A DNA stretch of 64,000 nt. Source: Bolinopsis microptera. Lineage: Eukaryota > Ctenophora > Tentaculata > Lobata > Bolinopsidae. A program made the translations under genes and the position numbers. Shown piece by piece: positions 1 to 64,000 of the stretch (position 1 is the stretch's first letter; the number at the start of each line of letters is the position of its first letter). The stretch covers positions 5,311,096 to 5,375,095 of the forward strand of contig NC_087080.1 in NCBI RefSeq assembly GCF_026151205.1, read 5' to 3'. Under the pieces are notes generated by a model. It had not been told where the DNA came from, ran no database searches, and was given only the letters and a program-made list of their open reading frames with translations.

Positions 1-1511
1 TGCCGAAGCAAGGTATAGATAAGACTAGAAAGTTGGGCGATATAAGACAAAATAAGAATTTTGATAGCAGATAGGAAAAAAATGTTGTTTTTTTCCTATC
101 AGTGTCCTGATTATTTTGGCATTTGGTTTACAAAGTTATTTTTCTTTTAATGTTTAAATATGTTCCATGTTGCAATTTCCTCCGATACTCAATATCCCCA
201 CTTCCTTTTTCATGTTGAACAACGAACAACATAACCATCGAAACAATTTAGTAAGCTTTGCTTCTAGTTGTTTGGTCCAAATTTATACGTTGCACACTTT
301 TGTAGTTGTATTAGTGTAACAATAGATCAGGGTTCTTAAAAGTATAGTGGCGTTACAGCCATTTTGACGCGCTTGTTCATTGCACTGAAAGCGCGAGAGG
401 GCTCTGGTTAGAGCAAGGGCTGAAGCCATCCGATTTGCTTTTCCCGTCGATGTTCACACTATAAGTACAGTATAAGACAACTTTAACACGAAATTCAGCA
501 GGATCAGAAAGAATTATTTTGCCAATACTACAAGTTGCAAGTACATTGTCATTACGCATTGACTTGGTTTTTGTCACGTCTCCGATTTCTATAGTTTTTT
601 TTTCTTCAGGTAAAAGCGAACGTTACAATTAGAAGTCACTGAAGTCTAGCCAGTTGGTGAAAAAATAATTTTGGGTTACAGGGGAAATTCGTTTACTGGT
701 GATCTGGACTCTGGATGCACTTAACCCTGACTGCTGACGCGACTCCAGACTTGCGATTTCTCAACATTGTGATAAAATTAAGGATGAAGAAAACATGGCA
801 GCTTATTAAGTCAATGGTGGATGGCGAGGCAGGGAAGAACCCATCTAAAGCGTCTCCTCTTTTAACATAAACAGAGTTATTATTTTTATAGTTATATTGC
901 AGGTTTCTGAACCTCAAATCAAACAGCGATATCAGTGATATGAAAATAATCCAATAAATACATCTCAATCGTAATTATCACACTACATACCGATGGCGGT
1001 GTCACACAGATAAAGTTAAACATTTATATTAGACAAAAATATCTTTTAATTCAAAGTTACTACAAAATCTGATTCAGGATTGGCAAGGAAGAGAACTGAA
1101 AAATCGGTCAAAGCTTCGGCCACTTTTATACGCTTAATCATAGCAGGATCGTTATGTTACGGTTGGCACATGGTATCGGTCTCATAAGGACAAATTAGGC
1201 ATTTCATTTATGGAAACAAATAGACACCGATAAGTGAAAACGTGCCTCTACATCGCGCAATAATCTTACGAAATAATCCCAAAAAAGATTTTAAATTTCA
1301 AATAATCAACTTTAAACTCCAAGGAAATAAAAATCATTATAAAACAATGCTGTTATTAGATATTTACAACAGAACCATCATTAAAAAGTCGTCAAATCAT
1401 ATCGATTATCAAAACCAATCAGTCACCCAAAAAAATGGGTCCTAAAACATCTCCTAATTTCTGCTCCTAATCTTTCACTAAAGAAAATTAGTTTCATCAC
1501 ATGCATCAAGG
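1..1511. other. Intergenic, downstream of the glypican stop
   Basis: I see no supportable gene here. The short open frames have no splice context or homology that I recognise. Around 365-420 there is a stretch matching, in reverse orientation, the dispersed repeat seen again near 28090-28160 and 41700-41770 (shared core reading AACCAGAGCCCTCTCGC). The part next to 1512 should contain the glypican 3'UTR, but I could not place a convincing poly(A) signal. Confidence 0.6.
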
Positions 1512-4500
1512 TCACGTGGCAGTCAAATAAGCAGCTAATGATAGAGTCAATAAGAAGAGTGAAGGGGCTAAAAAGGATGAGGAGCTTGGTTTTAGAGGGA
1601 TCCTACCCTGGTCTAGTTCTTCGACTTTTACTTTGTAGTCTTCATAACTGAAACGGAGAACCGAGTTATTAGATGGCAAACAACTTGTGTATGGGAGACA
1701 GCTTCTTAAGAATGAAAACATCTAACTCTAAAAGGGAGAACATTTCGTTGTTAACAGAATGGTTAAGTAGAATCAAGTATTTACCCAGATATGATATCGT
1801 CAATATTTATGTTTGGTCCGTTTCCAGGCACCTCCGGATTTTGGCGCTGCCCTTCATTGGTAAACCTGGGAAAGATTGGGATAAGAGCAGGCGTTACTAA
1901 ATGGTTTATTCTGTCTAGAATTTCTATTTCTAGCATCATGAAAGACAAATATTTGCTGTCAATCTTTAATAGGAGAAAGACTATGCCGCACTTTTCAGTC
2001 AAAATTAGGCACGGAGCCAACCAGACATTGACAGAGTTAAATGTTTATCGTTAACTTTATCACAAGGTAACACATTAGCTATTTTTAAAGCTTTTCATGT
2101 CTTGTGCAAGACGTTCGTGTGTTATAATACGTCTGGAGCAATAAACATATTATGTTGGACGTTTAAACACCTAAAAACTAGTGCCAACTAGAACCACGAA
2201 GGAAATATTTCATGTAGAATCTCCACTTACTCGTATATATTGAGTCTGTACTCCCCTACTTGGGATTTGTTCCAACAATTCACCTCGGACACTCCGCTGA
2301 ACACGAACTTACACAACCAGTCAGAATCCAGGGTTTCTCTTGCGTCGTCTTCGTCGTAGTTAAGCTGAAGAGCGAATACTGGCTAACAAGGATCATCTCG
2401 GAGAGAAGTAAAGCTATTATACTTACTAGCAGGAACTCGTCTAACCCAAACGTTGTGTCAAGAGATTTTGATACAACTTTGGGGGTCCAAATTTCGAGGC
2501 CTAAAGTTCTTATGGTAACACGACTCCTGTCCGACAGAGACATCTGTCCGACTCAGGGTACCAAAGTAAGTAAGAAAAAAACCGACATCTGTCCGAAATT
2601 GTGATCTGATTTCAATACGACATATTTCCAATTAGAGACATGATCTGAACTGTTACTTGCTAAGTTGTATACGTAACATTTTCAATTTAAGATATGATCT
2701 GAGCCATGATAGTTGACTACCATAGTTTATTTACATTTGATGTCTATAAATCGGACAATAGTTTAAATGCTATATAAATGTTATATAAATTAAATCATAA
2801 TTCAATAAAATACAATATCAAAGAATCAAATCTTAAGCATAGTCAAATTTCCGATAGCTTTTAGGAAATCCATAGGGTTGCTGTAGTTGTGTGATCATCT
2901 ACAATTCTCTGAAGTAGTCGATCGTAACGGATCCATTTGGGTGCATGTGGCTCAGGTAGTTCCCGCCCGTCTCTTTTCGTTTTCTTCACGTCTGTAAAGG
3001 CTTCTTCTGCTTTAACACAATCAAGGAACTTCCAAATTGTGGAAGTTCCTTGAAAAGTACGTAGGTAATTGCTCCAGTCATCGCGAAGAAATCCCGAACA
3101 GGTGAGTTTGGAGTACGAGTTATTTCGTCGGTTGATCTCCTCCAGAAGCCTTTCTTTTCAAGTTCTGTTTCAGGAGTATGAGTTATCAGTTGTTTGTCCA
3201 CGGTAGAGATGCAGGCTCTGCAACCCTTTCGGAAATCCGTACATTTCCAGTAGGATGTGTCGTCTCTTCGTTTGTCGAAGACGTATCGGAAGCCATTTAG
3301 GACAGGGTTCTCGGAGCCTTGTTTGCGTCCAGGGATAAACTGAAGATTGGTTGCCATTGTGGATTGCGATAACCATACTGCTGTCCTATATGTATTCATG
3401 TAGACTGTGTCCTGTGATGTGATCGACAGCTTGTTAGTGTACGGCTAGCACGATCCTGTTCTCATCTAGTCAATCACGTATCGATGGATCAGATCTCAAT
3501 GGATCACATCAGCATTAGAACAATGGGAGCAACGTCACGAGATTACCCGTGAGCTTGTGAAATACGAATGTGACAGATGTCGCCAAAAACGACTCCTGTC
3601 CGACAGCGACATCTGTCCGAAATCCCTAATTCGGCTGTCGGACAGATGTCGCTGTCGGACAGATGTCGCCCAATCAGTTCTTATTTCTTGGCTAATACTT
3701 TTTCGTACTGTTCAAAAGACCACAGAAGCATTTGTCCCAGCCAAAAAAGTTTCAATGGTATATCTCTGGCTGTTTTTGAGGAAAATCGTTTAAAGGTTTA
3801 AGTCGTGGCGTCAGTAAAATGGCAACAGATATATATCGTCTCGCTTTAAATATAGTAAGATGGACTACGGCCAACCAAATCTGGGATTCTATAAACGTTT
3901 GAATGGCTCAATGTTACTCAATAAACCACGGACTAACCCATATGCAATAGGTTGCCAAATATCAATGTAAATACGTTCCACCTTGACAAGAAGTAGGTGA
4001 ATATTGGCAAAGTTCAGAAGCAAGAAATTGATTTAAATAAGAACTAAGAAACTTACCGCAAAGTCGTACACGGCTTTTTTAGTAGGCTCTTTACCCCGCT
4101 GTAGACTACTACAACTAGCACGGAACTCGTTATCGAGCTGCAGTTTAGACTTCACCTCCGATTTTAGGTCTTCGACGGACACTGCTGAAGCACGTGCAAA
4201 CTGTTCCACAAGACTGTTCAACTTTACCTGGGTGTGAAATTAGTAATAGGCGCTTGTAATTTTAATATTAGTATTGCTCTTACAATATTCAAATATATAG
4301 AATTACATCAGAGGAGTAATTAGACGTGAATATCATAAAATCAAACCTACCTGATTGAGTGCTAGATGCTGGATATATTCCCTAGTTTGGATGTGTCCTT
4401 TCAGACACCCTGACAGAATGTTTCTACATAATTTAGCGCAGGGGTGAGAGAAAGAGGTCTTATCGAGACACAGGTTACAGCCACCAAACTTCACTGAAAA

Positions 4501-7500
4501 TGCGGGTAGGTGTGTCAGGGGGCAAATTGGGACGAGAAAATGGGGTTAGTATACAAATATTGGTATCAAACAAATCATACATCAGAAAGAGTTCATATCT
4601 AGAGGGAAAGTGTTAGTTTTCAAAGCCAGAGAGGTAGAATAAAGTAAGTTCAAAGTTTCGTTTCTAGTATAATATTGGTGGATGCTGCACAACTGCTATA
4701 TACAAAGATCTTCCAAGATAGATTTTCAAAGCTGAATAAGATTTTGTGAACATTTTTGAAGGAAAAATCAAGTGCTAGAAAGTGATTAGATCAACTTCTA
4801 GAAAGTGTTAGATCAACTGAAAGAGGGTTAGATCAACTCAAAAGATCAACTAAGAAGATTGATTAAGAGCGAATTCAAATGAAAGGCAAAAGTAAAGGTA
4901 GGTATACAGAGACAAATCCTCGTAAGGCTCTCACAGCCACTCTGACTCAGCTATTTGTAAAATGGAAAAACGCTAAAAGCGGCAAATATTTATTTCTAAA
5001 AGAGGGATTCACTTAACTTTGTAGCGCTCGAACTCGGAAAATCTAAAAAGATCGCCGAATACCAACGATAATTTAAACGAGAGAGGAGCTTGTAACCCAA
5101 CCAATACTCTCACTTTCACATTACATCACGTTACAAGACATGTGAGCGTCACCCCGCGTGACATATCACCATGACAACGCATGACTGTTGTCACGTGACG
5201 CCAAGATGATGACGTCACGTGACAAATCACATGACTCACGGCACAGCACTAGTTAGACCAGCAGGAATTTAACGGTAGTGACAGCGCTATACTTCCACTT
5301 ACGTGCTTGTGTTTCGGAGACTCCTTCTTTTACTGAGAAATTCAATCCTTTTTTACAGCTTTTTACATTGGATTTTCCACCCAAAAATTAAATTATATCA
5401 AAAACAGAATAGTTAACTTATTTAAGATGTTGAAAACATCGTATAAATAATTTAAAACTTACCTAAGACTAAAAACTGAAAACAAAAAAGCGCAAGTATC
5501 AGCAGAATCATGCAAATATCCACTTTACGACACAAAAACAACATTTAACCACGAAATATTCCAACTTTCCCGTCCAGTTAACGTACACGGTCTCAAATGC
5601 AGTCGCTCATCTCAAACAGCACACATTCTCCTGACATACGATTCCTAATTAGGATGAAAATATTATCAAATATGGTAAAAAGCCATGACCATATTTGGTA
5701 ATACTAACAGTTGTGCAAGATCAACGTTTTCTTCACCAAAAGTAAGAATCGCAAATCACTCACATTTCAGGTCGTGCCACGTGTAGTATTTGCGGTCGTA
5801 GCATCGCAATGTAACCAAAGGATTTTGATACCATATTCTCAAATCCCTAACAAGTACGAAAAGTGGCATATGACCATGGCCTGAAAATGACTAAGACTCT
5901 ACCAATGCCCATACACGATCTCTTAAAGGTACATATATCATTTTCATTGCCCTAATTTCCTTCAAACGCAAACTTAAAGACTTACTTTGCTGTTCCACTT
6001 TCTCCGTAACTGTTATGTTATTTTTTCAAAGGTAAAACAAGGCTACGATAATATGAAGAAGTGCAGGTAGATCAGGGTATTGAGTTTTTAATACTGCTGC
6101 ATAGAAAAACGTGATTCGGTAATCTCACTGTACAACAAATGCTTCAATGGGGTGGGTCAGACTAGCGAATCTTGACAAAAACGCATCAGGGGCCGCCAGG
6201 TCGCATTTTGAAAGTTAATTTGGGGAGCTTCGTTTAAATTACAATGAAACGCCGCGCCTTGACGCACCCCAAAAACTCCTAAAACGTGACTCGTAGGACA
6301 GCTTCTAAAAGCCAAGATTCGCTAGTTTAAACTTTAACTACACCTCATGATATCTCACAAGACCTGGAATTCACTGCTCACAGAACCTCACTGAAACAGT
6401 AAACTCTAACTTACATCCGCCCCGGACAGCCCCAATATAGCACTCCTCTGTGAGATCTTGGGATGTGGCGGCTGTTATCAGTTCTGTCATTAACTGGTAC
6501 CCTCGCAACATAACCAGGATAGAGCCCAGGTATCTGGTGTAATGAGTACGTTTACTTGATTAGCTATTAAATCAAGGACGATATATTAATTTACTCTTGA
6601 TTAAGTTAGTTAATCCATTACATAGCCGATAACTAACTTGAGTTGGATATCTTTCAACGATTCCATGTCGAAGTACAGCAGGTCTTGACACGTTCCTGAT
6701 ACTGCCGCTCCCAAGCTGGTTGATAAGGCTCCTGAAGAAAATTAACTTCAAAATATTCATCTCTTTCAAATTTTATATCATAAAAAAAGTATTTAAACCA
6801 TATAATACCTTATGATATATACATTATACATAACCCTGGGCATTAGTGCAATTCCCAAATCTGCGTGTGTTCCCGATCATGGAATTTGTATGATATCTCT
6901 AGATGAGGGTAAACGGTCCAAATATACGGAGGACACTTGCCAGTGTCCAACGGCTAAGCACTATTGTCATGAAATTATCATTATCGTCATAATATGATGA
7001 CTGATCAGAAATAAGTACGCTTGTTCAATAATCAAATTTTATCATATTGTGATACTTGGGTGTAATTTTACTGATAATTAAATCAGGGTGAGGTCTCGCA
7101 AAAACATATATTTCAAGACGCCGTTTCAACTAAGGTCAGCAAAAAGGATCGCTGTAACACAGAAAAATCGCCCAAAGACCTGCCCTTGCCTTATCAGATC
7201 GAGCCCGAGTATTTCTATCCAAAAGAGTATTATTATTTAGGTTTTACCCACCATATCTGCCATGATCTGGACCATTTTAAAAGGTTTGATTTTCATGCTC
7301 ACATGTTCGACCTGCCCAAAAAGGTACTGGGAAGCAATTATACCCTCCTTAACCCTGATCATTTGTCTGACCAAATATAAAGTCCTTTCGACGGAATGGC
7401 TAATTTAAAAAAAGCCGATTAACCCCAAGTGCACAGCAGATGGTGCAAACCTGTAGCGGACGCGGCTCTCATCTCCTCCAAGTCAGCGCTGGTGAGAGTG

Positions 7501-8741
7501 TTAACTCCCGTTATGTAAGACGAGAACTTCTCATTAAGCTCTACTTTCTTGGCTTGTGAAAGCGTAGAGCTTGTTATTATCTTCGTGAGAAGAGCTGGGG
7601 GAAGGTTTAAAGATGAGCTAAGATTTATCTTAGTTGACAAATTCACACTTTAACTTAATCATGATGTGCCCGAAATTATTAAAGTGAAATAGTTTATCGA
7701 GATAAAAAGGTAAATAAAGGAGATAAAAGTTTCGACTTACTGCTCTTATACTGCTTATCGGTGGCAATCTTCGCATAAAACTGATTTAACACGAGGAAAA
7801 CTCTGTTTTTCAGAATACTTTTCGTCTTTTCTAGGAGCTTGTTTTCTACTGCTTTGTTGCAACAGCTATTCTCCGTCAAAATGCAGATATCATTATCTGA
7901 AAAAAAAGTTGTTTATTGAGAAAGGATGGTAGTAAATTACTTATATTTAACTCTAATCTGTTAGAGATAGGACAGGAGCTATCAAAGGTAACACTCTAAA
8001 TGAAACCTTGCAAAATGTAATTGCCGAAGATTATAAATAATATTATAGACAATTATCAACAAATGGAGTTGGTGACAGCGAGCAAGTCATTTTTCCTTTG
8101 ACGAGACAAATCCTACCCATGCATTGTGCAACCTGTAATTCTCCTTATTGTAACTTGAAAGAGATAACAGTCCTTATTATGGAGGACTACACGTCCCTGG
8201 AGCACTTCAAAGAGAATATGTGTCTCAATATTTAGAGAATATATGTGTCTAAATGAATATAACGACAGATGTGAACTCACTGCGGCTGCTGGTCTTTATT
8301 GTGTTGTCATTTAACAAACTCTTTATCTTACTGCATTGTCCCGCACATTCTGTCCCTGGCGGGTAATACGCGTTAAAAATGATAATACGATTTTTCTACT
8401 GATATGATGAAATTATTTCCATACCAGTACCACGTCAAAAAACGACAAAACGTTTAGTATACCAAATTTTATGAGAATTGGCGGGAGGAGACGCCTATCT
8501 TAACTTTAAAAAGAAACATCAGTTAAATTAGGAATTAAAAGCTTCATCATACAATTGTTGCTATTGGAAATATGTAGAGCACCTATATACGGCCTGCACG
8601 TCCAAAAAAAATTACAGATATATTAATTGGAAAACAAGCTATTAAATAAACGGGAAGCAAAGGATTCCGTAGGTTAAAGTTAAACTAACCGGGTATGATT
8701 AGTAAGCAGCTGATGGTAAGTAGTGCGAGGATATAAACCAT
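1512..8741 (-). CDS. Glypican-like GPI-anchored heparan sulfate proteoglycan core protein, 10 exons
   Basis: I assembled this gene by hand. Exons on the minus strand are 8690-8741, 7741-7896, 7451-7594, 6638-6731, 6415-6533, 4351-4493, 4057-4227, 2231-2364, 1785-1865 and 1512-1647. All junctions are GT-AG with matching phases and give 409 aa. Residues 1-17 form a hydrophobic signal peptide starting MVYILALLT. The cysteine pattern follows glypicans: C22, the SCC at 29-30, C132, the EEC at 180, CNLC at 194-197, PC-x3-C-x6-C at 207-218, C275, C311 and the NCWN at 322-325, followed by the RQNPEV motif near 347. S364-G365, flanked by Asp and Glu, is the only clear glycosaminoglycan attachment site. 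The C-terminus has a hydrophobic tail after a small-residue stretch, as in a GPI signal. Vertebrate glypicans are about 550 aa, so this is a short, divergent member. It probably acts at the cell surface as a co-receptor; that role is family knowledge. The large introns hold a MULE-like element (2514-3675) and an E-box cluster. Confidence 0.85.
2514..3675. mobile_element. MULE-like DNA transposon with FLYWCH ORF, 9-bp target duplication
   Basis: The element is flanked by a perfect 9-bp direct repeat, AGTTCTTAT, at 2505-2513 and 3676-3684. Its ends are imperfect inverted repeats of about 40 bp: GGTAACACGACTCCTG on the left and, read inward from the right, GATTGGGCGACATCTG. They share the repeated core ACATCTGTCCGAC. 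A 9-bp target duplication, terminal G and a FLYWCH-bearing ORF are what Mutator-like elements show. It lies in the glypican intron between exons 7 and 8. No transposase catalytic region fits in 1.16 kb, so it is non-autonomous or a domain-capturing derivative. Confidence 0.75.
2986..3399 (-). CDS. FLYWCH-type zinc finger ORF carried by the MULE-like element
   Basis: This is an intact 137-aa frame starting at an ATG. Residues about 20-80 match the FLYWCH finger: an F-x-G-R-x-x-G entry, a GFRYVFDKRR strand, W-K-C, then G-C-R-A-C and the distal His near the HTPE stretch. FLYWCH fingers bind DNA and occur at the N-terminus of many Mutator-like transposases, which fits the inverted repeats around it. 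The C-terminal third is Lys- and Leu-rich and resembles nothing I know. Near 3021-3051 the gene contains a 13-bp-arm palindrome (CAAGGAACTTCCA and its complement). Expression and function are unknown. Confidence 0.65.
   Translation of the reverse strand: MNTYRTAVWLSQSTMATNLQFIPGRKQGSENPVLNGFRYVFDKRRDDTSYWKCTDFRKGCRACISTVDKQLITHTPETELEKKGFWRRSTDEITRTPNSPVRDFFAMTGAITYVLFKELPQFGSSLIVLKQKKPLQT
5139..5240. promoter_or_regulatory. CRE/E-box cluster in a glypican intron
   Basis: Two TCACGTGAC palindromes (cores 5192-5197 and 5216-5221), one overlapping a TGACGTCA CRE, lie in about 30 bp together with related CATGTG, CACGCG-like and TCACATGA variants. CACGTG is bound by bHLH-Zip factors such as MITF/TFE, USF and Max. 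The location between exons 5 and 6 of the glypican suggests an intronic enhancer; this is inference. Confidence 0.4.
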
Positions 8742-10488
8742 TTCTTACTCATTCCACCTGATAAGGAAATGTTAGAAACCATGTTAAAAAACCATGTTAA
8801 CAACTATGTGTTAGACATGTAACAGTTAGCACTTATGACGGACAATGTGAACGATAAAATATTCATGTTAATTTGAAAAAGAACTGAGTTATTCTAGAAT
8901 GAGGACTCATCAAACCGCAAAAAAAAGATTAAGTCTAGCTAGACTGCATTTTTCTAGAAAAATTAATATTCATCTCGCAACAAGAAATATCATCACGAAC
9001 CCTAACTAATTACTTCTAGATTATTTCCCTTGTTAGTTAAATCACAAAGAAAATATTCGTTCTGTTTGGCATAAAATATCTAAGGGCACCCCGACAATTA
9101 GCGATATTACTGGACAACAGGGCGTATTACTATATCAGAGCTGTCAGAGGATAAAACAATAATCTTCCTGGCGTTTCAAAATTTAGGTTGATAGATTTCA
9201 TGTCACCGTTGTAATAAAGTTCGGATAAAACGTGTCAAAGACAAAGTAACACGTTCCCATAGCACCGGAAACAAAAAAAAACATAAACAAACACGTGCAC
9301 ACTGCACAGTGATAGTCAAAGTGCGCTGCACCCAATTACTAGCCTAGTTTACTAACACGGTGTAGGAGTTAAACCAGCTGCTTGTTCTTTGTTAGTCTGC
9401 CCGAGAAACCTTACTACCGAGGTAATTGTTAATGTGAGGTGTTTGAAGAGATTTAGTACACAGCAGGAGGAATTAGTTGTTGAAGAAAGTGTGGAGATTC
9501 ACCGGAAGAGCGCTGAAGGATCGCCGGAAGATCGCTTCTCAGCACGATGGATGGCATTGCATACCGCACTTTAACAAATCATACATTCTTGGAGATCAGA
9601 TTCAAATAAATCAATCTTTTTATTGTAAAAGTTGTAAAGGAAATCAGTAATGAAACTACATGAAATCAGAACCAACACACAATCCAAAACCAAGCACCCA
9701 CAATCCACGTAGCCCTTTTTTCCAGTTTTAAACAATCTTTCCGGCTGTAATACTATTATCATGATATTTTATTGATATTTACAGTATTTACATACAGCCA
9801 CCCATGCGATGTAATCTGAGTTTATTTTTAAATCCGGGTAGGAACTTTTAAAACAAAGCATATGCTCGGCTGCACTATACTGCGATATACAAAATGATGT
9901 TTAAACCAAGAAGGCTAGGAGAAAGTAAGATATGAGCGCAAGACAACGTGTAAGATACTGACAATAGCATTAACAGTCAATAAACAACAGCTCGGAGTAA
10001 CGGAGTAACGAAATAGGTTTGACAAGTTGAGTATTGTGAAGAACGTCATCCGGCTTGGTCAACAGACACTATAAGTATAAATACTGTTGAGTCTAGACTG
10101 CCTCATACTCTCAAGAGATCTACAATCGGCACGTCATTCGATGAGGCTGCTAAGATGATGGGCAGATAATGGATCATATTATTATTAGAGTTGAGTTTTT
10201 GATGTGTGATCAGCCAAGGGCGTTATAGGAGCATTACTCCCAAAATTGACTGTATCTAAAAATGTGAATGAACCTGCAGACAAAATTGGATGTCATACAA
10301 TTTTTGGGCATTTGCAAAATAAGACAATGAAAACAGTATAACTATAGTATAAGAGACTAATCGATGATTTAGTTTTCTGCTGTACTAGACTTTAACTAGG
10401 AGCATGAACTAACGAACTTACAGGCTGCCCCGTTGTTACCACCGTTACTGTATCAGACCCAAGAAAGGGTTTAGACGTTCAAAAATTG

Positions 10489-10533
10489 AATGCAATTGAC
10501 ACCCAGGATAATATCCTGGGTGTCAATTGCATT
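10489..10533. repeat. Perfect 21-bp-arm hairpin
   Basis: The arms at 10489-10509 and 10513-10533 are exact inverted copies (AATGCAATTGACACCCAGGA plus one base) with a 3-nt loop, AAT. The arm shares the CAATTGAC(A/C)CC word with the element at 30911-31311. It could be the fused ends of a tiny palindromic transposon or a small-RNA hairpin. Confidence 0.8.
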
Positions 10534-11003
10534 TACTTTTCTGTATAGTTAGATGGGAGTTAGATAATTATGTAAAATTGGTTTTGGATGAAATTTGTTC
10601 TACATTTTGTATACGCAATACGCATCATGGCTATATGTGCCGTGTAACAGACATGTGTGAACTGACACCTGATTTTCGGCTGGAGCCAAGAAACGAGATT
10701 CAGTAAAATAAAAGCAGCCATGGAAAGGTACTATATATATATAATACTGGCTGAAACAACAAATAATACTTCAAACAAACACCATGTCATGACATCTGTT
10801 ATCGAAATAAAGATAAGATAAAAATAATGAATGATAACGAGATATGACCGAAAAATTAAAGGTCAAAACTGGAGAACAAAATGGAAAGAAACATTATCTG
10901 CAATACGACCATATTGAGTACACAGTCGGTATATGCAATAATCAATATTTGACGGGACATAGAGAGTATCTATCCGGTGAAATGACAGATTTGGAGAGTA
11001 GTC

Positions 11004-11142
11004 AGCCAATCAAATGCCATGGTTAGAGACCCACCAGCCAATCAAATGACAGGAACACAAAGCCACCAGCCAATCAGATGACAGGTTCAGAGAGCAGTCA
11101 GCCAGCCAATGAACTGACAGGATCAGAGAGCTGCCAGCCAAT
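11004..11142 (+). repeat. CCAAT-box tandem array
   Basis: Five copies of AGCCAAT followed by (C/G)AA(A/C)TG(A/C)C occur about 32 bp apart, with CCAAT cores near 11006, 11038, 11070, 11106 and 11138. This is a degenerate minisatellite whose unit contains an NF-Y-type box. Whether it acts as a promoter or enhancer is unknown. Confidence 0.7.
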
Positions 11143-12714
11143 CAAATGCCAGTATCACGTTGAAGACAGGACGTATTTGGTGACGTGAAGATGAGCGGAA
11201 GGGGGTAGGGTACAGGTAGTTTCAGGTACATTAATGTGTGTGGCTTTATCACTTTGCATATATATTTTAAAACCTAAGTCAGACGTGTCCAAGTTCAATT
11301 CATCGTGCTTGTAAGCAAATCAAAGAAATGTAGAGGATAACTATTTTCCATCAATGAGGCGACATAAATAGTAGATTAGTTTTCTTTTGCAAATATTAAT
11401 CGATGACGCCACATTTTCTACAACGATTTCTTTTGAGCGATGAAGAGTAACTTAAGCTCTTAGCGGAAAATAAGAAAAGTAATTCAGAAAGAGATGCCGC
11501 AATCGTTCGGCAGTAGCATTTAAAGTTAGGGTAAGTCAAATAATGTGGTACTGATCAATGATTAAAAATACAAATAGCATCTGCAGTGATCCTTTATCAC
11601 TGAAACAAGATCCATCAATTACCAATGCGGTAGCCAGTGAATAAAATCCAGCGATTAACTCCGTAGTCTCTGCCACAACTTAAAGGAAGCTGGATTCAAA
11701 ATCTAAGGGTAAACGAAAGCGAGTAATTTCTAAAACAATGACAAAATTAACCACTACGCAAAATTGAAAATACCAAGCGAATGAAAATAACAGAGCACGA
11801 AATGAGGAAGATTAACCGGAGGAGTCACTTGAATCACTGGCTAACTATGAATTAATTTGTTGTTGATTGTCTATCCATGACACGACCATTAGCTAATCGT
11901 TACTTGACTGCCAGTGATTTACGGATCTCGGATCTCCTTCTTTTCATGCACAGTCCACATGTATTAACATGATGATAATTATGCGCATATTACGTGATTA
12001 CGTTTAAATCATGTCGAGTTATTAGGCTGCGATTGGATTAAAGAAAATTAAGCCAACGTATGACACACTTAATTTCACAAAATTGAGGGAGATTACAGAC
12101 GATAGGTTTAATTCATTTTAAACGACGTGTGTAAATAAGACATGACTCTGTCGATAAATACCAATATACATATCTACATTCTACAAATAATGGTTTAAAA
12201 GTTTTGTGCGCTCTTGAAATCAGCAAAGAGAGCAGGGCAATAGTTGTCAAAATCATACGCAGATACAAAATGGAAATAAAATAACATTTCATAAAACTTT
12301 TAACAACTATAGGTCGTTTTCAACGGCGGATTTATTAATTCAGGTGAATCTTCAAGAATAACGAAAGCAAGCGCACACCACCTTGGAATGAATTCGTTAA
12401 CCCGTCACGGAGGGAAGCCACACAAAACCAGCATCAACACTTCAGTCTTCGTGTACAACATAAGTTTTAAATAGATAATTGGCATTTAAATTTTAAACCA
12501 GCCACATGAGGCTCTCAGAACAAATGTTGGAAAAAATGATAGAAGACAGTCACAAAGAATGCCGCTGGACCTTGAAGGTACCAAATATTTTCACACTTTC
12601 TTGGTGAGCTGTAGTTGTGAGCTGAGTAGATGGTAATCGCATGGCGGGATTTGGTTAGTCACTGGATGATCCTCCTAATTATCACCAGAGACAGAGTGTT
12701 CGATGGTGTCATGT

Positions 12715-12789
12715 CACGTGGCATTGCGCCTCATCACGTGACCTCACACTTTCGATCACGTGATCTGCAGTATGATCATCGAGCACGTG
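12715..12789. promoter_or_regulatory. Cluster of four CACGTG E-boxes
   Basis: CACGTG occurs at 12715, 12735, 12757 and 12784, two of them as TCACGTGA. Four perfect palindromic 6-mers in 75 bp of AT-rich DNA is unlikely by chance. No gene is attached with confidence. Confidence 0.45.
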
Positions 12790-13717
12790 GGCTTGACAAG
12801 ATTCTTATCAGTACGCACGTTTTTATTGGATATTTGGAATAGTTCCAGGGAACTCTAACGCTTTTGTCCAATAGAAATGCAACAAGACATAACAGACTAA
12901 CAGTACATTTGAGTGCCTCTAAAGTTTAAAATCTCCTGTTGAGATCGTTCTTTGTAACTCAAAAGAGAGGAAGGTCAATGTTATGCGATGCAACGTAATA
13001 GTACAACGTATAGTACAGCTATGTCAACATATTTCAAACAAAAGGAATACCAGACATTTAGCGGTTTAGCCGGACTAAATACTCGAGAATTTGACAACAA
13101 AAGTGCTCATCAGTATTATACCTTAGCAAGCGAAATTGCGTGGCCGTCAAATACTGCCCTGTCCGACTCGAAGAATCTTGACAAATTGTTAGGATGAGAA
13201 TAAAACAAAATCTAATCATTATAAGTGCGAAGTAGACGTGCGGTCTAATTATTGCCATGGTAAAAAAACACATCAGTGGTACGTTTTCTTTACTCTAGGG
13301 TAAAACAAGTATTACTATTAGCGACCAAGCTAGTCTCCAATTGGGATTGAAAAGGTGAAGGTATCGGCTAAACTTCATCATCCATGAAAAGGGCACGAGT
13401 GTAAGTAACCGCCCTGCATGTAACACAATTATCACAACATAATCCTGCACAAGAGCCGGACTAGTTACACGAATGAAGAAAGGGTTGTTAAGCTGTTTGC
13501 GGTTTGAAAACTAGCCCAGTAAATGGATGTATTATTATCTGCGGTAAGAGGTGTAATGTTCAGTAAGGTGGTAGGAGTTGTTGGTCTGTGGTGAGCACTC
13601 TTCTAATTCCCTTCCCACTCTTCGGACACCAAGTGATGGCTTGCACGGCTACAAGTATTGGTAAGAAGTAGCCTGTCTAATGACGATATGACGAGCCCGG
13701 CCTTCGTTAGCCCTCTT

Positions 13718-13983
13718 TCAAAGGCTGGAAACGTAGCTGTTGGCGTAAGATTTCAGTTTCTTTAAAATGTGAACCGCACGAAACAATGGACTTGACGTCC
13801 AGCTTAAAGCTGGAGGCAAAAATAGAGCAAACCAAAAGAGGAGTATATACGCAAACGTCTGATGACCTTACCCCTGAGCGATGAAACACTAAACAGTGAA
13901 CAATGCAACTCAATGCAGCTGTCTACGCCACAACTATACAAATTCTTAGCAGCAGCCCAACAAAAGCTCAGCTCCACGAACAT
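13718..13983 (-). CDS. Candidate small secreted protein, two exons (weak)
   Basis: Exons 13872-13983 and 13718-13809 join across a 62-bp intron with strong GTAAGG and TTTTTGCCTCCAG ends and compatible phase, giving 67 aa. The first residues, MFVELSFCWAAA, look like a short signal peptide, and three cysteines follow. I recognise no family. The intron is shorter than those of the confident genes here, and the evidence is only splice signals plus an open frame, so it may be chance. Confidence 0.25.
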
Positions 13984-14735
13984 TAAGAGCAAGGATCGTC
14001 GTTCTCTAAACAAAATCTACTGAATATGAAGGGAGTAAATTTGCGAATACCAAGGACTTCTAATAAAATTACTTGAGTGATGACAAATCACATGTTGTTA
14101 TATATGGCGAATTAATCCCATCTTTTAGTGCTATAAATCAAGCTTGTAGACAGTAATCAAATACTCAAATTACGTCTACCTGCCCTTGTCAAGTGATGGC
14201 CTAACAGTGCTCATATTATGCTGTGTAATTTTTCCAATTTCCCGAGAAACAGTCAGACGAGACAGATAGATGGTGATACAGAAAAGTTTAGAGGATATAA
14301 CACTATTGTATGCACGGTAGGTTGTTATCAATAAAGGCGTATGTTAACAGTGTTTACTACTGACAAAAGGCCCGTAGTAAGAGGCTATAATACGTAATGA
14401 TTATAAATGATGATGATATGTTTTTATGTTAATATATACATTGCGTCATTACATTCATTAATAAAGAAACAGGAATTTCACATCCTTAGTTGGGAGCCAA
14501 ACACGATCGGAAGGATGAGTGTGCAATCGATATATAGTGGACAAAAGAGCTAACGATTAGAATCAAGCCTATAGAAAATGATCTAAAGGAGCTTTCAACA
14601 ATTAATTTGTCCACATTACTCGAAGGTACATGTAACATCAAAGCCTCTAATCTGTTAAACAGAAAGAGCTGAACGTTAAACATACTACTACTATCTCGGA
14701 ACATAACACTGAGACGAGAAAATGTACAACGTGTG

Positions 14736-14738
<3 letters not shown>

Positions 14739-14771
<33 letters not shown>
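14739..14771. repeat. (GA)n microsatellite
   Basis: An uninterrupted GA dinucleotide run of about 33 bp. Confidence 0.95.
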
Positions 14772-14774
<3 letters not shown>

Positions 14775-16616
14775 CTTCAACTTGTTCAGAAGTGTCATGT
14801 GTGCAGTGGTATTAAGCGGTCATTATCGTTCATTATACTGCTCCGAGAGTGCAGCACTAAGAGCAGTTACCACACGGAGGCCAGTTTGTGTTGCACTAGG
14901 TGGGTTATTCGGATGGTTAGGGAGGATAATTCTTAAAGCGCCGAATTGACCGCTTGAGCTTGGAGAGTTGGAGTTACATACAGTTTCGGTCGATTTGAAG
15001 GATATTTCAGGTAGCCTGTAAAAGTAGGGATACATAATACAGAGCCATGCAGACTGAATTGGTAAAATAATTATAGTCCATTACAAAGGGAAATAGACAA
15101 CGTTGAAGCAAGAAATCACTGGTAACAACCATTCATAACAGTCTTACATAAGGCATACCCTCTAATTTAAGGATTCAAATTATCCAGGAAAATCTTAAAT
15201 TATACGCATAACTTCAAAACGTCGCGTCAGTATTATATGAAGATTATTTCAATATGTGTTTCTGCAGCAACCACATTTCCCCTTATTTTTCAAGTACAAT
15301 TAGTCCATACACAAAAATACAACAGACGACAGACATTAGATCAGCAGAGATAATACAATTTGTCAAAAAAGGCTGTGATACTGGAAAATACACATAACGG
15401 TACTTAACCGATCGGTTATAATAATGGCGTATTGCAGCGTAAAACACAAAGGGAAGCGCCATCACATAGTCACATAGGATCTCTGCATGTGTGTAATATT
15501 GGACACATATAACTAATTAAGTACACACTCAATGTAGTACTCTAACTGTACACGAAATGTACTGGATAAGTATTAGAATGACAGTTAGCCTACAATGCAA
15601 TGTATTCACCACACCTGCAAAAAAGAGAGGAAGTACGGTCAAACATATATTTGCGATTTGCGGACGATCTAGAACTTTGAAAGGTAAACTTAATAAACCT
15701 ACACTTTAACATAAATACTCGCAGATTTTAACTCTTGTATGTTTATATAAAATATTTAACGTAAGAGGTCAAAGCAGAAAGTTGGCCCTGAGCCCAGCCT
15801 GACCGACACTAAAAAGTACTTTTTATTATGAGATATGATACAGATTTGGAGTTGCCGACAAACGTCAAAACGGACATTCTAGAATCGGGAAAAGAAAAAA
15901 AACTTGATATTTTCAAGGAAAAAAGTGTCAAATTTTAGGATGAGTAGATTAGAGTAAAGTTTGTTTTGTAATCGAGGAATAACGCTGCACTAGGCACACA
16001 ATTTTGGAAAATAATCGTCCTCGTTCCGGGCTCTTATTTCAGTACTGGTCTGGAATGTTTTCAAGATAAGTTTCTGATTAGATTCAGCAAGGACGATTTG
16101 CTGATGAATGGAACTAGTTGGTACGTTACGACTTTCAACGTCATACTAATATTTTCAAATTATTTTTAATGTTATGTCGAGAATGTAGTGTTGAGAGTAT
16201 TGGAATTATTGATACTTTTAGCACTACTAAACATTAAATAAATATGAGACGTATGTTAATCAAACTTTAATTATACCATTAAAAGTCGTAATGAAACAAT
16301 TACCAGTTCCATTCATCATATTTTAACGAATGATAAAAGAAGGCTCAATAGTATTGTATGACTTAGTCAGACCCGAAATTCACAATAGTATAACTAAAGC
16401 TAGGTAAAGTATGCCTTCCTTTGTAGTTGTAGATAATGAACTCTCGAATTGTTAACCGAAGTCTTGCCGAGCTCATGATCCTGATTGTTATTCAGCAAAA
16501 GGAGCTAAAGTTTTGAAGTATCAAGACTAAGAGGAAGAAAAATCCAACAAGACGTTACAAGATAAACTGAAATGTAATGAGGAGCAGTGGTCCAATTTTT
16601 CTTCAAAGCGTGCTGG

Positions 16617-16720
16617 TGTTTTGATTGGTTCATCCTTTTCACCGCGGACGTTCTGATTGGATCGCCAGTCAGTCACGTGACTCTTCTTGGAGCCAATCAT
16701 AATCGAGCAAGTATAAAGAC
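16617..16720 (+). promoter_or_regulatory. Promoter-like stretch: CCAAT boxes, E-box, TATA
   Basis: Two inverted CCAAT boxes (GATTGG near 16622 and 16656), a TCACGTGA E-box (core near 16674), a direct CCAAT (16693) and TATAAAG (about 16711) follow each other in about 100 bp in textbook order for the plus strand. No convincing coding exon follows, so it could drive a non-coding transcript or be an enhancer. Confidence 0.35.
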
Positions 16721-18534
16721 GAACATTAAAGTCATCAACAAAGATAACAGAGTTTATATTTCTAATATGCAATCAGCATGACACGAGATATTGATAACCG
16801 TGTCTGCGCGTGAAATCATGTTGCCTTATCTCACCTTATCTTTTTAGGGGAGTTGAAAATAAGGTCCTTAAATTTGATAAGGTATAACTATGATGCTGTA
16901 ATCTGGATATTCGATAAGATGATAGACGTTTCACTTTACCGAACACATTTCTGTGATAATAAGAAAAAAGCAAGTTAAAGCTGTAATGGAAACAAAAGAT
17001 TGTCCAATTTATCTACAAAAATACATTTGACAAAGCCACAGGTTTCAAGGGGACGTAACGGTAAAGGGTATTAAACTCGGTTCCATTTCAATAGGTCGAA
17101 TGGGGATCCTTAAACGAACTTATCACATGCGCGATAACTGACGGACTCTGCTAATATGAATAGCATTATAACATATAACAGGAAATGTTGCATAACTTGA
17201 ATCATAATCTTCGAATGTTTAACATAATATTTAGTGTATAATATTTTAATCATTAGGATATCCTTATTATTTATGTCAACAACAAAGTCCAGACAGAGTT
17301 TGACCACATGTGAATACACTCGAGGGTGTCCGGTTAGCCCAAGGACTGTAACATGTAAATTGTAAGTGTAATAACAGGAGCTCGTAGAGCGAGCGTCTAT
17401 AAATATCCCGTTCAAGCTAGAGCCAGGTGGCAGAAAATAGATCTAGCGGAAAAAAGAACTGGAGGTATCTATTATACATTAATCATACTTTAAACATCAT
17501 TATTCTGGTATGGAAGAATCTAAGCAAAGGAGATTATCTTATTGATGCGATATGCTGTACGATTACAGTGAATACATAAAATTAATAAATTAAGGACTTC
17601 AAAGTCACTAACTGCAGGCGTGTTTTCTTCGATGACAATTAAATCGAGACATAAGGACAAATTACAATTATGTCATGATTTTATGATTAAATTAAGTTTT
17701 ATTCTATAACATTCCTCCTCCAGGGATCGCAATTAGAACCTTCTACTTGTTCCGACGGAGGCCAGTTACCTCGTGACGTCAAACATACTTGGAATTTTTT
17801 CGGCAACAAAGACAAGAGACAAAAACTGATGACAAGCCGTAAAAAAGGAGGTCGTTAATTAAGTCACACTATGTTTATATAGCCCATAAAATTATCTGAA
17901 AGCCGCTGAACCGAAATAACTGTTTATTCTGCAGGATGACCGCAGTTTAACATAAATACGGTCACAGTTGAAACTGTGCAGTTAAATTAAACATCAAAAG
18001 CAAATTTATGAAGTCTAAGTCGAAGATGATTCATTGCTTTGAATTATTGCTACTCAAACTAAGAATGACCAAGATAAATGTGTAGGAATATGGTAATACG
18101 AAGCAATTCAATCCTGATGTTATCGCGTAATACTATCAGTTTCTTCTAAAATAAACACAGTAGCAAAAGAAACATTTTCTAGAAGAAGGAAGATAACCTT
18201 AGCATAGCCTACATTAAAATTTAAGCAAACTGCAGAGTCTATTTAAGCTGTTTTCAGTCATTAGCAAGAAACAGGAGTATTAATTACAAGATTAACCGAT
18301 CTAAACGAAACTGTTATATAAAAAGAAGGAAAGAAAGGAAGCTACGTTTCAGAATATACCACTGTGATCCAGTATTATATACACGGTAAGACCAAAGCAT
18401 GCAACTAAAGAAAGATAGGTACAACCAGCCCAAACCGCATGAAGCTAACTAATAAGACAAACTGTATTATTACATCAGTAGTTTAGCTGTGGCCTGTGTA
18501 TACAATGTAGTTTAGCTGTGGTCGTGAAAGTTCA

Positions 18535-18600
18535 AAGTAGCGACAGAGTAGCGACAGGTTAGCAACAAAGTAGCGACAGAGTAGCGACAGGTAAGCGACA
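18535..18600. repeat. AGTAGCGACAG minisatellite
   Basis: About six copies of an 11-12 bp unit (AGTAGCGACAG, variants with GTTAGCAACA), preceded by two copies of TGTAGTTTAGCTGTGG at about 18478-18524. Confidence 0.8.
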
Positions 18601-18663
18601 CACATCAGTACGACACATAACGAGGGAGAGATACAAAGATGAGACACACCCTGACCACAAGCT

Positions 18664-19271
18664 ATGGTCCTGGTGTCCGGTGAGTAGTGTGTAGTGATGA
18701 TACCCCTTATTAACAGTAATATGATATCAACACTAGGGGAGCTCTAATCTGGTGAGCTAGAGTGAGGGGGGCGGTTATTATAGGGGCAGCTATTGTGACG
18801 TCATTATTGTTGTTAGTACGGCATAACTCAGACACGCTACGTCATAGGATTCTAGAAAACCCCCAAATATCCAATATTTCTCATAAATATTCGATATCGT
18901 ACTCATGCTCATTCATAATTTATCATTTGTTTCCTGTTGCAAATAGACTGGAAGCGGGCCAAAATAACCGCCTTGAGTTGTCCCATATTTACTATGAACG
19001 GGGAGAGGCGTTGTCATATAATCATAAGCGACCCGGTATGGAAAAACCCAACTCTCTCCCCCGGTCTAATTGTAACGAGAGAAAAGCTGCAGCTGGTAAA
19101 ATAATCGGAGGAATGGAAGGAAAGATCATGATGACACACCGAGTCCAGTTCCTGACAGACTGTGATAACATTCATTATTCGTACTCCTTGGTATGTGGCA
19201 CAGACTGTCAGTGGTTTCCTTCAAAGAAAAGAGTAAAAAAGCCAGGTGATATGACGCCCTTTTCTTTATAA
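18664..19271 (+). CDS. Candidate membrane-anchored protein, two exons (weak)
   Basis: An ATG exon (18664-18679, MVLVS) ends in GTGAGT and joins in phase to an acceptor at 18784 after a 104-bp intron, opening a 167-aa frame to the stop at 19269. The N-terminus, MVLVSGAAIVTSLLLLV, is a good signal anchor. A second weaker hydrophobic run (about residues 43-57) and scattered cysteines follow. I recognise no family. An IIGG tetrapeptide near residue 112 is not followed by protease motifs. It would be the only plus-strand gene of the window. Other exons may exist downstream. Confidence 0.3.
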
Positions 19272-19386
19272 TCGAGAAAAAAACGTGTCATCACCGCAAC
19301 ATCAGGTGAAATTCATACTTTCCTTGGAATCAAAGTGTGGCAACTACAGCGACAAATAAAATAATATATTCATTATTCGGGGTATA

Positions 19387-19816
19387 TTGATAAAAGAAAA
19401 TGATTATGCATCATGGCAGAGCGACTTTTTGCTTTCCAGCGTTGACAAGCGCGATAAGGGATTGTCAGTAAAATGGGCTATATCGGACGAAGACAAACGA
19501 AAAAAAGAAGTAATCCGGCACCAGCACAGAGTCGAATTACTGGCGAGGAATATACAGTATAGATATAGTAAACTGGCAGTGAAAAGATAGGAGAAGACTC
19601 GCTAATGACAAGTTAACATCAGGTGAGATTGATGAGATCACATTAGATAAATTAGATAAATATTTAGATCATAAGAGAAATATTAAGCATATTGTGTATA
19701 AATATGAGCTAGAGCGCTCGTTAATGTGCCACGGTGAGGCAAGATCTATTCTAGTAAACACGTACATACATGTGAATAATCGCAGTTTACTGTTATTTAC
19801 CATAAATAGCAGGTAG
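19387..19816 (+). pseudogene. Charged open frame with a frameshift, unrecognised
   Basis: A 67-codon frame (19387-19590), rich in Lys, Arg and Glu, ends at a stop, and a second overlapping frame (about 19574-19816) continues in the same strongly charged style (LTSGEIDEITLDKLDKYLD). Together they look like one helical, coding-like segment broken by a shift of reading frame near 19575-19590. No splice pair that joins the two frames is visible. It may be a decayed gene, a transposon remnant or chance. It could also be a downstream part of the candidate at 18664. Confidence 0.25.
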
Positions 19817-21980
19817 AGTAAACATGAATCGCTATTTTTCCTGCAAACTGATTAATTTGCAGGAAAGTTTGTCGGTTTGCCAGCCTGACAGTTGTGCGAC
19901 TTTAGCTAGTTACAAAATATAGATTTAAGATCGTAAACAGACACTCAGTTGACTATTGAGGTGAGGTAAGCTTTTTCAAAATTATCTACAATAGAGTGTA
20001 ACAAAACAAAAGATGTATAGACAACAAAACAGCGTGAACACTGAACAGTTAAAACAAAGACAGAAGTTGGCAAACAACTTTACGCAACAGAGAATTAAAA
20101 GATCTTTTTAACACAACAAAACAAAAACAATTACGTGAATTACAAACAAAGATTTAAACGGCCGAACAAAATATAATAAATAAAAAGACAACTGAATATA
20201 GTGAATTTTTTAATAAAGTAACATGTTGTACAGAGTAGCCAGCTAACACAGCACACAAAATTCACAACGGAACTAAACATGAAGTAGACAAAAGACTTGG
20301 AGGGGAACTTATTTCTTTGAACTTCCAAGTTGCAAGTGTATCAAACGTTCGTGTGAAAAGCGAATGTGAACTAACTACACAGTTCACATGAAAATACACA
20401 CATGTTCGCTACTCGGCTCATCCTGATGAATAGCCACAAGGAATTTGCAACATTTGTAACATATTTACATCGTGAAGGAGTGCTAAACAGTAAACACGTA
20501 CTTTGCCACTGGCGGCGGTTACAATGATGGCAAATGACAAACAATAGTTTAATTTGCGCACCTAGTTACTGTTAAAGTTTGAATAAAGGCCAGGAAGTAG
20601 CTAGAAGGGTCTATAGAGAAACAGAATAAGTAATGTACATATTTACAAAAGAAGGCAATATAGCAATTAAATAGCTTTTGTAAATGTGAACTGCCGTATC
20701 GGCAAAGAAGCGACATTGTAATATGACATCGTACAGTCACATCTAAGTAAAAAGCTATTACATCGACATGTTAGGAGGATGGGCTGCTGTGATTGGTTCC
20801 AAGCCTATTTGGCGCGTAATTGGATAATCCGATAATTGATAATAATCAAATCCGCAAGCTGTGCCGATAATTGGCAGCAATATTTGATGTAAGCAATTGA
20901 TGAGCAGTGCTTCTCATAGTAATTAAAGGTCATTAATTCGGTTGCTTTTGAAATAAGTTAATTGGTTAAAAGTTCGGAAAAGTCAGTGAATCTTTAGTTA
21001 ACCAATTTTGCTATCATGAAGAGAATGTTAGACGGAAAAAATGTCATTCACTAAAATTATCGAACAAAAATATACCGAAGCCGTTGAGAGTGAGGGATTT
21101 TACTAAATTTCATGTGCCCCATGTCAGTATGTCTACAGATTTCCGCACTCAAAAGAGAGACATGATCTTTGACAAGAGTGTTTAACAAATATTTGTAGAT
21201 ATCGGTAAAACAAAAACAGGTTTATGCACGCTAAGTTCCCTTAAACGGAGGACTTTCTTAACATGATAGTTTGTAGTAAGTATTAGGATAATATTGCTTC
21301 ACACGTGGTCATCACGTGACTGGTCGGTGAAATCAAGAAATCAAAGGTTTATACGAACTTAAGTAAGCTACTATAAGGTTCACAAAGTGACTCTTCTAAA
21401 TAGCTTATAACTTCCACCATTATGAATTAACTATTAAGTCACATTTATTTTCCTAGAGACACAAATTGTTCGACAAATTCACGGTTACGTAAATCGCGTC
21501 GATTTACCAGGCGGAGCACAATTAAATAACTAGGCTTACCATCGATATTCTAAGTACAGTAAGACCTGCTTATAACTTTAGGCATGTCAACCTGTCAACC
21601 TGCCGGTAACTAAAAGCAATCATTCTAAGCAACTGTCAGCAAACATCAACTATTAGCAATGAGTTAACAGCTAGACAGCCTCATATAATATAAGTAGTCG
21701 CTGCCACACATAATACACATAAAGAACGATCCAGAAGATGAATATTTAATATTGAGGAGTGCAGCCTATCTATTATCATTCCACCACTTTAATCATTTAA
21801 ACAAATAGATATCGACACTGTATCCCCCCTCCTAACTGAGCACTGGCACACCACCCCAAATTAAACATCGCATGTCTAATGGGACGCACTGCAATCAGGG
21901 GTGCGAAAAGAAGACGGGCTCGCCATTAAATTGCACCCAGCTGGCCATTGTCGGGGCAACACACCACTGTCAATAAATGT

Positions 21981-22049
21981 CACGTGATGATGGCACGTGC
22001 AGATCGGGCGAGATCGATAGATCACGTGATCGTGTGAATAACGCACGTG
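21981..22049. promoter_or_regulatory. Cluster of four CACGTG E-boxes
   Basis: CACGTG at 21981, 21994, 22023 and 22044; two further copies lie at 21302 and 21313, and two at 22636 and 22698. The spacing resembles that of the 12.7 kb cluster. Possible distal regulatory DNA bound by bHLH-Zip factors. Confidence 0.4.
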
Positions 22050-25000
22050 CACTATGTGACTGGAGTAGTGACTATACAAACCAATCACCAACTATATTAT
22101 CAAGTGGTGTCATGTCAAATCACATTAATAAAGCTGACTGATAAGAAAATGTCTAGGACTGATAAAATAGTGTAAGTACTTGAATCACGAGAAGAAATTT
22201 GTAAATCCAGAATTGAGAAAAAAAGTAAAATGTTCGGCTAGCCTTATAAATTTTGTAAATTCATCAATTTCGACGATGAATGTGATACTATTCAGTGTCA
22301 GCAACAGGTAGCTACTAGCTACATCAAATACTATTCAGTACTCAGTAGGGGAAAACTGAATCCAAGTCGATAATTATAAAGGTGCAGCTCGATCAACTGA
22401 CATAGGACTATTAAAAGGTAACGCACTGATGACATAGGAGTAACACTTTATTACTGGACTCTAAGCGAAAGTAACTCGAGATCTAAAATTAAATAATACT
22501 GAGTATTGATTTGACGACTGACACAGGTTGCGAATTTTACTTAAGTTTTCTGATTAATCCAAGGTGTTTTGCCACCTCGGAGCGAGATATTTACAAGATG
22601 TGCCGATGGATCACAGACCCAATTGGCGGAAATAGCACGTGAATCGATACTTCTGTTGCTATTGGTGATAATGAGTCACATGGGTTGCTGGGAAACACAC
22701 GTGAGTCATTAAGACTGAAGATTAAAATGTGTACAACAGTGGGCGAGAGTGGATAGGGTTTGATTTGTCTCGAGTATACTTGTAAACGTGTCTACCTAAA
22801 TTTTTACGTACGGCTACTGAAATATTACGTTATGATTTGATAATTTTGATCAGAGGAGGCAAGATGAAAGGGATGTCCGATTCGGCGGTTCATCAGAAGA
22901 ACATTTAGTATTCGTGAGCATATTATACTTTGATTATTGTTGAGCAGGGCGAAAGAAATTCACCCCAAAACCTTTTATTATCGACGGTTTTCTCCCTGAA
23001 TACTGAATAGTAAACAAAAATATAATTTAGGACTGAGAAAATAAGTCTTTGCAAAATTTCGAGAACTAGGCTAATGGAGATAACCATAGAAAATTTGCTA
23101 ATAGTAATAAGATACGGATAACCATTGGAGAGAAAATGCAAAATCCATCATCTAATAACAAGTTTAGAGATCACCAGCGTAGGTGCAACCCCAGCAAGCA
23201 AACCACATATATTAATATTACAGTTCAGCGACTTAACTTTTCAAGTGATGAAAATAAAAATAGCCCAATTGCGTCAAGTACTTCAAATTTTCAAGAAATT
23301 TCCGATAAGTTCGTAAGAACTTCTTGAAGAACAATTTTTATGAAAATAGTACACAAAGCGCGCTGAAAAAAGCCTTATTAATTGCTTATTAGCGTTCAGG
23401 TTTACGGAAAGGCGGACACACATGATAGCAAGTGACTTTACTTACCATCGAAGTGTTTTCATATCCTTATAAAAACAAAGAACCCAAAAAAGAACAACTC
23501 AACCTTCTAGAACCTAGCCGACGTATATGTTAAACATGAGGGGAAGGTATCGCCACTGAAGTCAGATTATTGTTCACAACAACCCGAAACTTTGTTAACA
23601 TCAAGCCTGAAACAGCTTCGCTAATCACCGTTGACTTATTACTCGGTGGCTGTATTGCGACAAGGAAGCTGTTAAACTCTCAACAAGTGTTCAATAAAAT
23701 TGTATCGATAGCGACATTTATATTTTGTGTTGAGTCAGCTGTGGGAATATCTAAAATATGATGTCGCTGGCCACTCTAGAACGATCCCAACAGGAAAGTG
23801 TTGTAATTGTAATTGTAACAAGAATTGCCGCTAATATGGCTATTATAGATAACCGAGCTAGACTTACTGCTCCTTTCAGGGTTGTACCGACCTTTTGTAA
23901 CAGGTTGCAGTTGCACTAGGTCGGTATAACCGTGAAGGAAGCATGAGAAGTACAAGCATGGAGTAGAAAGGGAGTGTCACGGAGTCAAGGGGAGGAAACT
24001 TAACGGGAATATTTCCTAATCTACAGGAGCCGGAACACAGAGTAATGACTGGCAGGAAATCGGTGCAAGTTTATCTGGACAAACAAAGCTCGAGCCAACA
24101 AAAACAACCTACGTACAATAGTGTTCATGTAAATGGGATTATAGTTATACGAAGTAGGAGACAGGGTATAGGGGGGTTTGGCTGGCTCTCAGCCAACTCC
24201 CCCTCAGGGTTTACTTACACGCCTGCATCTCGTTTATGCCGATGACAGCAAGTTGCTGGAGTTCTTATAGAATGGAGGGTAACGAACAATTGATAATTTT
24301 ACTCCTGTCTCATGATTATTGTCGACTAGAATAAAAGAGTCAGCAAATTTACAGCTGTATACCATTATAGATTTACATATTCATATTTTCAGGTCTAATT
24401 TTGAGATTCATGATTCATGCTGCAGATTGTCAGTTTCAACAAAAATAACCGAAAAGTCGAAAATAATTCAAAACTCTAGGTATTGGATAGAATTATTGAA
24501 CAATATACTGCGAGAGGGCTCAGGAATTCTGATCGAGCGAAAAATAAAACGTTAGAGCAACTCCACAAGGCTTTAAATTAAGATTTAATCGTATAATGTT
24601 TAAAAAATTGCACCCAAACCTAAAAGCTATTCAATGATCATACAACTCGGGACTAAGGAGAGTGTGAAATTACGTGCCTAATAAATCAGAGGGTGATCAA
24701 ATTACAGAGCCTAACTCCGTAATTTGAAACTTAGGGAGAGGATTTCTTATGAGGCTAAGAAAGATGGAGGCGAAGATTGAAATAATTAAATCACATACCA
24801 CCGTGCATTAATTTTAATTTTTAGGCTTTCTTAGATAGTATAGCTTCCGTAATCCAGGAATTCTGTATAAATAAGTAGGTATCTGATACTATCATTCTCA
24901 GACAGGTCTGTGTTTATTTTGACCACAATTATTCCCATTCCGATCTAATCATTCTGATAGAAGACAATAACGAGCATTCAGAACAATTTTCGACCTAAAA

Positions 25001-25174
25001 CTGCAAGAATTCGTTTTTCTTACAGCTGTTAAACTAACGGTAAAGTTAAGTGATCATGATCTCGTAAAACTAAAGCTAAAGACAGGGTCGAACAGCACAA
25101 TGATCCAAGAGTACCAGTAATCAGCTAATTTTATGTCAAATAACGTTACCACCCGGACATGAGCACATACCTAC

Positions 25175-25320
25175 CCAATCACTGGCAACTTCCCATACAT
25201 GCATAGTCACCAGCCAATCAGCAGAGAGCTCCTGGGTAACGGACCAATCACAAACCTGTATTTTGCTCAAATGCAGCCAACAGGAGGAAGACGGCGGAGA
25301 GAAGATGCAACCACTCTCAT
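25175..25320 (+). promoter_or_regulatory. CCAAT cluster, promoter-like
   Basis: Three CCAATCA boxes (25175, 25213, 25243) are followed by a GC-richer GGCGGAG stretch and an ATG at about 25303 that opens only 13 codons. Two more CCAAT boxes follow near 25740 and 25780. It is promoter-like but without an attached gene. Confidence 0.3.
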
Positions 25321-26569
25321 GGCGTAGAGACAGGAAACATTTTTAAATATTCGCAGAGATAATGGATATGGTGATCGGCGATTTCGATAGTAATTATTGA
25401 GAGTGTCCAATTTATTTTATGAAACTTGAAGTATAGTAGTACAAACAGTATTACTATTAGTAATACCTAAGATGTGATTAATCTATTAAAAACTGCATAA
25501 ACGCAGACAACACCATTTCATTTTCTGGCATAACAACGAGTTTAGTCTGGAAAACATTTTACTTTTAAAAACTTTTTACTGACCTGCCAACATGATACAG
25601 GTAGTCACACGCCACTGGACATTGGCAGTGTAACATAACATAACGATAAGTGAACAAAACGTGTCACTTAAGTGGACTCAATTCATGAACAATGAAAGGT
25701 TGAATAGCAGATGCGATTATGTCGTTGAAGTGACATCGACCAATGAGGAACGATTATCATGTGGACCACTACTACTAACCAATAAGAGAACATGTTTGGC
25801 GACCACTTGATGGTACAAGAGGAAAGCACTTAATAATTGCTTCCCTGAATTGTTGAGGACCGGTGGCTAATTGATGTTGGAGCAAGGGATGTACCTTGAC
25901 TTCCATAGCTCATACATCATTGTACCTTCCTGGACCGTGGCCAGGTCCAGGCTACTGAAAGATAGTTGCTGACGCAACGTGAGACAAACACGTCAAAGCA
26001 GTCCTCTAACTCTATATATTTTAGTTACATATATTATAATTGCCTCTTGAATTGTCCCAATTTCAAAAATGAAAAACTTAACTTGAAGTTGAACTTTCTC
26101 TTTGTTTTTTAGAAGAAAAATGTAGAAAATGAAAACCACAAATTTTTTATACAGTTTAGAGAACTGAAAACACAAGCAGACTTCTCAAAATAATTCAAGG
26201 TCGTTTTCAAGCACGTGCTGTGAAAAAATTGAGCACACGAACGCGACTTCTGTCCATTGACGTAATACGGGAACGGGAAGCCAGTGAACAACCAAGCAGT
26301 TAAGAATAAGAAAACACTGGATAATATCGATAGCGATACAGTTCTGCTTCCAATTAATTAATTTGATACTACTTCAGAATTTGTGTTGCATGTACATCCT
26401 CGCTTATCGTCGAAAAAAAGAGATATAGTATTAGTGGGTCTGTATTAGAAATTCCTCGCTACTCGTGCAAATCTCTTTTGAAGTATAGACTCTAAGTTTT
26501 AGTTAATAGTTTTAGTTAATAGTTTTATAATAATAATATAAGGCTATATATATATATAAGCCATAAGGA

Positions 26570-27690
26570 TTGTAGCGCGAGATGCACCACTGTGCACTGG
26601 GCGAGATTGGAGAAGCACCACTGGCACTGGGCCTCGCCGAGCTGCGAATGATTGACATCGTGATTCGTGAATCAACCATAAGGGCTAGATGGTGCTGTAC
26701 TACTATATAGTAGTAGTACTACGACTACGAGTGTCGAGTAGGTATCAGAAGTTTGGAATTTGTTATATTAGTGAATCTCAGATACAAATGATACGTAAGA
26801 TAAGTAAGATGAGACAAAATAACACTGAGGTTTGGCACACAATACCCACAATATTAATAATACGAGTATGACGTGACAGTGACACAATATACGCATTACA
26901 AACATTGAACATAAAACGAAACACCGCCATTTCTACTTTTAGTACCTGAAAAGTGAGTTCTTCAAGTTTTGCGCCATGCTGCATGCACGCATGATTTAAC
27001 TTTAAGTTTAACAGTCCATCAAGTCAGTTAACACTAACTATAACATATAAATGGCAATTGACACAATTGAGGTGCTAGAAGTTTGATTATGGTCGGAGCA
27101 AGCATACTATTACTAATACTACAGAAAGCGGCTTTTAATATGACTATGAGTATGAGTATGACTATGAGTAATAAGTATGATATGTACTTATTCAATTGCC
27201 ACACGCCAGCGTGCTGTCCATGTCACGTTAGTGTTACAAGCTCAAAAACGCTACTGTCTTATTTCTCCGTAAAAAGCACACTAGCGTGAGTAGCTTTTAT
27301 CTATGTGCCTCGAAAGTCATCTTAAACGATTCCCCGTTCAATTTTGATTGAAACTCGTCAACTCAATGCAGTATCAAGTTTACTGGGCCGCGCTCAGCCT
27401 GTCATTCCGCCAAATCTTTATTTATATTAATGTTTATGAACATAATAGCCTGGGGTCCCCAGGTAATATCAAGTTATTTACCTAGCTTGATATACTAGTC
27501 TATTGCTCGCTTCTCTCGCAGGAAGCTTGATAAGAGCACCGCGCACAGGGACTGGCGCGCCAATTTAGAAAATAATGTTCCTTTAAATCTTGTAGCGCGA
27601 TGCACTACTGGGTCGCGCCGCGCATCAAATAATTCTTCTCGCAACCACAGATCGGCGAGATGCGAAGGATTGACATCGTGAATCAACTTT
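26570..27690. repeat. Dispersed GC-rich repeat, two partial copies
   Basis: The segments at about 26570-26665 and 27590-27690 share TTGTAGCGCGA, a GATGCAC(C/T)ACTG core and a TGATTGACATCGTG-like end. Related words recur near 27220-27350, 28090-28160, 41555-41770 and 47500-47620, so this is a family spread through the gene-poor parts of the window. Confidence 0.55.
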
Positions 27691-29188
27691 AAATCTTAAA
27701 ATATTAGTACCGAAACTTTCGTCTCGCTGGGCTAATTACAACTCCATAACAATTACTTCAAAATAAATGAAACTGTGAACGTTGTAGGCCAAAAAATAAA
27801 AACTGCAAGATTTGCGCGACGGAGAAGTTTGTTGTCATACGTTGTATGACCCGCCGCGCACGAGTGCGCGGCTCCCCCTGTATCGTCAGGACGACAAACT
27901 GCGCAGTGGAATTATTTTATTCACAATTTTAGACAACTTTTTGTGTCAAAAAATTATGTGCCAAATCATGTAATGGCTCATATTGCAGACTATAAAAATG
28001 CAACATATCTTTATACGATGAACTTATCTTAGTGGACTTTATGGCAGAAAATAGTCAAGTTTCGGACGGCTCACAGTTTCCATTTTGCTCTAATGTCTAA
28101 CCAGAGCCCTCTCGCTTGCAGTAGCGCGCAGACTCATGGCTAGGTGAACTTGAAGTTCCCATTCAATTGAAAAACACGGAAACGTTAGTGCTACCAGGTA
28201 TATAATGTTTATCTAGTTCCAGAAATGAACCACTATTAGTGCAGTCCCAGGTCGGCAAAACACCAAAGCCTTGCTTTGTAGAACCGTTTAAATAGCACTC
28301 TCTTCCAATAATATTTTACTTTATGAAAAAGTCAACTCACCTCAGAGTTCTACAGAGAGGAATTCCATTGACCATGCTGCCTCATCTGATACAATCTACA
28401 AGCTACTCTGAATTACATACTACATGATGATTTCATGATTTTCATGAAAATGGGTTGAATACAAATGAGGATTTTGAGGTAAAGCAATTATATTTAAGTT
28501 ATTTTAAAGACTTTGGCTAGTTTATTGGGCTTCTTTGTTTAATATGATATGAAAAATTACAATTGACAAAAAAATGAAACAGTTAATTTATTTCAACGTT
28601 CGATGAGAGAAAATGTATTAAACACCACAAAAATTCGAACACATCCATAAAATCCGATTAAAATATGTACACCTAACGCCTAGGAATTAAAGTCAAACCA
28701 TTATATTAAATTTAATATTGAAGAGTACAAAATTCTCGTTCCAGCAATAAAAATGAGCCTCAATAAACATGGTTTAACACAAATTCTTGTTAGTTCTGGA
28801 GTGAACATCTTTACTTTCAAGTCTTCGAATAGAAACATTGTGATCAAATTCTGACGGGAGATAGGAAAGATGGTAATCGAAGGGCAGGGTGTCAAATCAG
28901 TTTTGTTCCTGAACTATCTTCAGCCGATGAAACACATTCCTTGATCGTCTTCAGCAATCAAGTCTTCGTCTTGGCTACAGGTCTGTTTAGTCTGTTGCGC
29001 AACTAGCCTGCAAAAGAATTGGGATTCAGATATTCAATCATCGACTACCTTTAAGGACGATATAATTCATAACGTTAACATATTTAATAATCATCTTGTA
29101 TGAATAACTGAATAATCATGGAACTAAGATCACGAAAATGACTTCCTGCCACTTACGTCTCAAGCTGCGCGAGGGTCCAGCAACTCCA

Positions 29189-32100
29189 TCACTTTAGAGC
29201 GGTGTCTGCGTGCTTGTTCACCTTATTCCACTTAGCAACCAGATTGTTCATGCCCTTGTGTTTCTTGCTTCCAGACCCCATTATCAGTCCGTCTGGCTTT
29301 TTCTTCTGAAAAATGGGGACGTGAACACAAAAATGGGGACGTGTGGTCTACTTTAGAAAGTGTGAGTTTGGTAGCCTATTAAAGTTATCGCGCTTCAGAA
29401 GGCTTAGTTACAGTTATTATAGAAGGTGAATAGTCTGCAAAAAAAATAAATACGGACCTTCTTCAAAACTTCCTTCGTTGCTGCACTTTTCTCTTCTTTT
29501 TTCTCACTTTGTTTGCTTCCTTCAACTTGTGTCCCGTCCTACAGAGAAATTTCAGATATTAAAAAAGCTTTTGGGGTCCCACCCTAAAAACAGTTGTAAT
29601 CATTATTATAGCTATAAACATACATATACAAACCATAACCAAGTCAAATTTCTGTGAATTTTGGCCCCTGTTGACCATTTAATCTCTGTTGACAGCAAAC
29701 AGCGAAAAAATAAGGATTCTGTCCATCAGTGAGCTCTGAGAATAGTTGGTTAGCGCATCATTATAATTGTTATATATTCAGATAATAATCTATGACACAA
29801 ATAACAAATGAGTGATTATCTAACAGTAACAATGATAATATGGATTTGAAACATATATGAAAGAAGGTGACGTATGAAAGAAATGGGAGTTAAAAGCAAG
29901 CGATGGGTAAATCGCTGCCATGTTTCAAAATAATATTGCTTCATTCAAGGATTAAGTAAAATAACAAATAAAGCATAGGTATATGTATTAATGAGTAATG
30001 AAGAGGTAAACAAATAAAAGACCTTGTACGATTCTCTAATATTATATGGAGGTTCTAAAGATTCGATCCGCTAAAATACGAGACAAAGACAAGCAATAAC
30101 TCGATAAATGATAATAGGAATAAAAAATCTTACCTGTCCCGACGTTCCCTCAGAGATCCTTAACATTTGAAAATATCACCAGTAGTACCTCACACATGAC
30201 ACCACTATCTTGAGATTTCTATACACCGCAACTTGCATTTCCTCCTATCAACTCTACTTCAACCTTTGTTCATACCTCCCTAAATCCCTAAATCTGGAGT
30301 TAGCATCACATGTTGCGGGTGAGGAAATTGTAGCAGCTGCACCTTTCTTACCTTGTTCTCAGTCGGGGGCGTTTCCTCCGAGGGGGCAGCAGGAGAGGAG
30401 GGAGCTTTTGTGGGGGTTCCGGGGGCAAGAGGAGGCGTGCTATACCTCATGGGCGCTTTAACACTCACAACACTAAGGGGGAATCTGTTTTAATTCCAAG
30501 AAAAATGTCAATTCCAGGAAACTGGAGAAATAGAAGTTTTTTTCAACTTTCTTGAACAGTTATAATAATTAGTTATCGAGAATTGAGATACACAGGAAAT
30601 AACTGATTTAAAGGCGCGGCTACTGCACTATATTCAGCGCTTTACTGCAAGAATAAATTATTATTAAACAAAAAGCGATCTCCTTACCCTAGATCTTCCT
30701 GTTTTTTCTTCTTTTCTTCCTCATCCTCAGAGTCACTGTTACCCGGGGAATAGGTCTCCATCATACCGTCGTCGGGAGGAGGGGGCGGTGGGGCTGTCGG
30801 CATTCCTGGAGGATAAGCAAGTTCATTACGCAACTGTGGTAAATGTTTGAAGATTCGGATAACAAATTGATAATTGAGACGTTATTGCAAGTTTTCACTA
30901 TATAAAACGAGGGTGGGCGACAATTGACCCCCCGACAATATAATCTAATACAATTGACCCTGACCCTGACCATAACCCTAACCCTAACCCTAACCATAAC
31001 CCTGACCCAGGACCCTAACCCTAACCCTGACCCTGACCCAGGACTCTGACCCTAACCCTAACCCTAACCCTAACCCTAACCCTAACCCTAACCCTAACCC
31101 TTACCCTGACCCAGGATCCTGACCCTAACCCTGACCCAGGATCCTGACCCTAACCCGATCAATTGACCCCAGTGTAATTACATGGGGGTCAATTGTCGGG
31201 GGGTCAATTGTCGTACTAAACCCTAGATTTCGCGACAATTGACCCCAGTGTAATTACATAGGGGTCAATTGTCGGGGGGTCAATTGTCGGGGGGTCAATT
31301 GTCGCGGTACCATAAAACGAATCTTAGAAAGTTCTAAAACAATCCAAAGCAACAAGAAAATACACAAATTTTACGAACCAGGGAAATGGCTCATCCCGTT
31401 CCATGGCTCCATAACCACATTACCCCACATATCCTGGTAGTAACCCTGAAGTGGAGCAGGTGGCGGTGGGGCAGGTGGCGGCACATCGCTCGGAATTGGT
31501 GGTACAGAGGGTGGCAGAGGTGGAGTGGGAGGAGGAGGAGAGGGAGGAGGTTCCGCAACTGGTTCTGTGGGTGGAGGTGAGGGGGTTGAAGAGGAAGAAG
31601 CAACCTCCGGCGTCTTGTCTTTGGTTGACGTCTCAATCTGAAAAAGATTATTGGTAAATGGAAGTATGTCATTAGAATTTTTGCAAAAATAGAATGAAGG
31701 TCAACTTGCTATATTCTCTCCACTTCAAACTTTGGTATTATACGGTACGGCGATTCTTCAATCTATGTAGTTAACCGACGCTATCGAACAAGTAAAATTC
31801 TAATTGAATTATGACAATAACTAAGATGCAATGATATTGGTGATCGCAATATGTGATCAAAAATTCCTGAAAAGATTGAGAATTGAAAATCGCAATATGT
31901 GATTAAAATTCCCCGAAACAAATCGAAAATAAAAAATAAAAATATAGATCCCATAATCATGATAATTGTTCACTAACTAATAAAACGCGGCTAAAAATCT
32001 ATTTGAACGGTTGTCAGCTAAAAGAACCCTGCCTGTTAAAGAACATGTTTGAACGGCGCATTTCAAATGCATACCTGTAATTCATATTTAGTATTTTATT

Positions 32101-35100
32101 CTTAAATCAGTTCAAACGTATTCCTCTAAGTTAAGCGCCTTCAAAAGATCACCATGAACTAGCATACAATGTTTCGTGGTCGTGCATTTCATCTTAGAAG
32201 AGTACGTACAAAACCTGCACTTGAACTGAAACCGAAAGGTATGGTGCTTGGCATGTCTCTTCAGCTGAACCATCTGCCTGGCCGCATATCCGCAATCCCC
32301 ACACTGAAAGGGACGTTTGTCCTCGTGGATCCTCATGTGGGTGTAGAGATTGCCCTTCTGGTTGAACTCATGACCGCAGATCTGACACTTGTAGTGGTTT
32401 CGGTTGACGATGTCGTGGTGTAGTGGAAGAGATGGTGGAAGAGAGGGTCCATGTTTCGATTCTTTGGAGAGAGTTGGGCGGCTTTCCTTGTTCCGGATAA
32501 GGACCGGTATCCGCGGATTCTGATTAGATGGTTTGATCAAGGGTGAAGAATCCTGATGAAATCTGATTTTAGCGCTTTGGCCTGGTTTGCGAGACACATC
32601 ACTTGTGTACAAAGGCAGCGCCCAAGTCGCAGGAGAGCTGGTATTTGACAGCATCCCATGCTGAGAGATTGTATTTGTAGTAGAGATCCTGTTATCCAAC
32701 TGAGGAAGGACGTTTAATTTCTCGCCGCTCGGTATCCATCTAGATAAATCAATAGCCTCCTCCTGCTCCACTTGATTGGGGCAACTGTCAAAATCAACGA
32801 TACCCTTCAACGAAAATATTCCGTTGATATGAAGACATCGAACGCGTACACAGCTTTGGAAATGGGCAACATTAAAATCTTCACCGATAGCTTCCTCGGG
32901 CGAACTGTCATCTTTCTTCGAGGGTAAACGATTAAAATCAGATAAATCGGCATGTCCTAACATCTTCCTGACATCCGTCTCGTTTTGTTTCTTGATAATT
33001 GTGCTGTCTTGATACGTGGGACCAAATCCGGCCTCGGTTACGGATGCGTTGTTGAAAGCTGGGTGCGGGATGTGAGCTGGGCGTGGTGCGTTTTCCGCCA
33101 TTACCGGAAGAAACATTTCTCCGTCTGTATTCAGGATGAAATTATACAAATGTGATTGTTAGGAGATATTACAGACAAATTAAAATGAACTGAAAGGTCT
33201 AAAATGAAACCATCTTGTTATTTTAGTATCGGGTGATCAGCTGAACGAAACAATTTTGCACGAATACTATTTATGTACATGCAAATAAGCGACCGTCTCG
33301 GAAGAGGTAACGTCCGCCACCGGACAAAAATGCATCATTATTCACCGCAGTTGTTTGTACACTACGGTTAGAAGAAGTCGGCAGTAAATTAATAAAGTTA
33401 CGAAATTTTTAAGTTTCATGTAGGAACCGACCGGATTGGGGTTTTGGCTGCCGGACCGGATTCAGCCGGATTTGGATCTCAAATCCGGCAAGCCGGATTT
33501 TGCCGGACCGGAACCGGTGGTTTCAGAGTGAAATAAAAGGCAGCCGGATTTTGCCGGTTTTTGCCGGAAAATCTCCTTCCTTTCCACGCCTAATCTTCAT
33601 CGAGAACTTCTTGCAGCTTGCATAAGGGATCCCATTTTCTTCTGAGTAGAACAACCAGACGGATGATGTTTTAGATTTACTACTACTCGACTCGACTTAG
33701 GGCGGCTTCAACGTCCGAACAGATATAGTTTTTTTACAAATCTTCCTATCTACTACTAGACATTGCTTAAACAAGCAGTACGTAGCAGACACAATGTAAC
33801 ACGAGTAGACACGAGTCACGACACTAGACGAGTAATAATCAGAAATGATATCTAATTGGCATATGCTGCCAGACCCCTGATTGAGCGCGTTTGTGCGAAT
33901 TCCCTTTTTTTCATGCAAGTCTGAGTATCATTGGGTCACGTGACTTACAACCAGAGGTGCTTAATAAGGTTGTTCGTAAGCAGGCACTGTCTAGTACAGT
34001 ACTAATCACCGTCTGGCGTCTAGAGCTGAGTCACATGATTGCAGTAATGAGCTAATTAAGTAGCTACCCAGACCCTGAACACGTGACCTTCATATTTCGT
34101 ATTTCATAATCAGAAGATTAAATACTGCAAATTTTGCGATTATAGCCGGGGGCTAGCCCAGGGAGGTGGCCCAAAATATTTTCCGGTTTTTTCTAAGTCC
34201 GCACCTACCCCTCGATACACTATTCTGTATTCTGGACTCAAGGTTTCCCCCGGTAATGCGATCTCGGAAGGCAGGCCTCCCCTTTGCAACACGAGCTCGG
34301 AAGCGGGAGCTCTCGTTACAGGAGGTACGTCTCGAGAACCACTCGGACCGAAATTTTTTAAGTTAAAATTTTTCGAAGTTTTTCTGAAAACCACTTTTTT
34401 GCACGATTCAGGCTACCCTGTTCATTATTAGCCGAAAATATTTTTTCGGTTTTTCGAAGTCCCCACCTACCCCTCGATACACAATTCTGGACTCGAGGTT
34501 TCCCCTGGTAATGTGATCACGGAAGGCAGGCCTCCCCTTTGCAACACGAGCTCGGAAGCGGGAGCTCTCGATACAGAAGCTGTACGTCTCGAGAACGACT
34601 CGGACCGAAAACTTTTAAGTTAAAATTTTTCGAAGTTTTTCTGAAAACCACTTTTTTCCACGATTCAGGCTACCCTGTTCATTATTAGCCGAAAATATTT
34701 TTTCGGTTTTTCGAAGTCCCCAACTACCCCTCGATACACAATTCTGGACTCGAGGTTTCCCCTGGTAATGTGATCTCGAAAGGCAGGCCTCCCCTTTGCA
34801 ATACGAGCTCGGAAGCGGGAGCTCTCGATACAGGAGCTGTACGTCTCGAGAACGACTCGGACCGAAAACTTTTAAGTCAAAATTTTTCAAAGTTTTTCTG
34901 AAAACCACTTTTTTCCACGATTCAGGCTACCCTGTTCATTATTAGCCGAAAATATTTTTTCGGTTTTTCGAATTCCCCAACTACCCCTCGATACACAATT
35001 CTGGACTCGAGGTTTCCCCTGGTAATGTGATCTCGAAGGCAGGCCTCCCCTTTGCAATACGAGCTCGGAAGCGGGAGCTCTCGATACAGGAGCTGTACGT

Positions 35101-38100
35101 CTCGAGAACGACTCGGACCGAAAACTTTTAAGTCAAAATTTTTCAAAGTTTTTCTGAAAACCACTTTTTTCCACGATTCAGGCTACCCTGTTCATTATTA
35201 GCCGAAAATATTTTTTCGGTTTTTCGAAGTCCGCACCTACCCATCGATACACAATTCTGGACTCGAGGTTTCCCCCGGTAATGTGATCTTGGAAGGCAGG
35301 CCTCCCCTTTGCAACACGAGCTCGGAAGCGGGAGCTCTCGATACAGGAGGTACGTCTCGAGAACGACTCGGACCGAAAAATTTCTAAGTCAAAATTTTTT
35401 TAAAGTTTTTCTGAAAACCACTTTTTTCCACGATTCAGGCTACCTGTTCATTATTAGCCGAAAATATTTTTTTGATTTTTTTTCGGTAAAAAAAACTGAA
35501 ATCCGGCAAAAATCCGGCAATTTTTTTTCCAGCCGGAGCCGGAACCGGAACCGGATTTTGAAGCCGGATATCCGGCCGGAACCGAATTCAGCCGGATTTC
35601 CGGTCGGTTCCTAGTTTCATGCAATAATTATTAAAAATTGGGGTTGCACAATGGCGCGCAACACGGGACATAGTAGCAAATCATATACAAGCAACCGTGA
35701 AAAGTGGAAACAAAATGCTGGGTGTGCGATCAATTGTCGATTAAACACCACTGTAAACTTTAAAATGAAAAAAGTTGACAGTGGTAAACTTTGTGTGGAG
35801 ACTTCTAATATAATGGTACGAGTTAATCAGTTTCTTAGTATCGGTTCTTAATTGAGGTATCTCAACACTTATTTTACTTCGGACATTCCAACCGCCACAT
35901 TGTTACACAAGTGTGTAACCAGCCAATTACAGGAAGCCGAAGGATTCAATTATACATTAGGCCAGTGACGGTTAAGGTAGTGTGTACCATACTTTCTTCG
36001 CCCGAGACTTTGCTGCAATGGGCAGCTCCTCATTTAACCCTCACACCCGATTTCTCGAGTATTTGGCTGAGTGGACCGGGGGCTGCATAGACCACTCAGG
36101 ATCATTAGCTGAGCGTCGACGACGCTCACCCCACGGCTAGTGACAGAGTCGGGAATCGAACCTGGTGGGGGGAATGCAACGTCAATTAATGTCAATTAAT
36201 GTCAATTAATGTCAATTAATGTCAATTAATGTCAATGTCAGTTTTGCAAAATTTTGGAATACTGACATTAATTGACACGATATTTTTCGACCAGAGATTA
36301 TGTAGTTCTACCATATTTTTAGCACTTTAGAACGTTTATATCATCAATTTATTCACTACTATCACATATGGAAATGTGAAATGTGAAAAATTCAGATCAT
36401 TAAACAATAAAACTAAAATAATACGGTTTCCCGAAATTTAATTTTCTTAAATGGGCGTGGCCATTTAAGGGCGTGGTTCTCAACATCATCAGAACTTAAA
36501 ACCCACATTAAACGAAATGCCTTCATGACATTTATATTTGAATAACGAATCTTAAACAGCTAACATTACTCCTTCATACTAAAAAAGCCGATTCTAGATA
36601 TTTTACCTGTATAAGAAACCAATAAAATATGGGCGTGGCCGGTGGGGACCGAAGATGGAAGAGTTCGAAACTGAATTTTTTTTGGTGGTCTTTGAACCTA
36701 CGGATCAACAGATAAGAACATACTCATAATTATTCAAGGACATTTTGTTTTTTTGAACTGGTCTAACTTACATAGACGTGAATATCTTGAATATTTATCG
36801 AATAATGATAATCTCAAATTTCAAGACATATTAATGTCAATTAATGTCAATTAATGTCAATTAATGTCAATTAATGTCAATGTCAGTTTGGGGTTTTTAT
36901 GGAATACTGACATTAATTGACGTTGCATTCCCCCCAACCTGGTACCTCAAGCAATACCAGGCGGATTAACCAACTGAGCCACTAAGCCGTTGAAGTTGTT
37001 TTTGACGTAGTTTTTGAGTACGTGGTTTTTATCTCAGTTTGTATAATCATCTCGATAAACATTCTGATCAAGTGTGACCCTGTGTCAAGTAAGATTTCAC
37101 ACGTTGAAGAAGATACTCAAGCACACGTAGCTACTACCTTATTTAAGTAGGAAAAAAATGTGAACACAGAAATAAATTACGAAAGTTTAGAGTGGAAATC
37201 ACTGTATGTACATGACAGGTTGTCGGTAACACATCAAAGGATGTCCAGGATGCCTGGGGGGGGGGGGGGGGGGGGGGGCAACCATATTAAAGTATATTAA
37301 AATGTAGGATTTTTCCCGATTTTGACCCGGGGATGTACTTTAATATACTTTAATATATCTACAATATACTTTAATATATCCCTATCTCCTTGGAGGCCTA
37401 CATCAAAAATTGTTGCCCAAAATAAATGCAATTCTTAATCGATTCCAAAAAGTTCTTGAAAAAATATTGAAAACTGATGGAGTTATTTCAATTTTAATGA
37501 AGTCATTTTGGCTAGTATTCCGAACCGAGATATTATGTGCAATTTTCCCAATTTTGTTCATGGAGGTCTTTTTACTTAGTATCCACTATATTCAACAAAC
37601 ACTGAGTTATATCTTTCACATAGAGTTAGTCTCATTAAAAAATATTGAAATTTTATCGAATTTGGGCAAAAGCGTATGCCCAAATATGGGCATATTTTTA
37701 AAAGCTCATAGCTCAGCCAATTTTTGACCAATCTGGATGGAAATTCATGTACTAGTCCAGGACTAGTAGTCCTAAAACAGGCTTATCTTGCGAATCTGAG
37801 TGAAAAATATAGTTCATCATGTAAATCTTACGGGTATCGGCCTTACAAAATGACAGGCCTCACAAAATGACAGCCCACATAGACCATGCTGTAGCTTAGG
37901 TTCCCTATACATTGAACCCTATTCCTTTTACTGTATGAAAGAAAAAGCATTATTTAACACTTCCCAAGGAATGATTATGACATAGAATCTATATTTCTTA
38001 CATAAATATGGACGTTTTTGCTGTTCAGTCATTGCCCCGCCTAACTGTTACCCAGAATGGAGACCAAAGTTTTGAATTTAACCCCAGAAAACCAGGTACT

Positions 38101-41100
38101 ACCATGACTTATGTCAATCAAAGACTACTCTGGTCAAATAAAAAACTGATTTAGTGACTTTGGTAGAAGAAATGACAAAAAAATGACCTAGCCTCACAAA
38201 ATGACAGTGTTATGCCTCACAAAATGACAGTTTTATTTTATGATACAAAGATGGCATATTTATATTGGATGCCCCTTGCCTAATTATTGGTATTCTTAAA
38301 CCCAGTAAGCTCATGATGAGCCTAAATGTGTTTGTTTGATCATCAATTTTGATCAAAATGCCTCACAAAATGACACCGAAAAGCCTTACAAAATGACAAT
38401 GTTTCAGATTGAATTATTTTCATCATCTAAAATGGATCAGAGACAGTCAATACAAGAATGAGTTAAAAATAATCATAATCTGACAGTTAACAATCAAGTA
38501 GCATTAAAAAAGTGCAGTTCTGATATCAAAACTTTGATTTCAAACTCTTTGATTTCAAACTCTGATTTCAAAACTCAACGAAATAAAGCTTCTATTTTGT
38601 GAAAGCAGAGAGTAATAACAACTCCTAAAACATGTCAAACGTTAACTAAACACTGAAAAGTGATCTATCCAGTCATAGAAAATATCAAATATAACCAAAT
38701 ACTGTGTTCAAGTATGAAAACAAAAAATGATTTTTACGCCTCACAAAATGACATTTTTTAAACTTTTTCAAAGTATAAAAAATGTTCCTTTTTAAATATA
38801 TTTTGGTAAAAACAGAACTGGTATAATATAAACAACATATACATATATATATCTAACAGTAAGACACGTGAAAGAATAATTCAACTTTTTCCCAAATCGG
38901 ATTTGAAGTGATGCCGTTTTGGGTTGTCATTTTGTAAGGCACTATCTCACGCGAAATTGCCCAACTTTTTTAATCATCCTTTTTCCTGTAAAAGCTATTC
39001 TAATCTTCAATCTATTATATTTATGTAACTGTCCTAGGTGAAATCAAATTTCTATAGGCTGCTGTTAAAAAATGACAGCCGTGACGAAATTGTCATTTTG
39101 TAAGGCATGTTTTTTTGGAAGATTTCAAAGATGACAATTTTTATCGCAAAATTTACGGTTTTTCAATCAAATCAACCCCCGGGAAGAAAAATATACCTGT
39201 TGAACTACCTATCTGGATAATAAAACATGAACAAAACTCATTTTTGTGCATTTCAGAGCCATCTCCTTTTTCGTGTCATTTTGTAAGGCCGATATACGTA
39301 ACGAAGAATATAAATCTTTTAATTGTAGGTATATTAAAGTATATTAAAATGTAGGATTTTTTCCGATTTTGACCCGGGGATATACTTTAATATGGTTGCT
39401 ATGTTGACCCCCCCCCCCCCCCCCCCCCATGCCTGCTAGTTTTGAAGAAGATCCTAAACTACACTAAGCACTTGGGCAGCTCGATAGACACTCCATTGTA
39501 AACACCAACAGCTGATCAGCAGTTGTATTTATGTATTTCCCGGCCGCAACTTTAGTTTCTATCAGTCTATAGATTTTTTCATTTCCTGTGTCTATTTTCC
39601 TAGGTCTCTTTTGGGGGGGGGGGGGTCAACCTCATTTTACCTCACGAGGCCAGCCAAAAAAGGCAAAATTGGGATGAGGTAAAATGAGGTAAATAAATCT
39701 AGTTTTCTAAGCCTTTTTTTAGAGACAAAAAAGGTTTATTCGAAGTCATTATACTATAATTCGAGGCTGTGCATGGTCTCCCATGATATTTAATGGTTTA
39801 TTAGGGGTGATGTGGTCCCTGGGAAGGGGCATTCCCAGTTTAACCTACTTACTCTCCAAACTTGGGGTAAATAAAACTTCGCATTGTTAGGCCCTAAACA
39901 ATCAAATTCTTGTTTTACTAGGCCTACGTCATATGGGGGTGATTCGGAATCAGCGTCCAAAAATACACCGAAAAAGATTACTTTTATACCTTCAGGGCCT
40001 TTTCACAATAATTTTCTTAAAATCTAGATGAGCGATTTAGTAGGAGCACGTTGGTACAGCAATGTCAGCTATGTTGACCCCCCCCCCCCCCCCCCATGCC
40101 TGCTAGTTTTGAAGAAGATCCTAAACTACACTAAGCACTTGGGCAGCTCGATAGACACTCCATTGTAAACACCAACAGCTGATCAGCAGTTGTATTTATG
40201 TATTTCCCGGCCGCAACTTTAGTTTCTATCAGTCTATAGATTTTTTCATTTCCTGTGTCTATTTTCCTAGGTCTCTTTTGGGGGGGGGGGGGGGGGGGGG
40301 GGTCAACCTCATTTTACCTCACGAGGCCAGCCAAAAAAGGCAAAATTGGGATGAGGTAAAATGAGGTAAATAAATCTAGTTTTCTAAGCCTTTTTTAGAG
40401 ACAAAAAAGGTTTATTCGAAGTCATTATACTATAATTCGAGGCTGTGCATGGTCTCCCATGATATTTAATGGTTTATTAGGGGTGATGTGGTCCCTGGGA
40501 AGGGGCATTCCCAGTTTAACCTACTTACTCTCCAAACTTGGGGTAAATAAAACTTCGCATTATAATTATTATTTATGAAAAGAAAATTGGACATTACAAT
40601 TTCCATGATCCATTAGGATATTGTAAATAGCACTTGCTAAGTTTTGTAAAGGAATTAGCAATAACTTTAGTGTCACTTTGGCATTGCCAATTTATGGGGA
40701 TATTTCCGCATTGCATGACATGGACCATTTAAATAATATCTTAATTTGATATTGTGATTATCGAGTCACTCTGAAACAAATTGTGTCTAACTAGACCAAA
40801 TGAAAACAACAGTTGTGCATGGAACTGGATTGGATATCTACATGAATTTAGTCGAAATTGCATAGTGAAAGGTAATTTTATAATAAATTACTCATATAAA
40901 CTCATACTTCATACAATTCTAAGTTCTTATGTACATGTTCAATGTTCATGATTCGCTGTAGAATAAAGGGCGGTTCAGAAAACCACATTTCGTTTAAATA
41001 ATTAGATATCACCTCTAATTAGTTGCTCTATAGGGTCGGGAACAACCAAAAAAAAATTTTTGTCTCTACGGTTTCGTATAATACTGACTTGGGCCACGCC

Positions 41101-44100
41101 CATATTTTTCACTAATTTTTAACAGGTAAAATTCTCTAAATCGTCAATTTAGTCACGAAGGAGTATGGAAGGAGTTCTAAATGTGTGCTCCTCTAATATA
41201 AACAGTAAGAAATGGTTAACTTTAGTCGAGGTCTCAGGTCTCTACAATGTCGGGAAGTTCCTGCAGGAATTTGCGCATTGCGCTTGAAGCGCAAGATTCA
41301 CAGCGCCAAAAGCGAAGGTGGTAGAGACATGAGACCTTGACTAAAGTTAACCATTTCATACCATTGCTATTAGAGTATGCCACTTTCAGAGTCCTGAACA
41401 CACTCCTACAGCTCTTAATCGTCAATTACATGTATATGAATTTTACCTGTTAAAATATATCATCTTTAACTGATATCAATTTAGTTTAACACTGTTAATT
41501 TTTGTTTTTAACATAATACTTCACACTTTATTAGACTTAGAGGACTTCGACGCGCCGCGCAAACTAGCATTCTTGTTTCGAGCTGGTTGCTTCGAGATGG
41601 TTGCAAAGCCAAAAGCAACGATCTGGAAGGTTTGACATCATCAATTCAAAATGTTTTAGTGCCATGTCATGGTATTGGGTATTTTCCTTATATAATTTGT
41701 TCTACCTCTCTCGCTTGCAGTAGCGCGCGACTGCGCGTCACGCAGTACGCTTAGACTCATGGCTATTATACTAGGTGAACCATATATTACATTTTATAGA
41801 AAATAATAATTTGATTATGCTACGACCAATAATTATTGTGACACGAAACCACAATTTTATAGCTGCGCATATTGTTATTATTTTACATTCACAAAAATAT
41901 TTGTTTCAAATCGTCGACGAGCCCAACTCGGCGTGTGTTTTGGTAAATTGTAACCTACAACAAGTTAAATTACACCGTAGTATTATATGAAAATCGAGCG
42001 ATGAAGCAAATATTACTTGGCCGCGACGATTTGAAACAAATATAATCTACTGACAACAATGACATTGCATTTCAACATAGCTGACATTACTGAACCAACG
42101 TCAACAATCTTAAGAGTGTGGACACGAACGGAAACACACAACGTAAGGTTTGAAATCTTCGTAAAACTACATCATTAGAGCCTGTAAAAACATTTAACTT
42201 TAAGATAAGCAGGAAGACTGGGGCAGGAATTTGAGCCAAATTGACGATCAACATGAATGCATTGCTACAACAATGACATTGCATTTCAACATAGCTGACA
42301 TTGCTGTACCAACGTGCTCCTACTAAATCGCTCATCTAAATTTTAAGAAAATTATTGTGAAAAGGCCCTGAAGGTATAAAAGTAATCTTTTTCGGTGTAT
42401 TTTTGGACGCTGATTCCGAATCACCCCCATATGACGTAGGCCTAGTAAAACAAGAATTTGATTGTTTAGGGCCTAACATGAAAATTATTTGTTTGATTAG
42501 GCAACAACATGGTCTCGCACTTGCTATTATTGTACCCTGAAATCCGAAATATCAGATTACGATTATGACTATCAGATAACGATTAATCCTCATTGTATCA
42601 ATCATACTATGTTTCCAGAACCTTCAACGGTTTCTTTATTCTGAGAATTAACATCGCGAAAATAGTGTTGACAAATATTGTCGTGACCCCAATATTTCTA
42701 AGAATGAAGACACCAAATTTTTTTATGAAAATCTTTTCAAAATTTACATACAATATAACATGTGGCGCAAAATAAAAACAAAATATAACTGATTGCGATC
42801 TCTAAAGGACAGATGTATGTAAATTTCAAAGGGAAACCAGAACGCAGTAAAATTGTAGTCGAAACCACACCGCACAAGCCTAGTCCCTGGTAAATGAAAA
42901 TCAATCAAATAATATGTTGATAAAAAATCATATCCCATCAGTCCTTCTCGGAGCTTACGATCTTATTGTTCCTTATAACATGAACTCGCTGAGGCTCCAA
43001 TTCCCGTTTCTGCTTAACTTCAAGAACTAACTTCCTGAAGGCAGCTCTCTGCTCGGCTGATCGGTCGGGGCTGATGTACACTGAGTCATACCCCTCCACT
43101 TCTCTTAGTTTTCTCGCTTTGCTCAACACTTGCCGCACATGATCTGAGCCGCTGAGAGTGAACTTGATAGGTTTAACGGCTGGTCCTCCATCTGATACAG
43201 TTCTCCCCATCCTACAGCAAGAAACGATTCGAGGTTTCTCATCTATGTTTTCTAGTACCTCAAGCACTCTCTTTTCCAGGATTTCTTCACTCTTTTCTGG
43301 TAGACCGTAGATGACCAGATTTTGACTACGATCCTCTTCCTCGGAGGCACGTTTCAGAGCAGCTTTCATTTTCTTAGGCGCTAGCGCCTTGCTGCATGAA
43401 TTCTTCACAACTGACGACCAGGCTTTGAGTTCGCTTTTCACTGTCGTCTGAACAGAGGTCAAATCTTCACTTTTCTTCTCAAGCAATTGTCCTTGCAGTT
43501 TAATCACAGTGTTCTGATCTGCAATCTTTTCGTCCTTCAGTTGGTCGATTTCATCTTGTAGTTTGGTGGCTGAAAACAACAGCGGTGAACAATAACTGTC
43601 GAGAATGTCGATAAAAGTTTCCATCCAATCACACAGCGTAGCCTTGGTGATCTGAGGCTTGTTGAGCGTTTCTTTACGTAACACATTGGATTTCTGAACA
43701 CCTGCCGCTTGACGCATATCGTTGAGTAGCATAATCTGAGCACCCAAAATCTGTTCAGCATACATTGATCTGAATTTGAGTGTAGAGTAATTCAACGCTA
43801 TTTCATTGTCAAGATTCTCCAAGTATTTGTTAACCATGATGTACAATGTACACGCAGGGCCAGTTTAATATACACGAGTATATTATCTGCTACACAGTGA
43901 GAGCTGTTTAAACCGACGCAAAAGCAATTAACTGATAAGACAAAAAAATGGTTATGAGTTTTACATGAACATGACAAAACAAATGAAAAGGAAGCCCTCC
44001 TGCAAACTTCTTTGTTGAATTTCTTTGTTCAGGTGAGAAGTTGCGCAAAAGAGCAAAATAATAAAAACTTAAGATGTTCGTGTGTCGAACTTGGTACAGA

Positions 44101-47100
44101 GCAGCAGGATATTGATTTACCTGAAGATTACACCCGCCACGCCCCTTCTTTTATGTTTACAAACATATAAAAAGTAGGGACGGTGACAACACTATAGCCT
44201 GCACAAAAGAGATCATTGACGACTATTGTTATTAAAGGATGAGGGGACCTTAGAATTTACTTCCAAATATTCGCGTTGTCCTGTGAAAGTGTGTAGAATC
44301 AAAAAATACACCGGACTGTGAAATCGATAATTCGTGCAATATCACGCCGCGCTCCTATTGGCTGATGGCAATTTTGGGCTGTGACGTCACTTATGTGTTA
44401 AGACCAACGTGCGCGCGCACCCTTTGCTCGTGTCAACATTTTGTACTGTTCTGTTTTAATTACGTCGTGTTACCTTTGGCGTTTGCGAGAGCGGTATCTT
44501 TGGTTGCACTGAATTAGTCTAAGTTACGAATAATTCTCTTTAATAATAATAGTTAAATGTAACTCAGAAAGGCTATCTTGTAGTTGTAGTAGGTATTTCT
44601 ATTTATAAATAGCCAAGATAAGTAGCATCCGCTAACTAAACCACAAACTGCTATTTTGTTTTGACTTGTTTGAAACCCGATATGGACACAATTAAAAAGA
44701 ATGTATGATATAGTAGAAGACATTTTACTAGCTGGCCCTTGGCGCCTCTAGTCCTATCTGAGTACGCACGTGCGGTTTGACACTGCGCTTGTACCGGCCT
44801 TTAGTTGTACACTCAATTATAATTTACCGTTTTAGTTTACTGTGACTTGAGTGTAAAGCGTAACGAATGTGGATGTGTTCGTCTGCTATGCTTGGTATAA
44901 TATTGCTTGGTGTAATAGTTGCAAATCTTGCTTACGTTATAAGTAGTGTCACATAGTGAGTTAGAACTTAAAAGCTTGGTGCTTGTCCAACTGGAATGAA
45001 GACATGCATTTCATACCTACCCGATCCATTTTTATTAGGACCGTGTTGTGTTGATATGACATGTTGATATATCAACTGTGGTACGAAACAGGGAGTTGCT
45101 AGGTGTTACGTTGGGAGCTATAAATATACATAATTTACATGCCTTTCTGTGTGACTTCAATCTTATTCCAGGTGTATCTCGGCTCATGGTTATCGTAGGG
45201 TGATAATTCTTTTTTCAACCGGTCATAAAAAGTCTCCTCTCCATTGGTTATAGGCTCGTTAGTATCGTAAATTGTTAATTTATTCTTAATTAGTAATTTA
45301 GTCGGCCCGCACGCTCATTTTACCTGTATTTCTATATGCGCGGATCAGAGCAACTCACATAATTGACGTCACAGGTTCAAATTGTTTTGGCTGGATATCT
45401 CGGCGCGCGAATGAAATACAACTTTGCGGATTTCACTAAAGTGGTTTATACGATTAATGTAATTAAAGGATTTGCACGAGAAAAAAACTTTTTCTAAGGT
45501 CCCCTCATCCTTTAAAAAGTAGCACATCTTATCGAGCTCACGTTATATAAAATCTCTGACAGTTAAACTCAGCATCACTACGAAATGACCATGTTGAGTT
45601 CCGCACTCCTCTTCATCTCTAGCCAGCTGGTCTAAACAATCCAAATGGAGTTCGGCTGGCACTTTGCCGGGGTACAGCTGTATCTCCGTGTCAGAACCAG
45701 GACCACAAGACTGGAACGATAACAAGTTGTGTCAGCTATGTTGGAATGCAGTATTGTAACAATAGTTAATAGCTAATATAATATAAGTTGCCCCCTTCCT
45801 GGGGCAGGAATTTGAGCCAAATTGACGATCAACAATACATTGTTACAACAATAACATTACATTTCAGCATAGCTGACATTGCTGAACCAACGTCAATAAT
45901 CTTAAGAGTGACCGGTGACGGTAAGTGACCCGATGAGCCCCACTTCTTGTCAAATTATTTTTTGGATTACGACCCAATCATGAAGTAAAAAGTATAAGCT
46001 GCAGTTTAACGGCAAAATAAAGCTAATTTTAGTTCATTAACGTCATACTCATAGGTGTGGAGGATCAATGCGGCTACTTTTAATTCTTTAAACTTAAAGT
46101 TTTAAGTTCAAAGTTTGAACTTGATACATGTTCAATGTTAACTTTAAGTATCACAAATATCGCGCGCGAAAAGTGGTATGCAACGTATATGTCAAGCCCA
46201 GTGGCAAATAGTCAGGCGTCCAGGAATTTAACACCTAGTCAAAATTTGTTGATAACCGGTAAAAAAAGATTCTTGTGGAAAAAATATTCACATTAATTTA
46301 AAATTAAATCAAAATTGGTCGCTCTCAGGGCTAACGCGATGTTACATCATTTTATCGACTCGAAGTTCGAATCGAGCGCATTCCTAGATTCCATGACTAT
46401 TTCTTACCTATAAGATTGCTTGACTATTTTTTGCGCATTCAGACACCAAAAAACGCGCAGAAAACGCGAGCTATCCATTCCTCCTTCCTCAACAACCCGG
46501 AATATGAACAAATAGTCATGTAAAATAGTCATTTGAAATAGTCATGCAAAATTTCAGCTCTGATACGCTAAAATATCAAGTTAATCTTAAACAATCGACA
46601 ATCTAATATGAATCCTCCCAATCCTCCCAGCCATATTAACTGGTGAACGGTGTAAATATAGAGCGGTATTTTAAAATGTAGCATTCTAAATTTTATGGAT
46701 TCAAGTTGGCTCCTTTAGTCTAGATTCATTTAGAAAATTCTCGAAGTTCGAGTAATACAGTATTCTCAGGGTTTGGTGCTTAAGGAAGCTTCACATCCGA
46801 GACCGATTTCCACGAATCAATTTAATATTGTAGCTACAAGTCAACAACAGTGCAAGTGGGAAGGAAGTGAATCTAGCCATTGCTACTATATCAGGGGAAC
46901 TCGCGTGTTCTAGGCTTAAGCAAGTTTCACATCCTAGATCATCTAGAGTACAGTGCAACCCCCTCCATTATACATCCATATCCCGCTTTAAGTCCGAAGT
47001 TTATCATTGTTTATTATCCAATATTGTATCTAACCTGGCAGAAGCAAGCTTCAGATCCATAGTCAGGCCATAAATATCGACACAAGGTCGAAGCCACTAT

Positions 47101-50100
47101 CAGAGTAGCGAATCGTTCATCATGCTGATGAGAGTCCGATCTTAGCGCTCGTTCTTCCGAGTTAGTATGAAGAATAGTAAGAAAATCTGTGGGCTAGGCT
47201 GTATAGTTCTTTTAAAAAATATTTCCTTGCGTTTCAAATAAATTAAAGAATTCTCAGAAATTTTTTATTTAATTTCAAAATTTGCAATTGCATATTCATC
47301 CGGTAATTATTCTAATGGATACGCTAAGCATTTCAAACTAATCTTGACCTGGGAGAAGAGCTGACCAGTGACAAGTCGGCCGCAAAGCGGCCGAAAAATA
47401 TATAGCCTTTTTTTCTTCCCAAAATGGATTCCTAGTCATATTTAAAATTTATTCCACTGGGATGTCAAGTTTGAACCAAAATACCCTTTTCTGCGTCAGC
47501 TGCATGCCATTACAAGCTCAAAAACGCTACTGACGTATTCTCCATAAAAAGCACTTAATAGCGTAAGAGGTGATTTTAAACGATTCCCCGTCCAACTCGG
47601 CGTGCGTCTTGGTACATGTTAGGTTATAAACCTACAATGCATAAATAAAAACTTGAGATGTTCGTGTGTCGAACTTGGTACAGAGCAGCAGGATATTGAT
47701 TTACCTGAAGATTACACCCGCCGCGCCCCTTCTTTTATGTTTACAAACATATAAAAAGTAGGGACGGTGACAACACTATAGCCTGCACAAAAGAGATCAT
47801 TGACGACTATTGTTATTAAAAAGTAGCACATCTTAGTAGCTAACATGTAAAATTCATATACATGTAATAGACGATTAAGAGATATGGGAGTGTGTTCAGG
47901 ACTCTGAAAGTGGCATACTCTTATAGCAATGGTATGAAATGCCAAATGGTTAACTTTAGTCAAGGTCTCATGTCTCTACGACCTTCGCTTTTGGCACTGT
48001 GAATCTTGCGCTTCAAGCGCAATGCGCAAATTCCTGCAGGAACTTCCCGACATTGTAGAGACCTGAGACCTCGACTAAAGTTAACCATTTCTTACTGTTT
48101 ATATTAGAGGAGCACACATTTAGAACTCCTTCCATACTCCTTCGTGACTAAATTGACGATTTAGAGAATTTTACCTGTTAACATTTTTGCCGAGATTTAC
48201 CTCATTTTACCTCACGAGGCCAGCCAAAAAAGGCAAAATTGGGATGAGGTAAAATGAGGTAAAATGAGGTAAAATGAGGTTGACCCCCCCCCCCCCCCCC
48301 TCTTTTTTTAAGTCAGACCAAAAATACCAACGGAAGTTGAAAGTTTGAAACACGATATATAACGATCGAAGGTGTCTTAATAAAACAGCTAGTGACTTGG
48401 AGAAATTTCTGATTTGAACCGTCAAATATCCAGCAGGAAATGACTCATTGTCAACCCTCAAGAGCTGTCTAGATTATTATTATACAATTTTCGGTCAGAG
48501 TCGTCCTCGATACGTACCTCGCACTGCAAAGAGGGCTGCCTACAGACACAAATTGAAAACTACAGAGACTACGCAGGTATGATGATAGCCAATGCAGGAT
48601 TATATCATAGGACATATAAAAACATTATCTCACCTCACTGATTTCTTGTTGGAACATTTCGTACAGATCATCATCGTCATTCTCACGCTCGGATTCGCTG
48701 TCGCTCGAACCTATATTTATAAGTACGAATTAGGATTAATGAGCTCAGATAAATGAAACAAAGCTTGCAAAAATCATTGAATTTTATTGGTTCGAATTTT
48801 ATCGGGTCGAATTTAATTCACATTGGGCCGTTATTTTTAGTATTACAATATTATATAAATAAACATAGTTGTAATAAATCATAAAGCTCTGGGAGCTCTA
48901 CTGCGTCTTACCGTCATCTTCTCCAGGATGCGTAAGTTGAGATTTCCCCGTCATCTTGTTGGAATAACGATACGTTTTCTCCTCCCTGGCCATAATTTGC
49001 CATAAGAAATCATTATGATCAATGCTTTACGGGCGAGAGGTATATGTTTTGCACAGTAGAATCATTAAAAATCATCTTAAAAGGCGGACGCGACATGTAA
49101 ATCTGTGGCCTATTAAAGCCTATCTAACTAATAATCTCAAGAAATCCGTATGTGTGTACTTGACCCAAACTTGAATTTCAATTGGAAACTAACCTATCAA
49201 AAGTACAGGTCCAGTCTTTGGTAACGGAGTTCTCCTCGTGAGATCGCAACATCTGTCCCAGTTCATTAATCTTGCACTGGACGTAGGACGCACTGAGGTG
49301 ACCTTCAATAAAGTCACTGATCCTGGTCTCAACCTGGATTATCTGAATTTGAAACTTGCTCAGTTTCTTTAGATCCCCTCCCCAAAACTCTAGCTTCTCT
49401 TTCAATAATGCTGCCTCCTTTTCAAGTGCTCTCCGGGAGTCCTTGTCGATCTCTTTTAACGGGGATTTCGACTTCACTTCTTGGAAGATCCTGCGTTTTT
49501 TGCTTTCTTGTTTCGGAGAACCTGGTTTCTCGTTGTTCTTCTTCTCGCTGTTCTTCTTGTCGCCGTTCTTCTTGTCGCCGTTCTTCTTATCACCGTTCTT
49601 CTTCTCCTCACTGTTCCTGCTCCTGATCTCTTTCACCTCCTCCTTCTTTTCTGCTGGTTCCAAAACTTTCTTGCTCAACTTCTGCTCCTCAACTCTTTTC
49701 TGCAGGTGTATCCTGGCATTTGTCAGAGCAATTTGTTGTTTCTTCCTCTTTATCTCCGCTGCTATCTCAGTCACAGTTCTCTGTCTCCCGGATGGAGTGT
49801 GGGTAGGAACTGTTACTTTGGGCGGTGCTGGAATGTGCTTTGGTGGACTAATTTCCCGAGGGGGAGCAGATTCTTCAGGAGCAGGGGACGAGGCTTTCTT
49901 CACGGTGAAGGTAAGGCGTGCTGATGACTTTGTCGCTGATGAGACTTTTTGTTCGGCTTCACTTTTCATGAATTTGAATTTTCCTATTTTACCAAAGCTG
50001 CCTGATGGATTATCTGACGTTATCCTTTCGGGATCGTTTTCAAGTTCAACCCGAGGGGTGATACGCGGCAGTGTGGGTTTAGGCTGAGATTCAGCTAGCT

Positions 50101-50880
50101 TCTTCCTTTCTTCGGCAGCTTTGGTCCGTGTCTCGTTAATCTTTTTGATCTCGCCGCATTTCTTCCTCCACTGTTTAAGAGCGGTTTCCTGTGCTATCAA
50201 GTCGCTTTCGTAAGACTCTGGTTTTACCTTGAGGAGAAGCGTTTTAATAACAGGAAACTGTGTTATGTACTTTAAAATGGTTAACAAACTGTAGACTCCT
50301 GTTCCCCTCCCCTCTCCTTTCCCTCCACCCCGTTTTGTGCCCAACCTTAGAAAATAGAGTACCGACTTGACAAAAACATGAAAAGGTAACCGTGAGTCGT
50401 GACGGACGACCACTGACAGAGAGATTAGTTAACTCACCCAAGTAACTTCCTGAGTCTCGGTGTGCCAGTAGTAAGGATGTTTGGTCGTCTCATCCAGACA
50501 CTCTCTCCAAATGATACAGTTGGGCTCCTCAGGCAGCTCCTCAAGTTTGCTCTGTTCTATATCGTCTATCTCCGCCAGGAAGCTGTCCAGCTCCGTGTCT
50601 AGCTCTCCTAAACCGTTATCTGAGGAATTGGTGCTCAGTTCGGAGTTCTAATCTCAAAAACTACATTCAGGAGCGTTTTAGGGTTCTCATTCTAAAAAGT
50701 CACGTCCACAGGATTGTTCAGACTGGGGCGACAAGAGTAATCATTGAACCTAGATATTTATTCAGAATTCCGCACTTAACGTGTCGGGAAAGAACTAATG
50801 CAAGGAGCATGATTTTGAATGCGGCATGAGAATTAATTGGAAACAAACAAGATCGTACCTAGATTTAAGTTAGCCATCAT
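29189..50880 (-). CDS. FNBP4: Formin-binding protein 4 homologue, two WW domains, 10 exons
   Basis: Exons on the minus strand are 50859-50880, 50438-50619, 49194-50227, 48912-48985, 48634-48710, 31379-31637, 30688-30805, 30352-30463, 29458-29538 and 29189-29305. Phases agree throughout and give 691 aa. WW1 has W45, YYW at 57-59 and W68-x2-P71. The middle is Lys/Glu-rich with KKNGD repeats. A helical segment (about 350-400) matching the family's pre-WW2 region leads to WW2, split between exons 3 and 4. WW2 keeps W407 and the YRYSNKMTGKSQ turn but has Leu430 where the second Trp belongs. An acidic exon, a polyproline exon (463-549) and a C-terminal LVAKWNKV motif follow. The family binds the FH1 proline region of formins and associates with splicing factors. 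Exon 5 to exon 6 spans a 17 kb intron with a nested gene. The 3' end is uncertain: a further exon near 29008 could be 3'UTR or coding if AAA|GTGATG is used as donor. Confidence 0.85.
30911..31311. mobile_element. Small element with telomere-like core, 9-bp target duplication
   Basis: Flanked by the direct repeat ATAAAACGA (30902-30910 and 31312-31320). Both ends carry CGACAATTGACCCC in inverted orientation after a GG terminus, with extra inverted copies inside the right end. The core (30957-31156) is (CCCTAA)n mixed with CCCTGA and CCCAGGA variants. The 9-bp duplication and terminal G resemble Mutator-like elements. No coding capacity. It sits in the FNBP4 intron between exons 6 and 7. Confidence 0.65.
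30957..31156 (-). repeat. Interstitial telomere-like (TTAGGG)n array
   Basis: About 200 bp of CCCTAA and CCCTGA units read on the plus strand, with a pure run of CCCTAA at about 31039-31098. It lies strictly between the inverted ends of the 401-bp element, so it arrived as cargo of that element and not by chromosome-end fusion. Confidence 0.85.
32112..33116 (-). CDS. C2H2 zinc-finger protein, three C-terminal fingers, nested in an FNBP4 intron
   Basis: A single-exon frame of 334 aa from the ATG at 33116. An acceptor-like CCTGAATACAG ends 8 nt upstream of that ATG, so I prefer it to upstream in-frame TTG codons. Residues 1-240 are low-complexity and probably disordered. Three fingers follow: C-x2-C-x12-H-x3-H at about 244-264, a second at 272-292 joined by a HEDKRPF linker (a variant of the classical TGEKPF), and a third at 300-321 with H-x4-H. 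The second and third have the CGYAARQ and CTYSSKMK style seen in multi-finger transcription regulators. A nuclear DNA-binding role is likely by family; the target is unknown. It lies on the same strand as FNBP4, about 475 bp upstream of FNBP4 exon 6, so it may be transcribed within the host intron. Confidence 0.8.
   Translation of the reverse strand: MFLPVMAENAPRPAHIPHPAFNNASVTEAGFGPTYQDSTIIKKQNETDVRKMLGHADLSDFNRLPSKKDDSSPEEAIGEDFNVAHFQSCVRVRCLHINGIFSLKGIVDFDSCPNQVEQEEAIDLSRWIPSGEKLNVLPQLDNRISTTNTISQHGMLSNTSSPATWALPLYTSDVSRKPGQSAKIRFHQDSSPLIKPSNQNPRIPVLIRNKESRPTLSKESKHGPSLPPSLPLHHDIVNRNHYKCQICGHEFNQKGNLYTHMRIHEDKRPFQCGDCGYAARQMVQLKRHAKHHTFRFQFKCRFCTYSSKMKCTTTKHCMLVHGDLLKALNLEEYV
33421..35613. 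mobile_element. hAT-like non-autonomous transposon with internal tandem array
   Basis: Perfect 15-bp terminal inverted repeats (TAGGAACCGACCGGA) are flanked by the 8-bp direct duplication GTTTCATG (33413-33420 and 35614-35621). An 8-bp duplication with a TA-start terminus is the hAT signature. Subterminal regions are dense in GCCGGA and TCCGGC words, typical of transposase binding sites. The interior holds a 257-bp tandem array and no transposase frame. It lies in the large FNBP4 intron. Confidence 0.8.
34145..35475. repeat. 257-bp tandem repeat, about five copies
   Basis: The anchor GCCGAAAATATTTTTT recurs at 34431, 34688, 34944, 35201 and 35457, a period of 256-257 bp; the first unit is more diverged. 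Each unit contains a GGCAGGCCTCCCCTTTGCAA block and a CGAGAACGACTCGGACCGAA block. Open frames across the units are repeated shadows, not genes. Confidence 0.9.
35950..36991 (-). mobile_element. tRNA-derived SINE, interrupted
   Basis: Read on the minus strand, 36991 down to 36944 gives a tRNA-like 5' half with an A box TGGCTCAGTTGG (36970-36981). The B box GGTTCGATTCC lies at 36152-36162, beyond an inserted foldback element. Removing the insert restores A and B boxes about 35 nt apart, as in a tRNA gene. The body continues to roughly 35950. Exact outer ends are uncertain. Confidence 0.65.
36167..36935. mobile_element. 769-bp foldback element inside the SINE, 8-bp duplication
   Basis: Inverted termini start GGGGGGAATGCAACGTCAAT at both ends and extend about 28 bp. 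The target duplication AACCTGGT is at 36159-36166 and 36936-36943. Each end carries four to five tandem copies of GTCAATTAAT followed by a small palindromic block with GGAATACTGACATTAATTGA, and both blocks point the same way. No coding capacity. It is inserted next to the SINE B box. Confidence 0.75.
37256..39428. mobile_element. Homopolymer-bounded element with ten copies of a 16-bp motif
   Basis: It begins with 23 G followed by CAACCATATTAAAGTATAT and ends with the inverted form followed by a short spacer and 21 C. A roughly 65-bp module with TATATTAAAG and GACCCGGGGAT lies near both ends in the same orientation. Inside, the word GCCT(C/T)ACAAAATGACA occurs seven times on the plus strand (37840, 37857, 38191, 38214, 38360, 38383, 38738) and three times inverted (38925, 39091, 39274). 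I see no credible gene; 37410-37727 is open but unremarkable. Boundaries are approximate and no target duplication is evident. Confidence 0.5.
39398..40561. repeat. Direct duplication of about 490 bp (39398-39885 and 40068-40561)
   Basis: The two copies are nearly identical and differ mainly in the length of C and G tracts and one T run. Each starts GCTATGTTGAC plus a C tract, has TTTTG plus a G tract and GTCAAC about 225 bp later, then a palindromic CCTCATTTTACCTCA module, and ends near AAAACTTCGCATT. The 182 bp between them recurs inverted at about 42288-42475. Confidence 0.85.
39886..42475. repeat. Inverted pair of a roughly 190-bp repeat (39886-40076 and 42288-42475)
   Basis: The segment ending with the word TTGGTACAGCAATGTCAGCT is repeated in reverse orientation with only scattered mismatches. 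The right copy is joined to a CAACATAGCTGACATT block that also occurs near 42060-42115 and 45840-45910. It probably represents an older repeat family later carrying the duplicated element. Confidence 0.7.
41117..41455. mobile_element. TTAA-flanked MITE with nested foldback; second copy at about 47843-48181
   Basis: Perfect 18-bp inverted ends (TTTTAACAGGTAAAATTC) enclose a 339-bp element. Its centre (41210-41356) is itself a foldback with roughly 30-bp arms beginning AAATGGTTAACTTTAGTC. A second, inverted copy at 47843-48181 carries the same nested foldback. The ends read TTAA-CAGG, so the target site is TTAA or TA. Non-coding. Confidence 0.65.
42938..43837 (-). CDS. L1-type retrotransposon ORF1 protein (coiled coil plus RRM-like)
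   Basis: An intact 299-aa frame from the ATG at 43837. The middle is a Lys/Glu-rich coiled coil; an RRM-like segment starts at LVIYGLPE and continues through a CRMGR motif. A C-terminal domain with VYISPDRSAEQRAAFRKL follows, a layout common in ORF1 proteins of non-LTR retrotransposons, which bind RNA and act as nucleic-acid chaperones. No reverse transcriptase or endonuclease frame lies downstream (below 42938), so this is an ORF1-only remnant or a non-autonomous copy. It sits in the large FNBP4 intron on the same strand. The intact frame suggests a recent insertion or selection. Confidence 0.7.
   Translation of the reverse strand: MVNKYLENLDNEIALNYSTLKFRSMYAEQILGAQIMLLNDMRQAAGVQKSNVLRKETLNKPQITKATLCDWMETFIDILDSYCSPLLFSATKLQDEIDQLKDEKIADQNTVIKLQGQLLEKKSEDLTSVQTTVKSELKAWSSVVKNSCSKALAPKKMKAALKRASEEEDRSQNLVIYGLPEKSEEILEKRVLEVLENIDEKPRIVSCCRMGRTVSDGGPAVKPIKFTLSGSDHVRQVLSKARKLREVEGYDSVYISPDRSAEQRAAFRKLVLEVKQKRELEPQRVHVIRNNKIVSSEKD
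44236..45511. mobile_element. 1.28 kb DNA transposon at a TTAA target site, empty site present
   Basis: Perfect inverted ends starting AGGATGAGGGGACCTTAG lie between TTAA copies at 44232-44235 and 45512-45515. The paralogous repeat at 47645-47835 reads straight through with a single TTAA (47816-47819), which defines the insertion to the base. A TTAA duplication is characteristic of piggyBac-type elements, though the terminus does not start CCC; a TA duplication gives the same junctions. No transposase frame is visible. Confidence 0.8.
45582..45710 (-). CDS. Possible cassette exon inside the large FNBP4 intron
   Basis: An open segment of exactly 43 codons starts after a strong acceptor (TTATCGTTCCAG) and can end at TTC|GTAGTG. 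Both sides are phase 0, matching the flanking FNBP4 exons 5 and 6. The coded stretch (PGKVPAELHLDCLDQLARDE) has the compositional look of a real protein but I recognise no family and vertebrate FNBP4 has nothing like it that I know. It could instead be a captured exon of another gene or chance; the frame runs on to a stop at 45543. Confidence 0.3.
45912..47640. other. Intron filler with degenerate repeats
   Basis: AT-rich sequence within the FNBP4 intron. I see a weak direct similarity between about 46785-46830 and 46900-46950 (AAGTTTCACATCC-like) and the dispersed repeat at 47500-47620, but no gene. Confidence 0.5.
48196..48301. repeat. AGGTAAAATG tandem units next to a C tract
   Basis: A third, partial copy of the palindromic CCTCATTTTACCTCA module of 39.6 and 40.3 kb, here with four tandem AGGTAAAATG-like units followed by GGTTGAC and about 19 C. 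Same orientation as the other two. Confidence 0.75.
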
Positions 50881-51144
50881 CTACATCCAAACCGTTTCTT
50901 CCGCTAACAAGCTTTTACATACTGAGCTTAATTTTGAGCACGTTAGAAATTGTTTGCTTGCATTCCTTTTTAATTATAAACCGATCATTTTGAAATAATT
51001 TTGTATAATTTTCTTAATTTCAGATTGACATTTAACAAGTGTAGTCTTGAAGATTGAAGATCGATTTATACTTCTCATAAAATGTACAAAATAAACACAA
51101 TAAGTCACAGGAATAAATAAAATTCATAAAAACCCGACAAGAAT

Positions 51145-51600
51145 CTACAAACGACGACCTCTTCGTCCTCCCTTCCTTCTGGTACTATCAGTGGGAATGG
51201 GGGTGACATCCTCTATTCTGCCGATCTTCATGCCAGATCGAGCGAGTGCTCGGAGGGCATTCTGGGCTCCGGGTCCGGGGGTCTTTGATTTGTTGCCACC
51301 AGTCGCCCTCAGTTTGATATGAAGAGCTGAGATTTTCAGAACACGACACCTTTCAGCGACGTCTTGGGCGGCCAACATAGCAGCGTAGGGAGAGGATTCG
51401 TCTCTGTCTGCCTTCACTTTCATTCCACCGGTAACTCGGACCAAGGTTTCTTTGCCGGACAAGTCAGTCACGTGCACGAAGGTGTCGTTGAATGAGGCGA
51501 AAATGTGAGCAACTCCGAAAACTTCTTCTCCGTCTTTGACTGTTGGTCCGAGGGAGATGTTCGTCTCCTCCTTGGCAACCTTTCCTTTTCTTGGAGCCAT
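51145..51600 (-). CDS. RPS14: Small-subunit ribosomal protein uS11 (RPS14)
   Basis: A complete, intronless 151-aa frame, the same length as the vertebrate protein and nearly identical to it along its length. It includes the [20 protein letters not shown] and [15 protein letters not shown] stretches and the basic tail ending [11 protein letters not shown]. It binds 18S rRNA in the platform of the 40S subunit and is needed for subunit maturation (family knowledge). The start is certain from alignment. Upstream, TACTAAT and CCGTAG/ACTTAG signals lie within 45 nt of the ATG, as for an SL acceptor or 5'UTR intron. Only 264 bp separate its stop from the FNBP4 start on the same strand. Confidence 0.97.
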
Positions 51601-51867
51601 GTTTAGAGCTTAGCTAAGTGCTACGGATATTAAGATTAGTATACTTGAATGTCTGTTTCACAATAATATAATATGCATTTGACAATGAAAGTATTAAGAA
51701 TTACAAGTTGATAAAATTTCGATAACTCCTCATTAATTGATTGCATGATACCAATTATACTATACCCAACTTTTACTGGGGGCAAGTGAAAGAACAATAT
51801 TAACACAATTAAAGATTTAAACTTCGCATAAACAGTTGACTGAAAATCAAGAATTAACGTAATATAT

Positions 51868-51891
51868 ATATATATATATATTTATTTAAAT
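51868..51891. repeat. (TA)n microsatellite
   Basis: A short AT dinucleotide run in the RPS14 upstream region. Confidence 0.85.
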
Positions 51892-52570
51892 TCACCAAAA
51901 TCTGATTACTGTGGAATTCAGTTTACGAATTATTACTTGTAAAATGAATAAAAACAAGCAGTTATAGTAAATTATTTGGCGTGAAATGATAAGTTTAAAT
52001 GTTGAATCACTAATGTGCCGCAATTATATTAAAGCTTCCTGAAAATCATGGAAAGTGTCTGATCTTTTGATCTTTGATATGATTTGACACCCTCAGTAGG
52101 GACTTGAATATAAATTCGACCTCTTACATTCTCAGTCTCTTTTTCCTTTGGTAGGAGATGATATTGTCTTCTCATTTGTCACAAGACACGGCAACTACCT
52201 GAATGTCCTGAACATTATGGTTTTAACCATCGCTTCGATACTTGAAAATCTTCGCGAGGACCAGAATTTTTGATGAAATGTCAAAAATAATGGACAGCAA
52301 ATTTTGTAAATTCATGCATTAGTCGCATGATTGATGATAGTAAGAAAAAAACAAAGCAAAGCAGCTTAAAACATTCAATTTCACAAAAGAAGGGGTTCCC
52401 ACTCAAACCTGATTAGAACCTGAGAATAGAACATGGTTAACGGTTTAAACTTTGTACACAATATTTCCATCAATGTTTCAGAATTAAATGAAGATCAGCC
52501 GACATAAAAACGAGGGACGCAAGAATTGCCGTGGTTCGAGGTAACTCGCACCACCTACCATACCGAACCG

Positions 52571-54558
52571 TCAGGAAGATCGGCTGGAGCTTCTCCGTCT
52601 CTTCTTGTCCCGTTTTTGTCTCTTCGGACTGCTGTCGTCAGAGCTAGAACTACTGCTAGAGGACGATGAAGAAGGTTTTCTTTTGCGCTGGTGCCGGTTT
52701 TCTCGGCTTGAATTTCTCCGGGATTGTTTGTTTGACTTGCTTTTAGGACGGCTGCAGGAGCGACGTTTGCTGCTTCTTCGGGAGCTGTTTCTTGAACGAG
52801 ACATGCTCTTCTTTCGGGACCGATCTACCGAGCGGGAACGGGTGCTGTGTCGACTGATCTTGCGGGTTCGTTCCCGGGATTTGGATCCACTTGTTTTCTT
52901 GGAGCGATTCCTGGACCGGGATCTACTGCGAGAGCTAGTTTTGCTTCTGCTAGTTTTGCTTCTGCTAGTCTTGCTTCTGCTAGTTTTGCTCCTGCTAGTT
53001 TTGCTTCTGCTGTTTGATCTACTTCGTGATTTTTCGGTGCTCCTTTCTCGACTGACACTCTTACTCAGGGACTTTTTCCCATTCGCAGATCTGAAGAAAA
53101 AAGTTTATTAAGAAACTTACTAAGTAACATAATACCAAAAGCAATAAAGTAAATTTGAAATTATTCATTAACATTCCTTCAAATGCTCTAGATGTCTTCC
53201 GTTTTACTGATGATCTGAAGAACAAAAACTAACTACAAACCGGCTTCTTGATCGGCTTCTTGAAGAGGACTTTCTACCAGCTGACGCAGGTTTAATCTTA
53301 GCTTTCTTTACTTCATCTTCAGAGGAACTAAGGTTTGAATAACGTTACGACAACAAAAAACCAAACTTAGTAAGATCAAGCTGTGTTCTTTAAAAGTTCT
53401 AACTTAAAAGCATGGGATACAAAAAACGCAGGCTGGGAACGTAAAACGTAAACTCGAGGTTAAATATCTTGATCTCCACAGCTTCAGAGATAAAGTGAAA
53501 TTAAAGAAAGATCTGTACCTGTTGGCGAGGGTACCTTACCTTTCACCCCCTTCCTCCTCCTCCTCATCGCTGTCGTCCAGAGCGTACCGGGACATATCTT
53601 CCTCCTCCCCAGATTCTTCCTCAGCGGCTGGGGGCAGAGGATCTGATAGCTCTGCAGTGGTGGGGGTGGTCGCAGAGCTCTTCCTTCTGCGCTTCCTACC
53701 AAACTGAAGAGAGTTCGTGTTATCACTTAGGATAATTTGGGAAGCTGACTGAACTGGTGAAGGTGCACCAGTCATGTACGTTTTGTGCTAAAATAACAAA
53801 ATCACTTTGAAAAAGTTGTTAACAGGAATTAAAAGGATTTCAAAGCAACTCACGTCGTCATATTCGCCATCACTCTCAACTTTATCATTGTACTCGATCT
53901 CTCCTCTCTCATTAAACCCGCCTCCTGCTCCTGTTCTCTCCTCTATCTTACCAAACTTGGGGGCGTGACAGATGTTGCAATCTGAAGAAAATAGTGTTAT
54001 GGTGATGCTGGTTGATAAACAATTTTAATCTTACAGAGTTAGACTGTCCGGACTGAGAGGTGTCCGGAGACATCCGGCAAGTTGAACACTTGGTAATTCA
54101 GCATGCTGACACATATAAATATATTTTTTACCTGATCTGCGAGCCCAGTTAACATTCCCACAAGTGGTACACTGCCAGTCGTCTGCCGAGAACAGTCCCT
54201 TGCTCTTCTCTGCCAACTGTTTCCCGATTTGGATACCACCAACTTTCACTTTAGATTTGCCGACAGGTTTTGGGGCTTTACATCTGTTACATTCTGTTCT
54301 TCGAGCGTAATTTATATTGCCACATCTGAGAAAAGATACAGTTATACTTGAAATTGCAAAGGACAGTTTAGGAGTTACAACAAGAACAGTTTTATTGTTT
54401 ATGCTAGGACCGTTAAAATCATGAAGAATAACAAACTACAAATATCTCAATCTTATTCTCAAAACCCCCTTTGCTCACCCTTCTTCGTCACAAGTCCAAT
54501 CTCCCTCTGACATCTTGAAACCAGGTCCTTTGGCGGGCTTATCAAACTCATTATCCAT
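52571..54558 (-). CDS. ZRANB2: Zinc finger Ran-binding domain-containing protein 2, six exons
   Basis: Exons are 54479-54558, 54132-54325, 53854-53981, 53540-53703, 53241-53327 and 52571-53090, all GT-AG and in phase, giving 390 aa. Two RanBP2-type fingers are complete: W21-x-C23-x4-C28 to C39-x2-C42, and W77-x-C79-x2-C82 to C93-x2-C96, each with the N and R-R residues that read GGU in RNA. A GGGFNERGEIEY segment and an acidic block with MSRYALDDSDEE follow, as in vertebrate ZRANB2, then a long Arg-Ser domain with five RSKTS repeats. The family is an SR-like nuclear splicing regulator. The gene is 210 bp downstream of RPS24 on the same strand, and CTAG-AC lies directly before the ATG, an acceptor-like context. 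Confidence 0.93.
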
Positions 54559-54768
54559 GTCTAGTGTGGAAGTTGGTTAAACGTATACAGAAGGTATACA
54601 GAAGGTAGGGCCATCGGGATTACACATGGACAAATCTTAAGTAAGATTACATTTAAATAAAGTAATTTTCATAGTGTTTTAAAATAGAAAAGAGAAATCT
54701 TGAATAACTTTGAACGCGAATAAGACTGAAAGGTCAATAAATAAAAACCGCTAAATCATTGATAAAAG

Positions 54769-55161
54769 TTAAGCTTTGTTTCGTTTACAGGATCCTAATT
54801 CGGTCTTCTTCTTTCCAGACACCTTCTTCTTTCGGTTCTTCAATTCCTTCCTCTGTCTTCTACCTCCGGTCTTATCTTTCTTAGGCTGGAACCTTGCTAA
54901 CCTATAAGTTGGCTCGATCTTGTTCATGGAATCTGCGTTATCGTAGATAAGAGCAAATCCAGTGGATCGACCGCCACCGAAGTCGGTTCTGAAGCCGAAA
55001 GGCATGACCACGTCAGCGGTCGTTCTGTACATGGTGGCAAGCTTCTCTTTCAGCTCCTCTTTGCTGAGGTTCGCCTTACCAGGGTGTATGATGTCAACTA
55101 CCATCTGCCTTCTGTTCAGGATACGGTTTGTGATGAATTTTCGGGTCCTGATTGTAGCCAT
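54769..55161 (-). CDS. RPS24: Small-subunit ribosomal protein eS24 (RPS24)
   Basis: A single-exon 130-aa frame matching eS24 from the TIRTRKF start through HPGK, the KEKLATMY helix, [20 protein letters not shown] and the basic tail. Vertebrate proteins begin a few residues earlier (MNDTV), so the start here is either genuinely shorter or lies in an upstream exon: the ATG is preceded by CCCTAGCCTCAG-AC, a strong acceptor with a CTAAC branch-point-like word. It is a component of the 40S subunit needed for 18S rRNA processing (family knowledge). Codon use and context are those of a highly expressed gene. Confidence 0.96.
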
Positions 55162-56128
55162 GTCTGAGGCTAGGGAGGGAAAAATTCACGGTTAGATTTG
55201 GATTATTTGAAATCTTTTTGCTGAACAAATTATTAAAACTTAATCATTTAAAATGTAATGATAATCAGTATATCACAATATATTACACAAATTTTCATAC
55301 TTATGACTTGCAGCAGGACTCGAAAATGAAAAACAAATGGTATAGGTAACATAATAAAATTCATTTAATCAATTAATTATGGTAATAAAATAACCTAGAT
55401 TACCAAAGTCAACGAAATTTTGTATCAATATGCAGGCATTATAGTGGACCGATTTGAAAATGGCCTTTGGTGAGTGTTAACCCAGGAGACTTCAGGATGA
55501 TGTGTTATGATAGTGCAACCAATCAGATTTCGGTTACATTTAACAACCAATTCAATAGTTGACACTTGGTTAAAGAAAGAAACTTAAGAAAGCCAAAGAC
55601 CAATTTCAAATCGGTGCACTACGGTTGTGTCTGAATTCGGTTTAAAAATATGTAGAATATTGTTAGAATTGACATTTGGTAACCTAATACAAATAAAGAA
55701 GGCACTGAGAAGAGCAATCAATAAGTTTTTACTGATGCGATGGAAACAAATCATTTGAAAAGTGCCCGCCTTACAAATTACGTATATCCGCTGATATATA
55801 AAGTTCAAATCACACACAATGTATTAAACAGTAAAGAGTAATGACTTAAGACAATTATTTAAACTTGATAAGAATAGTTGAGAATATACTGAATCTTTAT
55901 TTACAAAAATACAATATGTAATGTAGCCAGCTTGTAAATTTCGATCGGCCAAAAGCGCGGCAGTATGGTTGGAATAACCGTAGAGTTATAGTCTTGAGAC
56001 TTTCTCTACACGGATAAAAGGTACAATCGATACATAAACATTATAAATAGAGAAAAAGCCAGCATCTCAAAACCATCTTTTCTGATATAAAAATTTTATG
56101 AACACTCAATTCGTCCTCATGAATCATC

Positions 56129-58459
56129 TCACAGTGCAGAAATACCGAGTTTCGCGATATCAATAGTCAACTCTTTTCTCTGATCTAACAATGATTTGAA
56201 CTTTTCCTGAAGACTCTTTTCTCTCTCAGTCTGACGCTGTAAATGATCTTGAAGTTTTTGTAATCTGTAGGGTATGATAGACTGTTCTGCTTCACGTAAC
56301 TTTGAATAAGTTACATCTTCAACCGACACCGTGTCCAGTTGATCGTTAATCTCCTCGATTTGTTTAGAAAGAGCCATGCCTTTCGCCTGGTAACCTCCCA
56401 GAATGACCTTCAATTTCTTCTCGATTTTAGCTGCTTGTTTTGCCTCTCTTGTCATCAACTGTCGGTTGACATCCAACGCTTTCTCCAGGAACTCAATCCT
56501 ATCTTTCTTACTAGACATAGAAGCCCGGGTGTATTTGCTCTGACCAACATTGAACATGACCTCTCTGTAACACTCCTCCCAGACTTGAGAGTAGGCGTCA
56601 ATAGTTAGATCTCCGTGATTCATCCCCTTCTTCACAGTCTCGACCTCCTTCTTCAGCAGGTCGCGTGACCTTTCTAGTTCCTCGTCTGTGTAGATGGGGA
56701 GTTCTGGCTGGTTGCCGGATGGGGGAGGTTTGTTTCCCAGAGGGTGTTTCTTGGAGTCATATTTCAAAAGAAGAACCATCTCTTCTTTGATCTTCTCTTC
56801 TGCGGTCTGGAGGGCAGTTAGCTGGAAATCTCCAAGGTTGCTCCTCAATATGCTAGTGTTAATGCCACCTGGTCGGGGCAGAGCTCGCTGAATCACCTGG
56901 TTCTCACGTTTCCACTTCTCCTGAGCAGCACGACGTCTCTCCTCTACCGTCATCTCATCCAGGTCCTGCTGGTCTTCTATCAGGCTCCTCTTTTTTTCTT
57001 CAAGCTCTACCTCCCCCTCTTCCTCGGGTAATGCTATCTCGAAATCGTTCTGCGGTTTGGGCAGGTTGGTCAGACTTTCTTTTAAGCTGAGTTTTGACGT
57101 TCCGTTGAGCAGCGGGGTTTCACTTCCGTTAGTGTTGATACTCAACTGATCTCGAACTGACATGGGGGTTTGAGAGCCGTTCACTCGAGGAGTAGCGTTG
57201 AAGTCGCTACTGTCTACTGGAGTTCCAAGAACTGTGTTAGGGGTAGCCACCACTTTGGAGGCAGGGGTTGCACCACTAAAGTCAATGTCCTGGAGAGCAG
57301 TGTTAGTGCCGCCCTTTAGAGGAGTTTCTACATTGGTGAGAGCCAGCATGTTTGCTGCTTCCGCCATGATGCTGGTGGTTGTGGCTGGAGTCCGCGGAGT
57401 TCTCAAACCCGCGTTGGAACCCGCTGCAGGAGTGCTGAAGGTGTAGTTTGAGAGGAGCATGTTCGAGGCTCCAGATCCAGCCGCGCTTGCCTCAGCTGCT
57501 ATGTTCTCGCTGGTTCTACCCATTTTCACCACTTCCTCTAGTTCCGACTCAGTGATCTGAGGAGAAGGAAGGACCAATTTAGATCGCTTTCTGCCTGGGT
57601 TGATCATGTTCATTTGGTTGAGCTGTCGAACTGCACCGGGAGCATCTCCTTCTTGGCGTTTTGTCAACTTATCCTTGTCCTTGTGTCGATTCCTCTGTTC
57701 TTCTTCGTCTCTCCTTTTCTCATCTAATTCGTGTAGACGGAGTTTCTTGTAGTTAGGATCCGAGACATCAATTGTCTCGGCAGACGTATCATAAAATCCT
57801 AGAGCTGGTTTCTTCTCAAAGGGAATTTCGGCATTGTAATCGATGAGGCCTTTTCTCAATCGTCTCTTCCTAACCTCAATCCCAGCAGCTTGTAACTCAC
57901 GCCTCTTCTGCAATGTCGCTAATCTTCTAGCTTCTTCCAACTGCTTCTCTCGAGCTTTCCTCTTTGCCTTCTTTCCCTGTGTGTTAGCTAATCTCGCCCT
58001 GGCCTCGGCCAACATTTCTTTTTCATCTTCGTCCATATCAATAGGATCAGGACGAGCGGGTTTAGTCTCCGGAGCAGGATCTATCTCCCCAGGTCTCAAC
58101 CTGTGAGCATCGTCATCAACATCACCATCCTTCCTCTGAGCTTCCCTCAACAAGTAGTCGTAATGTTCCAAACACTGAGCTGCGGTTCGGCCCACTAGCG
58201 GAGCTATAGTTCGCCACTGAGTTGGCATAAGTTTAGCCAAGTGAAGCAATTTCTCTTCTTCCTCGCGTGACCATTCTGTTTTCTTGATGCTTGGATCCAG
58301 CCACTCGTACCATCTCGCTTTGCACTGTTTAGCTGACTTACGATGAAGAAGCGATGCTATTCTGGACCACTGGTTCTTGCCGTACTTCATGACGGCTGCT
58401 TTGAGGATTTCATCTTCGGTGTTTTTCCAAACACCGCCCTTTATGTTAACTCTCGGCAT
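56129..58459 (-). CDS. CDC5L: CDC5-like Myb-domain splicing factor, intronless
   Basis: A single uninterrupted frame of 776 aa; the human protein is 802 aa. Two Myb repeats occupy about residues 6-57 and 58-107 (Trp at 11, 31 and 50 in the first), with the QCKARWYEWLDPSIKK junction characteristic of CDC5. A basic KRKAREKQLEEARRLA helix follows, then a GLIDYNAEIPFEKKPALGF motif, a Ser/Thr-rich middle with many TP sites (CDK-type phosphorylation sites in the family) and a C-terminal coiled coil that in the family binds PLRG1 and PRP19. It is a core member of the PRP19 (NineTeen) complex required for spliceosome activation. A TACTAAC word and ATTATATCAG lie just upstream of the ATG. The lack of introns in 2.3 kb, beside multi-exon neighbours, is unusual. 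Confidence 0.97.
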   Translation of the reverse strand: MPRVNIKGGVWKNTEDEILKAAVMKYGKNQWSRIASLLHRKSAKQCKARWYEWLDPSIKKTEWSREEEEKLLHLAKLMPTQWRTIAPLVGRTAAQCLEHYDYLLREAQRKDGDVDDDAHRLRPGEIDPAPETKPARPDPIDMDEDEKEMLAEARARLANTQGKKAKRKAREKQLEEARRLATLQKRRELQAAGIEVRKRRLRKGLIDYNAEIPFEKKPALGFYDTSAETIDVSDPNYKKLRLHELDEKRRDEEEQRNRHKDKDKLTKRQEGDAPGAVRQLNQMNMINPGRKRSKLVLPSPQITESELEEVVKMGRTSENIAAEASAAGSGASNMLLSNYTFSTPAAGSNAGLRTPRTPATTTSIMAEAANMLALTNVETPLKGGTNTALQDIDFSGATPASKVVATPNTVLGTPVDSSDFNATPRVNGSQTPMSVRDQLSINTNGSETPLLNGTSKLSLKESLTNLPKPQNDFEIALPEEEGEVELEEKKRSLIEDQQDLDEMTVEERRRAAQEKWKRENQVIQRALPRPGGINTSILRSNLGDFQLTALQTAEEKIKEEMVLLLKYDSKKHPLGNKPPPSGNQPELPIYTDEELERSRDLLKKEVETVKKGMNHGDLTIDAYSQVWEECYREVMFNVGQSKYTRASMSSKKDRIEFLEKALDVNRQLMTREAKQAAKIEKKLKVILGGYQAKGMALSKQIEEINDQLDTVSVEDVTYSKLREAEQSIIPYRLQKLQDHLQRQTEREKSLQEKFKSLLDQRKELTIDIAKLGISAL

Positions 58460-58952
58460 TCTAACTGATATAATGGATGGTTAGTAAATAAAATTAATCT
58501 TCAATTAATACAAATATGAAATTAGATTGTATAATTTTAAGGAAACAGAATACAATTAAGCTTCTCAAAACCAGAAATCGTATCGAAATATCAATAATTT
58601 ACACACATTATATTATCAACAATATTTCTTTCGTACATTTTGTAGATTTCAGTCAACAAATAGAATGCTTCTGTTCATGCACGTGAAACATGCAGCAAGG
58701 TCTCAAAATAAAACTGAAGACATCTATTACAAAAGACATTTTAGTTACAAAAAAAGAAATTTGTGGCAAAAGATAAATTTTCCCAGCTACAGTAGGCCTA
58801 AAAGGCGTGAGCGAGCTATTAAACCATTTTCGAATATATTTTAATCGAAAAACTGCAACTGCAAAATAAGTTTCTTCCCCAGGCTAGGAACTCTTCAAAT
58901 TATAAGGGAAGATTACAAAAAATAAAGCTAAAGGACGTAAGAAGTCTGGCGT

Positions 58953-60752
58953 TTACGGATTTGGAGGAGGCTCGGTGTCGTCTTCCGGTCGTCGGAATTG
59001 ATTCCTTAGTTGATCCATCATTTGTGGGTTCTGAGCTTCGAAATTTTCTGCCATGGATCGTAACGCTGGGCTGAAAGAAAGTTTTTTAGTAACAATATGC
59101 GAGCTATTGGGCTGCTAAACACTTATGTAGATGTTCGTAAGTTTCAATATGCCATACAACGAAAGATGAATATCTTTTTTTGTATATTTTTTCAAAGATA
59201 GTCCTGCATTTTTCACCTAAATATACTTACTTCCCCAACATAGCGTTGATATCAATGTTCTCAGGGACCCCACTAGGTCCTAAAGTTTCTCCACCTCCGA
59301 CACCTCCACCTTGCATGAACTGATCTGCCATAGAAGTGAAAGCTTGTTGCATGTTAGGGTCGGTCATGAACTGCTGAGCCATGTTCATGAATGCAGGGTT
59401 GTTGAGGATTTGAGAGAAGTCCATGCCTGCCAAGTTGGGCATGCCGGGCATACCGGGCATACCAGGCATTGCTGGCATTCCTCCCATTGGGGCTGAAAGG
59501 CACGATTCGGTTAGGTTCCTGGTAACATGGATGTGGGAAATGTAATCTTAAAAGCGTAGTAGTACCGAAGTCAAAACGTGAAGTCGTGAATGTAAAACCC
59601 TTAAGTATTTACTTCTGCAAGACTTATTTCATATTCACCGCAAATACATTTCGATTATGAACATTTCTGGGACTCACCCTGTGCCATAACATTGGGTCCA
59701 GCACTAATCTTCTCTTTCACAGCATCTAAATTGTCCTTATAACTTTGGTTGCCGGAATCAAGTCTCAAAGCATTACTATACGCATCCTCAGCCTCAGGTA
59801 GTTTGTTCATGTTCAGATAAGCAAATCCCATCCTGGCATAAGCTTTGCTGTACCCGGCGTCCAAAACTAAAGCATCTTCGGCGTCTTTTACTGCACTTTC
59901 GTGTTGAGCTAACTAAAGATGGGTTATGGATTAGTGTATAATTTTTTAATTGTATTGCGTATACAAGGTAAAATTAGTGGAATCGATGGTATTTCCTTAA
60001 TTCAGAGTAGCAAGTTAGAAGGCTAACCTTGGAATAGGCGGCAGCTCTGTTGCAGAAATATGTAGCCACCGGAACAACTTCGATAGCTTCAGAATACTTT
60101 TCGATAGCTTCCTCGTATTTGTTCTGTTTCATGAGATCGTTTCCTGTAAAAAACCTGATTCTACCTATGTGATAAATCAAAGATACAGGATCAATGCTAG
60201 ACAGACTACAATGCGAAGGTCACACAACTAAATTTCAGGTGTTTCGGTTTGGAATGTGTGTAATACGTGGAAAAACTGTGTACAATCCAAACCTTCGTCC
60301 TTCAAATCGTTAGCCTTGGCTTCCTCGTCTTTAGTAGCAGCTTTCTTGGTGGGACGAGGTGGGAATACTCCATCGAATACATCTTGCAGTGTCTGATCTA
60401 CTTTCAATCTGGAGGCATGCTCTGGATCTTTCACATCTACGCCGAGCGCCTCAGTCAAACACTGTGCTGCGACTGAAAAGTATGGTGGAATTTAAATAAA
60501 GAAATTGGACGAAGTGTATTAACAATGTCATGATATAGGCAGCTTCTGTGTAAAATTGGAATTTCAAAAATAAAAACGATGAAATCCTGAACTAGCTATA
60601 ATTACTCGGATCCAAAATGAATAAAACGGCTAAAACCTTCTCAAACCTGCCATACTTTCGGCCGCTTCACCGTCGACGGCCTTACTGCTGATTAGGTCAT
60701 CGAAGTGCTGCAAGATGGCAAACGAGAGCCTATCTTGTTGGTCCTTAGACAT
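58953..60752 (-). CDS. SGTA: Small glutamine-rich TPR co-chaperone SGT, six exons
   Basis: Exons are 60647-60752, 60293-60472, 60028-60143, 59678-59912, 59231-59492 and 58953-59070, in phase, giving 338 aa (human SGTA 313). The N-terminal helical dimerisation region (about 1-75) in the family binds GET4/BAG6-linked UBL domains. The TPR block begins near residue 95 with GNDLMKQNKYEEAIEKYSEA and includes CNRAAAYSK and RMGFAYLNM, the carboxylate-clamp TPR type that binds Hsp70/Hsp90 EEVD tails. The C-terminal region has GMP repeats, NNPAFMNMAQQFM and Gln/Met-rich sequence that captures tail-anchored substrates. It acts in the cytosol. The ATG is preceded by CTAATCAACCTCCTTTTAG and three bases, an excellent acceptor. 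Confidence 0.94.
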
Positions 60753-61564
60753 CGGCTAAAAGGAGGTTGATTAGATTTATTGGTGGTACCCAAACCTATA
60801 TTCCATGGCGCTTTTATTAGGACGCTCGTGCGCGCGCACATTTGTTCGTTAAAATGTTTGCATTGAATTAGCACGCCACAAAAAGAGTAAAATCAGAAGA
60901 CCCTTTTGAAAGGCGCGTAAAATATTGCCATTTCACACGCATTAATAAAGAGAATAGTGCCAGAACGTCATTTAGTCAAACAGATGAAGCAATTCAAATG
61001 ATTAAAACTTAACAAATTATATCATATGATAAACCAAGGGTAATATGCAATGAAAGTGTTGATGCAACTAATAAACTGAAACGTCCAATCGAATAATAAA
61101 TTCTTATCACAAGTTAAAAAGTGAAAAATTCTGAGAGATCATGTCTTTGATAAGCAAACTGTAAAAATGTGGGAAGAAATGTACGCCTATCACCAACCCG
61201 TACATTATATATAAATGGAAACGATAAGAAACTATGATACACTGTATTCATGCGGTTATTTTACAATACAAATTTACACAAAAATATAGCAAAATTCTGC
61301 CTTAAACCAGGCTTCAACGTGAAATGATAATCGATAGTCTACTATCTATAAGTAAACTGTACCCATATCAACTTATCAAGACTTGCACGAACACACATCG
61401 AGAATACACAAGCATTATTCTATCCCTGCAAACTGAGTAAGGGATCCATTACTGATGTGATAACATTTCAAGCAAACTGATATTTCTGACAACTGAACAA
61501 AACCATCATAACAATCCATAACAACTACGATAACATGTAACGAGAATACTCCGCAAGTCCCGGC

Positions 61565-63640
61565 TCACTGTTGCTTGCAACCCTTCATACTGTTAACAAA
61601 ACTGCCCGATCTACTGGACCTGCTATCGGATACTTCCAGCATATCACCCACCAGACGCTGATCCGAAGAGAGGATGTCATCAGAGCTGGTCTGCAGGGAG
61701 GAGGTAGGTGGGGCTGTAGGGTGACCTGGTAGACTGATGTCTCCCTCTTCTAGGTGTAGCTGGTCTAGATACTGGATAAGGGTGGATTCCTGGGGTGGTG
61801 GTAGCTGTTGCAGTTTACTGTTTTAACTTTTTTTTATGTAAGGTATATATTACGACCCTTTGAAACGAAACTATTTGGATCTAAAGTTAAACGAGAATTT
61901 GATCAGCAACTATTTACCTCTGCAATGTTGTTGGGAATCTGCACCTCATCGTAAGACCTGTTTTGTTTTCTTGTGATCCAGGGATGATTCAAACAATCGT
62001 GGGAACTAAGCCTGTTCTCAAACTCGTATTGTAGCATACCCTGCAGTTAATAAGGGCGGATACAGAGTTGCTCACTATACAAAGTATACATTATACTTTT
62101 TACTTTATTAAAGGTAAAAGTCAAAAGCGAAATAGTCAGTGTTAACATGACATTTACCCGTAAATGTAGCACACACAGATGTACGATAGGTTTAATAGGT
62201 TTAATACCAAACAATAATTTATATCAAGCAATAATTTATATAAAGCAATAATTACGGTATACCTCTAATAAATTCTTCAGACTCTCCGGTAAGTAATCAG
62301 GTATAATGTATTTCCCCTCTCCGATCTTTCTGTACAATTTGAATACATTATCCGCGTTGAAGGGGTAATTTCCCGTCACAAAGTTATACAGACTAACACC
62401 TGCAGACCAAACATCAAGTTTCTGGCCGGAGAACACGTCTTTCCCAACAGCTATCTCCGGAGCAATGAACATGGGAGCTCCCTGGCTTCCTTTTATTGTG
62501 TCCGCTTGAGAAAAGGGGTCTAACTCCTCTGCCACACCGAAATCACAGATTTTTACCTGGGAGAAGGGTTTTGTAAGTAGCGTACGAGGAAACGTTTTGA
62601 TTTGACACCGGACAGGTTGAAGGTTCCTAAAAAAACTTTCCAGCTTCTGTTCAATATTGATAGCCTCTTCTTGACAGCTGACCATGTCCAGAAAATTAAT
62701 GAAAGAAGCGGCCGAACTCTGTATCAAAATTAAACTGGAATCAAACTGACACACATCATGAGATTAACTTACAGTCAAACTAACACACATCATGAGATTA
62801 ACTTTAAGTCAAACTGACACACATCATGAGATTAACTTACAGTCAAACTGACACATTATATTATGATGAACTCAACTTACAGAATTAAACTTACAGTGTG
62901 AGATGGATCCAGCAGCAGGTTAGCAGGTTTAATGTCCTTGTGTATGATATGTCTGGAATGCAAGTAATGGAGTCCCTGGAATGTTTGGTAAATGTACTTG
63001 TGAGCCTGCCACAGAGGGAACTTCTTCTCCTCACTGTCATCCAACATGTCCTGAGAGGATGTCATCTTTAATTTAAATTTGTGATTTCCAGTTTGATTGC
63101 AAGAGATTGATTTTTAAGGAAGTAAATAAATAACTTTGAGAATGTAGTTACTAGAAAAGGAATGGTATAATTTGGTAATTTGATACAGTACGAAGGGTAA
63201 AAAGTGTACTTGTAACCAGCTACAATACCTGTAATGAGCAACAGCAGAATGTCATAAAGAGATACGTTTTCTCTTTTTCAACTTTGTAGTGGACATCGTA
63301 CAACTCAATAATATTGGGATGTGGATTTTTAGACAGTTTCTGAAGAAAAAGGTTTTTAGCTGGCGGGTATTGACATGGAAATGAAATCCATAGAACTTGT
63401 GCTTTGTTATATTTGATAACTCTTTACCAGCGATGTGGTGTAAAATGGGTGAATATGGCCGCAGTAAATTGTGATTTGCCGTAAATCGGGTCACGGTAAA
63501 TCAGGGTTTTACTGTACCTGCAATAAACTGATTTCACGCTTCATATTCTCTTCACCAGAAGGTATCTTCTTCAGTTTCTTCTTCTTCATAATCTTCACAG
63601 CAGCTCGACGTACTGTCTCAGTATCGAGAGCTTCTTTAAC
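61565..63640 (-). CDS. STK11: LKB1/STK11 serine-threonine kinase, 3' six exons (5' end outside the window)
   Basis: Exons 63518-63640, 63229-63339, 62895-63050, 62263-62556, 61918-62040 and 61565-61804 are GT-AG, all phase 0, and give 348 aa. The first starts inside the glycine loop (the V of YGKV), so the N-terminus is missing. Visible motifs: [14 protein letters not shown] (catalytic Lys), the [11 protein letters not shown] catalytic loop, DFGVAEE (human has DLG), SQG and APEIA in the activation segment, [11 protein letters not shown] and the C-lobe HPWI. The C-terminal tail has RSGSF and ends CKQQ, the farnesylation motif also found at the human C-terminus. LKB1 with STRAD and MO25 activates AMPK-family kinases. 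A 34-bp tandem repeat lies just past the exon 62895-63050 donor. Confidence 0.95.
62741..62876. repeat. 34-bp tandem repeat with donor-like units in an STK11 intron
   Basis: Four units start at 62741, 62775, 62809 and 62843. Read on the minus strand, most contain CTGTAAGTT, the same word as the real donor at 62894, so potential 5' splice sites are repeated within about 130 bp downstream of the exon. Confidence 0.85.
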
Positions 63641-64000
63641 CTGGGATTACACAGGATTACACAGGATTAAAATTAAATTATAGATCCATTATCAATTATC
63701 ATGGACCGTCATAATTGTTTACAGAAGTTAATGAAAACAATCATCTTTGCTTGAAGTCAGGGCCAGGGTTATCCTTGAGTCTTAATTATGACTAATTCGC
63801 GAGGTTCTCACCAAATTGATAGTAAAATTGTTTAAGTTTCGTGCATTTGAATTACGCTGACGCGTATCTTCAGTGAAGCTATTTCGCTCTTCGGAGCAGC
63901 GAAGGAAAAAAGTGCACACACAGTTGACAGCATAGGAGCGCCTTTCTTGAAATTGAATATACTGTGGGGTGTTTGGTTGAATATCAAGTGAGCGGTGGCA
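63641..64000. other. STK11 intron to the window edge
   Basis: No sequence coding for the glycine loop or the N-terminus of LKB1 is present, so the next upstream exon lies beyond 64000. Confidence 0.6.

What the first reader, a model, noticed from the sequence alone, without database searches (positions are those of the whole stretch)
37256..39428. Ten copies of a 16-bp motif in mirrored arrangement between G and C homopolymers
Seen: seven plus-strand copies of GCCT(C/T)ACAAAATGACA followed by three inverted copies, the outermost pair sharing a longer word (TATCGGCCTTACAAAATGAC-like), in a segment bounded by 23 G and 21 C with TATATTAAAG modules. Such spaced, oriented motifs suggest binding sites for a transposase or other DNA-binding protein. 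I know no described family with this design.
Basis: partly seen in the sequence, partly recalled or inferred. Interest (0 to 1): 0.7.

Follow-up and report, generated by a model that had tools for sequence, protein, structure and literature searches.

The report
Nested transposons with repeated 16-base sites
In what looks like an animal genome, a small mobile DNA segment without recognisable genes carries ten near-identical 16-base sites facing inward, probably docking sites for the enzyme that moves it, inside (or as part of) another mobile element whose ends are long runs of G and C; the parts resemble known kinds, but I did not find this combination described.

Summary
GCCTYACAAAATGACA occurs exactly ten times in 64 kb, all at 37840-39289, seven plus then three minus; no copy there has 1-3 mismatches. 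Flanks of the copies are largely unrelated, so the conserved unit is sharply 16 bp.

Best reading: non-autonomous DNA transposons. Segment D (37828-39301) has 28-nt inverted ends that contain the outermost motif copies; the motif is most likely a transposase or accessory-protein site, as in transposons with subterminal repeats. D lies inside (or forms the core of) element A (37256-39428), with G23/C21 termini, ATGCCTG on both sides and ends built of 10-bp repeats, like Foldback elements.

Two neighbours share A's plan: B (36167-36935, exact 8-bp flanking repeat AACCTGGT) and C (40280-48300, weaker flanking repeat). In all three the palindromic end module lies in direct, not inverted, orientation, and a G run plus CAAC caps both ends.

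Not shown: protein binding, a transposase, the superfamily, D's own target duplication, or copies elsewhere (host genome not held; scans of viral and prokaryotic contigs gave only two chance-level 18-mers). Rated a new variant of a known kind.

The parts
37256..39428 (.). Element A, 2173 bp: outer Foldback-like element, G23 ... C21, flanked by ATGCCT(G)
   Evidence: (ATGCCTGG / ATGCCTGC, 7 of 8, two bases taken from the G run)
37250..37256 (+). Left candidate target-site duplication ATGCCTG (last G is the first of the G run)
39429..39435 (+). Right candidate target-site duplication ATGCCTG
37279..37366 (+). A left cap CAACC plus palindromic module of TATATTAAAG repeats
   Evidence: (z -4.0)
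39320..39407 (+). A right module, same direction as the left one (63 bp, 97%), then inverted cap
   Evidence: D7; z -4.1
37828..39301 (.). Segment D, 1474 bp: holds all ten motif copies; possibly a nested element (minimal form 37837-39292 between TA and TA)
   Evidence: (I4)
37828..37855 (+). D left inverted end TTACGGGTATCG + motif copy 1 (T form)
   Evidence: (I4, 93%)
39274..39301 (-). D right inverted end TTACGTATATCG + motif copy 10 (T form)
   Evidence: (I4, 93%)
37857..37872 (+). motif copy 2 (C form)
38191..38206 (+). motif copy 3 (C form)
38214..38229 (+). motif copy 4 (C form)
38360..38375 (+). motif copy 5 (C form)
38383..38398 (+). motif copy 6 (T form)
38738..38753 (+). motif copy 7 (C form)
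38925..38940 (-). motif copy 8 (T form)
39091..39106 (-). motif copy 9 (T form)
36167..36935 (.). Element B, 769 bp: same plan, G6 ... C6, ATTAATGTCA modules, exact 8-bp flanking repeat AACCTGGT
   Evidence: not scanned for protein domains
40280..48300 (.). Element C (candidate), 8021 bp: same plan, G23-TCAACC ... GGTTGA-C17, TCATTTTACC modules, flanking TCTCTTTT/TCTTTTTT (7 of 8)
   Evidence: no Pfam match at E 0.1 in six frames

Best explanation
The stretch is a stack of non-autonomous DNA transposons in what looks like an animal genome. The ten 16-bp copies belong to segment D (37828-39301), whose inverted ends contain the first and last copy. Each copy is most likely a recognition site for the transposase (or a helper protein) supplied in trans; many inward-facing sites would load several molecules, raise specificity and help pair the two ends before excision. 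D lies inside, or is the core of, element A, a Foldback-like transposon with poly-G/poly-C termini and 10-bp-repeat ends, which made a 7-8-bp target duplication on insertion. Shown: exact copies, orientation, inverted ends, flanking repeats, shared plan with B and C. Inferred: protein binding, transposition in trans, nesting.
For: Ten exact copies, none elsewhere in the window; 16 bp sharply bounded, flanks mostly near background, so the copies are not remnants of a longer duplicated unit. The outermost copies form part of D's inverted ends. No Pfam match at E 0.1 in six frames over 36934-39428, as for a non-autonomous element. Of 156 G-run/C-run pairs (runs >=5, within 12 kb), 5 have 8-bp flanks matching with at most one mismatch; these are A, B, C and alternatives made by the tandem duplication, against 0.14% for random pairs. 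7 of the window's 11 hairpin loci (arms >=12, loop 10-60) are end modules of A, B and C, one of them the duplicated copy. The six G or C runs of 9 or more in the window all sit at ends of A or C or at duplicated copies of those ends.
Against: No transposase was found in A or C by Pfam. D has no convincing target duplication: TA on both sides of the minimal form, or TAAATCTT 8 bp that does not abut the inverted ends (a match of that length turned up in 3.6% of random flank pairs). No second copy of A or D is known: the host genome is not held, and scans of viral and prokaryotic contigs gave no match for paired motifs, D's 21-bp end or module words and two single 18-mers. The TSD rule was set after I had seen A and B. 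C's flanking repeat is T-rich and imperfect. Known subterminal arrays vary more: 83-100% similarity in Jozin. A's right cap has nine extra bases, so A's two caps are not strictly symmetrical.
Confidence: 0.62

Rival explanations
1. One integral element: the motif array is the normal interior of A, and D is not a separate insertion. The motif would then be the docking array of A's own transposase, lying inside the G/C caps.
For: D lacks a clear target duplication; A's flanking ATGCCTG encloses everything.
Against: The motif stops exactly at D's inverted ends, with none in 572 bp on the left or 127 bp on the right; beyond the motif D's ends have twelve further positions of which ten match; D sits off-centre in A.
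Confidence: 0.25
2. A host-protein array carried by a transposon: the sites bind a host regulator or insulator protein, as recalled for the insulator array of the gypsy retrotransposon, and help expression or chromatin rather than excision.
For: Sharp, exact, spaced copies fit any sequence-specific protein; sites spread through the whole of D rather than only near its ends.
Against: Orientation flips toward the right end and the outermost copies lie in the inverted ends themselves, which an insulator does not need. The gypsy comparison is recalled; the one search tried was rejected by the tool.
Confidence: 0.1
3. Recent copying or homogenisation of a 16-bp unit without function (slippage, gene conversion, template switching).
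For: No intermediate copies with 1-3 mismatches; a rearrangement that looks like template switching lies next door.
Against: Flanks are largely unrelated and start-to-start spacings are 17, 334, 23, 146, 23, 355, 187, 166, 183; slippage gives tandem, not dispersed and mirrored, copies.
Confidence: 0.08
4. Assembly artefact (homopolymers or duplication).
For: Homopolymer lengths differ between duplicate copies that are identical in the gapless blocks (C21/C18, G13/G23).
Against: The long G/C runs sit at element ends beside flanking repeats; apart from A's own end module and cap and the duplicated right end, no self-match of 40 bp or more in the window touches A (which printed only matches of at least 40 bp).
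Confidence: 0.03

Closest known systems
CACTA transposons with subterminal repeats (Jozin, Chenopodium; PMC8978399, passages seen)
   Same: subterminal 10-20-bp units in direct and inverted orientation; 19-23 copies of a 12-bp motif divided between both ends
   Different: D's ends do not begin with CACTA, no 3-bp duplication seen, copies spread through the whole segment and exact apart from C/T; no transposase found
Galileo, P superfamily (PMC3688188, abstract and introduction, passages)
   Same: Foldback-like ends; several sites for one transposase DNA-binding domain in the TIR, shown there by footprint and gel shift
   Different: Galileo's TIRs are 0.5-1.2 kb; here the inverted caps are 19-28 bp and no THAP domain was found in A or C
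Tm1 Mutator/Foldback elements of root-knot nematodes (PMC3169594, passages seen)
   Same: composite ends with 13-15-bp tandem repeats, target duplications of 8-10 bp in 45 of 53 elements, groups without transposase beside a transposase-coding group
   Different: A, B and C use 10-bp repeats folded into a hairpin module, poly-G caps, and the module is direct at the two ends
Tetris (Drosophila virilis; PMC4079207, passages seen)
   Same: non-autonomous Foldback element, 8-10-bp duplications, internal tandem repeats in the ends
   Different: about 220-bp repeat units in terminal inverted repeats

Membership tests
Foldback-like elements (A, B, C) | ends made of short tandem repeats | tested here: met
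   10-bp arrays in all three (37336, 36181, 36830, 48244)
Foldback-like elements (A, B, C) | long inverted repeats that fold back across the element | tested here: not met
   only caps of about 19-28 bp (G runs apart in A and C) are inverted across the element; modules align in direct orientation. C's 341-bp inner inverted pair is itself imperfectly palindromic and may be separate insertions. So I say Foldback-like, not Foldback
Mutator superfamily | 8-10-bp target-site duplication | tested here: inconclusive
   B exact 8; A and C 7 of 8; hAT and P elements also give 8 (recalled)
Mutator superfamily | MULE transposase | tested here: inconclusive
   no Pfam match in six frames of C and of 36934-39428, which is also what a non-autonomous member would give; the rest of the genome could not be searched; not filed as Mutator
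CACTA (for D) | ends CACTA...TAGTG and 3-bp duplication | tested here: not met
   D's ends read TTACG (or TCGGCC in the minimal form) inward; no 3-bp repeat beside either (read)
CACTA (for D) | subterminal short repeats in both orientations | tested here: met
P superfamily / Galileo | THAP-domain transposase | tested here: inconclusive
   no such domain in A or C; a partner elsewhere in the genome could not be searched
Tc1/mariner (for D) | TA target duplication | tested here: inconclusive
   TA lies on both sides of 37837-39292, but the inverted repeat continues outside it (read)

The most novel reading that the evidence does not exclude
A, B and C represent an undescribed group of eukaryotic DNA transposons defined by poly-G/poly-C termini followed by CAAC and by a palindromic 10-bp-repeat module lying in the same direction at both ends. 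The direct modules could be opposite isomers of hairpin ends, so that the elements pass through a hairpin-ended stage (as in the flip and flop ends of parvoviruses, recalled), with the 16-bp array as docking platform.
Probability: 0.12. Interest if true: 0.75.

Novelty: new variant of a known kind. Interest (0 to 1): 0.45.

Why it matters
Exact, countable docking sites in a short element would make it possible to test how site number and orientation govern end pairing in a transposon. The shared poly-G/CAAC caps with direct palindromic modules, if they recur genome-wide, would give a clean signature for a transposon group that repeat finders expecting inverted ends could split or miss, and would explain long G/C homopolymers in this genome.

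Tried and rejected
Tandem-duplication origin of the motif: rejected, flanks are largely unrelated. TAAATCTT as D's target duplication: not accepted, it does not abut the inverted ends and a match of that length turned up in 3.6% of random flank pairs. RNA genes: none at gathering score (Rfam), no tRNA (ARAGORN). Protein-coding content of A, C and the FLYWCH neighbourhood: no transposase domain; B was not scanned. Relatives: viral contigs with the paired motif and with module words of A, C and B gave none; an 18-mer of D's end gave two contigs, about what chance gives by my own rough estimate of the collection's size, and I did not read them; prokaryotic contigs none; phages none. All of these except one search were exact-pattern scans, so diverged relatives would be missed. 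C as the coding partner of A: not supported, no domain and different repeat words. Literature on G-tract ends and on flip/flop ends: nothing to the point. Rows left out of view: one search shows 25 of 119 inverted pairs; one search prints only self-matches of at least 40 bp; one search prints one row per group of overlapping words.

Full report
Observation. The window holds exactly ten copies of GCCTYACAAAATGACA, seven plus then three minus, all at 37840-39289. Shuffled sequence gives none at zero mismatches and a mean of 1.42 at up to three. Aligned on the motif, 15 of 16 columns are invariant in 10 of 10 copies and position 5 is C or T five times each; of the 25 columns on either side only one (-8, A in 7 of 10) exceeds 1 bit. 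There is no copy with one to three mismatches inside the element; at four and five mismatches there are eight look-alikes, slightly above the largest of 27 control tiles (six). The copies come as three pairs (spacing 17, 23, 23) and four singles. The T form makes up the two outermost copies, copy 6 and the other two minus copies.

Inner segment D. The outermost copies lie in a 28-nt inverted repeat, TTACGnnTATCG plus the motif (I4). The motif does not occur in the 572 bp to the left or 127 bp to the right within the G/C runs. So the array is bounded by its own inverted ends. A target duplication for D is not settled: TA flanks the minimal form, but the inverted repeat runs on outside it; TAAATCTT occurs on both sides but away from the ends, and a match of that length turned up in 3.6% of random flank pairs. 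Nesting is therefore likely but not proven.

Outer element A. Outside the G23 and C21 runs lies ATGCCT(G) on both sides. Inside them lie CAACC (GGTTG at the other end) and a palindromic module of 10-bp TATATTAAAG repeats with a G+C-richer loop. The two modules, 37284-37346 and 39331-39393, match at 97% in the same direction (D7), while the outer 20 bp are inverted (I17). The right cap has an extra CTATGTTGA before the C run.

Two neighbours. B (36167-36935) begins G6-AATGCAAC and ends with its inverse (28 bp perfect); its exact 8-bp flanking repeat is AACCTGGT; its ATTAATGTCA modules are again direct. C (40280-48300) begins G23-TCAACC and ends GGTTGA-C17; its modules, made of TCATTTTACC repeats, are direct over 65 bp at 100%; its flanks TCTCTTTT/TCTTTTTT match 7 of 8 in a T-rich tract, so this is the weakest of the three. 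A scan of all 33 G runs and 19 C runs of five or more gave 156 pairs within 12 kb, of which 5 had 8-bp flanks with at most one mismatch, allowing the repeat to use up to two bases of the G run; these 5 are A, B, C and alternatives made by the tandem duplication between A and C. Random pairs pass at 0.14%. The rule was set after A and B had been seen. A scan for hairpins (arms of 12 or more exact, loop 10-60) gave 11 loci in the window, 7 of them end modules of A, B and C, counting the duplicated one. Module direction being direct in 3 of 3 has a one in eight chance if direction were random. The six end stretches fold better as single-stranded DNA than their shuffles, z -3.6 to -6.6; 1 of 200 shuffles did as well for B's left end, none for the others. 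The pattern GGGGN{0,4}CAAC gives 21 overlapping matches against 4.0 in shuffles; three of them (21953, 32778, 45787) lie at none of these ends.

Mechanism. Inference from anatomy and from known families: a trans-acting transposase would bind the 16-bp sites, several molecules would pair the ends, and excision and reinsertion follow. Repeated sites of this kind are known: CACTA elements have subterminal 10-20-bp units in both orientations (PMC8978399, passages), and in Galileo repeated sites in long ends were shown to bind the THAP domain (PMC3688188, abstract, introduction and passages). For A, Foldback-like ends with short tandem repeats and 8-10-bp duplications are known from Tm1 (PMC3169594, passages) and Tetris (PMC4079207, passages). 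The Galileo paper states that whether the tandem repeats of Foldback and Phantom elements act as binding sites was untested at the time.

Limits. No genome of the host is held. That the host is an animal is my judgement: an open frame matches ribosomal protein S24 chains of many eukaryotes (the table names no organisms, and that the top entries 4v6w and 6xu6 are fly ribosomes is recalled); CDC5L and S14 were recognised from memory. Scans of viral contigs, prokaryotic contigs and phages gave no relative; none of these collections is where an animal transposon is expected. No Pfam match at E 0.1 was found in six frames of C or of 36934-39428. Repeat libraries of animals were not available, so 'not described' rests only on eight paper searches.

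Verdict. A real and well-ordered feature, most likely transposon anatomy of a known kind in an unusual combination. The direct palindromic end modules with poly-G caps deserve a genome-wide count.

Noticed in passing
39398-39885 and 40068-40561: Tandem duplication between A and C, identical in its gapless blocks, with different homopolymer lengths (C21/C18, G13/G23). Copy 1 continues into 193 bp that match 42286-42478 in reverse (99.5%) and rejoins at 10 shared bases GCTATGTTGA, which looks like template switching.
   Followed up: partly
41119-41452 and 47841-48181: An imperfectly palindromic stretch of about 340 bp, two copies in inverse orientation (95.6%) near the ends of C; either C's inner ends or two insertions of a separate small element.
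   Followed up: partly
30918-31306: Telomere-like ACCCTA array (30957-31156) between copies of CGACAATTGACCCC, which occurs seven times in both orientations.
   Followed up: no
34169-35480: 257-bp tandem repeat, 5.1 copies, 95% matches.
   Followed up: no
36159-36166 and 36936-36943: B's target AACCTGGT lies in GGGAATCGAACCTGGT, which looks like the T arm of a tRNA gene or tRNA-derived repeat on the minus strand (recalled); ARAGORN reports no tRNA in the window.
   Followed up: no
2986-3444: Open frame with a FLYWCH zinc finger (Pfam E 7.7e-10), a domain that I recall from some animal Mutator-like transposases; no transposase domain within 1501-5000.
   Followed up: partly
51145-51609, 54769-55185, 56129-58480: Long uninterrupted open frames resembling ribosomal proteins S14 and S24 and CDC5L (S24 tested, the others from memory).
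   Followed up: partly
42938-43864: 308-aa open frame inside C that resembles ORF1 proteins of LINE elements (recalled); only two Pfam matches, both far below their cut-offs.
   Followed up: partly
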